Assembly: GCA_017430535.1 (NCBI GenBank)
Contig: JAFRMR010000003.1
Span: 310,001-374,000, forward strand
Direction of reading: 5' to 3'
Length of the DNA: 64,000 nt
DNA from: Clostridia bacterium
GTDB lineage: Bacteria > Bacillota > Clostridia > Oscillospirales > Acutalibacteraceae
Below, one piece after another: positions 1-64,000 of this stretch (its first letter is position 1; each line of letters opens with the position of its first letter). Below the pieces are notes generated by a model that worked only from the letters and a program-made list of their open reading frames with translations, had not been told where the DNA came from and did not search any database. The translations under genes and the position numbers were made by a program.

Positions 1-547
1 TGCGTCTTTCATAAGGATTCATAGGCTCAAGCACAACATTGCGGCCGTACTTTCTTACCCGTGCCGCATTTTTCTTGGCAAGGCTCTTGAGGGTTGCTTC
101 TCTTTTTTCTCTGTAGTTGCCTACATTAAGAGAAACATGGCTGTATTCATCAAATTCTCTGTTGATTACAAGACGCACAAGATACTGGATTGCGTCGAGA
201 GTTTCGCCTCTTCTGCCGATTACGGAGCCGTAATCATCACCGCAGCTGATATCTATTCTGACGTCCTTATCTTCTGTATTAACTGTAATTTCGGATTTAT
301 CTATACCGAGATTTTCAAGTATAACAGTAATATAATCCTTAACCTTTGCAAACTTATCTTCATCATACTCATAATAAGCTTTTACCTTGGCAAGGGATCC
401 GCCGAAAAGACCAAGAGTCTTCTTTTTAGGCATTTCAAGAACTTCGATTTTAACATCTTCAATTTCTTCGGGAGCATTCAGGTTTTTAAGTGCAGCTTCC
501 TTAGCTTCATCGATAGTATTGCCTGTTCCAACAGCTTCTTTTATCAA
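1..547 (-). CDS. jag: Jag / SpoIIIJ-associated RNA-binding protein (KhpB), C-terminus cut by window edge
   Basis: RNA-binding protein that partners KhpA and is usually encoded beside YidC. The visible ~182 codons show a Jag_N domain (acidic start, then KKKTLGLFGGSLAKVKAYYE), a KH domain with GDDYGSVIGRRGETLDAIQYL, and the beginning of an R3H domain (EPMNPYERR) at the window edge. The start is a TTG at 547 preceded by AGGTGGTGA; no ATG is available in frame, and the alternative GTGs nearby are out of frame. It lies 21 nt downstream of yidC and is probably in the rpmH-rnpA-yidD-yidC-jag operon. A KhpA gene is present at 34824, so both halves of the KhpA/KhpB pair are in this window. Confidence 0.93.
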   Translation of the reverse strand, partial: MIKEAVGTGNTIDEAKEAALKNLNAPEEIEDVKIEVLEMPKKKTLGLFGGSLAKVKAYYEYDEDKFAKVKDYITVILENLGIDKSEITVNTEDKDVRIDISCGDDYGSVIGRRGETLDAIQYLVRLVINREFDEYSHVSLNVGNYREKREATLKSLAKKNAARVRKYGRNVVLEPMNPYERR

Positions 548-568
548 AAAAATTCACCACCTGAACTA

Positions 569-1567
569 TCAGTTATTTTTTTCTGCGGAGTAAATAATAC
601 TTCTCTCTCTTGAGCGGCGCTCAACGGTTTCGTCAATCATATCCCTTGCGAGCATCTTTTTGGGAGTATAGAGCTGGCCGATAATGACGCTGGAAAGCAG
701 GCCGAGAACGCCTGAGGCAATCCAGTAAACGCCGATACCGGCAGGGAACCTGATAACAAAATAAAGTGAAAATGCCGCCATAAAGATGGTCATACAGCCC
801 GTAGATTTTGCCGCCTGGCTGTTAACGGCGCCGGACTGCTTCTGCTTGATCATGGAATATGCACTGGACGCAAGAGTGGTTATTGTGGAAAGAATGGGGA
901 TAAGCCAGATAAGAGCCGGGAATTTATACTCCATGGGAGTTTTGCCCAGTGATATACCGAAAACGGAAAAGCCTACGCTTTCAATAAGCTCAAATACTGA
1001 AACGGGAATATCTTTAATAAGTTCATAGACATCAACGGCATCTTTACCTGTGCCTACAACATGAGCTGTGCCGGCAAGGAGAATCTCCTTGAGCTCGCCA
1101 ATATGTTCAATAACAATCAGCTCATAAAGACGGGTGTTGTTTGAAGGCGCCTCATACCCCAGGGCCTGAACAGCACTTGTAAGGGCGGTAATGGTATCCG
1201 AATTGATATGAAGGAAATTTGAAAGCGGGTAATAAATAACGCCGATAAGTCCGAAAAGCAGAACAAACTGCACAAGCATAGGGGCGCATCCCGCATTCAT
1301 AGGATTATATCCTTCTCTTTGATAAAGAGCCTGTGTTTCTTCCTGTATTTTTCTTTGGTCGCCTGCGTACTTTTCCTGAATTTTGCGTATTTTTGACTGC
1401 ATACGCTGAGTTTTAGCCATGCCTTTCTGCTGGCTGATGGTTGAGGGAACCATGATAAGTCTGACAATAAGTGTGATAATGACAATCAGCAAAGCGTAAT
1501 TGGTGATACCGAGCTTGAACAAGCCGAAAAGTATCCAACCAAAAGGCTTACCTAAGATTTCGTACAT
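569..1567 (-). CDS. yidC: Membrane protein insertase YidC/Oxa1/SpoIIIJ
   Basis: Inserts membrane proteins with or without SecYEG. The N-terminal helix (about residues 9-40) carries the conserved groove arginine in LIVRLIMVP, followed by the charged cytoplasmic hairpin (SQQKGMAKTQRMQSKIRKIQEKY), the Gly/Pro-containing GCAPMLVQFVLLFGL helix, and two later hydrophobic pairs. Unlike typical Firmicutes YidC it has no lipoprotein signal and starts straight at the first core helix. The outer loop between about residues 125 and 215 is long. The C-terminal tail is basic (KKMLARDMIDETVERRSRER). The start codon overlaps the yidD stop by 1 nt (TAATG), indicating translational coupling. Confidence 0.96.
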   Translation of the reverse strand: MYEILGKPFGWILFGLFKLGITNYALLIVIITLIVRLIMVPSTISQQKGMAKTQRMQSKIRKIQEKYAGDQRKIQEETQALYQREGYNPMNAGCAPMLVQFVLLFGLIGVIYYPLSNFLHINSDTITALTSAVQALGYEAPSNNTRLYELIVIEHIGELKEILLAGTAHVVGTGKDAVDVYELIKDIPVSVFELIESVGFSVFGISLGKTPMEYKFPALIWLIPILSTITTLASSAYSMIKQKQSGAVNSQAAKSTGCMTIFMAAFSLYFVIRFPAGIGVYWIASGVLGLLSSVIIGQLYTPKKMLARDMIDETVERRSRERSIIYSAEKNN

Positions 1568-1806
1568 TATTTTCCCTCCGAGTGTTTCTTTTTCTTGGGC
1601 GGTACCGGGTCATACCCGCCCGGGAAGAGAATATTGCATCTCATAAGCCGAAGGAGGGTGAGAACAGAGCCTTTTAACGCTCCGTGAACCTCTATGGCCT
1701 CCAGGGCATACTGGGAGCAGGTGGGGTAATACCTGCACATTGGCGGAAGATGGGGAGAAATATGTTTTCTGTAAAAACCGATAAGAGCGAGAAGTAATTT
1801 TTTCAC
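1567..1806 (-). CDS. yidD: Membrane protein insertion efficiency factor YidD
   Basis: Small membrane-associated helper of YidC-dependent insertion. The 79-residue protein has the family's hallmark sequence: a hydrophobic [19 protein letters not shown] start, [19 protein letters not shown] with its conserved cysteines, and [17 protein letters not shown]. It ends in a lysine-rich tail (KKKKHSEGK). It lies 15 nt after rnpA and overlaps yidC by 1 nt, the standard rpmH-rnpA-yidD-yidC order. Confidence 0.96.
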
Positions 1807-1821
1807 TTTAAAGCTTTCTCC

Positions 1822-2163
1822 TCAATCCGTTCTGATTACGCCGAGTGAAACAAGATGCTCACGCATAACTGCAGCCACATCCTGCATTTTGGCATTTTTG
1901 GTTTTGAACCTTGCCACAAACACCAGATCCTTACCGCCTGCGCACTCGCTATTTAAAGAAGAGAAAGCCGCCTTGATAATACGACGGCATCTGTTTCTCT
2001 CAACTGCAGTGCCTATTTTTTTGGATGCAGTTATGCCCACACGGCAACTGCCCGTTTTATTGGGAAGGGCATAGGTTACCAGCACAGGTGAAACAGCTGA
2101 CTGCCCCCTGCCGTAGGCGCGGTGAAAATCCGAGTTTTGTTTTAAGGTTTCGGTAACGGCCAT
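1822..2163 (-). CDS. rnpA: Ribonuclease P protein component
   Basis: Protein subunit that helps the catalytic RNA mature tRNA 5' ends. The 113-residue protein has the expected length; the RNR signature reads ERNRCRRIIKAAF (about residues 55-67), preceded by VGITASKKIGTAVERN, and the N-terminus contains the substrate-binding FHRAYGRGQSAV block. It starts 9 nt after the rpmH stop and lies in the same operon. The RNA subunit (rnpB) is not in this window. Confidence 0.96.
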   Translation of the reverse strand: MAVTETLKQNSDFHRAYGRGQSAVSPVLVTYALPNKTGSCRVGITASKKIGTAVERNRCRRIIKAAFSSLNSECAGGKDLVFVARFKTKNAKMQDVAAVMREHLVSLGVIRTD

Positions 2164-2172
2164 TTCAGCAAA

Positions 2173-2307
2173 TCAATAGCTGAGCTGTTTTCTTCCTTTG
2201 GCTCTGCGGCGGGCAAGAACCTTACGGCCGTTTCTGTCGGACATTCTCTTTCTGAAACCGTGTTCCATTTTGCGATGACGTTTTTTGGGTTGATAAGTTC
2301 TTTTCAT
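2173..2307 (-). CDS. rpmH: 50S ribosomal protein L34
   Basis: A 44-codon gene read directly from the minus strand: [20 protein letters not shown] and on to [10 protein letters not shown], an almost textbook L34 with the expected length. A GGAGG ribosome site lies 8 nt before the ATG. It opens the leftward operon with rnpA, yidD, yidC and jag, behind a 110-nt leader and a good promoter at 2424-2453. Confidence 0.97.
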
Positions 2308-2423
2308 GTGTTAACCTCCGTTCACTGTTGAGTTATGTAATCAAGCGCAGGATTACCCGTAGATCCGCGCCCAATCTGCTTAATGTAGGGCAGGCACAAT
2401 ACGCCCAGGCCCTCGGAGTGTTA

Positions 2424-2453
2424 ATTATAATACGGGAAGCAGTAAAAAGTCAA
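2424..2453 (-). promoter_or_regulatory. Promoter of rpmH-rnpA-yidD-yidC-jag operon
   Basis: On the minus strand TTGACT (2448-2453) and a consensus TATAAT (2424-2429) are 18 nt apart. The expected transcript start is near 2417, giving a leader of about 110 nt before rpmH. Confidence 0.7.
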
Positions 2454-2491
2454 CAATTATTTTTTATTTACAATATTATTTTATAAAGTAC

Positions 2492-2520
2492 TTGAAAAAA
2501 TATCGATATTATGATAAAAT
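2492..2520 (+). promoter_or_regulatory. Promoter of dnaA-ftsY-rdgB-yhbY
   Basis: TTGAAA (2492-2497), 17-nt spacer, TAAAAT (2515-2520). The expected start is near 2527, giving a leader of about 100 nt before dnaA. Confidence 0.65.
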
Positions 2521-2629
2521 TTCAAAAATATTATGGGTATTATCGCCTTCAAGATAATAATCCGGGCAGCCGACAGACATAGAAACAAGCGTTGCTGCCG
2601 TTAAAACATATGATGAACAGGAGATAAAA

Positions 2630-3943
2630 ATGGAATCCTTGAATGAAATGTGGAATCTTGTTTGCGAAGAGCTAAAGCACTCGCTCAACGATGTTATATA
2701 CAACATCTGGTTTGAGCCCATGCAGCTTATAAGCTTTGACGGAGAAAAGGTTGTACTCAGCGTAAGCAGATTCAAAAAGCCCACCATTGAAAAACAGTTC
2801 GGTGATAATCTCAGGGACGCTTTCAAAAAGGTGCTTGGCTTTGATGCCGAAATAATACTTGAAGTGCCTCAGGATACCCCCGATAATACGGAAAAAGATT
2901 CATCAAGCAGAATCAGCGTTGATGATGAAGAAAACACCTTTGAAACCTTTGTTGTGGGTTCCTCAAACAAATTTGCCTTTGCCGCCGCAAAAGCGGTTGC
3001 AGAGGAGCCGGCTTTTGCGTATAACCCACTTTTCATTTACGGTTCCTCGGGTCTCGGCAAAACCCACCTTCTTTGCGCCATTAAAAATGCAATACTTGAG
3101 AGGAACCCCGATGCAAATGTTGTGTTTACAAGAGGCGAAGATTTTGTAAACCTTATAGTCAGCGGAATCCAGAAGGGCGCAATGTATATGAACAGCATCC
3201 ACGATAAGTTCAGAAACTGCGATGTTCTTCTTGTTGACGATATTCAGTTTATAGCCGGCAAAGAGCAGACCCAGGAAGAGTTTTTCCACACCTTCAATGC
3301 TCTTAAATCCGAAGGAAAGCAGATAGTGCTTATTTCGGATTCAATGCCCAAAGATATTGCTCTGCTTGAAGACAGGCTCCGCACAAGGTTTGAAATGGGC
3401 CTGCTTGCGGATATTCAGCCTCCCGATTTTGAAACAAGGATGGCCATAATTCAGCGCAAAGCATCCCACCTGGGCCTTGAACTGCCTCAGGATGTTACCG
3501 AATACCTGGCCGAAAAAGTTAAGAACAATATAAGGCAGCTTGAAGGAGCGGTAAAAAAGATTCACGCCCTTGTTAATCTTGAAGGTTCGCCTATAAATGT
3601 GGCAATGGCCCAGAGCGCAATAAAAGACCTTGCCGGCGAAGGGCTTCCCACATCGGAACTGGTTAAGAAGATTATATCCGAAACGGCCAGAACCTTTGCA
3701 ATCACTCAGGAGGATATAACCTCTAAAAAGAAGGATTCAAAAACCGCCAAAGCAAGGCAGATAGCCATTTATGCCATAAGGGAATGCACAGAACTCACCC
3801 AGCAGGAAATAAGCGAGTATTTTGGCGGGCGTGACCGCACCGCAATTCATTATGCCATAGAGAAAACCGCCCCCATGATTGAGAGAGATCCTAACCTGCG
3901 CAGGACGGTTGAAAACATAATCAAGAATGCCAAGGAGCAGTAA
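2630..3943 (+). CDS. dnaA: Chromosomal replication initiator DnaA
   Basis: AAA+ ATPase that binds and opens the origin. The 437 residues show domain I (WNLVCEELKHSLNDVIYNIWFEPM), a short acidic linker (about 82-103), Walker A GSSGLGKT at 138-145, Walker B LLVDDIQF at 200-207, a sensor/arginine-finger region (LLEDRLRTRFEMGL), and domain IV from about 345. The DNA-recognition signature is unusual: FGGRDRTAIHYAIEK (about 398-412) where nearly all DnaA proteins have GRDHTTV; the histidine is Arg403. RBS AGGAG precedes the ATG. The stop overlaps the ftsY start (TAATG). dnaN and recF, the usual followers, are absent. Confidence 0.97.
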   Translation: MESLNEMWNLVCEELKHSLNDVIYNIWFEPMQLISFDGEKVVLSVSRFKKPTIEKQFGDNLRDAFKKVLGFDAEIILEVPQDTPDNTEKDSSSRISVDDEENTFETFVVGSSNKFAFAAAKAVAEEPAFAYNPLFIYGSSGLGKTHLLCAIKNAILERNPDANVVFTRGEDFVNLIVSGIQKGAMYMNSIHDKFRNCDVLLVDDIQFIAGKEQTQEEFFHTFNALKSEGKQIVLISDSMPKDIALLEDRLRTRFEMGLLADIQPPDFETRMAIIQRKASHLGLELPQDVTEYLAEKVKNNIRQLEGAVKKIHALVNLEGSPINVAMAQSAIKDLAGEGLPTSELVKKIISETARTFAITQEDITSKKKDSKTAKARQIAIYAIRECTELTQQEISEYFGGRDRTAIHYAIEKTAPMIERDPNLRRTVENIIKNAKEQ

Positions 3944-4869
3944 TGGGATTTTTCAATAAGCTTAACAAAGGTCTCAAAAAAACAAGAGACAATATGTCCG
4001 GCGCCATCAATTCGGCGCTTACCGGCAAAAATGAAATAGATGACGAATTTTACGATGATCTGGAAGAAATACTGATTATGGCGGATGTGGGTGTTGAAAC
4101 ATCGGAACTGATCGTTTCACGCCTGAGAGATTCGGTATTCAAAAAGAATCTTCATAAAGCCAAAGATGTTACGGCTGAAATACAGAATATTGTTGCCGAT
4201 ATTCTTTCCGGAGGCCAGGAAGTTGATATGATAACCGTGCCTTCGGTTATACTGGTAATCGGTGTAAACGGCGTAGGTAAAACCACATCCATAGGCAAGC
4301 TTGCTGCTATGTTCAAGGATGAGGGTAAAAAGGTTATACTGGGCGCTGCGGATACTTTCCGCGCCGCCGCCATTGATCAGCTTCAGATCTGGGCGGACAG
4401 AGCAGGTGTGGATATAGTAAAGCACAAAGAGGGCGCCGACCCCGCCGCTGTTGTTTATGATACCATTGAAGCCGGCAAAGCAAGAAATGCAGATATCATT
4501 ATCTGCGATACAGCAGGCAGACTGCACAATAAAAAGTATCTTATGGATGAGCTGAACAAAATCTACCGTGTGGTTGACAGACAGCTCCCCTATGCTGACC
4601 GTGAAGTTCTGCTTGTGCTTGATGCAACAACAGGTCAGAACGCCGTAAACCAGGCTAAAGAGTTTATGGAGTGTGCCGAAATTACCGGCATAATCCTTAC
4701 CAAACTTGACGGCACCGCCAAAGGCGGCGTTGTGCTTGCTATAAAGAACGATCTTAAAGTTCCCGTTAAATTCATAGGCGTGGGTGAAGGAATAGATGAT
4801 ATGAGACCCTTCGTCCCCTCTGATTTTGCAGAAAGTCTGTTTGAAGCAAAAGAAAAAGAGGAAGACTGA
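3943..4869 (+). CDS. ftsY: Signal recognition particle receptor FtsY
   Basis: GTPase that docks SRP-ribosome complexes on the membrane. The 308 residues contain a short N domain and the full G domain: GVNGVGKTTSIGK (107-119), DTFRAAAIDQL, DTAGRLHNKKYLMDEL, TKLDGTAKGGV, and GVGEGIDDMRPF. The long acidic A domain found in E. coli is missing, as is usual in Firmicutes. It is coupled by a 1-nt overlap to dnaA, an unusual pairing since ftsY normally sits with smc. The partner Ffh is encoded at 33164. Confidence 0.96.
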   Translation: MGFFNKLNKGLKKTRDNMSGAINSALTGKNEIDDEFYDDLEEILIMADVGVETSELIVSRLRDSVFKKNLHKAKDVTAEIQNIVADILSGGQEVDMITVPSVILVIGVNGVGKTTSIGKLAAMFKDEGKKVILGAADTFRAAAIDQLQIWADRAGVDIVKHKEGADPAAVVYDTIEAGKARNADIIICDTAGRLHNKKYLMDELNKIYRVVDRQLPYADREVLLVLDATTGQNAVNQAKEFMECAEITGIILTKLDGTAKGGVVLAIKNDLKVPVKFIGVGEGIDDMRPFVPSDFAESLFEAKEKEED

Positions 4870-4870
4870 T

Positions 4871-5470
4871 ATGGATATTATCGTTGCCACCCACAATATG
4901 AAAAAGCGGGATGAGCTGTGCAGAATTCTCTCCCCTCTGGGTATAAATGTTCACCTGGCAGAGGATCTGGGAATAGAACTTACGGATGTTGAAGAAACCG
5001 GAACAACATTTGCGGAAAACGCTTTTCTGAAAGCCGAAAGTGGCTGTAAAGAAGGCGGACTCCCCTGCGTCGCGGATGACAGCGGCCTTGCCGTTGATTA
5101 CCTTAACGGGGAGCCGGGCGTTTACTCTGCAAGGTATTCCGGAGGCCACGGAAACGATGAAGCAAACACTCAGCTTGTGCTGAAAAACCTTGAAGGAGTT
5201 CCCTTTGAGAAAAGAGATGCTGCTTTTGTAAGCGCAGTTTGCCTTGTGTACCCGGATTCAACAAAGATTGAAGTAACCGGAAAATGCCGCGGGAAAATAG
5301 GATATGAGCCCCTGGGCACCGGCGGCTTCGGGTATGATCCCGTTTTTCTGCCGGAAGAATACGGTTACGAGAAAACCATGGCGCAGCTCACATCGGAAGA
5401 AAAGGATAAAATCAGCCACAGAGGCAGAGCCCTTCGTATGCTGGTTGAAAAAATCGGAGAATTAAAATGA
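4871..5470 (+). CDS. rdgB: XTP/dITP pyrophosphatase (RdgB/HAM1 family)
   Basis: Removes dITP, dXTP and related non-canonical nucleotides by hydrolysis to the monophosphate. The start is placed at ATG 4871 (MDIIVATHNMKKRDEL), which matches the family N-terminus and has AAGAGGAAG just upstream inside the end of ftsY; an in-frame ATG at 4826 would add an unlikely basic stretch. Family motifs: FAENAFLKAE, VADDSGLAVDYLNGEPGVYSAR, GTGGFGYDPVF, and SHRGRALRML. The ATG lies directly after the ftsY stop codon, and yhbY overlaps its 3' end by 4 nt. Confidence 0.95.
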   Translation: MDIIVATHNMKKRDELCRILSPLGINVHLAEDLGIELTDVEETGTTFAENAFLKAESGCKEGGLPCVADDSGLAVDYLNGEPGVYSARYSGGHGNDEANTQLVLKNLEGVPFEKRDAAFVSAVCLVYPDSTKIEVTGKCRGKIGYEPLGTGGFGYDPVFLPEEYGYEKTMAQLTSEEKDKISHRGRALRMLVEKIGELK

Positions 5471-5886
5471 CAAGTAAAGAAAGAGCTCAGTTCAGAGCCA
5501 TGGCCAACAGCCTTGAGCCGGAGTTTCACATAGGCAAAGGCGGTTTATCCGAAGGGGTAATAAACCAGACTCTGGATTCCTTCAACACAAAGGAGCTTAT
5601 TAAAATAAAGGTTCATCTTGAATCAGCCGAGGATACGCCACGGCACTACGCCGATATGCTTTCCGAGGCAACTTCAAGCCAGGTAATTCAGGTTATAGGC
5701 GGCGTAATAGTGCTCTACAAAGAGAACCCGGATCTTGATAAAAAGCAGGAAAAGAAGAAACCGGCAAAGAAATCAAAGCCCCTTTCAAACGTCAAAGCCA
5801 AAAGAGCGCTTGCCGAAAAGAAAGAAGCTGAAAAGAAAAAGGCCAAGCGGGATTTTTATGCCAAAAAAAGAGATAAAAATTTTTAA
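5467..5886 (+). CDS. yhbY: YhbY/CRS1 family ribosome-associated RNA-binding protein
   Basis: Residues 1-90 are a CRM (CRS1-YhbY) RNA-binding domain: LTSKERAQFRAMANSL-type start, HIGKGGLSEGVINQTLDSF with the conserved GKGG loop, ELIKIKVHLE, and a final strand QVIGGVIVLYKENP. YhbY-type proteins associate with pre-50S particles. After it comes a very basic Lys/Ala/Glu tail of about 45 residues, longer than in E. coli YhbY and probably flexible and RNA-binding. The ATGA overlap with rdgB indicates translational coupling. Confidence 0.9.
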   Translation: MTSKERAQFRAMANSLEPEFHIGKGGLSEGVINQTLDSFNTKELIKIKVHLESAEDTPRHYADMLSEATSSQVIQVIGGVIVLYKENPDLDKKQEKKKPAKKSKPLSNVKAKRALAEKKEAEKKKAKRDFYAKKRDKNF

Positions 5887-5900
5887 TTATATAAAATTAT

Positions 5901-5929
5901 TTGAAACATTTTCCTGTTTTTGTTACACT
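5901..5929 (+). promoter_or_regulatory. Promoter upstream of smpB
   Basis: TTGAAA (5901-5906), 17-nt spacer, TACACT (5924-5929), followed by GAAGGAG as the smpB ribosome site. It would give smpB its own short-leader transcript. Confidence 0.5.
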
Positions 5930-5951
5930 TATACTATAGGGAAGGAGAACA

Positions 5952-6416
5952 ATGGATAAAAAAGAAGGCATAAAGATAATAGCTCAGAACAAAAAAGCCT
6001 ACCATGAATACTTTGTTCTCGAAAAACTTGAAGCAGGCATTGAACTCTTCGGCACCGAGGTTAAATCCCTGCGCCAGGGCAAGGTAAACCTAAAAGACTC
6101 CTGGTGCTCTGTTAAAAACGGAGAAATGTTTGTTCACGGAATGCACATCAGCCCCTATGAACAGGGAAACATATTTAACAGAGACCCGATGAGGGTTAAA
6201 AAACTTCTTCTCCACAAAAGAGAAATAAAGCAGCTTTACGCCCGCACAAAGCAGGAAGGCCTTACGGTTATTCCCCTTTCGCTCTATTTCAGCAAGGGTA
6301 AAGCAAAGCTTGAGATAGGCCTTTGCAAAGGTAAAAAACTTTATGATAAGCGTGAGGTTGCCGCAAAGAAAGAAGCCCAGCGCAATATTGAGCGCTCCAT
6401 TAGAGTTAAACAATAA
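5952..6416 (+). CDS. smpB: SsrA-binding protein SmpB
   Basis: Binds tmRNA and delivers it to stalled ribosomes. The 154-residue length is typical. Motifs: [36 protein letters not shown] (OB-fold start), [24 protein letters not shown], and a basic C-terminal tail ([19 protein letters not shown]) that becomes helical in the mRNA channel. RBS GAAGGAG lies 6 nt upstream. The tmRNA gene follows after 5 nt, so protein and RNA partners are adjacent. Confidence 0.97.
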
Positions 6417-6421
6417 TATAC

Positions 6422-6770
6422 GGGGATGAAAGGATTTCGACGGGGAATCCGAGCCCGGATAAGCGAGTAGCGGTGCGGAACCGCTTTAAAAGCCGCAAAC
6501 TTAAATAATAAACGACACTAATAAAGTTGCACTTGCTGCTTAACTAAGCAGCCGTCTCCGCCGGGAGGACTGCGGCCCGGCACGAGGCGTCAATGAGCAG
6601 TGAACGTGAACGGATGATGACAGGTAATCCGTCATGAACAACCTGCCTACTGAAGCCCGGAGCCCGTTTACCGGCGCCGGGGAGAGGAAATGTCAAAGGG
6701 TAAAATACACTCGTAGAAAGTCCCTGCAGAGATTTTTCGGACGCGGTTTCGATTACCGCCATCTCCACCA
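6422..6770 (+). ncRNA. ssrA: Transfer-messenger RNA (tmRNA, SsrA)
   Basis: The 5' end GGGGATG pairs with CATCTCC before an encoded CCA at 6768-6770 (7-bp acceptor with one G-U). The T arm reads GCGGT-TTCGATT-ACCGC (6743-6759). The 5' segment contains GATTTCGACGGGG, typical of one-piece tmRNAs. The tag frame ends AAC GAC ACT AAT AAA GTT GCA CTT GCT GCT TAA (6511-6543), encoding ...NDTNKVALAA, a normal Clostridia-type degradation tag. The frame is closed upstream by TAA at 6502-6504, so the resume codon must be one of 6505, 6508 or 6511. Hairpin-rich pseudoknot segments follow. Confidence 0.97.
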
Positions 6771-6836
6771 CAAATAATTATCCATTGGTTTATATATTTC
6801 GGGAAAGAGAAAAACAAGAAAAGAAAGGACGGAAAG

Positions 6837-7955
6837 ATGAAGAAAGGTACAGTTATTATATCTGCTGCCATAACCGCGGTTATCATCGGCCTTATTGCTG
6901 TTTCCGCCGTTATCGGCGTTAAGTTCAGAAAAGAAGCAAAAACTGCCGAGGAAACTCCCGTCGGTTACAAAAACAGCATTGATTACGGCACAATAACAGA
7001 AGAGGAGCCGGCAATCCTCCCCGATTTCACAGAGGAAAACACTTTTGCCGACGATACCTCAACCGCAACAACCTCCGCCCCGGCGGCAACAGTTACGGCA
7101 CCTAAAGTTTTCACCACAAAAAATATTACTGCCGCTCAGAAAAAAATAACCAAAGCGGTTACAACCGTAAAAGAAACAGTTAAAGCGGATAACGGAAGCA
7201 CCGCGCAGGTTGTTGTTGAGGAAGGCGTTACAGTACCGGTACTTGAAGATGCCGAGCACGGAAAAGCAGCAACTGTTGATACTACCGTAGCAGATTCGGA
7301 GCTCCCCAAAGATATGTATTTTTCAGGCCTTTACAGCATGGGCTATGATGTAATCGGGCCTAAAGAATTCATATACAACGATGATACCGACCCCAAGTGT
7401 ATGCAGAAAAACTTCGGCTATAATGTTCTTTACGATGCCGGAGCAAAGCTTATAGACTTCAGCATTGAGACCACCAGAATCAAGTTTGATTACGGTGATA
7501 AATCCTATATGCTTCAGCTCTGGAAGGGTCAGTATATTTCCGGTGATATTGGCACCGTAGGCGGAGAAGTAGGCCTTTACACAAGAGCTAAAAACTCTGT
7601 TTCGGCCATCGGTCATTACGACTGTGCCGCCCAGGAAGACTGGCTCAATATGGAAATGACAGTTCTCTGGGATGAAGATGACAACGGCGTTTACAAAGCT
7701 CAGCTTACAAGAAGGTACGCCCCCCACTGGTGGGAAACCGGATATGTTGACGGTCAGCTCAAAGACAGGAATGATTCCAACAGCCTCAAGATTCTCTGCA
7801 GAATGACCTTCTTAACCCAGGAGCAGGCAACACTTTGCGTTAACGCAATGATTAAAAACGGATTCAAAAAGGTTTCATCTTTTGACCCTACCGGAAGCGA
7901 CCTTGTGAAACAGTACGGCAAAGATGTAATCTATGTATGGCATAAAGTAAGATAA
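6837..7955 (+). CDS. Exported or membrane-anchored DUF4474 protein, copy 1
   Basis: Function unknown. Residues 5-30 form a signal anchor (IISAAITAVIIGLIAVSAVIGV), followed by a Thr/Ala-rich, poorly structured linker to about 130 and a folded domain from about 170 to 372. That domain resembles DUF4474: DFSIETTRIKFDYGDKSYMLQLWKGQY, then EVGLYTR, HYDCAAQEDWLNMEMTVLW, and APHWWETGYVDGQL. The paralogue 20 nt downstream shares the same architecture and motifs. RBS AAGGACGGAAAG precedes the ATG. It begins 66 nt after tmRNA, and I see no convincing promoter of its own. Confidence 0.8.
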   Translation: MKKGTVIISAAITAVIIGLIAVSAVIGVKFRKEAKTAEETPVGYKNSIDYGTITEEEPAILPDFTEENTFADDTSTATTSAPAATVTAPKVFTTKNITAAQKKITKAVTTVKETVKADNGSTAQVVVEEGVTVPVLEDAEHGKAATVDTTVADSELPKDMYFSGLYSMGYDVIGPKEFIYNDDTDPKCMQKNFGYNVLYDAGAKLIDFSIETTRIKFDYGDKSYMLQLWKGQYISGDIGTVGGEVGLYTRAKNSVSAIGHYDCAAQEDWLNMEMTVLWDEDDNGVYKAQLTRRYAPHWWETGYVDGQLKDRNDSNSLKILCRMTFLTQEQATLCVNAMIKNGFKKVSSFDPTGSDLVKQYGKDVIYVWHKVR

Positions 7956-7975
7956 CATATACGGAGGAGTTTACT

Positions 7976-9103
7976 ATGAACAAAAAAATTCTCGCTCTCA
8001 TCATCAGCGCAGTTGTAGTTATCGGCGGCGCAGGCACAGCAGTTGCTATTTTAAGAAAGCCCGCAACCCAGCCTGAAGAAACTACAGCGGCAATCACCGA
8101 AGAAGCTTCTGTAACAGAAGAAGCCGGTATAGTTGAAGATGTTACATTACCCGAAGGCGCTTCTGTTGATGATCAGGGCAACGCAGTTGTAACCGACGCT
8201 CAGGGCCAGACCTCTGTTGTTGCTACAATTGCAAATGCGGCAAAACAGATAGCTCAGACCACCAAATCAGTTGCTGCATCAACAACCGCAGCTGCAACAA
8301 ACAGCAGATTCGGCAACCGCGGTGCTGCTGCTACCACAACCACAAAAGCAGCCGCAAACAAAAAGACAACCACCACAACAACAACCAAAAAGAGCAGTGA
8401 TGCTACCGCCGGCACAGGTATTGTTGACAGATATGTAGGTCCCGAAGCCGAGCAGTCAATACTGGGCTACAGAAAAGCTCCCGAAGGCTATTATTACTGC
8501 GATGATAAGGATAACTGGCAGAAAGGTACCGGCTACAATGAAGTTTACGATAAGTGGGCTCCTGTTGCCGCTATGTACATTGACCAGGTAAGAATCCGTT
8601 TCAGATACGAAAATAAAAACTGGATGATTCAGCTCTGGAAGGGTCAGTACGGCTACCTTCTTATCGGTGCCGAAATAGGCGTTTACACCTGCGCCCTTGA
8701 TGAATACAACGGCGGCGTGGGAGATATCAACCACTTTGACGTTGCCGATAAAGAAGATTGGCTCTACATGCAGCTTGACTGCTACTACTGCCAGGGCGGC
8801 AACGGCCAGTATAAGAAGATATTTACCAGACCTTATGATAAGTATTGGTGGGCAACCGGCTTTGTTAAGGGCCAGCTTACCAAATACACTGCCCCCAGAA
8901 CCGAACTCAAAACCAAGAACAGAATCACATTCAAGAGTGAAGATCAGGCCAACATCTTTGTTCAGGGCCTTAAGAACTGTGGCTTCCGCAGAGCAGCCGG
9001 CTCCGACCAGCTTGTTGACGATTCATACTTTGCCAGCGGCGCAGATGTATGGGTTCTCTGGTCAACTCTTTACAACGACAGCTTCGTTGGCTACGGTTCA
9101 TAA
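7976..9103 (+). CDS. Exported or membrane-anchored DUF4474 protein, copy 2
   Basis: Tandem paralogue of the preceding gene. An N-terminal hydrophobic segment (ILALIISAVVVIGGAGTAVAI) is followed by an Ala/Thr linker with long runs of threonine (about residues 100-145) and then the domain with YIDQVRIRFRYENKNWMIQLWKGQYG, EIGVYTCALDEY, HFDVADKEDWLYMQLDCYY and KYWWATGFVKGQL. The Thr-rich spacer suggests a surface-exposed domain held away from the membrane or wall. It ends in an intrinsic terminator, so the two copies form one unit. The shared IQLWKGQYG and WW..G motifs are the best clues to a ligand-binding surface, but no function is known. Confidence 0.8.
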   Translation: MNKKILALIISAVVVIGGAGTAVAILRKPATQPEETTAAITEEASVTEEAGIVEDVTLPEGASVDDQGNAVVTDAQGQTSVVATIANAAKQIAQTTKSVAASTTAAATNSRFGNRGAAATTTTKAAANKKTTTTTTTKKSSDATAGTGIVDRYVGPEAEQSILGYRKAPEGYYYCDDKDNWQKGTGYNEVYDKWAPVAAMYIDQVRIRFRYENKNWMIQLWKGQYGYLLIGAEIGVYTCALDEYNGGVGDINHFDVADKEDWLYMQLDCYYCQGGNGQYKKIFTRPYDKYWWATGFVKGQLTKYTAPRTELKTKNRITFKSEDQANIFVQGLKNCGFRRAAGSDQLVDDSYFASGADVWVLWSTLYNDSFVGYGS

Positions 9104-9127
9104 TCACATCTGTAATAAGCTTTTTAA

Positions 9128-9155
9128 AACCTGCGCTTACCGCGCAGGTTTTTCT
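9128..9155 (+). terminator. Intrinsic terminator after DUF4474 pair
   Basis: Stem AACCTGCGC (9128-9136) and GCGCAGGTT (9142-9150) with a 5-nt loop, followed by a T-rich tail. Confidence 0.85.
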
Positions 9156-9215
9156 TTATTTCTACTGTGTCAATACAGGGGCTTTTTCGTGCTGTATTTT
9201 TGGTTAATTATTGCA

Positions 9216-9244
9216 TTGACATCACCGTATATATAATGTAATAT
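9216..9244 (+). promoter_or_regulatory. Promoter of glyQS-oad operon
   Basis: Consensus TTGACA (9216-9221), 17-nt spacer, TAATAT (9239-9244). No T-box or other leader fits in the roughly 25-nt leader that follows. Confidence 0.75.
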
Positions 9245-9277
9245 ATAGCAAAAATGTTATAAGGGGTAAAATCGCTT

Positions 9278-10657
9278 ATGAATAACGAAGATAAATCAAT
9301 GGAAAAAATCGTTGCCCTGTGTAAAAACAGAGGATTCATTTTTGCAGGCAGTGATATTTACGGCGGACTTGCCAACACCTGGGATTACGGTCCTCTTGGC
9401 ACACGCCTTAAAAATAATGTAAAAGACACCTGGAGAAAAAGATTCATCCAGGAAAGGAAAAACAGCTACGAAGTTGACGCCGATATTCTTATGCACCCCA
9501 GAGTATGGGAAGCAAGCGGCCATGTTGCCAGCTTTTCCGACCCTCTGCTTGACTGCAAAGAATGCAAAATGCGCCACAGAGCTGATAACCTTATAGATGA
9601 CTTTGACCCGGACGCTCACGCCGACGGAATGACAAAGCAGGAAATGTTTGAGTATATCAAAGCTCACTCAATCCCCTGCCCTCACTGCGGAAAGCACAAC
9701 TTTACGGATATAAGAGAATTCAACCTTATGTTCCAGACCTTCCGCGGAGTAACAAATGATGCAAAAAGCATTATCTACCTCCGCCCCGAAAACGCTCAGG
9801 GTGAATATGTAAACTATATGAATGTTCAGCGCTCTATGAGAGCCAAACTTCCCTTCAGCATCGGTCAGATAGGCAAGGCATTCAGAAATGAAATTACCCC
9901 CGGCAACTTCACTTTCAGAACCATTGAATTTGAGCAGATGGAATTCCAAACCTTCTGCAAAGAAGGCACAGATAACGAGCTTTACGATTATTTCAAGGAA
10001 TACGGCCGCAAATACTTTATGGATCTGGGCATTCCCGAAGAACATCTCAGATTCCACGATCACGAAAAGCTTGCACACTATGCCAAAGCCGCCTGCGATA
10101 TAGAGTTCCTGTTCCCCTTCGGCTGGGGCGAAATAAACGGAACCCATAACAGGACTGATTTTGACCTTACAAGGCATCAGGAATACAGCGGCAAGAACCT
10201 TGAATACCTTGACCCTGAAACCAACGAAAAATTTATTCCCTATATAATTGAATCCACCTACGGCCTTGACAGAACCGTGCTGGCTCTTCTTTGCGAGGCC
10301 TATGATGAAGAAGTTATTGATGCTGAAAAGAACGATGTAAGAGTTGTTCTTCACCTGAGCCCCGCAGTAGCTCCCTTCAAAGCTGCAGTGCTTCCCCTTT
10401 CAAAGAAGCTCAGCGAAGATGCCCTCAAAGTTTATGATGCTCTTTGCGGTAAGTTTATGGTTGATTTTGATGAGACCGGCTCCATAGGCAAGCGTTACCG
10501 CAGAGAAGATGAAATAGGCACTCCCTTCTGCATCACCTACGATTTTGACTCTCAGGAAGATAACTGCGTAACGGTAAGAGAGAGAGATTCCATGGAACAG
10601 GTCAGAATTCCCATTACCGAGCTCGAAAACTACATTTCTTCAAAAATCACTTTTTAA
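9278..10657 (+). CDS. glyQS: Glycyl-tRNA synthetase, dimeric class II type
   Basis: Charges tRNA-Gly. The 459 residues follow the alpha2 bacterial/eukaryal-type enzyme: N-terminal [27 protein letters not shown], a zinc-like pair of CxxC sites (CKECKMRH and CPHCGKHN), motif 2 around [27 protein letters not shown], motif 3 [14 protein letters not shown], and a C-terminal anticodon-binding domain (VHLSP-type start, [11 protein letters not shown]). The alternative GlyQ/GlyS tetramer is not encoded here. oadA follows after 20 nt without a terminator, so the two are probably co-transcribed. Confidence 0.96.
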
Positions 10658-10677
10658 CTCCGAGAAGGAAATAATTT

Positions 10678-12054
10678 ATGGTTAAGATTACGGAAACCGT
10701 GCTCAGAGATGCAAACCAGTCTCTCATGGCAACAAGAATGCCCTTTGAGGCCTTTGAGCCGATTCTGAAAACAATGGATAAAGCCGGGTACCACTCCATT
10801 GAGTGCTGGGGCGGAGCAACCTTTGATTCCTGCCTCAGATACCTTAAGGAAGACCCGTGGGAGCGGCTGAGAAAAATTAAAGCCGCCTGCCCGGAAACAA
10901 AACTGCAGATGCTCCTCAGGGGTCAGAATCTGCTGGGCTACAAACACTACCCGGATGATGTTGTGCGTCTGTTTGTAAAAAAGAGTGTTGAAAACGGAAT
11001 TGATATAATCAGAATATTTGATGCTCTTAATGATTTGCGCAATATCGAGGTTGCGGTTGACGAAACGCTCAAAAACGGCGCAGAAGCTTCCGGAGCAATT
11101 TGTTATACGCTGAGCCCCATTCACAATAACGAAATGTATGTTGACCTTGCCCGTAAAATGGAAAGCATGGGCGTTCAGTCAATATGCGTCAAGGATATGG
11201 CAGGCCTGCTCAGCCCGAAAGAAGGCTACGAGCTGGTATCGGAGCTGAAAAAGAATGTTAAAGTACCGATTGTTGTTCATACCCATTGCTCCACAGGGCT
11301 TGGGTATATGACTCTGCTCAAATGCGCAGAGGCCGGTGCCGATGTAATTGACACCGCCATTTCCAGCTTTTCAGGCGGAACCTCACAGCCGGCAACCGAA
11401 ACAATGATTTACACCCTGAGACAGCTTGGTTATGATGTGCCCGTTACAGAGAAATATTGCAAAAAAATCAATGACTTCTTTAAGCGCTACCATAACAAAT
11501 GCCTTGAAGAAGGGCTTATAAACCCGGTTGTAATGGGGACCCAGACCGAAACCCTGATTTATCAGATTCCCGGCGGTATGCTGTCAAACCTTGTTTCACA
11601 GCTCACAGCCCAGAATGAACTTGATAGACTGGATGAGGTTCTTGAAGAAACGCCAAAAGTCCGTGCCGATTTCGGGTACCCTCCCCTGGTTACCCCCATG
11701 AGCCAGATGGTTGGCGTACAGGCGGTTTCCAATGTACTTTCCGGTGAAAGGTACAAAAACGCTTCAACGGAAATCCGCAGCTACCTTAAGGGTGAATACG
11801 GTAAAGCTCCCGGCAAGGTGAATGAAGAAGTCAGAAAAAAGATACTGGGAGAAGAGAAGGTTCACACATCAAGGTACGCAGATACCCTTGAGCCCGGAAT
11901 ACCCAAAGCAAAAGAAGAATACGGTGATAAAATCGCCTGTGATGAGGATTTGCTCTCATACATAATGTTCCCGGCACAGGCCGAGGAATTCTTCAGTGAA
12001 AGAGAATTAAGAAAGAAAAACACTTTTTCATATAAGATTTCAGAAATCGAATGA
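10678..12054 (+). CDS. oadA: Oxaloacetate decarboxylase alpha chain, carboxyltransferase only (biotin domain encoded separately)
   Basis: Transfers the carboxyl group of oxaloacetate (or a related acid) to biotin, yielding pyruvate. A TIM-barrel HMGL-like carboxyltransferase: ETVLRDANQSLMATR (catalytic metal Asp), CWGGATFDSCLRYL, LRGQNLLGYKHYPDDVV, CVKDMAGLLSP (the Lys that is usually carbamylated), HTHCSTGLGYM (metal HxH), then a conserved C-terminal domain. The 458 residues stop before any biotin domain; the carrier is the separate gene at 12427. RBS GAGAAGGAA is present. Pyruvate carboxylase subunit B is the main alternative, but oadG and oadB downstream favour the Na+ pump. Confidence 0.93.
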   Translation: MVKITETVLRDANQSLMATRMPFEAFEPILKTMDKAGYHSIECWGGATFDSCLRYLKEDPWERLRKIKAACPETKLQMLLRGQNLLGYKHYPDDVVRLFVKKSVENGIDIIRIFDALNDLRNIEVAVDETLKNGAEASGAICYTLSPIHNNEMYVDLARKMESMGVQSICVKDMAGLLSPKEGYELVSELKKNVKVPIVVHTHCSTGLGYMTLLKCAEAGADVIDTAISSFSGGTSQPATETMIYTLRQLGYDVPVTEKYCKKINDFFKRYHNKCLEEGLINPVVMGTQTETLIYQIPGGMLSNLVSQLTAQNELDRLDEVLEETPKVRADFGYPPLVTPMSQMVGVQAVSNVLSGERYKNASTEIRSYLKGEYGKAPGKVNEEVRKKILGEEKVHTSRYADTLEPGIPKAKEEYGDKIACDEDLLSYIMFPAQAEEFFSERELRKKNTFSYKISEIE

Positions 12055-12065
12055 GGTTAAACAAT

Positions 12066-12425
12066 ATGTTACCGCTGTTTATCATCAATCCAACCGAAAA
12101 AATGGAATTATCAACAGCGCTGCTGGTTGCCGTTATAGGCATAATTGTAGTGCTTGCCGAGCTTGCGCTCCTTTCGGTATTTATCAGGGTGCTTTCGGTA
12201 ATTATCAAAAAATTCACAAAAACAGGTAAGAACCTTGCCTACTCTTCGGTTCAGACAGATGCTGCAAACTCACCCGTCCCTGCCGGCGAAGCTCCGGGCA
12301 AAACCATTCTTACCGGTGTTGATGATCCCACAGCCGCTGTGATTATGGCTATAGTCAGCAACAAAAGCGGCATACCACTTGAAAGGCTTAATTTCAAGTC
12401 CATCAAGCTGAAGGAGGACAAATAA
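12066..12425 (+). CDS. oadG: Oxaloacetate decarboxylase gamma-type small membrane subunit (OadG)
   Basis: Small anchor that joins the alpha and beta subunits of the sodium pump. One strong membrane helix near the N-terminus (STALLVAVIGIIVVLAELALLSVFIRVLSVII) is followed by a polar segment and a C-terminal part PTAAVIMAIVSNKSGIPLERLNFKSIKL, common in Clostridial OadG. ATG 12066 is preferred because GAGG lies 9 nt upstream; an in-frame ATG at 12051, overlapping the oadA stop as ATGA, is also possible. The sequence is poorly conserved in this family, so the call rests on size, helix and position. Confidence 0.8.
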   Translation: MLPLFIINPTEKMELSTALLVAVIGIIVVLAELALLSVFIRVLSVIIKKFTKTGKNLAYSSVQTDAANSPVPAGEAPGKTILTGVDDPTAAVIMAIVSNKSGIPLERLNFKSIKLKEDK

Positions 12426-12426
12426 A

Positions 12427-12795
12427 ATGAAATATGTTGTTACTCTAAACGGCAAAAATTACGAGGTTGAGGTCAACGAAACTGAAGCAGTGCTTACAGG
12501 CGTTTCAAATGCCCCTGCAGCCACTGCCCCCGCCGCAGCCGCACCTGCAGCTGCCGCACCTGTTTCAGCCCCCTCCTATGAAGGCGCTCAGGTTCCCGCA
12601 CCTATGCCCGGCACAATTCTTTCTGTTGAAGTATCTGCCGGTCAGGCGGTAAAAACCGGCGATGTGCTGATGATACTTGAAGCCATGAAAATGGAAAACG
12701 AAATTGTTTCTCCCTGTGACGGAACGGTAAAACAGGTTCTTGTTCAGAAGGGTTCAACTGTTGATACCGGCTCCATGCTTGCCGTAATCGGCTGA
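12427..12795 (+). CDS. Biotin carboxyl carrier protein of the decarboxylase complex
   Basis: Carries the biotin that moves CO2 from OadA to OadB. A short N-terminal part (KYVVTLNGKNYEVEVNE) is followed by an Ala/Pro hinge at about residues 31-52 and a biotinyl domain with VPAPMPGTILSVEVSAGQAVKTGDVL and the biotinylation site EAMKMEN (the second Lys of the motif is modified). It is equivalent to the C-terminal domain of fused OadA, or to GcdC/MmdC. It begins 1 nt after oadG and 31 nt before the next ATG (oadB gap 13 nt). Confidence 0.95.
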   Translation: MKYVVTLNGKNYEVEVNETEAVLTGVSNAPAATAPAAAAPAAAAPVSAPSYEGAQVPAPMPGTILSVEVSAGQAVKTGDVLMILEAMKMENEIVSPCDGTVKQVLVQKGSTVDTGSMLAVIG

Positions 12796-12808
12796 GGAGG
12801 AACAGACA

Positions 12809-13981
12809 ATGATTCTGGATATTCTTAAAGGAATATGGGAATCCTCCGGATTTGCCGCTCTGGAGTGGCAGAATCTTGTGATGATTGCCGTTTCCGTTTT
12901 ATTCCTGTACCTGGCAATAGCCAAAAAGTTTGAGCCCCTGCTGCTTGTTCCCATTGCCTTCGGTATACTGCTGGCAAATATGCCCGAGACCGGGCTTATG
13001 GCAGACCCTGCGGGCATTATGGATGCATCTCAGGCCGTTGAAGGTGCTCACTGGTATAACGACGGCGTTCTCAGGCTTATTTATGCAGGCGTAAAAAGCT
13101 CGATTTTCCCCTGCCTGATATTTATGGGCATAGGAGCAATGACTGATTTCGGCCCCCTGCTGGCAAACCCCGTAAGTCTTCTTCTGGGTGCGGCGGCGCA
13201 GCTGGGAATATATGTTGCCTTTGTTATTGCAATTCTTCTGGGGTTCACCCCTGCAGAAGCGGCATCCATAGCTATTATAGGCGGTGCAGACGGCCCTACG
13301 GCTATTATGGTTGCATCAAAACTTGCAAGCCATCTGCTGGCCCCTATTGCTTTGGCGGCGTACTCTTATATGGCCCTTATTCCCCTTATTCAGCCACCGA
13401 TTATGAGGCTGCTTACAACCAAGAAAGAACGCAAGGTTGAAATGAAGCAGCTCAGGGAAGTAAGCAAAACAGAAAAGATAATATTTCCCATAGTTGTTTT
13501 TGTGGTAGTTTCTCTTTTACTGCCGGATGCGGCTCCCCTTATAGGTTTCCTTATGCTGGGCAATCTCTTCAAGGAGTGCGGTGTTACGGAAAGGCTCAGC
13601 GATACGGCTCAGAACGCTCTTATAAACATTGTAACCATTATGCTGGGCGTTACCGTAGGTGCAACAGCAAACGGCCAGGATTTCATAAGGCTTAAAACCC
13701 TTATGATAGTAGGCCTCGGGCTTGTTGCTTTCTGCTTCTCCACCGTTGGCGGTCTGCTTCTCGGCAAACTGCTTTATCTTGTGACCGGAGGAAAAATCAA
13801 TCCTCTTATCGGCTCGGCCGGTGTTTCCGCAGTACCTATGGCCGCCCGTGTTTCACAAACAGAAGGCAGAAAATACAACCCGGTAAACTTCCTGCTTATG
13901 CACGCAATGGGTCCGAATGTTGCGGGCGTTATCGGCTCGGCTGTTGCCGCCGGTTTCCTGCTGCTGATGTTCGGCGACTGA
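12809..13981 (+). CDS. oadB: Na+-translocating decarboxylase beta subunit (OadB)
   Basis: Polytopic subunit that decarboxylates carboxybiotin and exports Na+. The 390 residues contain about nine hydrophobic segments and the family motifs: LIFMGIGAMTDFGPLLANP, IIGGADGPTAIMVASKLA with the functionally important Asp, and AMGPNVAGVIGSAVAAG near the C-terminus. RBS GAGGAGG. It is the last gene of the glyQS-oad unit, closed by a terminator 17 nt later. Close relatives act on methylmalonyl-CoA or glutaconyl-CoA, but the alpha chain here is of the oxaloacetate/pyruvate type. Confidence 0.95.
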   Translation: MILDILKGIWESSGFAALEWQNLVMIAVSVLFLYLAIAKKFEPLLLVPIAFGILLANMPETGLMADPAGIMDASQAVEGAHWYNDGVLRLIYAGVKSSIFPCLIFMGIGAMTDFGPLLANPVSLLLGAAAQLGIYVAFVIAILLGFTPAEAASIAIIGGADGPTAIMVASKLASHLLAPIALAAYSYMALIPLIQPPIMRLLTTKKERKVEMKQLREVSKTEKIIFPIVVFVVVSLLLPDAAPLIGFLMLGNLFKECGVTERLSDTAQNALINIVTIMLGVTVGATANGQDFIRLKTLMIVGLGLVAFCFSTVGGLLLGKLLYLVTGGKINPLIGSAGVSAVPMAARVSQTEGRKYNPVNFLLMHAMGPNVAGVIGSAVAAGFLLLMFGD

Positions 13982-13997
13982 ATCAAATATAACTGTA

Positions 13998-14027
13998 AAA
14001 ATCCCCATAGTTTATGGGGATTTTTTT
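13998..14027 (+). terminator. Intrinsic terminator after oadB
   Basis: Perfect 12-bp stem AAAATCCCCATA / TATGGGGATTTT with a GTT loop and a run of Ts. Confidence 0.9.
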
Positions 14028-14028
14028 A

Positions 14029-14057
14029 TTGAGATTTATTTTATACTGTGATATAAT
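14029..14057 (+). promoter_or_regulatory. Promoter of yibE/F-iolJ-iolC
   Basis: TTGAGA (14029-14034), 17-nt spacer, consensus TATAAT (14052-14057), immediately downstream of the oadB terminator. Confidence 0.7.
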
Positions 14058-14081
14058 TTTCTTATTAAGGAGAATCCGGCA

Positions 14082-15263
14082 ATGAAAAAACAAACCGTTC
14101 AGCAGATTATTACTCTGATACTGTCTCTTGCTCTGGTTTACGCTGCTTACAGCTATATCACAGTTGACGGCTCGGTATTCAAAGGCGAAATGCAGGGTGA
14201 ACCCATCAGGGCAAAGGTAATAAGAGTTACGGATACAAAAAACAGCAACATAACCGGCGAAAGCGGAATGGATAGCATATACTTTTCCGCTGTGGCATTA
14301 AACGGAAACATAAGAGGCAAAACCGTAAACGCCATTCAGGAAATAGACAGATCCTATGCTTTCAGCCCGAGAGCCGTGAGAGAGAACGACAAAGTACTTA
14401 TAGAAGCGTACACAGACGGCGGCGAAACATCCTATTATTTCGGGGACTTTATAAGAATCAGCCCTCTGATTTTTCTCGGTGCAATATTCTGCATTCTTGT
14501 AATTGTGTTTTCAAAAGCTCAGGGAGTAAAAACAGTGGTATCCCTGGCAGTAACCTGCATGGCAGTTTTCCTTGTGCTTGTGCCTGCAGTTCTCAACAAT
14601 AAAAACATTTATCTCTGGTGCATACTGTGCTGCCTTTTCATCACATTTTCAACCCTTGCCATGATAAGCGGATATAATAAGAAATCCCTGTGCGCATTTA
14701 TCGGCTGCATGAGCGGTGTTGCCTGCGCAGGTCTGATTACGGTAATATGGGATAAATTCCTGAATATGACAGGCCTTCTTGAAGAAGAATCTATTTATCT
14801 TTATCAGCTTTATCCGGATAAGCCCATAGATATGAAAGCGGTTATCTTTGCAATGATTACCGTTGGCGCTCTGGGCGCAGTGATGGATGTGGCAATGTCT
14901 GTTTCCTCGGCTCTTTACGAGCTGAAGCAGAAATCACCGGGAATAAAACCCGGGGAACTTATGAAATCCGGCTTCGCCATAGGTCGTGATATGATGGGCA
15001 CAATGGCAAATACCCTTGTGCTTGCTTACATAGGCAGTAACCTTACATGCGTTGTGCTTATGGTTTCATATAATGCAAACCTGCAGCAGGTTATAAACAA
15101 AGAAAAAATAATAGCAGAAATACTCCAGGCCCTTGCGGGCAGTATGGGTATGCTGCTTACCCTGCCCCTTACAAGCTTTATATGCGCTCTGATTTATTAC
15201 AGGAAGGTGGTTGGAAATGCCTCTTACAAAAATGAGCCCCCTGCTGGCCAAAGCCAGGAATGA
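14082..15263 (+). CDS. YibE/F family membrane protein
   Basis: Polytopic protein of unknown transport role. An N-terminal membrane helix (IITLILSLALVYAAY) is followed by an external beta-rich domain (about 30-125) and then about seven helices. Family features are the LGAIFCILVIVFSKAQGVKTVVSL start of the core, and GALGAVMDVAMSVSSALYEL with GRDMMGTMANTLVLAYIG. The 3' end overlaps the start of the aldolase gene by 47 nt, and the aldolase ribosome site lies inside this gene. RBS AAGGAG. The YibE/F call is by motif pattern; the biological link to the sugar genes downstream is unknown. Confidence 0.85.
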   Translation: MKKQTVQQIITLILSLALVYAAYSYITVDGSVFKGEMQGEPIRAKVIRVTDTKNSNITGESGMDSIYFSAVALNGNIRGKTVNAIQEIDRSYAFSPRAVRENDKVLIEAYTDGGETSYYFGDFIRISPLIFLGAIFCILVIVFSKAQGVKTVVSLAVTCMAVFLVLVPAVLNNKNIYLWCILCCLFITFSTLAMISGYNKKSLCAFIGCMSGVACAGLITVIWDKFLNMTGLLEEESIYLYQLYPDKPIDMKAVIFAMITVGALGAVMDVAMSVSSALYELKQKSPGIKPGELMKSGFAIGRDMMGTMANTLVLAYIGSNLTCVVLMVSYNANLQQVINKEKIIAEILQALAGSMGMLLTLPLTSFICALIYYRKVVGNASYKNEPPAGQSQE

Positions 15264-16068
15264 AAAATATGCCGTAGGCTCCTTCAGCGTTGCCAATATG
15301 GAAATGGTACTGGGTGTTCTTAAAGCAGTTGAAGAAACAAAAAGCCCGGCAATAATACAGATAGCCGAGGTAAGGCTGAAGCAATCCCCTCTTGAGCTGA
15401 TAGGTCCCCTTATGGTTGCGGCGGCCAAAAACTGCTCAATGCCCGTTGCAGTTCATTTTGACCACGGAAAAACAAAAGAAAAAATACAGCAGGCTCTTGA
15501 TATAGGATTTACCAGCGTAATGTTTGATGGCTCACATCTCCCATTTGAAGAAAATGCCGCCGTAACATCCGGAATCAAAAAAACAGCCTCTCTGTATAAT
15601 GCGGACTGTGAAGGAGAAATAGGCTGTGTGGGAGGCAGCGAGGACGGCAGCGAAGATATTGCCGTAAACTGCACATCCCCTGAGCAAGCCAAGGAATTTT
15701 ACGAAAAAACCTGCGTTGATGCCCTTGCGGTAGCAATAGGTAACGCCCACGGCAACTACAAGCAAGCGCCGAAGCTCCGGTTTGATATACTTGAAAAGAC
15801 CGCTCCCCTTGTGAAAGTACCACTTGTTCTTCACGGAGGCACTGGAATACTTCCCGATGATTTCAGAAAATGTATTTCTCTCGGAATAAACAAAATAAAC
15901 ATTGCCACTGCCACCTTTGATTCGGTGCAGGCAAATGTGCGCAAATGCTATACCGAAGGCGCAATAAACGGCTATTATGATTTACAGGCGGCAGAGGTTG
16001 AAGGCGCCTATCTCAACGCAATGAAACATATAGAAATTTTCGGCTGTGCCGGTAAAGGAATACAATAA
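15217..16068 (+). CDS. iolJ: Class II ketose-bisphosphate aldolase, probable IolJ-type (5-dehydro-2-deoxyphosphogluconate aldolase)
   Basis: Zinc aldolase of the FbaA/KbaY/IolJ group. Metal and active-site motifs: HFDHGKTKEKIQQAL, the zinc Glu in CEGEIGCVGG, NAHGNYK and LVLHGGTGI, plus INIATATFD for phosphate binding. The start is placed at ATG 15217 because AGGAAGGTGG ends 6 nt before it; a TTG at 15211 is less likely. Tight linkage to the IolC kinase (15-nt gap) suggests the last steps of myo-inositol breakdown, giving dihydroxyacetone phosphate and malonate semialdehyde. Fructose- or tagatose-bisphosphate aldolase remains possible from sequence alone. Confidence 0.8.
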   Translation: MPLTKMSPLLAKARNEKYAVGSFSVANMEMVLGVLKAVEETKSPAIIQIAEVRLKQSPLELIGPLMVAAAKNCSMPVAVHFDHGKTKEKIQQALDIGFTSVMFDGSHLPFEENAAVTSGIKKTASLYNADCEGEIGCVGGSEDGSEDIAVNCTSPEQAKEFYEKTCVDALAVAIGNAHGNYKQAPKLRFDILEKTAPLVKVPLVLHGGTGILPDDFRKCISLGINKINIATATFDSVQANVRKCYTEGAINGYYDLQAAEVEGAYLNAMKHIEIFGCAGKGIQ

Positions 16069-16083
16069 AGGAAAGGTGAAAAC

Positions 16084-17103
16084 ATGAGCTACATTAAATT
16101 TGACCAGAGCAAGCCCCTTGATGTTATCCCCATTGGCAGAATCGCCATAGACTTTAACCCCACGGATATGAACATGCCCCTGAGTGAGAGCAGCAATTTC
16201 AACAAGTATGTGGGCGGTTCGCCTGCAAATATTGCCGTAGGCCTTGCAAGGCTGGGTGCAAAATGCGGATTTATTGCAAGAGTATCCGATGACCAGTTCG
16301 GCGATTATGTTGAAAATTACTTCAAAAAAGACGGCATTGATGTTTCACACGTTTTCAGGTGCGAGCACGGCGAAAACCTGGGGCTTACATTTACGGAAAT
16401 CCTTTCCCCCACCCAGAGCAGTATACTTATGTACCGTGACGGTGTGGCCGATCTCCAGGTCTGCGTTGACGATGTTGACGAAGATTATATAAAGCAGGCA
16501 AAGGCGGTTGTTATTTCCGGCACCGCTCTTTGCGCCAGCCCCTCAAGAGAAGCGGCCCTCAAAACCCTTTTCCTTGCAAAGAAAAACGGTGTAGTTGTAA
16601 TATTCGATATTGACTACAGAAGCTACACCTGGAAAAACAAGGATGAAATCTCACTTTATTACTCAATAGCAGCCAAGAACAGCGATATTATCCTCGGCTC
16701 AAGAGAGGAATTTGACCTGACAGAAGCTATTGAGGGCGTTTGCAAAGATGACAGAGAATCCGCAGCCCGCTGGTTTGGTTACGGCAACAAGATTGTTATT
16801 ATAAAGCACGGCAAGGAAGGCTCCTGTGCCTACCTTGACAACGGCGAAGCATATAAAGTGAATACCTTCCCCGTAAAGATGCTCAAGGGTTTCGGCGGCG
16901 GCGACGGATACGCAAGCGCATTTATTTATTCTCTGCTTCAGGGCAAAGAAGTTAAAGACGCGCTAGAGTTTGCAACAGCATCGGCCTCCATGCTTGTTTC
17001 TGCCCACAGCTGCTCCGCGGCAATGCCAAGCGCCGATGCAGTACAGGAATTCATTGATTCACTTAAACCTCAATGCGGCGAAGTGATCGAAAAACTCTCC
17101 TGA
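16084..17103 (+). CDS. iolC: 5-dehydro-2-deoxygluconokinase (IolC), PfkB family
   Basis: Phosphorylates 5-dehydro-2-deoxygluconate in inositol catabolism. The IolC-like N-terminus DVIPIGRIAIDFNPTDMNMPLSESSNFNKYVGGSPANIAVGLARLG distinguishes it from general sugar kinases; in the middle come GVADLQ, a Walker-like VVIFDIDYRSYTW and ILGSREEFDL. The PfkB C-terminal motif is FGGGDGYASAFIYSLLQG with the catalytic Asp (normal form GAGDAF, so slightly divergent). 339 residues. RBS AAAGGTGA. No other iol genes (iolB, D, E, G) are in the window. Confidence 0.88.
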   Translation: MSYIKFDQSKPLDVIPIGRIAIDFNPTDMNMPLSESSNFNKYVGGSPANIAVGLARLGAKCGFIARVSDDQFGDYVENYFKKDGIDVSHVFRCEHGENLGLTFTEILSPTQSSILMYRDGVADLQVCVDDVDEDYIKQAKAVVISGTALCASPSREAALKTLFLAKKNGVVVIFDIDYRSYTWKNKDEISLYYSIAAKNSDIILGSREEFDLTEAIEGVCKDDRESAARWFGYGNKIVIIKHGKEGSCAYLDNGEAYKVNTFPVKMLKGFGGGDGYASAFIYSLLQGKEVKDALEFATASASMLVSAHSCSAAMPSADAVQEFIDSLKPQCGEVIEKLS

Positions 17104-17129
17104 ACGGGACAGCATTCTGAATTTGGGTA

Positions 17130-17158
17130 TTGAAATTTCTCTGATAATATTTTAATAT
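17130..17158 (+). promoter_or_regulatory. Promoter of M28 peptidase gene
   Basis: TTGAAA (17130-17135), 17-nt spacer, TAATAT (17153-17158). Confidence 0.6.
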
Positions 17159-17197
17159 TGTATAGTCAATTATATACAGGAAAGAGGAGGCTACAAT

Positions 17198-18613
17198 TTG
17201 GAAAACAAAAAATACCAGGATGAGGCGTTTGAAATTATAGAATACGCCGCAAACGAAATCGGTTCCCGCCTTCCGGGCTCCGACAATGAAAGAAAATTTG
17301 CAAAGCATATGGGTGAAAAGCTGAAGAGCATCGGTATTAACCCTGTTAAAGAAGAATTTGCCGTATTCCCCAGATCGTCCATAGGCGGCATTCCCTACGC
17401 CGGCTGGGCAGGAGTTATTCTCTGCATAGCATCTTATTTTGCAAGAGCAATCCCCTACCTCTGGTTTGCAATGGCAGGCTTCGGCATTGTTGTAATCTGC
17501 TGGCTTATACTCAGCGTTTTCCTTTACAAGCCCTGGTTTGATATGTTCTTCAAACAGCAGATTTCACAGAATGTTTACGGCGAATTAAAACCCGAGGACG
17601 GCGAGTATGATTACACCATCATCCTTTCCGGCCATACGGACACAAGCTGGTGCTGGAAACATTCCGAGCACGCTTATAAATACAAAGACAAGCCCATACT
17701 CGGTATACTTGCCACCTACGGCAAAGTAGGTTTCGGCGCAATCTGTTTCTTTGTAATGGCTTTCTACTCAATTTTCCAGGCAGTTTATTACTCCGCACTT
17801 ATGGTATTCCAGTCCGAATGGGCTCTTATTGCGCAGTACGGCGCTCAGTACGGCTATACCAGCACCTTTGCAGATGTTTATAATGTGCTGGATAAGATTT
17901 TCCTTTTCCTTCCCGTTATCTGCTGCATCGGATGTTTCTTTGTAATTATGTGGGCTGATCCCCACCCCGAAAATGCTTCAAGAGGCGCTATGGATAACGC
18001 ATCCGGAATAGCCCTCTCCTATGAAGTAATAAAATATTTCAAAGAGAACCCCGAAAAAATGCCTCCCCGCTGCCGCATAGTTGACCTTAACTGCGGCTCC
18101 GAAGAAGCAGGCCTGAGAGGCTCAATGGCATTCACCGCAGAGCATAAGAACGATGATTTCTGCAAAAACGCCTGGAATATCAATATTGACTCTGTAGCTG
18201 ATGAAGACTATTTTGAAGTTGTTATCAAGGATGACTGGCAGTTCTGCCGCTTCGATAAAGACCTTGAGCAGATGTTCAAAGATACCTTCAATGAGCTCGG
18301 TATTGAAAGCAAAACCGGCGGCTGCATCCATAACCCCGTCGGCGGATGCGACAGCACACCAATGACCAGAGCCGGCATCAAATCAGTTACCTTTGCGGCT
18401 CAGAACCCCATACTCACCTACTATTATCACACCTGGAGAGATACTCCCGACAGATTCTCACCCGAAACCGTAGGCAAGGGATTTGATGTGATTCTCGGTG
18501 TTATAGATAAGATTGCCGCATTCCAGAGCGAAAACGCTCCCGCTGAAGTTCAGGAAGCTGCTGCAGAAGCTCCGGCCGAAGTCGAAGCTGAGACTGCAGA
18601 GACTGAAGAATAA
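17198..18613 (+). CDS. Membrane-inserted M28-family zinc peptidase
   Basis: Predicted aminopeptidase-like enzyme. The metal ligands can be followed: His and Asp in ILSGHTDTSW (about 148), Asp in GAMDNASGIALSYE (about 266), the Glu pair in CGSEEAGLRGSMAF, Asp in NINIDSVADED, and a final His in YYYHTWRDTPDR. Two hydrophobic blocks interrupt the fold: about 67-112 near the start, and about 170-255 (GKVGFGAICFFVMAFYSIF and FLFLPVICCIGCFFVIMWA) between the first and second ligands. The C-terminal 30 residues are an Ala/Glu tail. TTG start supported by AGAGGAGG. Confidence 0.85.
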   Translation: MENKKYQDEAFEIIEYAANEIGSRLPGSDNERKFAKHMGEKLKSIGINPVKEEFAVFPRSSIGGIPYAGWAGVILCIASYFARAIPYLWFAMAGFGIVVICWLILSVFLYKPWFDMFFKQQISQNVYGELKPEDGEYDYTIILSGHTDTSWCWKHSEHAYKYKDKPILGILATYGKVGFGAICFFVMAFYSIFQAVYYSALMVFQSEWALIAQYGAQYGYTSTFADVYNVLDKIFLFLPVICCIGCFFVIMWADPHPENASRGAMDNASGIALSYEVIKYFKENPEKMPPRCRIVDLNCGSEEAGLRGSMAFTAEHKNDDFCKNAWNINIDSVADEDYFEVVIKDDWQFCRFDKDLEQMFKDTFNELGIESKTGGCIHNPVGGCDSTPMTRAGIKSVTFAAQNPILTYYYHTWRDTPDRFSPETVGKGFDVILGVIDKIAAFQSENAPAEVQEAAAEAPAEVEAETAETEE

Positions 18614-18624
18614 TAAAAATATTT

Positions 18625-18660
18625 AAGAGCTTGCAAAGCGTGCTTTGCAAGCTCTTTTTT
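18625..18660. terminator. Terminator between convergent genes
   Basis: Near-perfect inverted repeat AAGAGCTTGCAAAGC-GT-GCTTTGCAAGCTCTT (18625-18655) followed by Ts. It ends the peptidase gene and reaches the stop codon of the opposing phosphoesterase gene. Confidence 0.88.
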
Positions 18661-20284
18661 ACGGCTGATATGCAACAGGAAAGCTTTCGTTGGAGTTTTC
18701 AAGGGTCAGGTAATTGTTTCGTTCGGCGTAGGCCCATTTCATGCCGAAAATTTTGCTTGCGCCGTCAAGGGGAATATAGAGGCGGTCTCTTTTGCCTCTG
18801 AAGACGGGTGCTTCAAGCCGGACGTCGCCTTTATCTGTTTCTGCTATATCGCTGTTTTCGTAAAATACGGCCTTTCTGCCGTAAACGGAAAGCGTGATTT
18901 TTCCTTTTTCGCGAAGCACATCGCCGCCCATAAAGGCAACAAGGGTACCGAAGGGCACAAACCAGAGGCCGTCTTTATTAACCGGCAGGTTTTCGGACAT
19001 ACAGAGCCCAGGATCAACGCCCTTATAGAATATTCTTGTTCTGCCGGGGCCGAAAACGGGGGCTATACGGCGTGGCAGGATTTCATCCATATCCTTATCG
19101 ATTACACATTCATCCACAATTCTGCCGTCATTGAGCTTTGAGGTAAGGGTAAGCTTGTTGCCGTTTACCTCAACTATTGTGTAGGCGCTGACCTTTTCCT
19201 CCTGAGGGTAAAAGGCGCAGTGCCATATTTTATCGCAGGTTTTACAGCCCGGGGGATTAAAATCGCCGTTGCCGAGCTGATAGTGAACCGTACCCTGGGA
19301 AGGCTTATCAAAAAGCTGCTCATTCCTTATGGGATAAGTGCGTGAAAAGTTATGCTCGTGGCCGGAGAAAAGCACATCCAGCTTTTCCATACATTCACGC
19401 ATCATCGGGTAGCCGTCATCATTGGAAAGATTGGGCCCGGCATAATACATGGGGAAGTGGTAGGAGCCGAATTTCCAGGTTTTGCCGCAGGAATCAATAT
19501 CCTTTGCCGCCCAGGTGTTCACAAGCTCCGGCTCATTTACGCCGAAAACATTGAAATGAGCGTTGCCGTAATTGAAAGAATAATTCTCGGTCTGCCAGCC
19601 CTCAGGGCCGTTCAATGGATAGGAAAGCCGGTGCTGGGTGTTGAAAAACTCAGCGGGCTCCGCATAATACCTGTTTTTTTCTTCGGGAAAATAAAACTCA
19701 AAGCCCCGGTTATCGTGATTGCCACAGGCCATCATATAGGGGCGGTATTCAATAATACCCTCAAGGCCCTCATACATTGCATTCCACTGTATTTCGTGCT
19801 GGCCGCAGTTGTTGTTATCCCCGGCGGTCAGTATGAACTTAAGATCCGGATTTTCCCTGAACACATCTTTAAGGAAAGCATTAAGGGCGCTGTAATCGGG
19901 ATTGTAGTGATCATCATCCTTCTGATGATCTGCAATGCACAAAAACTTGAAATGAGTAAGATTTTCCTCTTCGGTTTCAAAGTAATACTCGGCACTGCGG
20001 TTTTCGCTGTCACCGCAGGTGTAGTAATACCTTGTGCCGGGGCGCAGGTTTTTTAGCCTGACAAAATGGATGTTTGAGGTGTTCACATCGCTTTTGAAGG
20101 GCTCGGTTACTGCCGTCTCTTTTATTCTCTCTTTGCCCGCTTCGCCGTACTCAAGGTAGCCGCCTGTTACGGTGCAGTCCGTGCGCCAGGTAACGGCCAT
20201 GGTGGTTTTTGCATCATCATATATGCTCACCATAATATGGTCCGGTCTGGGGCCTGCAAAGCGGTAATTGGGCTGTCTTTCCAT
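18659..20284 (-). CDS. Purple-acid-phosphatase-like metallophosphoesterase with C-terminal copper-amine-oxidase-N-like domain
   Basis: Three parts: a fibronectin-like N-domain (about 10-105; TMAVTWRTDC, YLEYGEAGK, RPGTRYYYTCG) as in purple acid phosphatases; a calcineurin-type domain with CIADHQ, TAGDNNNCGQ, CGNHDNRG, SYHFPMY and SGHEHNFSRTYP; and a C-terminal module from about 420 (GLWFVPFGTLVAFMGGDV ... LYIPLDGASKIFGM) like the copper amine oxidase N/stalk domain of surface proteins. No signal peptide is visible although both flanking modules are usually extracellular. It starts 1 nt after the GH27 gene and ends the sugar cluster. Substrate unknown. Confidence 0.82.
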   Translation of the reverse strand: MERQPNYRFAGPRPDHIMVSIYDDAKTTMAVTWRTDCTVTGGYLEYGEAGKERIKETAVTEPFKSDVNTSNIHFVRLKNLRPGTRYYYTCGDSENRSAEYYFETEEENLTHFKFLCIADHQKDDDHYNPDYSALNAFLKDVFRENPDLKFILTAGDNNNCGQHEIQWNAMYEGLEGIIEYRPYMMACGNHDNRGFEFYFPEEKNRYYAEPAEFFNTQHRLSYPLNGPEGWQTENYSFNYGNAHFNVFGVNEPELVNTWAAKDIDSCGKTWKFGSYHFPMYYAGPNLSNDDGYPMMRECMEKLDVLFSGHEHNFSRTYPIRNEQLFDKPSQGTVHYQLGNGDFNPPGCKTCDKIWHCAFYPQEEKVSAYTIVEVNGNKLTLTSKLNDGRIVDECVIDKDMDEILPRRIAPVFGPGRTRIFYKGVDPGLCMSENLPVNKDGLWFVPFGTLVAFMGGDVLREKGKITLSVYGRKAVFYENSDIAETDKGDVRLEAPVFRGKRDRLYIPLDGASKIFGMKWAYAERNNYLTLENSNESFPVAYQP

Positions 20285-20285
20285 T

Positions 20286-21554
20286 TTATTTCTCCGTTTT
20301 GATTAGTCTTGCGCCGTGGGGCGGTACTTCAAGGCTGCCTTCGTAAGGTATATCCTCATTTTTCCACATATCGTGAACAAAAGATTTATCACATTCAAAT
20401 TCGATAATTCCCGGCGCAGAATCCGTATTGAACAGGGCAGTGTAAACGAATCTTTCGGACTGTGACTGCCAGATTATTTCGCCTTTGCCGTCTTTTTCAT
20501 CACGCCTTACCTGATGGGCTCCGAAAGAATTACGGTGCATTTCAAGTACCTCGGTGTTGGTAAGAAGAGAGAGGGTGAATTCATCGTTATAACGCAGGTC
20601 GCCGCCTATTATAAGAGGAGAGCGGAATATGCTCCAGAGGGTCATAAGGGTAATCTGCTCATCCTGCGTAAACTCTGTCCATCTGCCCTGGCCTTCAAAA
20701 TCGCAAAGAGCAAGACGCCCGATGGGCAGCATATCGCAATCCGGCCAGGCACCGGGGGTAACATACTCCTGCCACAGGTTGCACCTGCCGAACATTTCGT
20801 GAAGCTTATCCCAACTGTCCCAGAAATCCCCCGTAATACGCCACATATCCGCGTGCTCTGCAAGGTGGGCGTGCTCATTAACCGGAGCGGGGCCGGGAGA
20901 AAGGGAAAGCACAATCTGCCTGCCGCAGTTTTCTATGGCGTTCCTTATAAGCTCTATTTCACCTTTGGCTGAATAGGGCATATCAGGCCTGAACTCTGTG
21001 TTTGCAATATCATCGCATTTAACAAAATCAACACCCCAGGATGCGTAGAGCTCAAAAAGGGAATTATAGTATTCCCGAGCTCCTTCTGCATCGCAGTTAA
21101 CGCCATACATATCCGTATTCCAGGGGCATACGGAAAACTGCGCGGCTATATCCCTTGCGGTTTTGCCGGGAGCTTTAATCGGAGTGCCGAGATGCACCGC
21201 GAGCCGCGGTATTCCCCTCATAATATGAATTCCGAATTTAAGCCCCAGGGAATGAACATAATCTGCAATAGGCCCAAATCCCCTGCCCCCTGCAGAGGAC
21301 GGGAAGCGCTCTTCAGAGGGGATAACACGGGAATACTCATCTATGCACACAGGGGCAAAGTTATGGTAATGAAAGCCCGATGCAGTGGGCTCATACCACT
21401 GGATATCGCAAACAACATATTCCCAGCCGAAGGGCTTAAGGTGCTTTGCCATATATTCCGCATTTGCAATAAGCTGCTGCTCATTTACGGAAGCGCCGTA
21501 GCAATCCCAGCTGTTCCAACCCATAGGGGGTGTTAAAGCAAATTTTTCGTACAT
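20286..21554 (-). CDS. GH27-family alpha-galactosidase, intracellular
   Basis: Hydrolyses alpha-linked galactose from oligosaccharides; GH27 also contains alpha-N-acetylgalactosaminidases. Family motifs in order: LTPPMGWNSWDCYGASVNE (N-terminal signature), YVVCDIQWYEP, FGPIADYVHSLGLKFGIHIMRG, WGVDFVKCDDI (catalytic nucleophile Asp), and DMWRITGDFWDSWD (acid/base Asp region), followed by a C-terminal beta domain. No signal peptide, so it acts on imported sugar, matching the GPH symporter upstream. The gene overlaps the stop of rlmA by 1 nt and precedes the phosphoesterase by 1 nt. Confidence 0.92.
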   Translation of the reverse strand: MYEKFALTPPMGWNSWDCYGASVNEQQLIANAEYMAKHLKPFGWEYVVCDIQWYEPTASGFHYHNFAPVCIDEYSRVIPSEERFPSSAGGRGFGPIADYVHSLGLKFGIHIMRGIPRLAVHLGTPIKAPGKTARDIAAQFSVCPWNTDMYGVNCDAEGAREYYNSLFELYASWGVDFVKCDDIANTEFRPDMPYSAKGEIELIRNAIENCGRQIVLSLSPGPAPVNEHAHLAEHADMWRITGDFWDSWDKLHEMFGRCNLWQEYVTPGAWPDCDMLPIGRLALCDFEGQGRWTEFTQDEQITLMTLWSIFRSPLIIGGDLRYNDEFTLSLLTNTEVLEMHRNSFGAHQVRRDEKDGKGEIIWQSQSERFVYTALFNTDSAPGIIEFECDKSFVHDMWKNEDIPYEGSLEVPPHGARLIKTEK

Positions 21555-22369
21555 TACTCTTTCTCCTTGGTATAAATAAATATTCCGAATGCCGCCTCGG
21601 TTTCAAGGCGGGAAATATCGAGGACTTTATTCTGATCCTCTGCGCCTGTTTTGTAATAATATGGGGTCATCTTAAACAGATTGCTTATATCTTCTTTATC
21701 TTCAATAATCAGCGTTTTTCTGATTTCAGCATAATCTGAAAGTTTCAGAAGGCCGATATCATTCTGCGGCTTTTCATGGAGATAGGGCTTATCGTAAATA
21801 ACGGCTTTGAGCGAAAACAGATGATCCTCAAGGGGCACAACCCTTAAAAGGATACCGCCGGATTTAAGAACTCTTGCGTATTCTTTTTCTGCGTTCGGCG
21901 AAAAGCAGTTTATCACACAGCCAAAACTGTTATCCGCAAAAGGCATATCAAAAACTCCGGCAACTGCAAGAGGAAACTCAGCGCCCCGCTTTGCTGCATA
22001 TTCAAGCGCATCCTTTGAAATATCTATGCCGGCAAAATCAAAACCGGGATTATCGGCAAGTATGCCGCAGGAATAGTAGCATTCGCCGCAGCCTGCATCA
22101 AGAATACAGGCATTCGGAGTAAGATAACTGCGGCAGAGCTCACTGAGCTTACTCAATAGAAAGCCGTAATAACCTTTTGACAGAAAATCTTTCCTTGCCC
22201 TTACCATCAGTCTGTCATCGCCGTGATGCTTTTTTGATGACTGATTTGATAAGAGCAGATTAACATACCCGTATTTTGATTTATCAAAGCTGTGCCTGTT
22301 TTTACAGCAATACAAACTGCCTCTGTCCTCCAGAGGCAGCCCGCACACCGGACAGATAAAACTAATCAT
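21554..22369 (-). CDS. rlmA: 23S rRNA (guanine-N1)-methyltransferase, RlmA family
   Basis: SAM-dependent methyltransferase acting on a guanine in 23S rRNA helix 35. The start is placed at ATG 22369 because the protein then begins with the RlmA zinc finger FICPVCGLPL-(11 residues)-CCKNRHSFDKSKYGYVNLL; the frame is open much further upstream but without family similarity. SAM motifs: ACILDAGCGECYYSCG, FAGIDISKDALEYAAKR, and FADNSFGCVINCFSPN. The N-terminus overlaps the preceding isomerase gene by 8 nt. Its placement inside a carbohydrate operon is odd for an rRNA modification enzyme. Confidence 0.9.
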   Translation of the reverse strand: MISFICPVCGLPLEDRGSLYCCKNRHSFDKSKYGYVNLLLSNQSSKKHHGDDRLMVRARKDFLSKGYYGFLLSKLSELCRSYLTPNACILDAGCGECYYSCGILADNPGFDFAGIDISKDALEYAAKRGAEFPLAVAGVFDMPFADNSFGCVINCFSPNAEKEYARVLKSGGILLRVVPLEDHLFSLKAVIYDKPYLHEKPQNDIGLLKLSDYAEIRKTLIIEDKEDISNLFKMTPYYYKTGAEDQNKVLDISRLETEAAFGIFIYTKEKE

Positions 22370-23234
22370 TTGAAGCCCTGTATCTTTCAATTCTGCTGAC
22401 CATACTTCTGCCAAGCTCATACATAAACTTGCAGGCGGCAGGAAGCAGATCCCTGTGAAAATCTGCAAGATAATTATCAGCTTCAAAAGTGAAATCGCCG
22501 TTATAATCAATCTGAGCAAGAGCTTTGAGTATGCTTTCCCAATCCATGCTTTTTGTGTAAGGAAGGGTATGGTCATCGTGTATGCCGTCATTATCGTGAA
22601 CATGCAGGCAGCCGATTCTTTCTTTACCCATGGCTTTTATCATATAATCGGCGCTGCTGCCCACAAGGCCGCAATGACCTAAATCAAGGCAGGCGGTGAA
22701 CCAATCCTTATCAAGGGCATCCACATATTCATTAAATTCATCCGCAAGAGAGCAGACATTTGGTATTATTTTGCCCTTATGCCCCACACCCCACATATTT
22801 TCAAGGGCGATTTTAACATTGAAATCCTTTGCATAAGGCAAAAGCCGGTTATACATTTCAATATTGTTTTCAAACTTATTTTTCTTAAAGTAAACCGGAT
22901 GAACCACTATTATTTTAATGCCCATAAGGCCGCAAATCTCAAGGCATCTTTTCAGTTTTTCTTCTGTGGCCTTATTATAAACCGGGTCACCCTCCCTGGA
23001 AGAAGGGAAAGGCGCGTGAGCCTGCTCAAAAGTTACGCCGTATGATTCGGCAATGCTTTTAAGAAGAAGCACATGCTTTGCGTAGCCCGGACCATTGAGA
23101 GCATAATCCGGATTATCGCGCATAAACATCATGGAATAATCCAGCCCGTCAAAGCCCGCTTCGCAAAGGAGCCTGACGGCTCTTTCTTCGCCCAGGCGAA
23201 GGGCACAGTCATAGGTCTGGGTAACAACTTTCAT
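22362..23234 (-). CDS. Sugar phosphate isomerase/epimerase, xylose-isomerase-like TIM barrel
   Basis: AP-endonuclease-2/xylose-isomerase-like barrel of 290 residues. Metal ligand positions are recognisable: IALENMWGVG (Glu), CLDLGHCGLVG (Asp/His), CLHVHDNDGIHDDHTLPYTKSMDW (His/Asp) and DFTFEADNYL (final Glu). Related proteins interconvert keto sugars or inositol derivatives, but the substrate cannot be read from sequence. It lies directly between the GPH symporter (1-nt overlap) and rlmA (8-nt overlap). Confidence 0.85.
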   Translation of the reverse strand: MKVVTQTYDCALRLGEERAVRLLCEAGFDGLDYSMMFMRDNPDYALNGPGYAKHVLLLKSIAESYGVTFEQAHAPFPSSREGDPVYNKATEEKLKRCLEICGLMGIKIIVVHPVYFKKNKFENNIEMYNRLLPYAKDFNVKIALENMWGVGHKGKIIPNVCSLADEFNEYVDALDKDWFTACLDLGHCGLVGSSADYMIKAMGKERIGCLHVHDNDGIHDDHTLPYTKSMDWESILKALAQIDYNGDFTFEADNYLADFHRDLLPAACKFMYELGRSMVSRIERYRASND

Positions 23235-24760
23235 TATTCGGCCTCGGTTTTTTCAGCGCTCTGCCTTGCGGCAATTTCGGCAACCATTTCGGCCTGCCGT
23301 TTTTCGGTTATATTATAGAAGAGCATGGGAACAACGGTACCCACCATTGATAATGCACCTGAGAGAACAAGGAGCTTCCAGAGAATACCTTCGCCCTCGG
23401 GGGTAATAGGTGTACCGGAATTGGGGTTGATACCGGCCCAGTTGTATGAGAATACGCCGATGAAGGCGCCAAGTGCCATACCGATTTTATTGATAAGAGT
23501 CTGCATGGCGTAGCAGATACCTTCGCCTCTTTCGCCGGTTTTCCACTCAAGGTAATCAACGGTGTCGCCTATCATTGCGTAGGTAACAATATTGTTTACG
23601 CCCTGAGGAATACCGAGCAGCACAAGGCCGATGGCGCAGACAACCAGCTTCCACTTTGCATCATAGCCGATGAAATACATGGCAAACATTGTAACTGCGC
23701 CAAGAATATGAACGGCAATATATGCCCATTTCTTTGTGAATTTCTTGGTCATCCAGGGAACAAGCAGAGAAGCAACAAGTCCGCCGGGAACAACAAGGAG
23801 GGTTATTACGGAATACATACCCTCGTTTTTGAGTACATACTTTGCGAAATAGAGACCGCCGGTATAGGTATAAACCATCCTTGCGCCGCCCAGAATACCG
23901 GAGAGAACGATGAGAAGAAGCTGCTTGTTTTTGAAAAGCAGTTTTATGTTATGGCCGAATGAGGGAGGCGCTTCTTTGGAGGTAAACCTTTCGGTTGTAT
24001 TCTTAAAGCCGTAGAAGAACATCGGCACGGCGGAAACAACAAACACAAGAGCACAGATAAAATAGGTCCACTTAAGGGTATTGGCGTTTGCAAGGATATT
24101 TGCCTCGGTAACAACGCCGTCAACTTTATATTTTGCGGTAACGGCGGATGTGATAATGGGAACACCTACGGTAACGATACCGGCGCCGAGAGTGCACACA
24201 AGCCTTGCAACCGTAAGAATATTGCCCCTGACAATGGTATTATTGGTCATGCAGGTGCTCAGACCCCAGTAAGGAACATCAGCAACGGTGTAAATCATAG
24301 TCCAGAGAACATAAATAACCGTAATTATAACGAAGGTGCGCACTGCATAGGAATGGCTCTCAACAACGCTCTGACCGCTCCAGATGGGAAGGAAGCAGAG
24401 TAGAGTTGCAACGGCAATAGGTATAGCCATCCATTTAAGGAAGGGGCGACACTTGCCGTATTTGGTTCTGGTTTTATCAACTATAGAGCCCATTATGGGA
24501 TCGTTGAAGCCGTCATAAACTCTGGTAAGGAGCATTAAGAAAGCTACAGCCATTGAGCCGGAAATTGAGCCGATTTTTACCTCGGCAGAGCCGAAAAGCA
24601 GGGCGTCGGTTATAAACACGGTAAGATATGAACCGACTATGGTGCATATAAAGTTCTGACCGAATCCAGTAATGCTGTAGGCAACAGCTTCTTTGGGTTG
24701 CACACCTTCCCCGGGGGTTGTGCCGAAGACTTTGTGTAACAAGGTTTCTACTTTACTCAT
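23234..24760 (-). CDS. GPH-family (glycoside-pentoside-hexuronide) cation symporter
   Basis: Imports a glycoside together with Na+ or H+. Twelve hydrophobic segments in 508 residues; the family signature is seen in the first cytoplasmic loop as NDPIMGSIVDKTRTKYGKCRPFLKW, and again in the middle as YWGLSTCMTNN. It starts 25 nt after recO. The N-terminus carries a short extension (TLLHKVFGTTPGEGVQPKEAVAY) and the C-terminus a charged tail. Its neighbour GH27 suggests an alpha-galactoside such as melibiose as cargo (inference). Confidence 0.92.
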   Translation of the reverse strand: MSKVETLLHKVFGTTPGEGVQPKEAVAYSITGFGQNFICTIVGSYLTVFITDALLFGSAEVKIGSISGSMAVAFLMLLTRVYDGFNDPIMGSIVDKTRTKYGKCRPFLKWMAIPIAVATLLCFLPIWSGQSVVESHSYAVRTFVIITVIYVLWTMIYTVADVPYWGLSTCMTNNTIVRGNILTVARLVCTLGAGIVTVGVPIITSAVTAKYKVDGVVTEANILANANTLKWTYFICALVFVVSAVPMFFYGFKNTTERFTSKEAPPSFGHNIKLLFKNKQLLLIVLSGILGGARMVYTYTGGLYFAKYVLKNEGMYSVITLLVVPGGLVASLLVPWMTKKFTKKWAYIAVHILGAVTMFAMYFIGYDAKWKLVVCAIGLVLLGIPQGVNNIVTYAMIGDTVDYLEWKTGERGEGICYAMQTLINKIGMALGAFIGVFSYNWAGINPNSGTPITPEGEGILWKLLVLSGALSMVGTVVPMLFYNITEKRQAEMVAEIAARQSAEKTEAE

Positions 24761-24785
24761 TTTGTTGTTCCCTTCTGTATTATTA

Positions 24786-25523
24786 TCAGCCTAAGCTGAC
24801 CGTTTTATAAAATTCAAGCGCTTTGAATGATTTGCCGGTACGGCGAAGTAGGAAGTTTTCCGTAACTCTGCCGAAAAGCTCCTCATCTGCCGGAGTAAGT
24901 GCAAAGGAATAGATTCTGTCCACCGGGTTAAGAGTTACATGGCGCATAGCCGTAAGCACACCGGGGGTGATAACAAAATTACCCTTCTTATGTTTTTCGC
25001 AGAAAAATCTGCCTGAATCCGTATCAAAATAAACATTGCCAGCAGGATTATCGCCGCAGATACCACAGGCGGATAAATCCGGGGCGAAACCCGCAAGGGA
25101 AATAAGCTTAAGTTCCGTGACTGCTTTAAGGAACTGTTTGCTCCTCTTCTCTTTCTGAAGAAATGAAAGAGAATTGAGAATAACTCTGAGTGAATCCGGG
25201 GCAGGTTCCCCTTCGGGTATAAGCTCCACTGCCAGTGAGCAGAAATACTGACCCAGCGCAAGGCGCTCAATATCCTGCCTGAGCTCAAAAAACACTTCTT
25301 TTGCCTCGGCGCGGTTAATTGTGTAACTGTCCCTTCCGGTGTAAACCGAAAACCGGCCGTAACAGAAGGTCTGGGTTGCCGCCTGCATCTGGCTGTTTGA
25401 TTTTTTTGCTTTATTTGCAAAAGCCCTTATTACTCCGTAATCCGCAGTAAGCAGTGTTACTATTCTGTCGCTTTCCCCGGCATCGCCGGATTTGAGCACA
25501 AGGGCATCTGTTTCAAATGACAT
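24786..25523 (-). CDS. recO: DNA repair protein RecO
   Basis: Loads RecA with RecR in gap repair. 245 residues: N-terminal OB fold (TDALVLKSGDAGESDRIVTLLTADYGVIRAFANKAKK), helical middle with LERLALGQYFCSLAVELI, and a C-terminal zinc site CGICGDN...FCEKH. Eight nt separate it from era. Confidence 0.94.
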   Translation of the reverse strand: MSFETDALVLKSGDAGESDRIVTLLTADYGVIRAFANKAKKSNSQMQAATQTFCYGRFSVYTGRDSYTINRAEAKEVFFELRQDIERLALGQYFCSLAVELIPEGEPAPDSLRVILNSLSFLQKEKRSKQFLKAVTELKLISLAGFAPDLSACGICGDNPAGNVYFDTDSGRFFCEKHKKGNFVITPGVLTAMRHVTLNPVDRIYSFALTPADEELFGRVTENFLLRRTGKSFKALEFYKTVSLG

Positions 25524-25531
25524 AATATACC

Positions 25532-26419
25532 TCAGTCAAGGCCGAAATTGCGGATAAGCCCTTCTCTGTTTCGCCAATCCTCTTTAACCTTTACCCAGCA
25601 CTGGAGGTTGATTTTGCAGCAGAAAAAGTTTTCCATATCAATTCTGGCCCTTGTGGATATTTTTTTTAGCATATCGCCTTTTTTACCGATTATTATACCT
25701 TTGTGGCTCTCTTTTTCGCAGTAAATAAGAGCCTCCACATCCATAATATCGCTGCCCGCTCGTTCACGCATTTTTTCAATGCTTACAGCTACGCCGTGGG
25801 GAATCTCCTTATCAAGCAGAAGCAGCATTTTTTCTCTGATAAGCTCGGCGGCAATTACCCTCTCAGGCTGATCGGTCAGGGTATCATCGGGGAAAAAGTG
25901 CACCGAAGGGTAAGCTGTTTTTTCAAGCTCATCCATAAGAGCGTCAAGATTTTCGCCGTTAAGTGCGCTGACAGGCACAACAGCCTCAAAATCATAAGCC
26001 GAAGTAAAATCCAGGATTTTCTTCATCAGCTTCTCTTTATCTTTAACTAAATCAGTTTTATTAAGAGCGAGAATAACCGGGGCGTTTTCTTTCTTAAGCC
26101 GCTGAAGGAGTTCTTTTTCTCTCTCGTTTATTTCACCCTCGGCCTCGGTTACAAACAGGCAGGCATCCGTGCCGGAAATCCCCTCGCCCACGGCCCTTAT
26201 CATTTTTTCGCCCAGCTTATTCTTGGGGCGGTGGTATCCCGGGGTATCGGTAAACACAAACTGGGTTTCGCCCTTTGTAAGAACGCCAACTATTCTTGTT
26301 CTGGTTGTCTGGGGTTTCTGGGTAACAATGGCAACCTTTTTGCCCAAAAGCTTATTCAGGATGGATGATTTACCCACATTGGGGCAGCCGACTATGGCAA
26401 TAAAAGAGGTTTTTGTCAT
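25532..26419 (-). CDS. era: GTPase Era
   Basis: Ribosome-assembly GTPase that binds the 3' end of 16S rRNA. G1 GCPNVGKSSILN, G2 TTRTRIVGVL, G3 DTPGYHRP, G4 NKTD, G5 SALNGEN, and a C-terminal KH domain (IYCEKESHKGIIIGKKGDMLKKISTRAR). 295 residues, standard length. Its ATG overlaps the dgkA stop by 4 nt. Confidence 0.97.
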   Translation of the reverse strand: MTKTSFIAIVGCPNVGKSSILNKLLGKKVAIVTQKPQTTRTRIVGVLTKGETQFVFTDTPGYHRPKNKLGEKMIRAVGEGISGTDACLFVTEAEGEINEREKELLQRLKKENAPVILALNKTDLVKDKEKLMKKILDFTSAYDFEAVVPVSALNGENLDALMDELEKTAYPSVHFFPDDTLTDQPERVIAAELIREKMLLLLDKEIPHGVAVSIEKMRERAGSDIMDVEALIYCEKESHKGIIIGKKGDMLKKISTRARIDMENFFCCKINLQCWVKVKEDWRNREGLIRNFGLD

Positions 26420-27135
26420 TCTTCATCCTCCCCGTTTTCTTCGCCGGGTTCTTCTGCCGGGTTCTCCGGTTCGGCGGCTTCCTCGGAGGCAGATTCGGTT
26501 TCTTCCGGTTCATCGGAAGTTTCGGGATCGGATTCGTCTTCATCCTCTTCTGTTTCCGCATTTTCTTCGGAAGTATTTACGGCTTCTTCACTGCTTTCGG
26601 ACAATATATCTTCAGCATCACCGGTTTCGGAGTTTTCATCCTCCTCAGCGGTATCTTCTTCATTTTTGGGTTTGAACCTTACCGAGGGCAGGAAAACAAA
26701 AGCAAGGGAAAACACTACGCTGACAATGAGGGCCACAAGGGCAAGCACATTTTCGGAATAGTATTCTTTCATTCTGACAAATGCTTCCGGCTGGAACATA
26801 ATAACAACACCGGCAACAACAGAGAAAAATGCGGCAATAAGCACAGCGCCTGCAGCGGCATCCTTGGCAGCGCCGGCAACCGGATTATCTTCGGGGCAGG
26901 CAAGGTTAACAGCTCTTTCAACAGCAGTATTCACCGCCTCAAGGCCCATTACCAGAGCGCACAAGGCAAGAAGCACTCCGTACTCCGCATTTGATATTTC
27001 AAAAAAATCATACAGAGTAAGGAAGCCGAACATATATGCCGTAAAGCAAAGATGGATACGCATATTTCTTTCTTTTACAAGGCAGTAAACCACACCTCTG
27101 CCGGCATAAACAAATCCTTTTAAAAAATCTTTCAT
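26416..27135 (-). CDS. dgkA: Diacylglycerol/undecaprenol kinase with unusual acidic C-terminal tail
   Basis: Integral membrane lipid kinase that recycles undecaprenol or diacylglycerol. The core (1-110) has KGFVYAGRGVVYCLVKERNMRIHL, LEAVNTAVERAVNLACPEDNPVAGAAKDAAAGAVLIAA, the full family signature with the catalytic Glu and Asp. Unlike the usual ~120-residue protein, it continues with a fourth hydrophobic hairpin (VLALVALIVSVVFSLAFVF) and then about 85 residues made almost only of Glu, Asp, Ser, Thr and Pro. Overlaps ybeY and era by 4 nt each. Confidence 0.9.
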   Translation of the reverse strand: MKDFLKGFVYAGRGVVYCLVKERNMRIHLCFTAYMFGFLTLYDFFEISNAEYGVLLALCALVMGLEAVNTAVERAVNLACPEDNPVAGAAKDAAAGAVLIAAFFSVVAGVVIMFQPEAFVRMKEYYSENVLALVALIVSVVFSLAFVFLPSVRFKPKNEEDTAEEDENSETGDAEDILSESSEEAVNTSEENAETEEDEDESDPETSDEPEETESASEEAAEPENPAEEPGEENGEDEE

Positions 27136-27638
27136 TGAGGATTCTCCATTACATAACTTTCATTTCTCTTAAGCCCCAGTTCCATAAGGACTTTTTCTTC
27201 TCTTTCACGCATTCTTACCTCTTCCACCCCGCCGTTTTCGTGGTCATAGCCGAGAAGGTGAAGCATGGAGTGAACGGTAAGAAAGCCGATTTCTCTCTGC
27301 AGGGAGTGGCCGTATTCCTCAGCCTGCTTTACTGCATGGGGAACTGAAATAACAATATCGCCCAGCAGCTTTGCTCCCGTGGACGGGTTGATATCGTAAA
27401 CTCCGTTTTCGCCGAGGGGAAAGGAGAGCACATCTGTGGAGCAGTCTTTATGGCGGTAGGTCTTATTCAGCTGAGCAATATATTCATCGCCTGTAAAAGT
27501 AACACTGATTTCGGCAGGGCTGCCGAAGCCCTCATTTTCAAGCACCGCCGCACAGCATTTGCGCACAAGCAGACGCACACCGGAGGGAACCGGTACCGGG
27601 GATTCATCGGAAATAAGAACCTTAACCTTTCCGGGCAT
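27132..27638 (-). CDS. ybeY: Endoribonuclease YbeY (rRNA maturation factor)
   Basis: Metal-dependent RNase in 16S rRNA 3' processing. The zinc motif is HSMLHLLGYDHEN, preceded by the conserved LNKTYRHKDCSTDVLSFP block. ATG 27638 (MPGKVKV) is preferred because AGGAGA lies 9 nt upstream; an in-frame ATG at 27659 lacks a site. The start lies inside the 3' end of phoH (17-nt overlap), and the stop overlaps dgkA. Confidence 0.93.
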   Translation of the reverse strand: MPGKVKVLISDESPVPVPSGVRLLVRKCCAAVLENEGFGSPAEISVTFTGDEYIAQLNKTYRHKDCSTDVLSFPLGENGVYDINPSTGAKLLGDIVISVPHAVKQAEEYGHSLQREIGFLTVHSMLHLLGYDHENGGVEEVRMREREEKVLMELGLKRNESYVMENPQ

Positions 27639-28602
27639 TTCTGATTCTCTCCTCTTCATTTTTTTCGTAGGCTTTGATTATATCCTGAACAAGGCGGTGC
27701 CTTACAACATCCTTTTCATTCAGGCGGATTATTCCTATATCTTCGACATTTTTGAGCACCTTAACTGCATCTTTAAGCCCGGAGCGCTTTCCCTCGGGCA
27801 GGTCTATCTGGGTAACATCGCCGGTAACAACCATTTTGGAGTTGAAACCGAGACGGGTAAGGAACATCTTCATCTGCTCCGTTGTGGTATTCTGCGCTTC
27901 ATCCAGAATAACGAAACTGTCATCAAGGGTACGGCCCCTCATATAGGCAAGGGGCGCAACCTCAATATCACCACGCTCCTGATGTTTCTGGAAATTCTCG
28001 GCGCCCAGCATATCAAAAAGAGCATCATACAGGGGCCTCAGATAGGGATCAACCTTCTGCTGAAGGTCGCCGGGCAGAAAGCCGAGGCTTTCGCCTGCTT
28101 CAACCGCAGGCCTTGTAAGGATAATACGGTTAATCTTTTTTGCTCTGAAAGCCGTAACAGCCATTGCAACGGCAAGGTAGGTTTTGCCGGTGCCGGCAGG
28201 GCCAACGCCAAGAGTAATGGTGTTGCTGCGTATGCTCTCAATATATTTCTTCTGGCCCAAGGTTTTGGGCTTTATGGGTTTGCCTTTTGCGGAAATGCAG
28301 ATGCAGTCCGCTGTCATCTGCTCAAGCTTATCCTCGCTGCCCTCGTTTACCAGTGAAAGAACATATCTTACATTCTGGTCGCTGAGAGCTTCGCCGTGGT
28401 TGATAAGGGTAAGAAGCCCGTTTATTGCCCGGGCGCCCTTCTGCACATTTTCCGCTTCACCCACAACCTTAAGGTCAGAGCCTCTGCTGATAACGGAAAC
28501 ATCAAATTCTTTCTCTATAAGTTTTATGTTTTCATCAAAAGAACCGAACAGGCTTACGGCCTGCTCCATACGGTCAACATTTATAATCTGCTCAAACATC
28601 AA
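27622..28602 (-). CDS. phoH: PhoH-like ATPase
   Basis: Cytoplasmic P-loop ATPase, in Firmicutes always near ybeY and linked to RNA metabolism. 326 residues: an N-terminal KH-like region (FDVSVISRGSDLKVVGEAENVQKGARAI), Walker A GVGPAGTGKTYLAVAMAV, LTRPAVEAGESLGFLPGDLQQKVDPYLRPLYD, Walker B FVILDEAQNTTTEQMKMFLTR, and GDVTQIDLP. First gene of the minus-strand train. RBS on the minus strand is weak (GGGGTTTTTTG). Confidence 0.94.
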   Translation of the reverse strand: MMFEQIINVDRMEQAVSLFGSFDENIKLIEKEFDVSVISRGSDLKVVGEAENVQKGARAINGLLTLINHGEALSDQNVRYVLSLVNEGSEDKLEQMTADCICISAKGKPIKPKTLGQKKYIESIRSNTITLGVGPAGTGKTYLAVAMAVTAFRAKKINRIILTRPAVEAGESLGFLPGDLQQKVDPYLRPLYDALFDMLGAENFQKHQERGDIEVAPLAYMRGRTLDDSFVILDEAQNTTTEQMKMFLTRLGFNSKMVVTGDVTQIDLPEGKRSGLKDAVKVLKNVEDIGIIRLNEKDVVRHRLVQDIIKAYEKNEEERIRNARKG

Positions 28603-28633
28603 AAAACCCCGCAGTATCTCTATTTTAAATAAC

Positions 28634-28662
28634 AGTATATCACAATATGCAGAGAAATTGTA
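28634..28662 (-). promoter_or_regulatory. Possible promoter of phoH-ybeY-dgkA-era-recO train
   Basis: Minus-strand TACAAT (28657-28662), 17-nt spacer, TATACT (28634-28639). The -35 is poor. A short inverted repeat TATACT-TAAT-AGTATA lies just upstream and could be an operator; the support is weak. Confidence 0.35.
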
Positions 28663-28716
28663 TACTTAATAGTATATAAAAATAAAGACAAATATTGTGC
28701 ATTTTATTTCCCGTTC

Positions 28717-28745
28717 TTGACTTTTACCCGGATTAACAGTAAAAT
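28717..28745 (+). promoter_or_regulatory. Promoter of FHA protein-mutS2 operon
   Basis: TTGACT (28717-28722), 17-nt spacer, TAAAAT (28740-28745). The predicted start near 28752 excludes the in-frame GTG at 28751 as the start codon of the next gene. Confidence 0.7.
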
Positions 28746-28783
28746 TTAATGTGAAATTTTGTGCACTTACGGAGGCGCGAAAA

Positions 28784-29194
28784 GTGGCAATAAACTATCT
28801 GCGGGAATTTTCCGGATATGTACTGCCCCCTCTCGCTCTGGTGATTCTCGGGCTTTGCCTGGGAGCTCTTCTGAGCAGGCGGAATCAGGACCTGGGAAAA
28901 ATCCGTATTGTAAATACTGCAAACGGAGATGTTTTCCCCATTACCGGGCGGGAAACATCCCTTGGCAGACATAAAAACTGCGATATTGTGCTGAATTATG
29001 AAACGGTTTCAAAACAGCAGGCAGTTATCATCTGCAAGAAAGACGGCTGGTACATAAAGAAGGTTTCCGGCGCCGCAGCTGAAATAAAGGTAAACGGAAA
29101 CACGGTTGAAAAGCCTGCTATGCTTAAAACCGGAGACATTATACAATTGGGCGGGGTTAAGCTTTTATTTGAAAACCACGCAAACGGGAGGTAA
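28784..29194 (+). CDS. Membrane-anchored FHA-domain protein
   Basis: Single N-terminal membrane helix (YVLPPLALVILGLCLGALL, about 10-29) followed by a cytoplasmic forkhead-associated domain: IRIVNTANGDVFPITGRETSLGRHKNCDIVLNYETVSKQQAVI, with LGRHKNCDI as the phosphothreonine-binding arginine loop. The usual S-R/K-x-H after it is SKQQA, so His is replaced by Gln. The GTG start at 28784 is chosen because GGAGG lies 9 nt upstream and the promoter rules out 28751. FHA domains read phospho-Thr marks; a kinase is encoded 10 kb away at 38831 (no proof of a link). Confidence 0.85.
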   Translation: MAINYLREFSGYVLPPLALVILGLCLGALLSRRNQDLGKIRIVNTANGDVFPITGRETSLGRHKNCDIVLNYETVSKQQAVIICKKDGWYIKKVSGAAAEIKVNGNTVEKPAMLKTGDIIQLGGVKLLFENHANGR

Positions 29195-29199
29195 CTGAA

Positions 29200-30153
29200 A
29201 TGGCAAGAAAAAAGAGAAAAAACAGGCTGGCACTGCCGGCGGGAATCATAACCGTTCTGCTTGCCGTGGTTGGTCTTATAACCGTGATTAAAGCGGGCTC
29301 CGGATATATTGCGGACCAGAAAAACAAAACGATAAAAAAAGCCGGATTTGAGCAGCTTCTCAAACCCGTTGTAATGTTTGATCCGGATCCTTTTGACGAC
29401 CTTACTCAGGCGGATAAATCACAGCTGCTTTACGCTGCGGTATGGAACCTGCTGCTTGATAAGGAAGGAATTGAGCGTTACCCTTATTCCCAGGGCGAGC
29501 ATTTCGGCATTCAGGTACCCCAGGCGGATATTGAGCAGAGCTTCATTTCCCTTTTCGGCAAGGAAATAGACATTGCATCCCTTCACGGCACAATAGATAT
29601 GAGCAAATACGATATTACCTACGATGCTCCCGTGCAGAGCTATATACTGCCCATTACCGGCGTTGACTCAATCTATACCCCGAAAGTTTATGATATAGAA
29701 AAACAGGGCAACAGTTTCCTGCTTACCGTGGGATACATAAGCAACAAGGCCTGGGCAGATATTGAGGGTGATGAATTAACCGCCCCCGAGCCCGATAAAT
29801 ATATGAATATTACCGTAAGGCAGAACGGCGATATGCAGTATGTTGCCTCAATTCAGGCAGCGGACAGAACCGAGATTGCCTCAAGAGCTCCCACCACAGC
29901 GGAGTATTATGAGGAAGAAGAAACCACCGCCCCCGAAGAAACAACCGAGGAATTTACGGAAGAATCAACAGAGCCTCAGTACGAAACCGTTACCGATGAG
30001 AACGGTGAACCGGTTACAGATGAAAACGGCGAGGCGGTAACCCAGGAAGTAACCGGAGTTACTCCCGAAAATGACTCGGAATCCACCGGTGAAAGCGAAA
30101 CCGGCGAAAGCAGCGAAAACACAGAAGAATCAGCAGAGGAAAACATACAGTAA
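29200..30153 (+). CDS. Membrane-anchored extracellular protein with Glu/Thr-rich C-terminus, unknown function
   Basis: I do not recognise the family. A basic start (MARKKRKNR) and one membrane helix (LPAGIITVLLAVVGLITVI, about 12-30) indicate a signal anchor. The ectodomain (about 45-235) includes FDDLTQADKSQLLYAAVWNLLLD, YPYSQGEHFGIQVPQADIE and MNITVRQNGDMQYVASIQAAD, which looks alpha/beta. From about 235 to the end it is a disordered tail rich in Glu, Thr and Ser, with the repeat VTDENGEPVTDENGEAVT. It lies 5 nt after the FHA gene and 21 nt before mutS2, so the three form one operon. Confidence 0.75.
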   Translation: MARKKRKNRLALPAGIITVLLAVVGLITVIKAGSGYIADQKNKTIKKAGFEQLLKPVVMFDPDPFDDLTQADKSQLLYAAVWNLLLDKEGIERYPYSQGEHFGIQVPQADIEQSFISLFGKEIDIASLHGTIDMSKYDITYDAPVQSYILPITGVDSIYTPKVYDIEKQGNSFLLTVGYISNKAWADIEGDELTAPEPDKYMNITVRQNGDMQYVASIQAADRTEIASRAPTTAEYYEEEETTAPEETTEEFTEESTEPQYETVTDENGEPVTDENGEAVTQEVTGVTPENDSESTGESETGESSENTEESAEENIQ

Positions 30154-30174
30154 ACCACAGAGGTTATTATATTT

Positions 30175-32565
30175 ATGACATCTTTTGAAAGATACTCCCG
30201 CTCTCTGGAATTTGACAGGGTTCTGGAAAAGCTGGCGGAATTTGCCGGCTGTGACGATGCAAAAGAAACCATATTGAGCCTTAAGCCGGAAACGAATCTT
30301 GACCTTGCAAACGCACTGCTTAAGCAGACCGTTGATGCCCACATGCTTCTGGCAAGGTTCGGCGGCCCCTCTTTCGGGGGTATGAAAAATGTGAACAACG
30401 CCCTGGCAAGAGCTGCCGCAGGCAGTGTGCTCAATACAAGAGAGCTGCTGGATATAGGCGAGGTGCTCAGGGTGATACGCTCCCTTTCCCAGTGGAGAGG
30501 CACAAACGCAGGCGTACCCAGCGCCCTTGATAACCTTTTCAACGCCCTTTACCCCAACAAATACCTTGAAAGCGCAATTTTTGATGCAATTATTGCGGAA
30601 AACGAGTTTTCAGACAACGCCTCCCCAACTCTTGCGGATATAAGAAGAAAAATCCGGGTGCAGGAGAGCCGGGTTAGAGAACAGCTTGATAAACTGACTC
30701 GCTCCGCAAGTTATTCAAAATACCTTCAGGATAACATTGTTACCCAACGAAACGGCAGATTTGTTGTGCCCGTTAAGGCAGAGCACAGAGCAAATGTGCC
30801 CGGCCTTGTGCATGATACTTCTTCCAGCGGAGCCACGGTTTTTGTGGAACCCATGAGCGTGGTTGAAGCCAACAACGAAATAAGAGTGCTTCAGTCAAAA
30901 GAAAAGGAAGAGATTGAGAGAATACTCTACGAACTTTCCGCCTCCGCCGGGGATAATGCCGAAGCAATTAAAAACAGTTATGAATGCGCTGTTGAGCTGA
31001 ATGTGATATTTGCAAAAGCCCAGTTTGCATACAGCATAAAAGCCAGCCCTGCAATCCTTAATGACAAGGGCATTATTGACCTTAAAGGCGCAAGGCACCC
31101 ACTTATCCCTGCGCAAAAAGTTGTGCCCGTTGATATTTGCCTTGGCAGGGATTTTGACACTCTGGTAATCACCGGCCCCAACACCGGCGGCAAAACCGTT
31201 TCAATCAAAACACTGGGGCTTCTTACATTTATGTCAATGTGCGGCCTTATGATACCCGCCAAAGACAGAAGCGAAATTTCCGTATTTGATGAAATTCTTG
31301 CGGATATAGGTGACGAACAGAGCATTGAACAGTCCCTTTCCACCTTTTCCGCTCATATGACAAATATTGTATCAATACTCAAAACTGCGGATGATAAAAG
31401 TCTGGTGCTCATTGATGAACTGGGCTCCGGCACCGATCCCGTTGAGGGCGCCGCCCTTGCAATGGCAATCCTTGAGCAACTTAAACGGCAGGGAGCAAAA
31501 ACCGCAGCCACAACCCACTACGCCGAGCTTAAGGCTTATGCCCTTGAAACCCCCGGTGTGGAAAACGGCTGCTGTGAATTTGATATAACTACATTAAAGC
31601 CCACATACCGCCTTCTTATAGGCGTACCAGGCAAATCCAATGCTCTTTCCATCAGCGAAAAGCTTGGGCTTCCAAATGATGTGATTAACAGAGCAAAAGA
31701 GCTTATTTCCTCAGAAAACAAAGAATTCGAAAATGTAGTTGATAAGCTGGAAGAAACCCGCAGAAAAATGGAAATAGAGTACGATAAAGCCCGCGAGCTT
31801 TCGGAATCCGCTTCCAGAGAAAAAGAGAAAACCGAGCAGCAGAAACAGGAAATCACAAAACTGCGTGAGCAGGAAATGGAAAAGGCAAAAGGCCAGGCGC
31901 TGAAAGTTGTTGAGCAGGCAAAGCGGGAAGCATACGCTCTGCTGCAGGAACTGGACAAGCTCAAAAAAGAGCAGGCAAAAACCAAAGATGTTTCCGAGCT
32001 TGCCAGAAGAGCGAAAGCCGCAGTTAAAAAAGGCATAAGCGCCATTGACTCTGCTGCGGATCCCATAGTTGAAGCCGATGATGATGAAGACTATGTTCTG
32101 CCCCGTCCCGTAAAAGCCGGAGACAATGTGGTGATAAGAGACCTGGGCAAAACGGCAAAGGTTATTTCACCGGCTGATAAAAACGGCAATGTTGAGGTTC
32201 TTGCCGGGTCCCTGAGGACAAGGGTTAAAGAAAGCAACCTTAAACTGATTGAAGGTCAGGTGAAAGAAACAAAAACAAAAACCACACCTAAACTTACGGG
32301 CGAAAGCAGGCTTAATATGGCAGCCGATACCCGTCTTGACCTTAGGGGAATGACTGTTGACGACTGCCTGATTGAACTTGACAGATTCATAGACCGGAGC
32401 CTCAGAACCGGACTAAAAGAGTTCACCATAGTTCACGGAAAAGGTACCGGCGCCCTGAGAAAAGCGGTTACTTCTTACCTTAAATCCTCCCCCTTTGTGG
32501 AATCCTCGCGGCTGGGAGTTTACGGCGAGGGCGAAGACGGAGTTACTATAGTTGTTCTCAAATAA
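30175..32565 (+). CDS. mutS2: Endonuclease MutS2
   Basis: MutS-like ATPase that acts on collided ribosomes/recombination intermediates. The 796 residues contain the ATPase core GPNTGGKTVSIKTLG (Walker A), FSAHMTNIV, LVLIDELGSGTDPVEGAALAMAIL (Walker B/signature) and TTHYAELKAYAL, a coiled coil around 515-600 and a C-terminal Smr nuclease domain LDLRGMTVDDCLIELDRFID ... IVHGKGTGALRKAV. The mismatch-recognition domain I of MutS is missing, as expected for MutS2. Confidence 0.96.
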   Translation: MTSFERYSRSLEFDRVLEKLAEFAGCDDAKETILSLKPETNLDLANALLKQTVDAHMLLARFGGPSFGGMKNVNNALARAAAGSVLNTRELLDIGEVLRVIRSLSQWRGTNAGVPSALDNLFNALYPNKYLESAIFDAIIAENEFSDNASPTLADIRRKIRVQESRVREQLDKLTRSASYSKYLQDNIVTQRNGRFVVPVKAEHRANVPGLVHDTSSSGATVFVEPMSVVEANNEIRVLQSKEKEEIERILYELSASAGDNAEAIKNSYECAVELNVIFAKAQFAYSIKASPAILNDKGIIDLKGARHPLIPAQKVVPVDICLGRDFDTLVITGPNTGGKTVSIKTLGLLTFMSMCGLMIPAKDRSEISVFDEILADIGDEQSIEQSLSTFSAHMTNIVSILKTADDKSLVLIDELGSGTDPVEGAALAMAILEQLKRQGAKTAATTHYAELKAYALETPGVENGCCEFDITTLKPTYRLLIGVPGKSNALSISEKLGLPNDVINRAKELISSENKEFENVVDKLEETRRKMEIEYDKARELSESASREKEKTEQQKQEITKLREQEMEKAKGQALKVVEQAKREAYALLQELDKLKKEQAKTKDVSELARRAKAAVKKGISAIDSAADPIVEADDDEDYVLPRPVKAGDNVVIRDLGKTAKVISPADKNGNVEVLAGSLRTRVKESNLKLIEGQVKETKTKTTPKLTGESRLNMAADTRLDLRGMTVDDCLIELDRFIDRSLRTGLKEFTIVHGKGTGALRKAVTSYLKSSPFVESSRLGVYGEGEDGVTIVVLK

Positions 32566-32636
32566 TTTTTGCCGGAAAAGAGAGCATATTTAGGTGTTTT
32601 TCTCAGATAAAACAGCACATATTGTTGTTTTTCCGG

Positions 32637-32657
32637 CCCGTAAAAATGCGGGTTTTT
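32637..32657 (+). terminator. Probable terminator after mutS2
   Basis: CCCG (32637-32640) and CGGG (32649-32652) with a T5 tail, preceded by a longer-range pairing GCCGGAAAA (32571-32579) with TTTTCCGGC (32629-32637 region). Short stem, so moderate confidence. Confidence 0.5.
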
Positions 32658-32686
32658 GAACACAGATTTTTCATTGAAAATATGTA

Positions 32687-32715
32687 TTGACAAACCCATT
32701 TTCTTATAGTATAAT
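32687..32715 (+). promoter_or_regulatory. Perfect-consensus promoter of ylxM-ffh-rpsP-khpA-rimM-trmD
   Basis: TTGACA (32687-32692), 17-nt spacer, TATAAT (32710-32715): an exact match to the vegetative sigma consensus, the best in the window, in line with a highly expressed ribosomal/SRP operon. Confidence 0.9.
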
Positions 32716-32719
32716 ACCC

Positions 32720-32755
32720 ACCTGTAAAGTTTAAAAGCTTTACAGGTATTTTTTG
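32720..32755 (+). promoter_or_regulatory. Hairpin at the transcript 5' end of the ylxM-ffh operon
   Basis: ACCTGTAAAG (32720-32729) and CTTTACAGGT (32738-32747) make a perfect 10-bp stem with an 8-nt loop, followed by ATTTTTTG. It begins within a few nt of the expected transcription start and ends about 10 nt before the AAAGGAGG of ylxM. It looks like a terminator placed as a leader: a possible attenuator, or a 5' stabilising stem. Confidence 0.6.
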
Positions 32756-32778
32756 ACTTTTCAGAAAGGAGGATTGTT

Positions 32779-33144
32779 GTGGCAAAAAATTATGAAATGG
32801 CCGTACTTATGGATTTTTACGGCGAAATGCTTACCGAAAAACAGCGGGCTTTTCTTGATTATTACTACAATGACGATCTCTCTCTTTCCGAAATAGCCGA
32901 AAACGAAGGCATAACCCGTCAGGGCGTGAGAGATACCATAAAAAGAGCTGAGGCACAGATGATTGAAATGGAAGAACGGCTTGGCATTGCAAAGAGATTT
33001 TCCGAAATGAGCGAAGGCCTTAACGATATTATAAACTATTCAAATAAAATCACCGAATACAACCTGCGCCATGGCCTCTCAAAAGAAATAAACGATATGA
33101 GCCTTTATATCAAATCAACGGCCATGACCCTTTTGGAAAGCTGA
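32779..33144 (+). CDS. ylxM: YlxM, SRP-associated helix-turn-helix protein
   Basis: Small protein of the signal recognition particle operon in Firmicutes. 121 residues: MDFYGEMLTEKQRAFLDYYYNDDLSLSEIAENEGITRQGVRDTIKRAE is a sigma-70 region 4-like helix-turn-helix, then a coiled-coil tail. GTG start with AAAGGAGG 6 nt upstream. ffh follows after 19 nt. Confidence 0.94.
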   Translation: MAKNYEMAVLMDFYGEMLTEKQRAFLDYYYNDDLSLSEIAENEGITRQGVRDTIKRAEAQMIEMEERLGIAKRFSEMSEGLNDIINYSNKITEYNLRHGLSKEINDMSLYIKSTAMTLLES

Positions 33145-33163
33145 TAAAGCGAGGTGAACTTAC

Positions 33164-34522
33164 TTGGCATTTGAAGGTCTTTCAGACAGAATAGAAGCCA
33201 CTTTCAAAAGACTGAAAAGCAAGGGAAGCCTCAATGAAGCAGATGTACGCACCGCTATGAGAGAAGTGCGTATGGCTCTTCTGGAGGCAGACGTTAACTA
33301 TAAAGTTGCAAAGGATTTTACCAACACCGTTACTGAAAAAGCCATCGGTGAAAAGGTTATGGAAAGCCTTACACCTTCACAGATGGTTATCAAGCTTGTA
33401 AGGGAAGAACTTATTGAGCTTATGGGCGGCACAAATGCAAAACTAACCTACGCCGCTCATCCGCCCACAATAGTTCTTATGTGCGGCCTTCAGGGCTCAG
33501 GTAAAACCACCCACTGCGCAAAGCTTGCCCTTAAGCTTAAAAAAGAAAACCACCGTCCCCTGCTGGTGGCCTGCGATGTTTACAGGCCCGCCGCAATAAA
33601 GCAGCTGCAGGTTGTGGGCGAGCAGGCAGGTGTACCCGTTTTTGAAATGGGTCAGGGCAATCCCGTCGAAATATCAAAAGCGGCGGTTGCCGAAGCAAAG
33701 CTCAAAGGCTACGATTATGTTATTATAGATACCGCCGGCCGGCTCCATGTTGATGAGGAGCTTATGGACGAGCTGAAAAACATAAAGTCCGAGGTCAAGC
33801 CCCACGAAATTCTGCTGGTGGTTGACTCCATGACCGGTCAGGATGCCGTGAATGTTGCCACCGCCTTTGATGAAGCGCTGGGAATTGACGGACTTATCCT
33901 TACAAAGCTCGACGGCGATACCAGAGGCGGCGCCGCCCTTTCCGCAAGAGCGGTTACCGGAAAGCCCATCAAATTTATCGGCACCGGTGAAAAGCTTGAA
34001 AACCTGGATGTTTTCCATCCGGACAGAATGGCAAACCGCATACTCGGCATGGGCGATGTGCTTTCGCTTATTGAAAAAGCCGAGCAGACCCTTGATATGA
34101 AAAAAGCGGAAGAGCTTGAAAAGAAGCTTATGCAAAACAAGTTTGACCTTAACGATTTGCTTGACCAGTTCCGCTCCCTGAGAAAAATGGGGTCTATCAA
34201 AGATATGCTTGAAATGCTCCCGGGCGTGGGCAAAAAGGCAAAGGATATAGATGTGGATGAAAGAAAATTTGACCGTATGCAGGCAATTATTCTTTCAATG
34301 ACGCCCAAAGAAAGAAGCAACCCCGATATAATCAATCCCTCAAGAAAAAAGAGGATTGCACAGGGCTGCGGCCAGACCGTTGAAGATGTAAACAAACTTC
34401 TCAACCAGTATAAACAGATGCAGAAGATGTTTAAACAGCTTAACGGAAAACCGGGCAAGCGCCACAGGAAACAGCACATGAGGCTTCCTGCAGGCTTTGA
34501 CCCGTCACAATTCGGGATGTAA
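33164..34522 (+). CDS. ffh: Signal recognition particle protein Ffh (SRP54)
   Basis: Binds signal peptides and 4.5S/6S SRP RNA and docks on FtsY. N domain (FEGLSDRIEATFKRLKSKGSLNEADV), G domain with GLQGSGKTTHCAKL, DVYRPAAIKQL, DTAGRLHVDEELMDEL, TKLDGDTRGGAALS and GTGEKLENLDVFHPDR, and a Met-rich M domain (MQAIILSMTPKER, QMQKMFKQL) ending in basic residues. 452 residues. TTG start with GAGGTGA 6 nt upstream. The SRP RNA gene (ffs) is not seen here. Confidence 0.97.
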   Translation: MAFEGLSDRIEATFKRLKSKGSLNEADVRTAMREVRMALLEADVNYKVAKDFTNTVTEKAIGEKVMESLTPSQMVIKLVREELIELMGGTNAKLTYAAHPPTIVLMCGLQGSGKTTHCAKLALKLKKENHRPLLVACDVYRPAAIKQLQVVGEQAGVPVFEMGQGNPVEISKAAVAEAKLKGYDYVIIDTAGRLHVDEELMDELKNIKSEVKPHEILLVVDSMTGQDAVNVATAFDEALGIDGLILTKLDGDTRGGAALSARAVTGKPIKFIGTGEKLENLDVFHPDRMANRILGMGDVLSLIEKAEQTLDMKKAEELEKKLMQNKFDLNDLLDQFRSLRKMGSIKDMLEMLPGVGKKAKDIDVDERKFDRMQAIILSMTPKERSNPDIINPSRKKRIAQGCGQTVEDVNKLLNQYKQMQKMFKQLNGKPGKRHRKQHMRLPAGFDPSQFGM

Positions 34523-34581
34523 TACAGCAAAAGCTGATGCATTTATAAATTATTTCAGTTTTAATTTGGAGGAACATTACT

Positions 34582-34824
34582 ATGGCAGTAAAAATCAGAC
34601 TTCGCCGCATGGGCGCAAAAAAATCACCCTTCTACCGTATCGTAGTTGCCGACTCAAGATATCCCCGTGACGGCAGATTCATTGAAGAAATCGGCACTTA
34701 CAATCCCCTTAAATCCCCTTCCGAGATTAAGGTTGATGCCGATAAGGCAAAGCAGTGGCTTTCAAACGGCGCACAGCCTACCGATACTGTTAAGGCTCTT
34801 CTCAAGAAGGAAGGTATCCTTTAA
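34582..34824 (+). CDS. rpsP: 30S ribosomal protein S16
   Basis: 80 residues with [40 protein letters not shown], the full S16 signature. RBS GGAGGAA. The TAA overlaps the next ATG by 1 nt (TAATG). The 59-nt gap after ffh holds no clear terminator. Confidence 0.98.
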
Positions 34825-35051
34825 TGAAAGATCTGCTTATCAGCATCGCCCAGGGCCTTGTTGACGAGCCCGATAAAGTAACCGTTACCGTTGAAGAAGA
34901 TAACAGCGCAACTGTTTTTCACCTTCACGTTGCCCCGGATGATATGGGCAGAGTAATCGGCAAGCAGGGCAGAATAGCAAAGGCCATAAGAACCGTTATG
35001 AGAGCTGCCGCCACAAGGCAGAGCAAAAGGGTTGTAGTGGAAATTGATTAA
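34824..35051 (+). CDS. khpA: KH-domain RNA-binding protein KhpA (YlqC)
   Basis: 75-residue single KH domain: VAPDDMGRVIGKQGRIAKAIRTVMRAAATRQ contains the GxxG-type GKQG RNA-binding loop. In other Firmicutes it pairs with KhpB/Jag; jag is at the left end of this window. Overlaps rpsP by 1 nt and rimM by 8 nt. Confidence 0.95.
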   Translation: MKDLLISIAQGLVDEPDKVTVTVEEDNSATVFHLHVAPDDMGRVIGKQGRIAKAIRTVMRAAATRQSKRVVVEID

Positions 35052-35562
35052 AGAATTTCTGGAGATAGGGCAGATAAACGGCACCCACTCAATTCACGGT
35101 GAGGTCCGTCTTACCCCCTGGTGTGACAGCCCGGAATTTGTAAAAAGATTCAAAACACTGTATTTTGACGATCGGGGCAAAGAATCCGTAACCGTAAAAA
35201 GTGCAAGGCCTCACGGCAATGTGGTTATTCTTAAAATTGAGGGTACGGATACAGTTGAGCAGGCTCAGCGATTAAGAGGCAAAATACTCTGGATGCGCAG
35301 AAGCGATGCTAAGCTGCCTGACGGAACTTTTTACATTGCAGAGCTTATCGGCTGCGCGGTTTATGACAGCGAAGACAGCGGAAAATGCTACGGCAGAATT
35401 ACCGATGTGAGCAAAACCGGCGCAAACGATGTGTGGCACATAACAAACGAAAAAGGCGAATATCTTATTCCGGCAATACCCGATGTTGTAATTGAAACCG
35501 ATGTGGCAAACGATAAGGTAGTTATCAAACCGCTGAAAGGTATCTTTGATGATGAGGATTGA
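35044..35562 (+). CDS. rimM: 16S rRNA processing protein RimM
   Basis: Chaperone for 30S head assembly that binds S19. 172 residues: IGQINGTHSIHGEVRLTPWCDSPEFVKRFKTLYF (RimM N-domain) and a PRC-barrel half with FYIAELIGCAVYD and DVWHITNEKGEYLIPAIPDVV. The start is a TTG at 35044 inside the end of khpA, with only a weak ribosome site, which suggests translational coupling. Confidence 0.94.
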   Translation: MIKEFLEIGQINGTHSIHGEVRLTPWCDSPEFVKRFKTLYFDDRGKESVTVKSARPHGNVVILKIEGTDTVEQAQRLRGKILWMRRSDAKLPDGTFYIAELIGCAVYDSEDSGKCYGRITDVSKTGANDVWHITNEKGEYLIPAIPDVVIETDVANDKVVIKPLKGIFDDED

Positions 35563-36283
35563 TATATTGACCCTGTTTCCCGAAATGTGCCTGAGCGTGC
35601 TTTCGGAAAGTATAATAGGCAGAGCCCGCGAAAACGGGTTTGTGGAAATCAACTGCATCAATATCAGAGACTACACCCTTGATAAACACAACCGTGTTGA
35701 CGATGCGCCTTACGGCGGGGGCACGGGAATGGTAATGCAGGCACAGCCGGTATATGACTGTTTCAGCGCGCTTTGCGATTCCCTTGGGAAAAGGCCCCGG
35801 CTTATCTATATGTCACCTAAAGGCAAAACTCTTACACAGCAAAGGGTAAAAGAGCTTTCGGAATACGATAATATCGCAATACTCTGCGGCCATTATGAAG
35901 GAATTGATGAGAGAGTTCTGGAAGAAATAGTGGATGAGGAAATATCCGTAGGCGATTATGTTATCACCGGCGGAGAGCTGCCCGCCCTTATACTGGCAGA
36001 TGCAATTTCCCGTATGATACCGGGTGTGCTCCCCAACGAGGATGCCTACACCCTTGAAAGCCACTACTCAGGGCTGCTTGAATATCCGCAGTACACCCGT
36101 CCCTTTGAATGGATGGGGCGGCAGGTACCGGAAGTGCTTATATCCGGCCACCACGCAAATATACAGAAGTGGCAAAGGGAGCAATCCCTGATAACCACCC
36201 TGAACAATAGGCCCGATCTGCTTGAAAAAGCGGAACTTTCGGATGAAGACAGGGTCTTTCTTAAAAAAATAAAAAAAGCTTGA
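35549..36283 (+). CDS. trmD: tRNA (guanine37-N1)-methyltransferase TrmD
   Basis: Methylates G37 next to the anticodon to prevent frameshifting. SPOUT knot motifs: [82 protein letters not shown] 35549 has AAAGG 8 nt upstream; ATG 35552 is equally possible. The 5' end overlaps rimM. Last gene of the operon; a separate rpmE promoter overlaps its stop codon. Confidence 0.96.
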
Positions 36284-36308
36284 AATTATTATCCTGTTAT
36301 GGTACAAT
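36280..36308 (+). promoter_or_regulatory. Promoter of rpmE
   Basis: TTGAAA (36280-36285, overlapping the trmD TGA), 17-nt spacer, TACAAT (36303-36308). Confidence 0.65.
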
Positions 36309-36350
36309 GCAATGCGTTATGACAGGTACTACTTGAAAGAGGTGAACACA

Positions 36351-36560
36351 ATGAAAGAGGGTATCCATCCCAAGTATCAGCAGACTCAGGTTCGCTGCGC
36401 CTGCGGCGAGATAATCGAAACCGGTTCCACAAAGGAGAATATGAGAGTTGATATCTGCTCAAAATGCCATCCTTTCTTTACCGGCAGACAGAAGCTTGTA
36501 GATACAGGCGGACGCGTTGACCGTTTCAACAAGCGTTTCGGTCTCAACAATAAAGACTAA
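36351..36560 (+). CDS. rpmE: 50S ribosomal protein L31, zinc-binding (C+) type
   Basis: 69 residues starting [19 protein letters not shown], with cysteines CxC ... CSKC (about residues 16, 18, 37 and 40) forming the zinc site, and [25 protein letters not shown]. An in-frame ATG at 36312 would add 13 residues unlike L31; AAAGAGGTGA before 36351 fixes the start. A terminator follows directly. Confidence 0.97.
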
Positions 36561-36566
36561 AAGTTT

Positions 36567-36610
36567 AACGGCGCACAGGGCCTATTGCCTCTAAGCGCCG
36601 TTTTGCTTTT
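36567..36610 (+). terminator. Intrinsic terminator after rpmE
   Basis: AACGGCGC (36567-36574) pairs with GCGCCGTT (36595-36602), with a smaller inner pairing, then TTGCTTTTT. Confidence 0.85.
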
Positions 36611-36621
36611 TACGGAGAATT

Positions 36622-37236
36622 ATGAACAGCTACAAAACCATTGATAAAGAGAACAGCGATGAATATATCGTAAAAAAATCCAGGTTTATCGGCTACATAA
36701 AACCTGTTTCAACCAAAGAAGAAGCCCTGGGTTTTATTCAGAGCATATCAAAAAAGCACTGGGATGCCACCCATAATGTTTACGCCTATATTCTGCGTGA
36801 AGAGGGCATAAAGAAGTTTTCGGATGACGGAGAACCCCAGGGCACTGCGGGTATGCCGGTGCTGGATGTGCTTGAAAAAAACGGGCTTACAGACTGTGCC
36901 GTGGTTGTCACACGATATTTTGGCGGCATTATGCTTGGGGCCGGGGGGCTTGTAAGGGCCTATTCGCACACTGCATCCCTTGCGGTAAATGCCGGCGGAG
37001 TAGTAACCAGAACCCTTTGCATCAAGGCAAAAATCGAATGCGATTATAACTTTTACGGTAAGCTCTCCTCTCTCATACCCGAAAACGGAGGAACCGTGGA
37101 AGACACATTATTTGAGGATAATGTTACGGTAACCTTTTATATCCCCGAAACCGATAAGGGCAGCTTTGAAGCAAAGCTGACGGAAGCTTCTTTCGGAAAA
37201 TATAAACCGGAAATAATAACAACCGAATGGCATTAA
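36622..37236 (+). CDS. yigZ: YigZ/IMPACT family protein
   Basis: 204 residues with the UPF0029/IMPACT N-domain: KKSRFIGYIKPVSTKEEALGFIQSISKKHWDATHNVYAYIL, FSDDGEPQGTAGMPVLDVLEKNGLTDCAVVVTRYFGGIMLGAGGLVRAYS, then a C-terminal EF-G-like domain. Eukaryotic IMPACT regulates Gcn2; the bacterial role is unclear. RBS ACGGAG 7 nt upstream. Confidence 0.93.
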   Translation: MNSYKTIDKENSDEYIVKKSRFIGYIKPVSTKEEALGFIQSISKKHWDATHNVYAYILREEGIKKFSDDGEPQGTAGMPVLDVLEKNGLTDCAVVVTRYFGGIMLGAGGLVRAYSHTASLAVNAGGVVTRTLCIKAKIECDYNFYGKLSSLIPENGGTVEDTLFEDNVTVTFYIPETDKGSFEAKLTEASFGKYKPEIITTEWH

Positions 37237-37272
37237 ACCGCCCGGCACACAAAAGTATGCCGAGCGGTTTTG
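37236..37272. terminator. Terminator between convergent yigZ and Lgt-like gene
   Basis: AACCGC-C-CGGCA ... TGCCG-A-GCGGTT stem with a single internal mismatch, followed by TTTGTT on the plus strand. It lies exactly between the two convergent stops. Confidence 0.8.
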
Positions 37273-38073
37273 TTATTCATTTTCTGAAACTATTCTGTTT
37301 CGGTTTTTTATTATAACAACTGTCAATGTTACAGCAATAAAAAACAATGAAATAATCTGACTTGTTGAAAGTACGCCTAGAAATCCTCGGTATTCATCTG
37401 CTCTGTAATACTCTAAAACAAACCTGTAAACAGGATATGTCACACAATAAACAGCCATCAGATTGCGTTTAAAAAAACCTCTTTTATGGCAGTAACACAA
37501 TCCAAAGAACAAGATCAAATTCAGCAATGCTTCAAGCAGCTGGACCGGAAATCTCGGCACACCATTACACTCAGCCACAGGTGAGTAATGATATGTGACG
37601 CCATATTGCCATTCAATTCCATAGCAACACCCACCCAGAAAACAGCCTATTCTTCCAAAAAAATGAAAAAGGGCAACAGACATTGCTCCTATATCAAAAT
37701 AACTACCCGTGTCAAGTTTTCTGACCTTGCAAAAAATAAAGCCTATGATAAGAACTCCGATCAATCCGCCATAATAAACGGAACCTCCGAATATAACAAC
37801 CATACAGTCGGCAAACTGCTTAAAAGACTCTATTCTGTCAAAGCTTTTTATTAGATTTATTATTTTATCAGCCTGAGTTATTCCGTACATCAGGTGTCCG
37901 CCGCCAATTATACCGATAAAGGAAAAGCAAAAGAGGCTGAGCATCTGTAGTTCATCAAGGCCGTCCTTTTTTGCAGCACGCAGCCCGAAGCCCATCATTG
38001 AAAAAACACCGATAAGCCCCATTATAAGATAAATTGATATCTCTTTTCCGAAAATACTGAAAACGGGAATCAT
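37273..38073 (-). CDS. Lgt-like membrane protein (divergent prolipoprotein diacylglyceryl transferase homologue)
   Basis: Polytopic protein of 266 residues with the Lgt fold pattern: N-terminal FSIFGKEISIYLIMGLIG, VVIFGGSVYYGGLIGVLI, GRIGCFLGGCCYGIEWQYG, FPVQLLEALLNL and a C-terminal VLSTSQIISLF. Two positions important in E. coli Lgt differ: the His of FHGG is Tyr here, and the Asn of GRIGNF is Cys. Such cysteine-rich paralogues are found in Clostridia and may have another substrate. It lies 2 nt after the zinc-ribbon gene in an AT-richer stretch. Confidence 0.75.
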   Translation of the reverse strand: MIPVFSIFGKEISIYLIMGLIGVFSMMGFGLRAAKKDGLDELQMLSLFCFSFIGIIGGGHLMYGITQADKIINLIKSFDRIESFKQFADCMVVIFGGSVYYGGLIGVLIIGFIFCKVRKLDTGSYFDIGAMSVALFHFFGRIGCFLGGCCYGIEWQYGVTYHYSPVAECNGVPRFPVQLLEALLNLILFFGLCYCHKRGFFKRNLMAVYCVTYPVYRFVLEYYRADEYRGFLGVLSTSQIISLFFIAVTLTVVIIKNRNRIVSENE

Positions 38074-38075
38074 AC

Positions 38076-38732
38076 TTATGAGAAAAGTGAATTAACAAAA
38101 TCTTTTGCTGCGGAAGACGCTGCTTCGGCGGCTTTATCGGCCGCTGAACTTGCCATACTGTTCACCTCATCTGCAGCGGAACTTGCAATACTGTTTGCTG
38201 CGTCTGAAACAGTGCTTGATATTTCATTTGCCGCGCTTGTAACTGCTTCGGTTACTGCCTCTTTAGCTGAACTGAGCAAATCAAGGCCCGCCGTTTCGGT
38301 CGCTGCGCTCGCGGCTCCCACACAGGCAAGAGCACATATTACTCCTACTGCTGAAAAAGCAGTGCCTATTACGCCGAGCACGAGGCCTGCTGTTGCAAGC
38401 CCGGTAGAACTGTTTCCTGCCTCGGCCGCCTTTTTCTTGCCTATTACTCCGAATATTATTCCCAGCACAGCAAGCACGAGAGTAAAGTATTTGACAATCG
38501 GAATAAATGAACCGATAATACCCAGCAGGCCACAAACCAGAGCAGCCACAGACATTCCGTTCGCCCCCTGCTTCTGAGGAACAGGGGCGGGAGCAGTATA
38601 AACAGACTGATTTACGGGTGCGGGTTCAGCCGGTTTCGGTGCTTCCTGTTTAGCAACATTCAATTCTGCGCCGCAGTTAACGCAAAAAGCGGTTCCGTCA
38701 TTGTTTTCATAATTACATTTAGAACAAATCAT
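38076..38732 (-). CDS. Zinc-ribbon membrane protein with DUF4190-like segment and Ala/Ser-rich helical tail
   Basis: N-terminal zinc ribbon CSKCNYENNDGTAFCVNCG, Pro-rich linker (about 30-55), two membrane hairpins of the DUF4190 type (MSVAALVCGLLGIIGSFIP ... YFTLVLAVLGIIFGVIGKKKA, then LATAGLVLGVIGTAFSAVGVICALACVG), and a 65-residue low-complexity tail repeating AASSAADE-like heptads. No enzymatic motif. Sits between the kinase terminator and the Lgt-like gene, and is probably co-transcribed with the latter. Confidence 0.8.
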   Translation of the reverse strand: MICSKCNYENNDGTAFCVNCGAELNVAKQEAPKPAEPAPVNQSVYTAPAPVPQKQGANGMSVAALVCGLLGIIGSFIPIVKYFTLVLAVLGIIFGVIGKKKAAEAGNSSTGLATAGLVLGVIGTAFSAVGVICALACVGAASAATETAGLDLLSSAKEAVTEAVTSAANEISSTVSDAANSIASSAADEVNSMASSAADKAAEAASSAAKDFVNSLFS

Positions 38733-38756
38733 AGTTTTCCTCCAAAATCATGTATA

Positions 38757-38800
38757 ATAAAATCTGCGCTTATCCATATAATAAAGGATAAGCGCAGATA
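38757..38800 (-). terminator. Terminator after the kinase gene
   Basis: On the minus strand ATCTGCGCTTATCC pairs perfectly with GGATAAGCGCAGAT (14 bp, 38763-38776 with 38787-38800), followed by TTTTATT. Confidence 0.85.
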
Positions 38801-38830
38801 ATTGTTATGCTGTCAGCACAACATTTTTTC

Positions 38831-39811
38831 TTATGAAATAGTATAATGACCTAAATAAAGCAAAGCGGCGTCGCAGAAAATCAGAAAAACTTTTATTCCG
38901 AGTACGGTTTTTTTTGAATAACCCTGCCGTTTGCAGACCTTCCGGATAAGTCCGGTTGAATCCGAAACAATAAACGGTATTGCTATGAAAAATACAATTG
39001 TAGATATACAGGCTGATATATGTCCCGGCAATCCGTAAGAAACGATACAGGCGGCAATAATGTAAATATAGTAAAGAGAAGAGAGTATCTTTTTCTTTTT
39101 GCTGCCCGAAAACCCGGGAATATATGATTCCAGCCTTCTGAGGCTCATTCTGCTTTCAAGGGCGGCAGAAACATCCCCGGCATTGCGGTATCTTTTATCC
39201 TCATCCATACGGGTACACTTCATTACAATGTTTCGGAATGTTCCCTGAGTGCATTTTTCCGAGGGAAGCTTTCCCTCAGCCATAAAATTAATCAGTGCAC
39301 CGAGAGAATAGATATCGGCTTTTTCGGTAGTCTGGTGAAAGCCGAACTGTTCCGGTGCGGCAAAACCGACGGTACCCATTATCTCGGTATCTTTATTTTT
39401 TCCGATATCATAAACCCTGCTTATGCCGAAATCTATTATTCTGGCATTACCGTTTTCATCAATAATAACATTTTCGGGAGTAATATCCCGGTGGACTATA
39501 CCCGATGAATGAACAACTGAAAGACCATTGCAGATTCCCTGGGCAATATGCCTTATCATTTCATCCGGCATACAGCCGTTATCGTGAACATATTCCCCTA
39601 TTGATATGCCGCTAATAAACTCGCTCACAACATAGGGTATGCCTTCAATTTCGGTGTAGCCGGTTATATTTGCAATATTCGCGTCTCTGACTGTCATAAG
39701 CTTATCATAAACCGGCTTTTCTTCGGGCAGATACACTTTCAGTATGTAGTTGCCATTTTCATCCGATGCAAAAAGGGTGGTATCGCTGAATTTATCAATT
39801 ATTTTATACAT
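38831..39811 (-). CDS. Membrane-anchored Ser/Thr protein kinase
   Basis: Hanks-type kinase with C-terminal membrane helices. Catalytic loop VHRDITPENVIIDENG (Asp present; the usual Lys after HRDL is Thr), DFG in RIIDFGISR, the activation/APE region GTVGFAAPEQFG, DIYSLGALI, and the final MDEDKRYRNAGDVSAALE. The N-terminus has the ATP-lysine in YILKVY but no clear glycine-rich loop. Hydrophobic segments follow after about 240 (YYIYIIAACIVSYGLPGHI, STIVFFIAIPFIV, FLIFCDAALLYLG). Transcribed divergently from the helix-turn-helix gene, 77 nt apart. Confidence 0.88.
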   Translation of the reverse strand: MYKIIDKFSDTTLFASDENGNYILKVYLPEEKPVYDKLMTVRDANIANITGYTEIEGIPYVVSEFISGISIGEYVHDNGCMPDEMIRHIAQGICNGLSVVHSSGIVHRDITPENVIIDENGNARIIDFGISRVYDIGKNKDTEIMGTVGFAAPEQFGFHQTTEKADIYSLGALINFMAEGKLPSEKCTQGTFRNIVMKCTRMDEDKRYRNAGDVSAALESRMSLRRLESYIPGFSGSKKKKILSSLYYIYIIAACIVSYGLPGHISACISTIVFFIAIPFIVSDSTGLIRKVCKRQGYSKKTVLGIKVFLIFCDAALLYLGHYTIS

Positions 39812-39888
39812 AACGGCAAAATTACCTCTTGTATTATCAATGCGGATATTATATCATTACATCGGTGCTTAGTAAAGGAGATTTTCAG

Positions 39889-40314
39889 ATGAAGAAATCA
39901 ACAGATGAACTGCTCAATTCCCTGAAATCCTCAAGGAACTATTCTGATTTTTTCAAAGAGGAAATGAGCGAACTCCAATTCAAAAGTTTATCGGAATATC
40001 TTGAATTTCTCACAAAAAACAAAAAGCTAAAAAAAAGCGAAATAATTGCAAAAAGTAATATAGACAAAACCTATGCTTATCAGATATTCAACGGCACAAA
40101 AACAAATCCCTCCAGAGATAAGATTATAATGCTGGCTTTCGGTATGGGGCTTAACAACAGCGAAACCGCCATACTTCTCAAAAATGCAAAGCAGCCGGAA
40201 TTGTATGTGAGGGATATAAGGGACAGTATTATTATTTTCTGCCTTGAAAAGAAAATGAGCCTGATTGAGGCAAATGAAAACCTTCAGGAAAACGGTATGG
40301 ATCTTCTGGAATAA
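39889..40314 (+). CDS. Helix-turn-helix regulator (XRE-like), divergent from kinase
   Basis: 141 residues from ATG 39889, chosen because AAAGGAG lies 8 nt upstream. The middle holds LKKSEIIAKSNIDKTYAYQIFNGTKTNPSRDKIIMLAFGMGLN, a phage-repressor-like helix-turn-helix, followed by LLKNAKQPELYVRDIRDSIIIFCLEKKMSL. Similar short regulators often accompany kinases of this type in Clostridia; a regulatory or phosphorylation link is plausible but not shown. The 77-nt shared spacer has -10-like TATAAT on the minus strand and TATATC on the plus strand. Confidence 0.8.
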   Translation: MKKSTDELLNSLKSSRNYSDFFKEEMSELQFKSLSEYLEFLTKNKKLKKSEIIAKSNIDKTYAYQIFNGTKTNPSRDKIIMLAFGMGLNNSETAILLKNAKQPELYVRDIRDSIIIFCLEKKMSLIEANENLQENGMDLLE

Positions 40315-40326
40315 CCAATTAAAACT

Positions 40327-40363
40327 GCGCCTGCCGGGTAACAAAACCCTGCAGGCGCTTTTT
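40327..40363. terminator. Terminator between convergent HTH and GDPD genes
   Basis: GCGCCTGC-C-GGGT (loop AACAAA) ACCC-T-GCAGGCGC followed by T5. Confidence 0.85.
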
Positions 40364-40368
40364 ATAAA

Positions 40369-41115
40369 TTAAACGGATTCTATCTTGTTTTTCATAATAT
40401 CCGGATAATCTGTAATTACTCCGTCCGCTCCCCAGGCGCAGAGCTTATCAATAAGAGAGATATCATTAACGGTCCACGGGGCAATTTTAAGGCCTGCCTT
40501 GTGGGCTTTTTTGACAATTCCTTCGTTTATATAGGAGCAGTGGGGCAGTATATAATCAAAACCGCTCTTTGCCGCCATACCGATAGGTGAAACAAATTTC
40601 ATCCTAACCGCTTCGCCGAAGAAGGGATAAAGGAATCCAGTTTTCACTCGGCTGTCAATTGCTTTTGCTTTGCTGAGTATTCTTTTATCAAAACTGGAAA
40701 TCAGCAGCCTGTCAATAAGGCCGTGGCTGCAGACTTTATAAACAACCTCCGGCACAAAACTTAAGTCCTTATGGGTTACGGGTTTAAGCTCAATATCAAG
40801 TATTGAAACGTTCGTGGTCTTCATAACCTCAAGAAAATCATCAAGGGTAGGTATGGGGGTATTGCTGAATTTTCTGCCGAACCAGGAGCCGAAATCCATA
40901 TCCCGCATATCGCCGAAATAAAGGTTCATTACCTTTCCCCTGCCGTTTGAGGTTTTGTTTACGGTTGTGTTATGGCAGAGAACAAGCTGACCGTCCTTGG
41001 TGATGCGCACATCGGTTTCAACCCCGTCTGCCCCCATATCGGCGGCTTTGACAAAAGCCTCTATTGTATTTTGCGGTGCAAACTTATTTGCGCCGCGGTG
41101 GGCTATCACAAACAT
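40369..41115 (-). CDS. ugpQ: Glycerophosphodiester phosphodiesterase
   Basis: Hydrolyses glycerophosphodiesters to glycerol-3-phosphate and alcohol. TIM-barrel GDPD motifs: VIAHRGANKFAPQNTIEAFVKAADMGADGVETDVRITKDGQLVLCHN with the catalytic His/Glu residues, and the C-terminal GLKIAPWTVND and GADGVITDYPD. 248 residues, no signal peptide, so cytoplasmic. Gene symbol by family similarity only. Confidence 0.93.
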   Translation of the reverse strand: MFVIAHRGANKFAPQNTIEAFVKAADMGADGVETDVRITKDGQLVLCHNTTVNKTSNGRGKVMNLYFGDMRDMDFGSWFGRKFSNTPIPTLDDFLEVMKTTNVSILDIELKPVTHKDLSFVPEVVYKVCSHGLIDRLLISSFDKRILSKAKAIDSRVKTGFLYPFFGEAVRMKFVSPIGMAAKSGFDYILPHCSYINEGIVKKAHKAGLKIAPWTVNDISLIDKLCAWGADGVITDYPDIMKNKIESV

Positions 41116-41149
41116 ATTGCACCGCCTTTCTTATATTGTAACTATTATA

Positions 41150-42631
41150 TCAGAATGTGTCTTCTTCAATATAAACCTTGATAATATTTGGAGCAATCCA
41201 GAGGAACTTGGGAAGCCATTCGGTAAAAGTATAGGCTGCAAGAGCAAGAAAACTGGGTATAACATTAAAGTAGTATTCTGCTTCGGATGTAGTATTATCG
41301 CCCGAGAATGTTGCTTTATTTTTGCCGGTTTCCTTGGTGATGGTAAAGGAATCGGTATTTGTTATAAGTCTTTCTCCGTTTTCATCTGTAAGCTCATCCG
41401 AGAGAATATAGGAATTGAAGGTCAATGTGCCGCCCTTAACGCTTACGGTATTGAAGCAGCCGCCTATATTCTTTTCGTCTTTGCTGTTCCAGTCGGTTCC
41501 GTTCCAGTAATTGCCGTAGCCGCCTTTCTGAATAACAAGAGTATTTATAAACTCTGTAGGTGTAAAGGAATCCGCAAGGAATGAACGAACCTCATATCTC
41601 TTGGAGCCGGCGGTACCTGCAAGCACATAAACCGTGCCGTCATCGCTGAGCTTATTGCCCTTAAGAGCTTTTGTTCTCAGGTACTGATGATCGTGGCCGC
41701 TCATTACAAGGTCAACATCACACTCATCAAGCACTTTTGTAAGGGATTTTGAAAGATACAGGGCATCTGGCCACTTACCGTCTTTGCCGAGGGTATACGG
41801 GCTCTTGTGCATGCAGACTATTTTCCAGTCCTTATCCGTGCCGTTCATATCATTTTTAAGCCATTTAAGCTGAGGAAGAGATATGCTGAACAAATCATTG
41901 GTATTGAGCACGGCAAAATGGCAGTTGCCGTAATCGAAGGAATAGTTTACGCCGTTTTTGGTCTGCACACTTTCGGAAGTATCAAGGCAGAACATATTTT
42001 TGAACCAATCCCACACCCCTAAGCCGTCGTGATTGCCGGCAATAGGAACAAGGGTGGTGTTGCGGTTGAATTCACTGAAAGCGCCGTCAAAAAGGTCCCA
42101 TTCTTCATTTGTGCTGTCATTTGTGAAGTCGCCGAGATTAACAATAAACTCTGCCTCGGGCATAGTTTTATAGGCCGCATTGCAGGTATCAGCGCCTTTT
42201 TTGAAGTTTTCTTCACTGCTTGCCTGAACATCAGCAACAACAACAAAATTCAGGCTAGAATCCTTATCATCGGTAATGAACTTACCGGGTTCGCTTCTTA
42301 CATCCTTGCTGCCTACCGTGTACTCATATTCTGTGCCGGGGGTAAGATTCTTTACCACCGCCTGGTGAACATAATTGCCCTCCCATTCAAAAACGGGCTC
42401 ATAGGTAATCTCCGCCCCTTCTGCTCCGGAAATCTCAAGCACAGAAAGGCAGTTTGCCTTGGTATACCAGGTAAATCCCCTTGAGACTGAAGGATCGCCG
42501 TTTACCGTGCAGGTAATTCTGAAAGGTGTTTCATCACCATCTCCGGCAGCATATATTTCCGCTGCAAAGCAGCTGAAAACCATTGTAAGCACAAGCACAA
42601 CAGCCAGTGCTTTTATGAGTGTTTTTTTCAT
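41150..42631 (-). CDS. Exported purple-acid-phosphatase-like metallophosphoesterase
   Basis: Signal peptide (ALAVVLVLTMVFSCFAAEIYAAG, cleavage near residue 29), fibronectin-like N-domain (SRGFTWYTKANCLSVLEI ... LTPGTEYEYTVG), and calcineurin-type domain with VVADVQ, NLGDFTND, AGNHDG, CMHKSPY and SGHDHQYLRT. It continues with a beta-rich segment and ends in an aromatic/hydrophobic tail (about 458-493, LAAYTFTEWLPKFLWIAPN). No LPxTG. 34 nt upstream of the GDPD gene, suggesting joint phosphate or glycerophosphodiester scavenging (inference). Confidence 0.87.
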   Translation of the reverse strand: MKKTLIKALAVVLVLTMVFSCFAAEIYAAGDGDETPFRITCTVNGDPSVSRGFTWYTKANCLSVLEISGAEGAEITYEPVFEWEGNYVHQAVVKNLTPGTEYEYTVGSKDVRSEPGKFITDDKDSSLNFVVVADVQASSEENFKKGADTCNAAYKTMPEAEFIVNLGDFTNDSTNEEWDLFDGAFSEFNRNTTLVPIAGNHDGLGVWDWFKNMFCLDTSESVQTKNGVNYSFDYGNCHFAVLNTNDLFSISLPQLKWLKNDMNGTDKDWKIVCMHKSPYTLGKDGKWPDALYLSKSLTKVLDECDVDLVMSGHDHQYLRTKALKGNKLSDDGTVYVLAGTAGSKRYEVRSFLADSFTPTEFINTLVIQKGGYGNYWNGTDWNSKDEKNIGGCFNTVSVKGGTLTFNSYILSDELTDENGERLITNTDSFTITKETGKNKATFSGDNTTSEAEYYFNVIPSFLALAAYTFTEWLPKFLWIAPNIIKVYIEEDTF

Positions 42632-42658
42632 AGTTACATTCTCCCTGCAAGCTTTTGT

Positions 42659-43624
42659 TTATTTCAATGTAATTTCTATATCATAATCGGGCAGCCATTT
42701 GCCAAGGCACATATCCCTTGCCCTGAACAGAACTTTGCCTTCATATACCTCGGTAATATATCCGATACCGTGTTCATTATAATCCCCGTCCGCATTATTC
42801 ACACAGAAAGAAGGAACATTAACGGAATCAAAGTTGCCTATCTTCTGATATGAGTATTGGCCGAAACCGGTATGCTCGTGACCGGTAATGAGAATTACAT
42901 TATCGTACTTATTAAATATTGCAAGCAGGTCATCGCTCTGCGCTCCTACCGAACCGGCGGAATCAACAGGGCTGTTCCATACATCCGGCAGGCCGTGAGT
43001 ATCCTTTAAGGGCTGATGCAGAATAACAAAAGTCAGGCTGCCTTTTTGAGAAGCCAGCTCTTCATCCAGCCATTTAAGCTGCTCGGGGCTTATATAGTTC
43101 TCCTCAAACTCGGTTCTGTCAGAGCCGAGGATAATAAACTTGATGCCCTTTACCGAGGTTGAGTAATGAAAAGTCGATGTATCAACCGCGCTGTCACCGT
43201 TCATGGCGTTAAGCCAGCCGTTAAACCGTTTTGTGCTTTGGCTGTAATCCCTAAGGCGTATATCGTGGTTACCCTCACAGGCAATATACTGCAGGTCAAG
43301 CCCTCCGAGCCCTTCATAAACAAGCTGATACTCGAGAGCCAGGCCGTTTTCGGCTATATCCCCTGCCATAACAAGAGCATCCAGCCCGGTTTCCGCTTTT
43401 AAATCTTCACAGGCGGAGGTGAAATACTTCTGCCTGTCCGGCAGATAATTGCTTATCTGCGGGTCCGCAATAAGAGCAAAGCTCATCTGCACCTCATCCG
43501 ATGAAGGCTTTATAGGCGCATCTTTGGCAAGTGAAACAGGCCCGCCGGCAAATGAGCAGTAAAGAGAGAAAAACCAGACAAAAATGCTGTAAAAAATTTT
43601 CGCAATAAAACTGTCAAGTAACAT
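42659..43624 (-). CDS. Exported metallophosphoesterase
   Basis: Calcineurin-like phosphoesterase with FALIADPQI, VMAGDIAENG, CEGNHDIRLRDY, VILHQPLKDTHG and ITGHEHTG. The N-terminus is a long aromatic hydrophobic helix (LLDSFIAKIFYSIFVWFFSLYC), likely an uncleaved or poorly cleaved signal. ATG 43624 is chosen because GGGGGATAAT precedes it; an in-frame ATG at 43642 has no site. Divergent from tyrS; the next gene downstream begins 27 nt later. Confidence 0.85.
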   Translation of the reverse strand: MLLDSFIAKIFYSIFVWFFSLYCSFAGGPVSLAKDAPIKPSSDEVQMSFALIADPQISNYLPDRQKYFTSACEDLKAETGLDALVMAGDIAENGLALEYQLVYEGLGGLDLQYIACEGNHDIRLRDYSQSTKRFNGWLNAMNGDSAVDTSTFHYSTSVKGIKFIILGSDRTEFEENYISPEQLKWLDEELASQKGSLTFVILHQPLKDTHGLPDVWNSPVDSAGSVGAQSDDLLAIFNKYDNVILITGHEHTGFGQYSYQKIGNFDSVNVPSFCVNNADGDYNEHGIGYITEVYEGKVLFRARDMCLGKWLPDYDIEITLK

Positions 43625-43699
43625 ATTATCCCCCAAAAACATTTATCTGTTATTGATATTACCACTTCCCATTTTGTTTGTAAATATCAAACCCTTTTC

Positions 43700-43728
43700 T
43701 TGACAAAAAAAAATATATAGATTAAAAT
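43700..43728 (+). promoter_or_regulatory. Promoter of tyrS operon
   Basis: TTGACA (43700-43705), 17-nt spacer made mostly of A, TAAAAT (43723-43728). No T-box is present in the short leader. Confidence 0.75.
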
Positions 43729-43758
43729 AAATTGATAAATCAATGAGAGGAATATACT

Positions 43759-44997
43759 ATGCAGATTTACGAAGAATTAAAAGCAAGAGGACTTATAGCT
43801 CAGGTTACGGACGAAGCAAAGGTCCGTGACCTTGTAAATAACGGAAAAGCCACATTTTATATCGGCTTTGACCCCACGGCGGATTCACTGCATGTAGGCC
43901 ATTTTATGGCTCTTTTGCTGATGAAAAGGCTGCAGATGGCAGGCAACAAGCCCATCGCCCTTCTCGGCGGCGGCACCGGAATGATAGGCGACCCTTCCGG
44001 CAAAACCGATATGAGAAAAATGCTCACAAAAGAAACCATCGCGCATAACATTCAGTGTTTCAAAAAGCAGATGAGCAGATTTATTGATTTTTCCGACGGG
44101 AAAGCCCTCCTGGTAAATAATGCAGACTGGATTCTTGATCTTAATTACATTGATGTTCTCAGAGAGGTAGGCCCCTATTTTTCCGTAAACAATATGCTCA
44201 GAGCCGAGTGCTATAAGCAGAGAATGGAAAAAGGTCTTTCCTTCCTTGAGTTCAACTATATGATACTCCAGTCTTACGATTTCTATAAGCTCTATACCGA
44301 TTACGGCTGTAACCTGCAGTTCGGCGGCGATGACCAGTGGAGCAATATGCTCGGCGGCAGAGAGCTTATAAGAAAGAAGCTGGGCCTTGAAGAGGCAGAA
44401 GCAAAAGCCCAGGCAATGACCATCACCCTTCTTCTCAATTCCGAGGGCAAGAAAATGGGCAAAACCGTTTCAGGCGCCGTATGGCTTGATCCGGACAAGA
44501 CTTCGCCCTATGAATTCTACCAGTACTGGAGAAATGTGGACGATGCGGATGTGCTTAAGTGCATACGCATGCTTACCTTCCTCCCCCTTGAAGAAATTGA
44601 TGCAATGGATAAGTGGGAAGGCAGCCAGCTCAATAAAGCAAAAGAGATACTTGCCTATGAGCTTACAAAGCTTGTTCACGGCGAAGAAGAAGCCGAAAAA
44701 GCGCAGGCAACGGCAAAAGCCCTTTTCGGCGGCGGAGCAGATGCAGAGAATATGCCCTGCACAAAGCTTACCGATGAAGATTTCACCGACGGCAAAATCG
44801 ATATACTGGGCATACTTGTAAAAACAGGCATTGCAAAATCCAGAAGCGAGGGCAGAAAGCTCTGCGAGCAAAACGGTATTTCCGTTGATGATGCAAAGGT
44901 TACCGATACATATACATCATACTCCAGGGAAGCCCTTGCAGAGAAAGCCATTATTGTTAAAAGAGGAAAAAAGATATTCCACAAGGTTGAGGCATAA
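43759..44997 (+). CDS. tyrS: Tyrosyl-tRNA synthetase
   Basis: Class I synthetase. GFDPTADSLHVGHFMALLLM (HIGH-like HVGH), GGGTGMIGDPSGKTDMR, YMILQSYDFYKLYTDYGCNLQFGGDDQWSNM (tyrosine pocket), KMGKTVSGAVWL (KMSKS-like KMGKT), and a C-terminal S4 RNA-binding domain. 412 residues, TyrS type 1. RBS GAGAGGAA. The HAD gene begins directly after the stop codon. Confidence 0.97.
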   Translation: MQIYEELKARGLIAQVTDEAKVRDLVNNGKATFYIGFDPTADSLHVGHFMALLLMKRLQMAGNKPIALLGGGTGMIGDPSGKTDMRKMLTKETIAHNIQCFKKQMSRFIDFSDGKALLVNNADWILDLNYIDVLREVGPYFSVNNMLRAECYKQRMEKGLSFLEFNYMILQSYDFYKLYTDYGCNLQFGGDDQWSNMLGGRELIRKKLGLEEAEAKAQAMTITLLLNSEGKKMGKTVSGAVWLDPDKTSPYEFYQYWRNVDDADVLKCIRMLTFLPLEEIDAMDKWEGSQLNKAKEILAYELTKLVHGEEEAEKAQATAKALFGGGADAENMPCTKLTDEDFTDGKIDILGILVKTGIAKSRSEGRKLCEQNGISVDDAKVTDTYTSYSREALAEKAIIVKRGKKIFHKVEA

Positions 44998-45777
44998 ATG
45001 AAACCGCACGCTTTGTTTATTGATATTGACCGGACTCTAACAGCTGAATACAATGTTATACCGGAAAGAAACCTCACCGCTCTGAAAAAAGCGAAAGATG
45101 CCGGGCATAAGGTAATAATCAATACCGGCCGCTCCTACGGCAACATTCCGCCGAATATACTTGAGCAGATAGATACAGACGGCGTTATTTCCGGCAACGG
45201 CACTGTAGTAATGTGTGAAGGCAATATACTGCGTGAAGACTATATTAAAGATTCCGCGGTTGAAAAGATAGCCCGAATCTGTTTTGAATATAAAAACTGC
45301 TGGGCAGTATTTGAGGGATTCAATCACAGTTACTGTATTACCGGCAGAGGCAGAGAACCTGCAAGCTGGGATATAAAAGTTGCTTCTTTTGAAGAATTCA
45401 GAGAGAAAAGCAAGGATGACCGCTTTCAGGTAGTAGCTGTGGGAATAACCTTCCCTGAAAGCCGGCTCAGTGAGCTCAATAATGATATAACGCATTACAG
45501 ATTTGACCATTATTTTGACCTTACTGCCAAGGGTAACAACAAAGCAGACGGCATGCTGATGCTTCTTGACGAATTCGATATCCCTGTTGAAAGGTCAATT
45601 GCATTCGGCGACAGTGACAATGACAGAACCATGCTTAAAACCGCCGGCAAGGGCGTGGCAGTAGCCAACGCACAGGAACTGTTGCTGAAAGAGGCAGATT
45701 ACATCACTCTTTCAAACACAGAAGGCGGAGTAGGCGCGGCAATAGAAGAGCTTCTTCTGAAAGGAGAACAGAAATGA
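44998..45777 (+). CDS. HAD-superfamily hydrolase, Cof type
   Basis: Cytosolic sugar- or nucleotide-phosphatase class IIB. Motif I FIDIDRTLTA, motif II INTGRSYGN, motif III/IV KGNNKADGMLML and AFGDSDNDRTMLKTAGKGVAV. 259 residues. Starts directly at the tyrS stop and overlaps the next gene by 4 nt. Substrate not predictable. Confidence 0.9.
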   Translation: MKPHALFIDIDRTLTAEYNVIPERNLTALKKAKDAGHKVIINTGRSYGNIPPNILEQIDTDGVISGNGTVVMCEGNILREDYIKDSAVEKIARICFEYKNCWAVFEGFNHSYCITGRGREPASWDIKVASFEEFREKSKDDRFQVVAVGITFPESRLSELNNDITHYRFDHYFDLTAKGNNKADGMLMLLDEFDIPVERSIAFGDSDNDRTMLKTAGKGVAVANAQELLLKEADYITLSNTEGGVGAAIEELLLKGEQK

Positions 45778-46727
45778 AAAAAGCTATTAAAACAGCAGGT
45801 AAAGTTGCAATCGGCGCAGGGCTTGCTTACCTTGCTATGGGTGAGGTTGTTTATGAGGCAGTTGTAAACCCGAGAGTAATGAATCTGATAGTATCTTCTC
45901 CGTTTTATGATGACAGCGCAAGGGATGATTTCCTTGAGGGATGTGCCGTTTACCACGAAGATAATGACTGGTTTGACGAGCACTATATTGCCGATACGAT
46001 TATTTATTCAGACCGTATGAGCAGAGATTCCTACGCAAAAGTATACTTTCAGGATGAGCCCACAGATAAATATGCCGTGGTAGTTCACGGCTACAATGAT
46101 ACCCCAAAAGGTATGACTAGATGGATCAGAGCATACCTTGAAATGGGATTCAATGTTGTTGTTCCCTACCTTATCGGCCACGGCCCGGATAAAAGCTTAT
46201 ACTGCTCAATGGGATACTATGACAGATATATAGTTATGGACTGGATTGATTACATCAATTCTCTCAACGATAAAGCAAAGATAGTTATTCACGGCGTTTC
46301 AATGGGCGGTGCAACCACTCTTATGGTTACAGGCGAGGAAATACCCGAAAATGTTGTTGCCGCTGTCGGTGACTGCAGTTACACATCCTGCTGGGATGAA
46401 TACTGTTCTCAGCTGGAAAACTTCCCTGTTCCAGCATCCGCAATTGTGGCCCCCGTAAACTTCGTTTCAAAAATCAGAGGCAATTTTGATTTTAAAGAAG
46501 CTTCTCCTCTTAAAGCGGTTATTCGCTCAAAAACCCCTACCCTGTTTATCCACGGTGACGGCGACACATTTGTTCCGTACTCAATGATGGAGCCGCTTTA
46601 TGAAGCCTGCGGTGCAGCCGATAAACAAATGCTGACCGTTCACTGTAATGTTCACGCTCTTTCGGCATACGCAGACGGCGAGCTTTACTGGAACACGGTA
46701 AAAGAGTTTATTTCAAAATATCTTTAA
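45774..46727 (+). CDS. Alpha/beta hydrolase (S33-like)
   Basis: 317 residues. N-terminal hydrophobic stretch (VAIGAGLAYLAMGEVVYEAVV) as in related membrane-associated hydrolases, then VVVHGYNDTPKGMTRW (oxyanion region), nucleophile elbow GVSMGGATT, acid LFIHGDGDTFVPY, and His in VHCNVHALSAY. The esterase or peptidase substrate is unknown. Coupled by an ATGA overlap to the HAD gene. Confidence 0.87.
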   Translation: MKKAIKTAGKVAIGAGLAYLAMGEVVYEAVVNPRVMNLIVSSPFYDDSARDDFLEGCAVYHEDNDWFDEHYIADTIIYSDRMSRDSYAKVYFQDEPTDKYAVVVHGYNDTPKGMTRWIRAYLEMGFNVVVPYLIGHGPDKSLYCSMGYYDRYIVMDWIDYINSLNDKAKIVIHGVSMGGATTLMVTGEEIPENVVAAVGDCSYTSCWDEYCSQLENFPVPASAIVAPVNFVSKIRGNFDFKEASPLKAVIRSKTPTLFIHGDGDTFVPYSMMEPLYEACGAADKQMLTVHCNVHALSAYADGELYWNTVKEFISKYL

Positions 46728-46735
46728 TAGTTTTT

Positions 46736-46763
46736 ACTGTGCCCCGGCGGCACAGTATTTTTA
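46736..46763 (+). terminator. Intrinsic terminator after alpha/beta hydrolase
   Basis: ACTGTGCC (46736-46743) pairs with GGCACAGT (46749-46756), followed by ATTTTTATT. Confidence 0.85.
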
Positions 46764-46787
46764 TTCAGTTTTTCGGGAGGAACGGAA

Positions 46788-48311
46788 GTGAAAAGAATTA
46801 TGGCTCTTGCTTTAAGCGCGGCAATGCTTTTTTCCGGCACAGCTTATGCGGCGGCTGCCGCATACAATACGCCTTTTGAAAGGAACACCCTGGGCTGCAG
46901 TGAATACAGAATCCCTGCACTTCTTACACTTAAGGACGGCAGCGTTTGCGCTTCAGCTGATATGAGGTGGAGCCACGGCAAGGACTCACCTCAGAATATT
47001 GACACCGTTTTTGCAAAATCATCCGACGGCCTGGGTGATTGGAAATATACGGTTGTAAACAGATTTGATGATTATGCCGACGGAGAAAGCTCGGCAAACA
47101 GTGCTTCATTTATTGACAGCGCCTTGCTTCAGAGCAATAACGGCACATTGTTTATGCTTACAGAGGCATATATGTCCGGCATAGGGATTATGAACACAAA
47201 AAAAGGCAGCGGATGTATTGAAATTAACGGTAAAAAATACATTTCGCTAACAGAAAAAGGAAAAGCCGATTATACATCCTATATTTCGGATTTTGAAAAC
47301 GGGTTTGCGCCGGTAATCAAAAACGGCAAAGCGACAGGCTACAGCGTGGATGAGGAGTATCGTTTATATAAAAACGGTGTTCTTTTAACTATGCCGCAAC
47401 TTGACCGTAATGAGAAACCTACCGGCAAAAAAATTGCTCAGAGTGTTTTCTATTCCGAAGCGGATTATCATGTATTTGAAACACCTTTTCTTTGGCTGAG
47501 AAGCAGTACCGACGGCGGTGAAACCTGGAGCTCACCGGTAATACTGAATTCCCAGGTCACATCGGAAAACGATTATTTTCTCGGAGCCTGCCCGGGCAGA
47601 GGTATATCAGTTACCGTTAACGGAAAAGAAAGGCTTATATTTACGGTTTACCACTCCAACGCCGGCGGAGATGAGAAAGCTATGACTATTTACTCCGATG
47701 ACGGCGGAATCACCTGGAACCGCGGAGAAGAAGTGAAAAACTCGGTATTCACGGGAAAAACCAGTGAATCGCAAATAGTTAAACTGCCCGACGGAACTCT
47801 CAGAATGTTCTCCCGTAATTCATCAAATTATACAGCAAGCTGTGACAGTACGGACGGCGGAGTAACATTTTCAAAATCCTTTGCAGAGCAAAACATGTAC
47901 GGCACTAAAAACTGTATGGTATCTTTCATAAACTGCTCCCGAAAAATTAACGGCAAAGATGTTATTATTTCATCCTCCGGCTCTTCTCCCGAGGGCAGAG
48001 CAAACGGAGCAGTAAGAGTATTTGAAATAAATGAAGATAACAGTTTCAACATGCTCAGCGAATATCATGTAAACCGCGGTTTTTACGCATACTCCTGCCT
48101 GACGGAGCTTGAAAACGGCAATATTGCCCTGCTGTATGAGGATGAAGCTTCTCATATAAACTATATGATTCTTTCACTTGATGAAACCGGCCGCCTTTCG
48201 GAAATAAACGGCCATAACATTGAATTCGATGAAGAAGAATCTTTTACACAAAAGGTCAAAAGATTCTTTGATAAGATTTGGTTTTTGATTGAAAACATAA
48301 TAAATGTTTAA
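46788..48311 (+). CDS. Exported exo-alpha-sialidase (GH33-like)
   Basis: Removes terminal sialic acid from glycans (family inference). Signal peptide KRIMALALSAAMLFSGTAYAAAA, then the sialidase N-motif EYRIPALLTLKDGSV with the catalytic arginine, ADMRWSHGKDSP, and Asp boxes SSTDGGETW, SDDGGITW and DSTDGGVTF. Late conserved SSGSSPEGRANGAV matches GH33 enzymes. The last ~23 residues (FTQKVKRFFDKIWFLIENI) form a basic aromatic amphipathic helix instead of a wall-sorting signal. GTG start with GGGAGG 7 nt upstream. No sialic-acid catabolic genes are nearby. Confidence 0.88.
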   Translation: MKRIMALALSAAMLFSGTAYAAAAAYNTPFERNTLGCSEYRIPALLTLKDGSVCASADMRWSHGKDSPQNIDTVFAKSSDGLGDWKYTVVNRFDDYADGESSANSASFIDSALLQSNNGTLFMLTEAYMSGIGIMNTKKGSGCIEINGKKYISLTEKGKADYTSYISDFENGFAPVIKNGKATGYSVDEEYRLYKNGVLLTMPQLDRNEKPTGKKIAQSVFYSEADYHVFETPFLWLRSSTDGGETWSSPVILNSQVTSENDYFLGACPGRGISVTVNGKERLIFTVYHSNAGGDEKAMTIYSDDGGITWNRGEEVKNSVFTGKTSESQIVKLPDGTLRMFSRNSSNYTASCDSTDGGVTFSKSFAEQNMYGTKNCMVSFINCSRKINGKDVIISSSGSSPEGRANGAVRVFEINEDNSFNMLSEYHVNRGFYAYSCLTELENGNIALLYEDEASHINYMILSLDETGRLSEINGHNIEFDEEESFTQKVKRFFDKIWFLIENIINV

Positions 48312-48317
48312 CAAAAA

Positions 48318-48354
48318 AATATGCCTGCATCAAAAATGATGCAGGCATATTTTA
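48318..48354. terminator. Bidirectional terminator between sialidase and zinc-ribbon gene
   Basis: ATATGCCTGCATC / GATGCAGGCATAT perfect stem with an AAAAAT loop; T-runs lie on both sides, with a seven-T run on the minus strand. Confidence 0.9.
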
Positions 48355-48365
48355 TAAAACAAAGA

Positions 48366-49088
48366 CTACTGTCTGTTGAAATAATCGTAATCGGCGATGT
48401 AGTAGGTTCTGATGTAGCCGTCGGTGGAAACGATTACGAATTCGCCGGTGGAGCGGATATAGTAAACATCATCGCCGTCCTCTTTTTCGGTTTTATGCAG
48501 GGCTTCGGATGAAGTGACAACCGCTGCCGCCATATCCTGATACTCCTGGGCAGATGAAGCCCCTACCTCGGAGCCGTGCTTCTGATAATGGGAATTGAGC
48601 AGTTTTTTATTCCTGAACCGGTAACTGACGGTATATTCCGTGGTGGTTTCCGTGGAATACTCCACCACATAGGTTTCGCTGTTATCAACGGTAACAGAGA
48701 ATACCTGCTCATTGTTTGAGGATGTTTGAGTTGCGGATGAAACCGCATAAGCGGAAGTTTGCTCAGAGGTAACCGTAACATCGGTAACGGGCTCATTGCC
48801 GCCGTTCAGAGCCGAATAAACTTTCGGAATAAGAATAAGCAGAACAACAAGGGCGGCAAATACGGCACCCTTTTTTATCCAGCCGCTGTATGAGGGAGCG
48901 GAATATCCGACAGCGGGCATTGAAGATGTCTTTTCGTTCCCGGTCTTTTTTTCGGAAGAACTATTTTTGTTGGCGTTTCTGCACTCTTTGCATCTTTTGG
49001 GCAGATTCAGCCCTTTGCTTCTGAAAAACTCGGCTTCGCTCTCGGTTATTTCAAATTCTTTACCGCACTGTTTGCAGGTATATTTCAT
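48366..49088 (-). CDS. Zinc-binding membrane protein with extracellular domain
   Basis: N-terminal probable zinc-binding domain YTCKQCGKEFEITESEAEFFRSKGLNLPKRCKECR (two CxxC pairs), a Ser/Lys linker, one membrane helix (GAVFAALVVLLILIP, about 75-90) and a C-terminal domain with repeated Thr/Ser (about 100-150), a segment like YRFRNKKLLNSHYQKHGSEVG, and YYIRSTGEFVIVSTDGYIRTYY. The second half may be an extracellular substrate-binding domain. 12 nt downstream of tsaD in the polA-rimI-tsaD unit. Function unknown. Confidence 0.8.
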   Translation of the reverse strand: MKYTCKQCGKEFEITESEAEFFRSKGLNLPKRCKECRNANKNSSSEKKTGNEKTSSMPAVGYSAPSYSGWIKKGAVFAALVVLLILIPKVYSALNGGNEPVTDVTVTSEQTSAYAVSSATQTSSNNEQVFSVTVDNSETYVVEYSTETTTEYTVSYRFRNKKLLNSHYQKHGSEVGASSAQEYQDMAAAVVTSSEALHKTEKEDGDDVYYIRSTGEFVIVSTDGYIRTYYIADYDYFNRQ

Positions 49089-49100
49089 TATCTTTTCCCC

Positions 49101-50117
49101 TTATGTAATGATATTGTCAATGGGCATTGTGGCGTAAGCGTTAAGCTCCGGACCGGCAATATTCCCGCTGAGGTATTCATAATATGCCTGTGCCCCAACC
49201 ATAGCGGCATTATCGCCGCACAGACTAAGCTCCGGCATAAAGAGTTCAAAACCCTTTTCAGCACAGATTTCAGTCATTTTTCTGCGGAGCACGGAGTTTG
49301 CGGAGACACCTCCGGCAAGGGCGATTTTTTTATATCCGTATTCTTCCGCTGCCTCAATTGTATTAGAAACAAGGCACTCGGTAACGCAGTTTATACAGGA
49401 AGCACCAAGATTGGGAACAGAGATTTCTTCGCCTTTCTGTGCGGCATTGTGAACTGTATTTATAACAGCGGTTTTAAGGCCTGAGAAGCTCAGATCGTAT
49501 TTGCTGCCCTCAACCCTCGGGCGGGGAAATTTATAGCTCAGGGGGTCGCCGTTTTTGCTGACTCTGTCAAGATTAACACCGCCGGGATAATCAAGGCCCA
49601 AGGTACGGGCAACTTTATCCATACACTCCCCTGCGGCATCATCCCTTGTTTTGCCTATTATTTTAAAATCTGTATAATCTTTAACGGCAACAATATGGCT
49701 GTGACCGCCGGAAACCACAAGGCAGAGGAAGGGAGGCTCAAGATCCGGAGATGTGATATAGTTTGCCGCTATATGGGAGCGGAGATGATGAGTGGGAATA
49801 AGAGGTTTGCCGCAGGCATAACTGAGGCCTTTTGCAAAATTGACACCCACAAGAAGGGCACCTATAAGACCGGGTGCATAAGTAACACCCAGAGCATCAA
49901 TATCATCAAGGGTAACTCCTGCTCTGTCAAGAGCTTCCTTTACCACGCCGCTTATTGCCTCGGCATGCATACGGGAAGCAATCTCAGGCACAACGCCCCC
50001 GTAGATTATATGACTCTCAACCTGCGAAGCAATTACATTTGACAGAACCTTACGCCCGTTTTCAACAACTGCGGCAGCGGTTTCATCACAGGATGATTCA
50101 ATTGCTAAAATCTTCAT
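49101..50117 (-). CDS. tsaD: tRNA threonylcarbamoyladenosine synthase subunit TsaD
   Basis: ASKHA-fold transferase for t6A37. LAIESSCDETAAAVV, PTHHLRSHIAANY (metal His pair), SGGHSHIV, KTRDDAAGECMDKVARTLGLDYPGG, and LAGGVSANSVLRRKM. 338 residues. Partners TsaB and TsaE are not adjacent; rimI lies 11 nt upstream. Confidence 0.96.
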   Translation of the reverse strand: MKILAIESSCDETAAAVVENGRKVLSNVIASQVESHIIYGGVVPEIASRMHAEAISGVVKEALDRAGVTLDDIDALGVTYAPGLIGALLVGVNFAKGLSYACGKPLIPTHHLRSHIAANYITSPDLEPPFLCLVVSGGHSHIVAVKDYTDFKIIGKTRDDAAGECMDKVARTLGLDYPGGVNLDRVSKNGDPLSYKFPRPRVEGSKYDLSFSGLKTAVINTVHNAAQKGEEISVPNLGASCINCVTECLVSNTIEAAEEYGYKKIALAGGVSANSVLRRKMTEICAEKGFELFMPELSLCGDNAAMVGAQAYYEYLSGNIAGPELNAYATMPIDNIIT

Positions 50118-50128
50118 ATAGTACCTCT

Positions 50129-50605
50129 TTATGTATCCGGTTCATTACCGAAAAAAAGTGTCATGATTATTCCGTCTTCATCAGGAGATGAATAAAAGTT
50201 TTTTCTTTTGCCGGCAGTTGCAAAGCCCATAGAGGAATACAGAGAAATTGCAGGGATGTTGCTTTCGCGCACTTCAAGGGTAATGAAAGCGCACCCCCTG
50301 CTTTTTGCCCCTTCGGCCGCTTTGGCAAGAAGCGCTCTTCCGATTCCTTTTTTTCTGAAATCAGGGAGAACGGCAAGGTTGGTAACATAGGCTTCGCCGC
50401 AGATTTCCTGCACGCCTATATAACCGACAGCCTGATTATCAAATTCCGCAACGAGGAATTTCGCCTGATTGTTTTCAAGCTCCTCCCGCAGGCCCTCCGG
50501 GCTCCAGGGGGAAGAAAAGCAGGCTTTTTCAATCTCCGAAACAGAATCAATGTGCTTTTCTGACATTTCGGTTATAAGTAAATTCATATCAATCTTTGGC
50601 ATCAT
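50129..50605 (-). CDS. rimI: Ribosomal-protein-alanine N-acetyltransferase RimI
   Basis: GNAT fold: ISEIEKACFSSPWSPEGLREEL, NLAVLPDFRKKGIGRALLAKAAEGAKSRGC (acetyl-CoA loop) and LEVRESNIPAISLYSSMGFATAGKRKNFY. Start ATG 50605 lies inside the 3' end of polA (17-nt overlap). Normal neighbour of tsaD. Confidence 0.93.
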   Translation of the reverse strand: MMPKIDMNLLITEMSEKHIDSVSEIEKACFSSPWSPEGLREELENNQAKFLVAEFDNQAVGYIGVQEICGEAYVTNLAVLPDFRKKGIGRALLAKAAEGAKSRGCAFITLEVRESNIPAISLYSSMGFATAGKRKNFYSSPDEDGIIMTLFFGNEPDT

Positions 50606-53165
50606 ACCAGGTTTTTCCTTTACCTACATCGGCCTGCATGGCGATTTTCATTTTAACTGCATTTTCCATTTCTCTCTTGAGAAGGGATTTGACTATATCT
50701 GCTTCCTCTTCAGGGGCTTCAACTATAAGCTCATCGTGAACCTGCAGTATCAGCTTTGCACGGTAATTGTTTTTTTCAAGAGTATTCCATACCCTGACCA
50801 TGGCAATCTTTATAATATCCGCCGCAGTACCCTGAATAGGCATATTCATTGCCATTCTTTCTCCGGCGGCTCTCAGGTTGCCGTTTGATGACTGTATTTC
50901 AGGCAGATAGCGCCTGCGGTGATAAAGAGTTTCAACATAGCCGTTTCTTTTTGCATCCTCAACAACCTTTTTCATATATTCTCTTACGCCGCTGAAATTG
51001 TTAAGGTAGCCTTTTATATATTCATCCGCTTCCTTTACGGAAACGCCGATATTTTTTGAAAGAGAAAATGCCCCGATGCCGTAAACTATGCCGAAATTAA
51101 CAGCTTTTGCCCTGCTCCTCATAAGTGGGGTAACCATCATAACCGGCATATCAAAAACCTGGGAGGCGGTTATTGTATGAATATCATCACCGTTATTGAA
51201 GGCGTCAATCATATTCTTATCATTTGCCATATGGGCAAGAACCCTGAGCTCAATCTGTGAATAGTCCGCATCCACAAGCACACAGCCCGGAGCGGCAATA
51301 AAGAATTTGCGCATCTCCTTGCCCAGAGGAGAACGCACGGGAATATTCTGAAGGTTGGGCTCCGATGATGAAATACGGCCGGTGCGGGTTTCTGTCTGAT
51401 TAAAAGAGGAGTGAACCCTGCCGTCCTCCCCTATCACTTTGAGAAGGCCGTCACAGTATGTGGACTTAAGCTTTGCGAGAGTGCGGTACTCAAGTATCTT
51501 TGCCACAACAGGGTAATCATCCGCTAGCTTTTCAAGAACCTCTGCATTGGTTGAGTACCCGCTTTTTGTCTTTTTGCCTGCGGGAAGGTTCATCTTTTCA
51601 AAAAGCGCCTCGCTCAGCTGCTTCGGAGAATTCAGGTTAAACTCATAACCTACTTCCTCATATACATCTTTAATAAGAGCAACTATTTTATCGGCAAGCA
51701 TTGAGCCGAACTCTTCAATTCCCTGCCTGTCCGCAAGAAAGCCCTCTTTTTCCATAGAGGCAAGCACACGGGCGAGGGGAAGCTCGATTTCATCAATAAG
51801 CTGGCGCTGATTGTTGCTTTCTGTTATTCTGTCAAGAGCTTTAAATGCTTCCGGCAAATAGGCCGTGAAGAAGTCAATATTGCCTTCGTCTCCGGGAATT
51901 ACGCCGCAGTATTCCTCAATAATACGGCGAAGCTCATAGGAGGATGAGGAAGGATTTGCAACATAGGCGCTGAGCATTATATCGCCGCAAATACCGTTTA
52001 CTTCTATATCTCTGCGGTAATCATAAAAGAAAGAGTAAAGTGCTTTGACATTATAAGTATATTTCTTTATTTCTCTGTCAAAAAGGAAATCTTCGCAAAA
52101 GCTCAGGTATTCATCATTATCCGGCTTGATACAGGCAACGCCATTTTCGGCGGCAAAGCGGAAAACGCCGGCCTCAAATGTAAAATATGCTTCGCCCTTT
52201 TTTCTGAGTGTATTAAGGAACAGTTTTGTATCACTGACATCAAAGGGCTCTGTTTCAGCCTTTACGCCTGAGCTTTCGCTCTTTTGGGGTAAAGCTTTAA
52301 GATTAAGCCGCTCAAGAAGCTTATACATTTCAAGCTCGGATAAAAGAGAAGTAACGGCATAGGTATCGGTTTCTGAAGGGATGTAGGCACTGTAATCGGT
52401 TTCAACCGGTGCATCGCTGACTATGGTACCGAGGGTACGGCTCAGATATGCCATATCCTTATCTGCCGCAAGCTTATCGTGAACGCCTTTTTTAACATCT
52501 ATGGTATCAAGATTTGCATAGATGCTGTCTATACCGCCGAAACGGGAGACCAGCTCCTTGGCGGTTTTTTCACCTATACCGGCAACCCCGGGAATGCAGT
52601 CTGATGAATCACCCTGAAGGGCTTTTATATCAATAAGAAGCCGGGGATTATCCACAAGATAATCCTCGCTGATTTTTTTGCAATCGTACTGTACGGTAAC
52701 GGGGGCCCCCATTTTGGTTGAAGCGAGAAGCACATTGACATTATCACGCACAAGCTGGAGAGAGTCTCTGTCTCCAGTTGCAATATAGCAGAAATCCCCC
52801 TCTTTACAGCTGTGGGCAAGGGTGCCCAGAATATCATCGGCCTCCCAGCCCGGGCACTCAACAATACGGTAACCGAGGCCTTTGAGCAGTTCCTTTAAAT
52901 CGGGCATCTGGGATGCAAGCTCCTCGGGCATACCTTTCCTGTTAGCCTTATAGCCGTCATACATTTTATGCCTGAAAGTAGGCTGTTTCACATCAAAAGC
53001 CACAGCCACCGCATCGGGTTTTACATCAGCGGTGAGCTTAAGCAGAATATTCATAAAGCCGTAAATGGCGTTGGTATATCTGGAACCGTCCTTTGTGGAC
53101 AGGAGCTTCACGCCGTAAAAGGCTCTGTTTACTATACTGTTGCCGTCCAAAGCAAGCAATTTCAT
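50589..53165 (-). CDS. polA: DNA polymerase I, proofreading domain degenerate
   Basis: 858 residues from ATG 53165, with GGGGTGA upstream; the frame extends 14 codons further but without similarity. 5' nuclease domain: LLALDGNSIVNRAFYGVK, VAFDVKQPTFRHKMYDGYKANR, GDSSDCIPGVAGIGEKTAKELV. The 3'-5' exonuclease region (about 300-440) lacks the DxE metal motif (FTFEAGV instead), so no proofreading is expected. Polymerase: RTGRISSSEPNLQNIPVR, DADYSQIELRVLAH, RSRAKAVNFGIVYG, VHDELIVEAP. A weak minus-strand TATAAT (53184-53189) lies upstream. Confidence 0.96.
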   Translation of the reverse strand: MKLLALDGNSIVNRAFYGVKLLSTKDGSRYTNAIYGFMNILLKLTADVKPDAVAVAFDVKQPTFRHKMYDGYKANRKGMPEELASQMPDLKELLKGLGYRIVECPGWEADDILGTLAHSCKEGDFCYIATGDRDSLQLVRDNVNVLLASTKMGAPVTVQYDCKKISEDYLVDNPRLLIDIKALQGDSSDCIPGVAGIGEKTAKELVSRFGGIDSIYANLDTIDVKKGVHDKLAADKDMAYLSRTLGTIVSDAPVETDYSAYIPSETDTYAVTSLLSELEMYKLLERLNLKALPQKSESSGVKAETEPFDVSDTKLFLNTLRKKGEAYFTFEAGVFRFAAENGVACIKPDNDEYLSFCEDFLFDREIKKYTYNVKALYSFFYDYRRDIEVNGICGDIMLSAYVANPSSSSYELRRIIEEYCGVIPGDEGNIDFFTAYLPEAFKALDRITESNNQRQLIDEIELPLARVLASMEKEGFLADRQGIEEFGSMLADKIVALIKDVYEEVGYEFNLNSPKQLSEALFEKMNLPAGKKTKSGYSTNAEVLEKLADDYPVVAKILEYRTLAKLKSTYCDGLLKVIGEDGRVHSSFNQTETRTGRISSSEPNLQNIPVRSPLGKEMRKFFIAAPGCVLVDADYSQIELRVLAHMANDKNMIDAFNNGDDIHTITASQVFDMPVMMVTPLMRSRAKAVNFGIVYGIGAFSLSKNIGVSVKEADEYIKGYLNNFSGVREYMKKVVEDAKRNGYVETLYHRRRYLPEIQSSNGNLRAAGERMAMNMPIQGTAADIIKIAMVRVWNTLEKNNYRAKLILQVHDELIVEAPEEEADIVKSLLKREMENAVKMKIAMQADVGKGKTWYDAKD

Positions 53166-53228
53166 TAAATCACCCCGAAAATGATTATAACACACTTGGT
53201 ATAACAATGCTATTATTTTTTATTCTGG

Positions 53229-53257
53229 TTGAATTAAACCGCATAAAATGATAAAAT
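53229..53257 (+). promoter_or_regulatory. Promoter of dus gene
   Basis: TTGAAT (53229-53234), 17-nt spacer, TAAAAT (53252-53257). The leader would be under 30 nt. Confidence 0.55.
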
Positions 53258-53282
53258 AAAGCAGTAATAATAAACAGTGAGT

Positions 53283-54263
53283 ATGGTGAAAATGAAAATA
53301 GGAAATGTTGAAATAAAAGGGCACGCTGCGCTTTCGCCTATGGCGGGAATAACCGACAAGGCGTACAGGGAAATATGCATACAGTGCGGAGCCGCATATA
53401 CGGTTACGGAAATGATAAGCTCCAAAGGGCTTACCATGAAGGACAGAAAAAGCCACCTTCTTATGGAAATAGGAGAGAACGAATTCCCTGTTTTTATACA
53501 GATTTTCGGCAGAGAACCCGATACTATGGCTCTTGCGGCAAAAAAAGCAGAAGCCACCGGATGCACGGGTATTGATATAAACATGGGATGCCCTGCGCCG
53601 AAAGTTGCGGGTCACGGAGCCGGCGCCGCCCTAATGAAAGAGCCGGAGCTGGCGGCGGAGATAGTAAATAAAGTATCAAACGCCGTGGCTGTTCCCGTAA
53701 CCTGCAAGATAAGATCCGGCTGGGATGAAAACAGTGTAAACGCAGCGGAAGTTGCCCGGTTGCTTGAACAGGCGGGCGCGGCCGCAATTACCGTTCACGG
53801 GCGGACAAGAAAACAGATGTACGCGCCCCCGGTGAACTATGAGATAATAAAAAAGGTTAAAGAAAATGTAAATATTCCCGTTATAGGAAACGGTGATATA
53901 ACCGATATACACAGCGCGCTATATATGTATGAGCAGACCGGATGTGACTTTGCAGCCATAGGCCGGGGCGCAATGGGGAACCCCTTTATTTTTGAGCAGA
54001 TAAACCGGTACTTTGAAACCGGAGAAATAATGGCTCCCCCTACTGTTGAGGAAAGAATGAATATGATGATAAATCATATTGAAAAGCTTTGCCTGCTTAA
54101 AGGGAACTATATAGGTATGAGGGAAGCAAGAAAACACGCAGGCTGGTATATTAAAGGCATAAGAGGTGCGGCTGCTTTCAGAAGAGAAACAGGAGCCCTC
54201 GAAACTATGGACCAGCTTAAAGAACTTGCGGAAAAAGTTATAATGCAGTCAAAGGAGGATTAA
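53283..54263 (+). CDS. dus: tRNA-dihydrouridine synthase
   Basis: FMN enzyme reducing uridine in tRNA. LSPMAGITDKAYREICIQCGA, MGCPAPKVAGHGAGAALMKEP with the catalytic Cys, VTCKIRSGWDENSVN, ITVHGRTRKQMY, GNGDI, IGRGAMGNPFIF. The start is uncertain: GTG 53277, ATG 53283 and ATG 53292 (MKIGNVEIKG, the best family match) all lack a clear ribosome site; I list 53283. Confidence 0.93.
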   Translation: MVKMKIGNVEIKGHAALSPMAGITDKAYREICIQCGAAYTVTEMISSKGLTMKDRKSHLLMEIGENEFPVFIQIFGREPDTMALAAKKAEATGCTGIDINMGCPAPKVAGHGAGAALMKEPELAAEIVNKVSNAVAVPVTCKIRSGWDENSVNAAEVARLLEQAGAAAITVHGRTRKQMYAPPVNYEIIKKVKENVNIPVIGNGDITDIHSALYMYEQTGCDFAAIGRGAMGNPFIFEQINRYFETGEIMAPPTVEERMNMMINHIEKLCLLKGNYIGMREARKHAGWYIKGIRGAAAFRRETGALETMDQLKELAEKVIMQSKED

Positions 54264-54269
54264 GCTCTT

Positions 54270-55220
54270 ATGAACTCATTTCTGACAGTATTACTCAGTG
54301 CAGTTATGTTTCTGAATTCGGTATTCGGAATGGTTTTTTATCCGGATTTTTACGGTAAATCCGAAAAAATCAGCGATATACCCGGCCTTGATGAAGGCTT
54401 TGTGCTTCAGGGCTCCACTTATCTGAAAAATGAAAACATTTACCTTATGTGCGGATATTTTGACGATGATACGCCATCAAGGATATATGCCGTTTATGAA
54501 GATAAAACCGTGACAATTTCTCTGCTAAGAGAGGACGGAAGTGATTACACCTGGCACGCAGGCGGCATAACTTGCGCCGGGGATTATGTTTACATAAGCA
54601 ACGCCGAAAAGTTTTTCATTATGAACAAGAAAGATATTCTTTCAGCCAAAGACGGCGGTAAAGTAAAGTTTACCGGCAGTGTTGATGTACCCTGCCGCTC
54701 TTCATTCTGCTCCTGCGACGGTAATTATATTTATGTAGGCGAATACCATGCCGACGGCTATGAAACCGATGAGAGCCACAAGGTTAAAACAAAAGACGGC
54801 GAATATCAGGCAATGGTTTTTGCCTATAAAGTGGATGAAAGCGGACAGATTGTTTTCCAAGATAGCCCGATGCCGGATTTTGCATTTGCAATCTGCGATG
54901 AGGTTCAGGGCTTTGCAGTGACACCGGAAGGTAAGGCGGTTGTTTCCTGCTCTGCGGGGTTCCTTAACTCCGAAATGCCGGTTTATGATTACTCCGATGG
55001 TAAGCCCGACGGAATGTTTAAACTGCCCGGCGGAGAAATACCTATGTATATTCTTGATTCAGCACGGCTTGAATATACCCTGTCCCTGCCCCGTATGAGT
55101 GAAGATATTGAATATGTAAACGGTAAAATACTTATCGGATTTGAATCGGCATCAAAGAAATTCGGGCTGGGGCTTCTGCCGTTTTCGGTGAGTTATATCT
55201 CCCTGTTAACATTGAAATAA
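54270..55220 (+). CDS. Exported protein of unknown function, probably beta-propeller-like
   Basis: Signal-like N-terminus (FLTVLLSAVMFLNSVFGMV), then repeated beta-strand blocks: FVLQGSTYLKNENIYLMCGYF, AGGITCAGDYVYISNAEKFFIM, RSSFCSCDGNYIYVGEYHADGY, and EVQGFAVTPEGKAVVSCS. The periodic blade-like pattern suggests a six- or seven-bladed propeller, but I do not recognise a family. AAAGGAGG lies inside the end of dus, so it is likely co-transcribed with it. Confidence 0.7.
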   Translation: MNSFLTVLLSAVMFLNSVFGMVFYPDFYGKSEKISDIPGLDEGFVLQGSTYLKNENIYLMCGYFDDDTPSRIYAVYEDKTVTISLLREDGSDYTWHAGGITCAGDYVYISNAEKFFIMNKKDILSAKDGGKVKFTGSVDVPCRSSFCSCDGNYIYVGEYHADGYETDESHKVKTKDGEYQAMVFAYKVDESGQIVFQDSPMPDFAFAICDEVQGFAVTPEGKAVVSCSAGFLNSEMPVYDYSDGKPDGMFKLPGGEIPMYILDSARLEYTLSLPRMSEDIEYVNGKILIGFESASKKFGLGLLPFSVSYISLLTLK

Positions 55221-55243
55221 TCTTTTAATACATAATATTATTA

Positions 55244-55272
55244 TTGACAACGGTGCCTGTAAGTGCTAAAAT
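55244..55272 (+). promoter_or_regulatory. Promoter of the T-box aromatic operon
   Basis: Consensus TTGACA (55244-55249), 17-nt spacer, TAAAAT (55267-55272), about 20 nt before the T-box leader. Confidence 0.8.
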
Positions 55273-55289
55273 ACGTTTTAGTCAATTAA

Positions 55290-55550
55290 AACAAAGGCAG
55301 TGACGAAAAGCAGTAAGTTATTGAAACTGTTCAGAGAAACGCCGGCCGGTGAAAGGCGCCGCAGCAGAGATAACCGAATTCATTTCCGAGCCGTATTGCT
55401 GAAGCTGCAAAGCGGTGTGTAGGCGGTATCGGGTGCGCCCGTTAAAGCGCTTGGCGGAACACTCCGCCGTGAGACCGCAAAGGCGGTAAATTGAGGTGGT
55501 ACCGTGGGTTATTCCCGCCCTCAGAGCATTATGCTCCGGGGGCTTTTTTA
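55290..55550 (+). promoter_or_regulatory. T-box riboswitch (tRNA-sensing antitermination leader), probable Phe specificity
   Basis: Antiterminator read base by base: GAGG (55493-55496) pairs with CCTC (55519-55522), bulge TGGTACC (55497-55503, the canonical 7-nt T-box bulge), GTGGG (55504-55508) pairs with CCCGC (55514-55518), loop TTATT. The competing terminator is GCCCTCAGAGCAT/ATGCTCCGGGGGC (55517-55543) with TTTTTT. Stem I: GCAGTA (55310-55315) with TATTGC (55394-55399), GTTAT (55317-55321) with ATAAC (55370-55374). In the specifier loop GAA (55376-55378) is followed by TTC (55379-55381) then A, giving Phe. The UGGU bulge calls for a tRNA with A73, as tRNA-Phe has; tRNA-Trp usually has G73. 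Confidence 0.9.
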
Positions 55551-55576
55551 TTACCTGCGGTGTTAAGGAGGATAAA

Positions 55577-57214
55577 ATGATTATTACCGAATTACTTGAA
55601 AAGAACGCAAGACTTTACAAAAATGAAACGGCTCTTGTAGAAATCAACCCTTCCGATGAGAGGGATAAAGCAACAACATGGCGTGAAGCTTCCCTTATAG
55701 AAACCGCTATGCCGAACTCCCCTTACAGGCGGGAAATGACCTGGTCGGAATTTGATATAAAGGCAAACAAGATTGCAAACCTTCTGCTGAGCAGAAGCAC
55801 AAAAAGAGGCACTAAAGTAGGTATTCTGCTTATGAACTGCCTTGAGTGGCTGCCCATATACTTCGGCGTTCTTAAAGCGGGATGCATTGCCGTTCCCCTT
55901 AACTACAGATACGCCGCCGATGAGATACAGTACTGCTGCGACCTTGCGGATATAGAAGTACTTGTTTTCGGCCCGGAATTTACGGGAAGAGTAAATGAAA
56001 TACATAACGATATGCCCAAAGTTAAGGCAATGTTCTTTGTAGGGTCCGACGGACCGGAATACACAGAAGACCTTATGTACCTTATTAACTTCTGCTCATC
56101 CATTGCTCCACCGGTTGAGATAAAAGAGACGGATTATTCTGCAATCTATTTTTCATCCGGCACCACAGGTTTCCCCAAGGCCATACTGCACGATCACCAC
56201 GGCCTTTACTGCTCCTGCCTCACTGAGCAGAATCACCACCGCCAGACAAGAGACGATGTTTTTCTCTGCATTCCTCCACTTTACCACACCGGCGCAAAGA
56301 TGCACTGGTTCGGCTCCCTGCTTTCCGGCAGCAAAGCAGTAATCCTCAGGGGCGTAAAACCGGAGTGGATACTCAGAGCCGTAACCGAGGAAAAATGCAC
56401 AATAGTATGGCTTCTTGTGCCCTGGGCACAGGATATACTTGATGCCATTGAAAGCGGCAAAATCGACCTGAACCACTATCTGCTGGATCAGTGGAGGCTT
56501 ATGCACATAGGCGCTCAGCCCGTTCCCCCCAGCCTTATACACAGGTGGAAAAAATACTTCCCCAATCATCAGTATGACACAAACTACGGACTTTCAGAAT
56601 CCCTTGGGCCCGGCTGTGTTCACCTTGGCATAGAAAACACGGAAAAAGTCGGCGCCATCGGCATACCCGGCTATATGTGGGAAGCCAAAATTGTGGATGA
56701 AAACGATGAAGAGGTTTCTCAGGGAGAGGTCGGCGAGCTCTGCGTTAAGGGCCCCGGCGTTATGAAATGCTATTATAAAAATCCCGATGCTACCAACGAA
56801 ATCCTTAAAGGCGACTGGCTCTATACCGGCGATATGGCTGTAAAAGACGAGGATGGATTTATCACCCTGGTTGACCGCAAAAAGGATGTTATCATAAGCG
56901 GCGGCGAAAACATTTACCCCGTTCAGATTGAAGCGTTCCTGCGTAAGCACGATAAGATTAAGGATGTAGGCGTTATCGGACTGCCGGATCAGAGGCAGGG
57001 TGAAATTACCGCAGCGATTATCGAGCTTAAAGAGGGAGCTTCCTGCACAGAGGATGAAATCAATGATTTCTGCCAGGAACTTCCGAGATATAAGAGACCC
57101 CGTAAAATCATTTTTGCTCCCGTTCCCAGAAACGCTACGGGCAAAATTGAAAAACCCAAACTCCGTGAAATATACTGCCACGGACGGCTTGTGGAAGTAC
57201 AGAACAGAAGCTGA
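55577..57214 (+). CDS. AMP-dependent acyl-CoA synthetase/ligase
   Basis: Activates a carboxylic acid to its CoA thioester through an acyl-adenylate. 545 residues; A3 motif FSSGTTGFPKAILH, FLCIPPLYHTGAKMHW, YGLSESLGPG, DWLYTGDMAVKDEDGFITLVDRKKDVIISGGENIYP, and the catalytic Lys in NATGKIEKPKLRE. ATG 55577 is set by AAGGAGG 7 nt upstream; the frame stays open back into the T-box but that part is leader. Closest in pattern to medium-chain or aryl acyl-CoA synthetases. First gene of the T-box operon. Confidence 0.92.
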   Translation: MIITELLEKNARLYKNETALVEINPSDERDKATTWREASLIETAMPNSPYRREMTWSEFDIKANKIANLLLSRSTKRGTKVGILLMNCLEWLPIYFGVLKAGCIAVPLNYRYAADEIQYCCDLADIEVLVFGPEFTGRVNEIHNDMPKVKAMFFVGSDGPEYTEDLMYLINFCSSIAPPVEIKETDYSAIYFSSGTTGFPKAILHDHHGLYCSCLTEQNHHRQTRDDVFLCIPPLYHTGAKMHWFGSLLSGSKAVILRGVKPEWILRAVTEEKCTIVWLLVPWAQDILDAIESGKIDLNHYLLDQWRLMHIGAQPVPPSLIHRWKKYFPNHQYDTNYGLSESLGPGCVHLGIENTEKVGAIGIPGYMWEAKIVDENDEEVSQGEVGELCVKGPGVMKCYYKNPDATNEILKGDWLYTGDMAVKDEDGFITLVDRKKDVIISGGENIYPVQIEAFLRKHDKIKDVGVIGLPDQRQGEITAAIIELKEGASCTEDEINDFCQELPRYKRPRKIIFAPVPRNATGKIEKPKLREIYCHGRLVEVQNRS

Positions 57215-57244
57215 AATATACTAAACAAAGAGAGTTGATAACAA

Positions 57245-58972
57245 ATGAAATCACTTATGCTCGGCAATGAAGCCTTTGCAAGAGGCCTTTATGAAGCCGG
57301 ATGTAAATTCGTATCATCATACCCGGGAACTCCCAGCACTGAAATTACGGAGTTTGCGGCAAAATATTCCGAGATATATGCAGAATGGGCTCCAAATGAA
57401 AAGGTGGCTATGGAGAGCGCCTTCGGAGCATCCCTCAGCGGAAACAGAAGCTTTTGCGGAATGAAACATGTTGGCCTTAATGTGGCTGCAGATCCGCTTT
57501 TTACTATTTCTTACACCGGAGTTAACGCCGGTATGATTATTGCCGTTGCCGATGACCCAGGCATGCACTCATCACAAAATGAGCAGGATTCCCGCCACTA
57601 TGCTATTGCTTCAAAGCTCCCAATGCTGGAGCCGGCGGACTCTGAAGAAGTGCTTGAATACACAAAACTTGCTTACAGCCTTTCCGAGGAATATGACTGC
57701 CCTGTTATTATGAAGATGTGCACAAGGATTGCACACTCCCAGAGCCCGGTACAGACAGGCGAAAGACAGGTAGGGCCCCTTAAGCCCTATGAAAAGAACC
57801 CCCAGAAATATATTATGATGCCCGGCTATGCAAAGCTTAAGCACCCGGTAGTTGAGCAGAGAACTGCAAAACTCACAGAGTTTGCAGAAACCTCATCCCT
57901 TAACAGAATTGAGGAAGGCGAAGACAATTCAATCGGCATAATTACATCTTCTACTTCATATCAGTATGTAAAAGAGGTATGCGGCGGAAAGTATCCCGTG
58001 CTGAAGCTGGGTATGGTAAATCCTCTGCCTGTTAAACTGATAAAAGATTTTGCCGCAAAAGTCGGTAAAGTTATTATTGTTGAAGAGCTTGACGATATTA
58101 TTGAAACTCACTGCAAAAAAATCGGTGTTGAATGCACCGGCAAAGAGCTTTTCGGATATATTGGTGAATTCAGCCAGAATATGATTGCCGAAAAACTGGG
58201 CTTTGATTCAAAGCAGTTCAAAACCATAGAGGAAAATATACCTCCGAGGCCTCCGGTTATGTGCGCCGGCTGCCCTCACAGAGGACTTTATTACATACTT
58301 AAGAAAAACAAGGTTAATGCCATAGGCGATATAGGATGCTACACACTGGGCGCTGTGGCTCCCCTCTCAGCCCTTGACACTACGGTATGTATGGGCGCTT
58401 CCGTTTCCGGGCTTCACGGATTCAACAAGCTCTCACCGGAAAACGAAAAAAACAGCGTTGCCGTAATAGGCGATTCCACTTTTATGCACTCTGGCATTAC
58501 AGGTCTTGTGAATATTGCTTACAATGAATCCAACTCCACGGTTATTATACTTGACAACTCCATTACCGGTATGACCGGCCATCAGCAAAACCCCACCACC
58601 GGCTACAATCTTAAAGGAGACCCCTGCACAAAAATTGACCTTGAAGCTCTTTGCAGATCTGTAGGTATTAAAAGAGTGAGAGTGGTTGACCCCTACAACC
58701 TTAAAGAATGTGACGAAGCTCTTAAAGAGGAACTTGCGGCAAACGAACCCTCTGTAATTATTTCAAGAAGGCCCTGCGCACTGCTTAAATATGTTAAGCA
58801 CAACGGGCCCATTGAAGTTAATGAAGATAAGTGCATAGGCTGTAAATCCTGCATGCGTATCGGCTGCCCCGCCATAAGCATGAAAGACGGAAAAGCTTTA
58901 ATTGACGCTACCCTTTGCACGGGCTGCGGAGTATGCAAACAGCTTTGCCCCAAAGATGCCATAGGCTGCTGA
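57245..58972 (+). CDS. iorA: Indolepyruvate:ferredoxin oxidoreductase, alpha subunit
   Basis: Thiamine-diphosphate enzyme interconverting aryl-pyruvate + CoA and aryl-acetyl-CoA + CO2 with ferredoxin. 575 residues: LMLGNEAFARGLYEAGCKFVSSYPGTPSTEI (pyrimidine domain), GMKHVGLNVAADPLFTISYTGV, ADDPGMHSSQNEQDSR, then MCAGCPHRGLYYILKK, GDIGCYTLGAVAPL, and the TPP motif VIGDSTFMHSGITGLVNIAYNESN. Two 4Fe-4S motifs close the protein: CIGCKSCMRIGCPAI and CTGCGVCKQLCPKDA. Substrates are aryl-pyruvates (indole, phenyl, hydroxyphenyl); the T-box points to phenylpyruvate. Confidence 0.95.
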   Translation: MKSLMLGNEAFARGLYEAGCKFVSSYPGTPSTEITEFAAKYSEIYAEWAPNEKVAMESAFGASLSGNRSFCGMKHVGLNVAADPLFTISYTGVNAGMIIAVADDPGMHSSQNEQDSRHYAIASKLPMLEPADSEEVLEYTKLAYSLSEEYDCPVIMKMCTRIAHSQSPVQTGERQVGPLKPYEKNPQKYIMMPGYAKLKHPVVEQRTAKLTEFAETSSLNRIEEGEDNSIGIITSSTSYQYVKEVCGGKYPVLKLGMVNPLPVKLIKDFAAKVGKVIIVEELDDIIETHCKKIGVECTGKELFGYIGEFSQNMIAEKLGFDSKQFKTIEENIPPRPPVMCAGCPHRGLYYILKKNKVNAIGDIGCYTLGAVAPLSALDTTVCMGASVSGLHGFNKLSPENEKNSVAVIGDSTFMHSGITGLVNIAYNESNSTVIILDNSITGMTGHQQNPTTGYNLKGDPCTKIDLEALCRSVGIKRVRVVDPYNLKECDEALKEELAANEPSVIISRRPCALLKYVKHNGPIEVNEDKCIGCKSCMRIGCPAISMKDGKALIDATLCTGCGVCKQLCPKDAIGC

Positions 58973-58987
58973 AAGGAGATTTGAATT

Positions 58988-59560
58988 ATGAAAACTAAAA
59001 ACATAATGATAGTCGGTGTAGGCGGCCAGGGCACTCTGCTTGCAAGCAAACTTTTGGGCAAAATACTCATAGCCAAGGGTTATGATGTAAAAGTAAGCGA
59101 GGTTCACGGCATGAGCCAGCGCGGCGGCAGTGTTGTAACCTATGTACGTTACGGCGATAAAGTTTACTCCCCTATTATAGACAAAGGCGAAGCGGACATT
59201 ATACTCTCATTTGAGATGCTTGAAGCCGCAAGGTGGGTGGAGTACCTTGCCCCCGGCGGAAGAATAATAACAAACACAAGGCAGACCAACCCTATGCCCG
59301 TTATTACCGGTGCTGCGGTTTACCCGGAAAATCTTGAAGGAAAGATTAAGGACCTCGGTATTACCGCCGACTGCTTTGATGCCCTTGAGCTGGCAAATGA
59401 AGCCGGCTCATCCAAAGCAGTTAATCTGGTACTTCTCGGTAAGCTGTCAAACTATTTCGACTTTTCCGAAGAAGACTGGATGACAGCCATAGAACAGTCC
59501 GTACCCCCGAAATTCCTTGAAATAAACAAAAAAGCTTTTGAACTTGGAAAAAATATCTGA
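58988..59560 (+). CDS. iorB: Indolepyruvate:ferredoxin oxidoreductase, beta subunit
   Basis: Gamma-type subunit of the 2-oxoacid:ferredoxin oxidoreductase. 190 residues: NIMIVGVGGQGTLLASKLLGKILIAKGYDVKVSEVHGMSQRGGSVVTYVRYG is the complete family N-terminus. RBS AAGGAG. 15 nt after iorA. Confidence 0.96.
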   Translation: MKTKNIMIVGVGGQGTLLASKLLGKILIAKGYDVKVSEVHGMSQRGGSVVTYVRYGDKVYSPIIDKGEADIILSFEMLEAARWVEYLAPGGRIITNTRQTNPMPVITGAAVYPENLEGKIKDLGITADCFDALELANEAGSSKAVNLVLLGKLSNYFDFSEEDWMTAIEQSVPPKFLEINKKAFELGKNI

Positions 59561-59602
59561 CAGAAAAGAGTTTTTAAATAAACGGAGAAAGAGGAAAATA
59601 AA

Positions 59603-60901
59603 ATGCAAAAGTATTTTCAGCAGGAAATCGAAACCATGCCTCGTGAGCAGATAAAAAGTCTGCAAAACGAGAAGTTTCTCAAACAGATTCAGCATGTCTG
59701 GAACGACTGCCCCGATTACCGCAGAAAAATGGAAAAAGCCGGCGTAACCCCCGATGACATCAAGAGTATTGATGACATTTCAAAGCTTCCGTTCCTGAGC
59801 AAAGATGACCTTAGAGAGGGTTATCCTTATGCAATGCTGGCAAAGCCCCTTTCGGAGTGTGTGAGAATTCACTCAACTTCAGGCACAACCGGCAAAAGAG
59901 TTATTGCCTATTATACCCAGCACGATATTGACCTTTGGGATGAGTGCTGCGCAAGAGCTCTTGTTGCAGCAGGAGCAGACAAAAACGATGTTGTTCATGT
60001 TGCTTACGGCTTTGGCCTTTTCACAGGCGGAGCAGGCCTTAACGGCGGCTCACACAAGCTGGGCTCCCTTACCCTTCCCATGAGCTCAGGCAACACAGAC
60101 AGACAGCTTCAGTTTATGACTGACCTTGGGGCCACGATACTCTGTAGTACCCCTTCTTATGCTGCTTATCTTGCAGAAAGCATAAAAGAAAGAGGGCTCA
60201 GGGATCAAATTAAACTCAAGGCCGGAATATTCGGCGCAGAGGCCTGGAGCGAAGAAATGCGCAGAGATATTGAAGCAAATCTCGGAATCAAGGCATACGA
60301 TATCTACGGTCTTACGGAAATAAGCGGCCCGGGCGTCTCCTTTGAATGTTCCGAGCAGACCGGAATGCACATTAACGAAGACCACTTCTATGCCGAAATA
60401 ATCGACCCCGATACCCTTGAAGTATTGCCTTACGGCGAACAGGGCGAACTTGTTTTCACCTGTCTTGATAAGGAAGCTTTCCCGGTTATCAGGTACAGAA
60501 CAAAAGATATCTGTGTGCTTACAAAAGAAACCTGCTCCTGCGGACGCACATTTATCAAAATGGTAAAACCCAGAGGCAGAAGCGATGATATGCTCATTAT
60601 CAAGGGCGTAAATGTATTCCCCTCTCAGATTGAAACCGTTCTTATTGATCAGGGATATCAGGCAAACTATCAGATTATTGTTGACAGAGTCAATAATTCG
60701 GATACTCTTGACATTAATGTTGAAATGACACAGGAGAAGTTCACGGATAATCTTGGCGAAGTAGCCGAAATGGAAAAGAAACTTGTCTCGGCCCTTAAAG
60801 CTATGCTGGGGATTTACGCAAAAGTTCATCTTGTTGCGCCCAAAACAATTGCCAGAAGCGAGGGCAAGGCAGTAAGGGTAATTGATAACAGAAAAATATA
60901 A
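59603..60901 (+). CDS. paaK: Phenylacetate-CoA ligase (PaaK type)
   Basis: Makes phenylacetyl-CoA (or another aryl-acetyl-CoA) from the acid, ATP and CoA. 432 residues, the usual length: LPFLSKDDLREGYPY, the PaaK-specific VRIHSTSGTTGKRVIAYYTQHDID, VAYGFGLFTGGAGLNGGSHKLG, YDIYGLTEISGPGVSFEC, and FPVIRYRTKDICVLT with GRSDDMLIIKGVNVFPSQIE. RBS GGAGAAAGAGG. Often paired with Ior genes in anaerobes; here it supplies or uses the iorAB product. Confidence 0.94.
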   Translation: MQKYFQQEIETMPREQIKSLQNEKFLKQIQHVWNDCPDYRRKMEKAGVTPDDIKSIDDISKLPFLSKDDLREGYPYAMLAKPLSECVRIHSTSGTTGKRVIAYYTQHDIDLWDECCARALVAAGADKNDVVHVAYGFGLFTGGAGLNGGSHKLGSLTLPMSSGNTDRQLQFMTDLGATILCSTPSYAAYLAESIKERGLRDQIKLKAGIFGAEAWSEEMRRDIEANLGIKAYDIYGLTEISGPGVSFECSEQTGMHINEDHFYAEIIDPDTLEVLPYGEQGELVFTCLDKEAFPVIRYRTKDICVLTKETCSCGRTFIKMVKPRGRSDDMLIIKGVNVFPSQIETVLIDQGYQANYQIIVDRVNNSDTLDINVEMTQEKFTDNLGEVAEMEKKLVSALKAMLGIYAKVHLVAPKTIARSEGKAVRVIDNRKI

Positions 60902-60915
60902 GGGGGGAAAAGAAA

Positions 60916-61302
60916 ATGACAGAAAAACAGATTTCCGTTTTTTTGGAAAACAGATACGGCCAGCTTCATGAAATTACAGACATACTGGCCAGGGCAAATA
61001 TCAACCTTAAGGCACTCAACATTGCCGAAACCAGAGATTACGGCATTGTAAGAATCCTTGTTGATGATGTGGCAAAGGCCACCGATGCTCTTATTGCGGA
61101 CGGATGCGTGGTTTCCGTAAACCCTGTTCAGGTTGTTGCCGTACCTAATGTTGCAGGCGGGCTGAATGATGTTTTAGGCAAAATTGCCGATGCCAATATA
61201 GATATTGAATATATGTATTCAACAGTTGACGGCGACAATGGAAATGCAAAGCTGGTATTCAAAGTAAGTGATGAAGAAAAATTCAAAGAAATACTCGGCT
61301 GA
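60916..61302 (+). CDS. Tandem ACT-domain amino-acid-binding protein
   Basis: 128 residues, two ACT domains: ISVFLENRYGQLHEITDILARANINLKALNIAETRDYGIVRIL (first) and VVAVPNVAGGLNDVLGKIADANIDIEYMYSTVD (second). Small ACT proteins after paaK are a recurring pair in Clostridia and probably sense an aromatic amino acid to control pathway enzymes. RBS GGGGGGAAA. Last gene before a terminator. Confidence 0.92.
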   Translation: MTEKQISVFLENRYGQLHEITDILARANINLKALNIAETRDYGIVRILVDDVAKATDALIADGCVVSVNPVQVVAVPNVAGGLNDVLGKIADANIDIEYMYSTVDGDNGNAKLVFKVSDEEKFKEILG

Positions 61303-61322
61303 TAACAAATAAAATATGAATA

Positions 61323-61364
61323 AAAAATCTGCGTAAGTTTACTCCTTTCGCAGATTTTTATTTT
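61323..61364 (+). terminator. Intrinsic terminator of the T-box operon
   Basis: AAAAATCTGCG (61323-61333) pairs with CGCAGATTTTT (61349-61359), followed by ATTTTA. The rest of the 229-nt gap to the next gene holds only the promoter below. Confidence 0.85.
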
Positions 61365-61470
61365 ATATTTATGCAACATTTTTCTATAAATCTAACACTT
61401 ATTAAAGTAAGTTGAAACGGGATTTTCAAGTACAGCAATCCGGGATTCCCCTATGCCATATATTTTTTAA

Positions 61471-61499
61471 TTGACCTTTTTAAAAATATATGGTAAAAT
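61471..61499 (+). promoter_or_regulatory. Promoter of PPC-module gene
   Basis: TTGACC (61471-61476), 17-nt spacer, TAAAAT (61494-61499). Confidence 0.65.
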
Positions 61500-61531
61500 A
61501 ACTACGATTATAATTTTTCGGAGGATAAATT

Positions 61532-63004
61532 ATGAAAAATTTAAAGCGCTTTTTAGCCCTTTTACTTTCGGTTCTGTTTATCGCTTCTTCATTTGCAGTG
61601 GCATATGCAGCGACAACTGTTACCGATGAATCCGAACCAAACAACAGTTATACAAGCGCCAACACAATTACCGACCCAGTAAAAGGTGCAGCAGGAACTC
61701 TTGAATCCGCTTCCGATGTTGATAACTTTTTGTTCACGGTAGATGAAGCCGGTTTCGTAAAAGTTAATTTCCAGCACGAAGCCAAGGGCGATGATTCAAT
61801 TTATTTCAAAGTTACGCTTTACACAATGTCTGCCGAAAACAAAGAAAACAAGATTGCTGATTTCTCTGTTAAAGGCAATGCAGCTAAAGTATCTTCAATG
61901 GATGTTAAGCTTGAAGGCAAACAGAATTACTATATCAGAGTTCAGGCCGGTGCAAGCTGCGCAGACTTCAAATATACTGTCAGTATTGAAAGTGTTTCAA
62001 CGAAGTATGCGGTTGAAAGCGAGCCTAATAACAGGGTTTCAATTGCCACGCCTCTTACTGTTAATATGACAGATAAGGTTGGTATAAATCTTTGTTATGG
62101 TACAATTACCGAAAAAGTTGCCGGATATCAGAAAGATACAAAAGAAGTAGATATCTATACATTTGATGCTCCCAAGGGATATATTTCCTTTACGATGTTC
62201 AATGGCAAAAAGGTAAGCGGTTCTGATAATGGTAATTATATTTTCAGACTTTATCAATACAGCAAAGAAACTTCTCCTAAGCCTCTTCTAATTACATCCG
62301 TTACTCTCTCAGCAGATAAAGATGTTGATTATGGTCCTGAAATCGGCACAGATGCAGATAGTTACATTCTCCAAGTTGAAGGAGCAGACAATGCAACCGG
62401 AAGCTATGGAATAGAGATTTACGGCAAGAAAGATGATGCTTCAGAGTCCGAATACAACAATTCCTATAGTTACGCTGATGAAATTAAAAACGGATCTAAA
62501 TTATATGCATCAACCTCTTCCAAAGATGACAAAGACGTTTTTACTGTGAAAACCACTTCATCAGAAAGCAGTAAAATAATTCTTTCATCTGCTTCATCCA
62601 CACCTAAGGGCTCATGGTGTGCAAGCATTCAGACATCTAAAGGCGAAGAAAAAGCCACTTTTAATTTCGGAAAAGAAAGCAAAGAATACTCCTTTGCAGA
62701 CCTTGCCGCCGGTAAGTATTATATAGTTATTACACCTACCGGTGAATACACATCAGAGCTCTATACTATTAAAGCTGAAAAAGTTACACCCTCATCCCAG
62801 AGCCAGACTTCAAGTGAAGACGGATTCTTTGCAGGCATAAGAAAAGCAATACACGAAATGGGCTGGAAAGAATGGTGGTCAAGCAACTTTGCGTTTATGA
62901 AGGAAATCGACTGGATGACCACTATCTCCTCATTATTCCACACTCTTAAGCCCTTTGTAACAATATTCAAGGACTTTATAAATACTCCGTCCGATCCTCA
63001 GTAA
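61532..63004 (+). CDS. Exported protein with three PPC-like beta modules
   Basis: Signal peptide FLALLLSVLFIASSFAVAYAA, then modules starting with the pre-peptidase C-terminal signature: ESEPNNSYTSANTI (about 35-150), ESEPNNRVSIATPL (about 165-305) and SESEYNNSYSYADEI (about 310-415). Each is a jelly-roll of the type that often carries D-x-D and F.V motifs (DVDNFLFTVDEAGFV). A Ser/Gln linker is followed by an aromatic tail (MGWKEWWSSNFAFMKEIDW ... FKDFI). No enzyme domain is seen; it may be a surface or binding protein. RBS CGGAGGA. Confidence 0.82.
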   Translation: MKNLKRFLALLLSVLFIASSFAVAYAATTVTDESEPNNSYTSANTITDPVKGAAGTLESASDVDNFLFTVDEAGFVKVNFQHEAKGDDSIYFKVTLYTMSAENKENKIADFSVKGNAAKVSSMDVKLEGKQNYYIRVQAGASCADFKYTVSIESVSTKYAVESEPNNRVSIATPLTVNMTDKVGINLCYGTITEKVAGYQKDTKEVDIYTFDAPKGYISFTMFNGKKVSGSDNGNYIFRLYQYSKETSPKPLLITSVTLSADKDVDYGPEIGTDADSYILQVEGADNATGSYGIEIYGKKDDASESEYNNSYSYADEIKNGSKLYASTSSKDDKDVFTVKTTSSESSKIILSSASSTPKGSWCASIQTSKGEEKATFNFGKESKEYSFADLAAGKYYIVITPTGEYTSELYTIKAEKVTPSSQSQTSSEDGFFAGIRKAIHEMGWKEWWSSNFAFMKEIDWMTTISSLFHTLKPFVTIFKDFINTPSDPQ

Positions 63005-63017
63005 TCAACAAAAGCTA

Positions 63018-63050
63018 AACACGGCAGGCCAAAACCTGCCGTGTTTTTTA
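63018..63050. terminator. Terminator between convergent genes
   Basis: AACACGGCAGG (63018-63028) pairs with CCTGCCGTGTT (63035-63045), T-run to 63050. Can serve both directions. Confidence 0.88.
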
Positions 63051-63066
63051 ATGTTTACCGGTTTAA

Positions 63067-64000
63067 CTAACCTATATGGAATAATCCTTTGACGAATTCT
63101 ATAGGGATTTCGGAATAACCGTTGGTGCCGAATTTATCATAGAGCCAGAGGCTTATCTTCCTTAAGAAAGAAGGATCTTCATTTTTAATTTTTTCGGCTG
63201 CTCCGTATTTTACAAGGATACTGCGGAGCTCCTCTTCCTTTGCCGCAAAATCGGCCGATGTTGCAAGAGTATCATCGAGCACCGCCTTTGCGTCTTTAAC
63301 CGCTTTATCAAGCTTATCGGCATCATTGCCGCGGAGTTTTGATTTATCCAGCTTTTCGGCTGATTCAATAAGAGCCTCAATATTTCTGACATCCCTGCCG
63401 GAAAGGAACTGGGGATACCTGGGAGATGAATATACATCTTTTATATCATCGTGAGCTATCATTTCCATAGCCCATTCAAGGATAACATCATTGTGCTGGG
63501 TTAAATCGTGACGCTGGCCTTTGAAATAGAAAGTGGTATCCGGCAGAAGCCCTGCAGAAGCATCAACAACCCTGTCGGGAGAAATGTGGTTATGGTCGGG
63601 ATTGCTGCAGTGGGTATTCTTCTGAGCATAGCCGGCAGGCAGCTGCTCACCGCAGTTGGCTGCATAAGCGCCCATTGATGTAGAATCAAGCTGAATAATG
63701 AAATCACCGTTCTGCTTATTCCAGTTTTCGCCCACATTTATTACCGCATAATCATACTGCGCAACGCAGAATACGGGTATACCTCTGTCTACCAGGCTCT
63801 GAATATTATCCCTTGCGTGAAGCTGAGCCTGATAGTATTTATCGGTCTGCTCTTTTATTTTTGCCATCTCGGGAGATGAAAGGTACCTCTCGGCGGCGGT
63901 GGGGTAATCAGCCGACGGGCAAAGGCACCACATACTGGTGGAGCGGGTCATAACATTTTCAACAAGGTGCTTTACGCCCTTATTGAGGGTTGCCATAACA
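63067..64000 (-). CDS. C-terminal part of an alpha/beta-hydrolase-like exported protein (gene continues past window)
   Basis: The frame stays open to the window edge; an internal Met at 63996 is followed by normal coding sequence, so the real start is beyond 64000. Visible features: PVFCVAQYDYAVINVGENWNKQNGDF, QLDSTSMGAYAANCGEQLPAGY, and a late HDLTQHNDVILEW that could supply the catalytic Asp and His of an alpha/beta hydrolase (uncertain). A helical Lys/Asp-rich segment (about 225-280) follows and the protein ends in a hydrophobic aromatic helix (FLRKISLWLYDKFG) and FVKGLFHIG. Confidence 0.6.
   Translation of the reverse strand, partial: VMATLNKGVKHLVENVMTRSTSMWCLCPSADYPTAAERYLSSPEMAKIKEQTDKYYQAQLHARDNIQSLVDRGIPVFCVAQYDYAVINVGENWNKQNGDFIIQLDSTSMGAYAANCGEQLPAGYAQKNTHCSNPDHNHISPDRVVDASAGLLPDTTFYFKGQRHDLTQHNDVILEWAMEMIAHDDIKDVYSSPRYPQFLSGRDVRNIEALIESAEKLDKSKLRGNDADKLDKAVKDAKAVLDDTLATSADFAAKEEELRSILVKYGAAEKIKNEDPSFLRKISLWLYDKFGTNGYSEIPIEFVKGLFHIG

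Follow-up and report, generated by a model that had tools for sequence, protein, structure and literature searches.

A phenylalanine-type T-box ahead of a ligA-iorA-iorB-paaK-ACT operon points to the probable synthesis of aromatic amino acids from arylacetates

Genes under T-box control are switched on when the cognate tRNA is uncharged. Rumen bacteria have been reported to make phenylalanine from phenylacetate (Allison 1965, cited in PMC7356843), and a 2026 paper argues that, in Bacteroides, the presence of an AMP-forming ligase next to IOR could be a sign of biosynthesis (PMC13285125). In the window, by which we mean the whole 64 kb stretch of DNA that was analysed, a T-box leader precedes genes for two CoA ligases, both IOR subunits and an ACT-domain protein:

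55244..55272, plus strand: sigma-70-type promoter, TTGACA-17-TAAAAT (11/12 consensus matches; consensus match only)
55291..55525, plus strand: T-box leader RNA of the transcriptional type (RF00230; covariance model, 108.7 bits)
55379..55381, plus strand: UUC (Phe), the specifier, within the specifier loop of Stem I, GAA-UUC-A (position checked on six other T-boxes)
55497..55500, plus strand: UGGU in the T-box bulge, which can pair with the tRNA-Phe end ACCA
55517..55549, plus strand: intrinsic terminator, a hairpin plus U-run, that would form in place of the antiterminator (fold prediction)
55577..57214, plus strand: LigA, AMP-forming acyl/aryl-CoA ligase (PF00501, PF13193)
57245..58972, plus strand: IorA, indolepyruvate/arylpyruvate:ferredoxin oxidoreductase alpha subunit (TIGR03336, 711.5 bits, cut-off 650.9)
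58988..59560, plus strand: IorB, beta subunit (NF005325, 277.6 bits, cut-off 230)
59603..60901, plus strand: PaaK-like phenylacetate-CoA ligase (TIGR02155, 503.4 bits, below the cut-off of 646.3)
60916..61302, plus strand: ACT-domain pair protein, ACT_8 (PF19571, 81.4 bits; PDB 2f06, E 2.6e-24)

The RF00230 match covers the full length of the model and exceeds the gathering cut-off of 93 bits, with an E-value of 4.4e-23 over the window. The specifier supports the Phe type proposed in the initial annotation: UUC precedes by 6 nt the GAG that closes the base of Stem I and stands one base ahead of the lower stem, and the tRNA-Phe of the host, with anticodon GAA, A73 and an ACCA end, is complementary to both UUC and UGGU. 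The genome contains ten T-box matches at E<=0.001, five of them above the Rfam cut-off. Read by eye, the triplet at the same place gives the expected amino acid in six other T-boxes of the genome, those whose genes were named by eye from their translations (pheS UUC, valS GUA, alaS GCC, trpB UGG, cysE-cysS UGC and thrS ACC); the cysE-cysS leader has CGG where the others have GAG. The terminator hairpin (55517-55543, then six T) has a predicted energy of -18.6 kcal/mol and a z-score of -3.8, none of 200 shuffles being equally stable, and its predicted fold overlaps the 3' arm of the antiterminator as aligned to RF00230, in keeping with the alternative structures first drawn there. The promoter that had been placed ahead of the T-box is the best of the region. 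A scan returned 19 promoter-like sites where shuffled sequence gave 9.8, which makes the match weak when taken by itself.

The five genes are those of the initial annotation (acyl-CoA synthetase, iorA, iorB, paaK and ACT), separated by intergenic gaps of 14-42 nt. IorA and IorB both score above curated equivalog cut-offs (TIGR03336 for the former, NF005325 and NF005322 for the latter); for IorB, NF005322 gives 242 bits over 237 and TIGR03334 189.8 under 205.8. No solved-structure relative of IorA was found at 1e-10. TIGR02155 aligns over nearly the full length of the PaaK protein and misses the equivalog cut-off, for which reason it is filed as PaaK-like rather than PaaK proper; its matches to solved PaaK chains have E-values of 7e-117 to 4e-118. 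Among the 25 families listed for LigA, none passed its own cut-off. From the specifier association in relatives, LigA is likely an arylacetate ligase, perhaps for 4-hydroxyphenylacetate. A PADLOC run on the ACT protein returned no match. The operon contains no aminotransferase gene, and a symporter gene lies inside or beside it at some related loci (L072, L091 and L146), the L072 protein being assigned to SSF (Pfam).

We consider it highly probable that the locus is a T-box-controlled operon for arylacetate salvage. As uncharged tRNA-Phe accumulates, its anticodon would pair with the UUC of Stem I and its ACCA end with UGGU, stabilising the antiterminator and allowing transcription to go on. 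PaaK would then form an arylacetyl-CoA with ATP, as would LigA on the same or a hydroxylated acid, and IorAB, with reduced ferredoxin and CO2, would carboxylate this thioester. The resulting phenylpyruvate or 4-hydroxyphenylpyruvate would be turned into phenylalanine or tyrosine by an aminotransferase whose gene lies outside the operon, and the ACT protein is probably a sensor of the amino acid formed.

IorAB can also run oxidatively, which we counted against a biosynthetic reading. In a breakdown pathway, IorAB would oxidise phenylpyruvate to phenylacetyl-CoA, with the ligases reversed or acting on other acids, and IOR is indeed described in amino acid fermentation in PMC13285125. A second iorAB-paaK cluster of the same genome could be a degradative version. 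It lies on contig C10, where the genome scan gave no T-box match, and adjoins genes for an FMN oxidoreductase and for a thioesterase of the 4HBT type; the IorA proteins of the two clusters are only 39% identical. A Phe-specific T-box, however, means expression under phenylalanine starvation and so fits synthesis, since a Phe or Tyr T-box would turn a breakdown operon on just when the amino acid becomes scarce. Ligases of the AMP-forming type, moreover, favour CoA-ester formation, as argued in PMC13285125. We therefore regard breakdown as improbable. The evidence suggests that genes commonly taken for an aromatic-degradation set serve here to make aromatics.

The initial annotation had proposed checking the genome for missing pheA or shikimate steps. 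None of the kind emerged: a chorismate mutase-prephenate dehydratase (CM-PDT pheA) is present and clusters with aroB, aroC, aroA, tyrA, DAHP synthase and aroE (genes named by eye). The T-box operon would therefore be a second source of phenylalanine beside the shikimate route, and loss of pheA is ruled out as the reason for it. Nor was the ligA T-box linked to a missing prephenate dehydratase, which is kept in 14/16 such genomes versus 333/394 in the sample.

Counting that of the window, we assembled 39 distinct T-box leaders, each next to paaK-ACT, to ligA or to a symporter gene linked with them, no pair being >=90% identical over >120 bases. Phe is read in 16 and Tyr in 23, two of the latter (L213 and L276) with uncertainty, and no leader clearly specifies a third amino acid. 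All 11 leaders directly before paaK-ACT read Phe, compared with 5 of the 27 before ligA, where the remaining 22 read Tyr (Fisher p 4e-6, or 7e-6 without L213 and L276, relatedness not corrected). Most related loci examined show no T-box: pattern searches recovered T-box cores at 16/30 and 7/20 ligA loci and at 5/60 and 10/80 PaaK loci, several loci ending close to the gene. Among named relatives, the closest found is the metagenome-assembled genome RUG14154, whose PaaK is 91% identical and whose leader carries the specifier UAC (Tyr). We take "RUG" in this name to mean rumen. The relatives of the window's bacterium live in animal guts.

A strict rule, which takes the triplet 6 nt before GAG, covers 19 of the 39 leaders (that of the window, L114, L117, L136 and 15 of L195-L215). 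L207, L208, L210, L212 and L215 were read by eye; L208 and L215 contain decoy triplets and L210 is truncated. For the other 20 (the 11 leaders before paaK, L091, the first of L146, L274-L279 and L281), in which the closing GAG is displaced or another sequence stands in its place, the triplet was read by eye from its GAA-NNN context. Picking the specifier from the pairing of the lower stem did not work on the control leaders. For most of the leaders displayed, the Rfam alignment assigns the same triplet to the specifier columns; in L055, L148 and L155 it is one base off. A pairing check on all 39, which assumed the specifier to lie one base before the lower stem, found 25 best as read with at least four pairs, L214 best with three, and L195 and L206 tied. 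For eight (L055, L155, L159, L200, L210, L212, L215 and L277), the check took a wrong 5' strand or found none, and L209, L213 and L276 preferred another offset, which for L213 and L276 would give ACA (Thr); these two are kept as Tyr with that uncertainty.

UAC and UUC differ by one A/U base, and the specifier changed between Phe and Tyr at least five times on the LigA tree, or at least four with the uncertain L213 left out, so that these leaders offer an example from nature of T-box specificity shifting several times from one amino acid to another. The enzymes probably serve both phenylacetate and 4-hydroxyphenylacetate. Tyrosine is likely a co-product here, or the main product in most relatives. 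These changes and the prevalence of Tyr before ligA, RUG14154 included and two readings uncertain, also speak for a mainly tyrosine-directed pathway from 4-hydroxyphenylacetate, in which the Phe specifier of the window would be a base substitution that hardly alters which products are made. This alternative, which overlaps with arylacetate salvage and is likewise biosynthetic, seems to us possible yet doubtful, given that paaK is in this operon and that the leaders directly before paaK-ACT uniformly read Phe. We retain the salvage reading for both amino acids. The earlier claim of synthesis rather than breakdown is well supported by the logic of the regulation, by the Phe and Tyr leaders of relatives and by an Ile/Val analogue, and the claim that phenylalanine is the product should probably be widened to include tyrosine. 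The points counted against comprise the kept pheA, T-box cores seen at only part of the ligA loci and a minority of the PaaK loci, the Tyr specifier of the nearest relative, the sub-cut-off PaaK and LigA scores and the lack of an aminotransferase in the operon.

The analogue lies in the same genome: genes for MbcS-like acyl-CoA ligases, headed by Ile and Val T-boxes, come before genes for a branched-chain aminotransferase (BCAT) and a 2-oxoacid:ferredoxin oxidoreductase (Vor). Both ligases have MbcS as their best NCBIfam match (NF047394, 441 and 400 bits). No ilvD was found in the genome, and ilvC gave only a sub-cut-off match of 20.1 bits; each was found in 14/14 control genomes. In relatives, all 19 lig1 leaders fetched read Ile (18 by rule, L270 by eye). 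From 30 lig2 loci, 28 of the 29 leaders with a T-box core read Val, 19 by rule and nine by eye (L227, L228, L230, L233, L234, L237, L243, L248 and L251); L231 is truncated and L252 lacks a T-box core. ilvC occurs in 5/54 genomes with two lig copies versus 168/245 with none. The genome appears to turn branched-chain volatile fatty acids into branched-chain amino acids by the same scheme, here controlled by Ile and Val T-boxes, and by analogy this operon is the best additional support for a biosynthetic reading of the Phe operon.

The aryl-CoA ligases might instead serve another need, such as acyl-CoA for lipids or a secondary metabolite, tied by chance to Phe/Tyr supply. MbcS feeds fatty acid synthesis in S. 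aureus, according to PMC10026030, and LigA matches no listed family over its cut-off. Against this stand the position of iorAB between the two ligase genes and the addition of BCAT and Vor to the Ile/Val operon where ilvC and ilvD were not found, and we consider such a role very improbable. Arylacetate salvage would, more probably than not, fit into a wider tRNA-sensing regulon in which Phe, Tyr, Ile and Val T-boxes control acyl-CoA ligases feeding the reductive carboxylation of fermentation acids. Such a regulon would replace the de novo branched-chain pathway and run alongside the aromatic one; since one set of enzymes would produce both Phe and Tyr, single-base changes of the specifier would switch the aromatic leader from one to the other. 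IorAB-PaaK and Vor operons can otherwise be taken for degradation of amino acids or aromatics; since T-box specifiers read the likely product from sequence, the direction of such operons could be predicted for each genome separately.

No paper on T-box control of phenylacetate, IOR or reductive-carboxylation genes was found among the literature matches listed (title and start of abstract); the T-box surveys of Vitreschak 2008 and Gutierrez-Preciado 2009 lay outside this search and may contain a prior mention. The S. aureus methylbutyryl-CoA synthetase MbcS (PMC10026030) is the best curated match of both branched-chain ligases, which differ from it in scoring below its 850-bit cut-off, in being fused to helix-turn-helix and cupin domains and in standing under Ile/Val T-boxes. 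With the reductive carboxylation of rumen anaerobes described by Allison and co-workers in the 1960s, the locus shares the proposed chemistry, in which an organic acid and CO2 give a 2-oxo acid that is then aminated, from phenylacetate or branched-chain volatile fatty acids; as far as PMC7356843 shows, those were studies of physiology, whereas genes, regulation and specifiers are assigned here. A role of IOR in making amino acids has been proposed in methanogens, and PMC13285125 suggests one for Bacteroides; that case shares with our locus iorAB beside an AMP-forming arylacetate-CoA ligase. There, direction was argued from the type of ligase, and the T-box is absent from the main text. With T-box riboswitches on biosynthesis and tRNA-synthetase genes, finally, the leader shares the RNA family (RF00230), the specifier, the UGGN sequence, the predicted terminator/antiterminator pair and the expected activation by uncharged tRNA, and it differs from them in the genes controlled, which here encode probable arylacetate-CoA ligases and a 2-oxoacid:ferredoxin oxidoreductase.

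The Phe operon of the window lies behind a T-box leader, one of ten T-box matches found genome-wide with the Rfam model:

55291-55525: T-box leader, full-length by the Rfam model

A near-consensus promoter sits directly upstream of the leader, which closes with a strong terminator and carries UUC as its specifier, the triplet matching the tRNA anticodon. At six other T-boxes of the genome, whose downstream genes (pheS, valS, alaS, trpB, cysE-cysS and thrS) were identified by eye, the same-place triplet corresponded to the expected amino acid. The tRNA-Phe of the genome has the anticodon GAA and a 3' end ACCA. Behind the leader follow, in order, ligA, iorA, iorB, paaK and the ACT gene, with intergenic gaps of 14-42 bases. 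The Phe-type T-box on an Ior/PaaK operon proposed in the initial annotation is borne out. Elsewhere, the window contains a tmRNA gene (6422-6770, + strand, tag DTNKVALAA).

In profile searches, both IorA and IorB scored above curated cut-offs, IorB being below that of TIGR03334. PaaK matched solved phenylacetate-CoA ligases at about 1e-117 and fell below the NCBIfam equivalog cut-off. By family, LigA belongs to the AMP-forming acyl-CoA ligases. The ACT gene product was assigned as an ACT_8 pair and resembles PDB 2f06.

Relatives were sampled through PaaK (150 genomes of the family, 103 matching at E<=1e-100) and LigA (394 genomes of the order, 141 matching at E<=1e-200), and T-box cores in their loci were detected by pattern. 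The first PaaK set, 60 places picked among the matches listed, contained cores at five, upstream of paaK at L055, L062, L067 and L072 and upstream of ligA at L091. A further core at L084 was left out of the count, as it is positioned after the operon, upstream of a pheS-like gene. The second set, 80 named contigs representing the best 80 of 595 candidates in a wider scan, had cores in ten, giving 11 leaders since L146 carries two. Cores were also present in 16 of the 30 best ligA loci, own genome counted in, and in 7 of 20 additional ligA upstream stretches picked by the author. For the majority of ligA and paaK relatives no T-box was seen in the stretch inspected, at some loci because the contig ends. 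The Rfam model matched all 16 leaders of the 15 core-bearing PaaK-set loci (92-129 bits; L154, at 92.1 bits, slightly below the cut-off) and all 14 ligA loci searched (86-140 bits; L197, at 86.2 bits, below it), these being the core-bearing loci of the best 30 other than L210 and the own genome. At L062, two tandem TPP riboswitch matches (780-1040, minus strand) lie downstream of paaK, on the same strand as paaK.

Together with that of the window, 39 distinct leaders were available, no pair of which reached 90% identity across a stretch longer than 120 bases. Their specifiers are UUC (Phe) in 16 and UAC (Tyr) in 23. The strict six-base rule gave 19 of these readings, and inspection of the GAA-NNN context by eye the other 20. 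Checked by pairing, the reading held in 25; the check was tied, weak or uninformative in 11, and contradicted the reading at L209, L213 and L276; for the latter two it gave ACA (Thr), and they were retained as uncertain Tyr. Leaders directly upstream of paaK-ACT read Phe in 11/11 cases, whereas those heading ligA comprise 5 Phe (window, L198, L206, L214 and L215) and 22 Tyr (Fisher p 4e-6, or 7e-6 minus the two uncertain leaders, kinship ignored in both). The single leader upstream of a symporter gene reads Tyr.

The nearest named relative, MAG RUG14154 (PaaK 91%, LigA 80%), has UAC where the window has UUC, in leaders that are similar around the specifier loop. Of 29 LigA proteins placed on a tree, 20 have a read specifier, and their arrangement requires at least five Phe/Tyr changes, or four when L213 is omitted. 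The tree contains sister pairs of opposite specifier (window and L114, support 99/98; L206 and L211, support 100/99). Symporter-like genes occur within or beside the operon at L091, L072 and L146 (by Pfam for the L072 protein), and at L146 the symporter-like gene is under its own Tyr T-box while paaK is under a Phe T-box; these genes could possibly serve arylacetate uptake.

The initial annotation had suggested looking for a pheA/shikimate gap in this genome. Instead, a chorismate mutase-prephenate dehydratase was found inside a shikimate cluster, whose genes (aroB, aroC, aroA, tyrA, DAHP synthase and aroE) were identified by eye, and the Phe operon would therefore be a second Phe source. Prephenate dehydratase is about equally frequent in genomes with a ligA T-box (14/16) and in the whole sample (333/394). 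Two genomes that share a genus with each other and are 100% complete, G441 and G476, both carry a ligA T-box, Phe in one and Tyr in the other. Neither had a prephenate dehydratase among the matches listed, and in both, Phe may come from the salvage route alone. A second iorAB-paaK cluster of the own genome lies on contig C10, where the Rfam model gave no T-box match; it may be a degradative version:

L019 (C10:258001-272000), 3064-9209: second iorAB-paaK cluster with FMN/FAD oxidoreductase and 4HBT thioesterase

The best argument for the synthetic direction of the Phe operon is its Ile/Val counterpart in the same genome:

L013 (C6:97001-116000), 373-9919: ligase-ligase-BCAT-ATPase-like-Vor operon with Ile and Val T-boxes

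The two T-boxes (specifiers AUC and GUA; 83.5 and 82 bits, below the Rfam cut-off, E about 1e-18) each sit upstream of a gene fusing N-terminal helix-turn-helix and cupin domains to an AMP-ligase. The closest curated match of both ligases is MbcS, described as a 2-methylbutyrate and isobutyrate ligase (PMC10026030). Downstream follow a branched-chain aminotransferase, above its cut-off, a ferredoxin-like gene identified by eye, and three Vor-like genes, of which VorB is above its cut-off and the beta subunit below all shown. Among relatives, the Ile specifier was found in 19/19 lig1 leaders fetched, and the Val specifier in 28/29 core-bearing lig2 leaders from 30 loci, own genome included. In the own genome (96.9% complete), ilvD had no match and the sole KARI (ilvC) match, at 20.1 bits, was below the cut-off; in control genomes, ilvC and ilvD were each found in 14/14. 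Across the 394 genomes, ilvC was present in 5/54 with two of these fusion ligases, 31/95 with one and 168/245 with none (two versus none, p 3e-16, kinship ignored). A T-box with the specifier CUC (Leu) lies at about 67-71 kb of C6 (L004/L011). It heads a leuA-like gene, behind which a fusion of an AMP-binding ligase with a xylose-isomerase-like TIM barrel is encoded; this arrangement may represent a branch for isovalerate.

The initial annotation's synthetic reading of the Phe operon is most likely right in direction. The reading should be extended to Phe/Tyr and seen together with the Ile/Val counterpart. Among the papers listed, none described T-box control of these genes; neither the T-box database paper nor a C. 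difficile riboswitch review contains the word start "phenylacet" in its main text. That rumen anaerobes make Phe from phenylacetate was reported long ago (Allison 1965, cited in PMC7356843), and in Bacteroides, IOR accompanied by an AMP-forming ligase was suggested in 2026 to have a biosynthetic role (PMC13285125).
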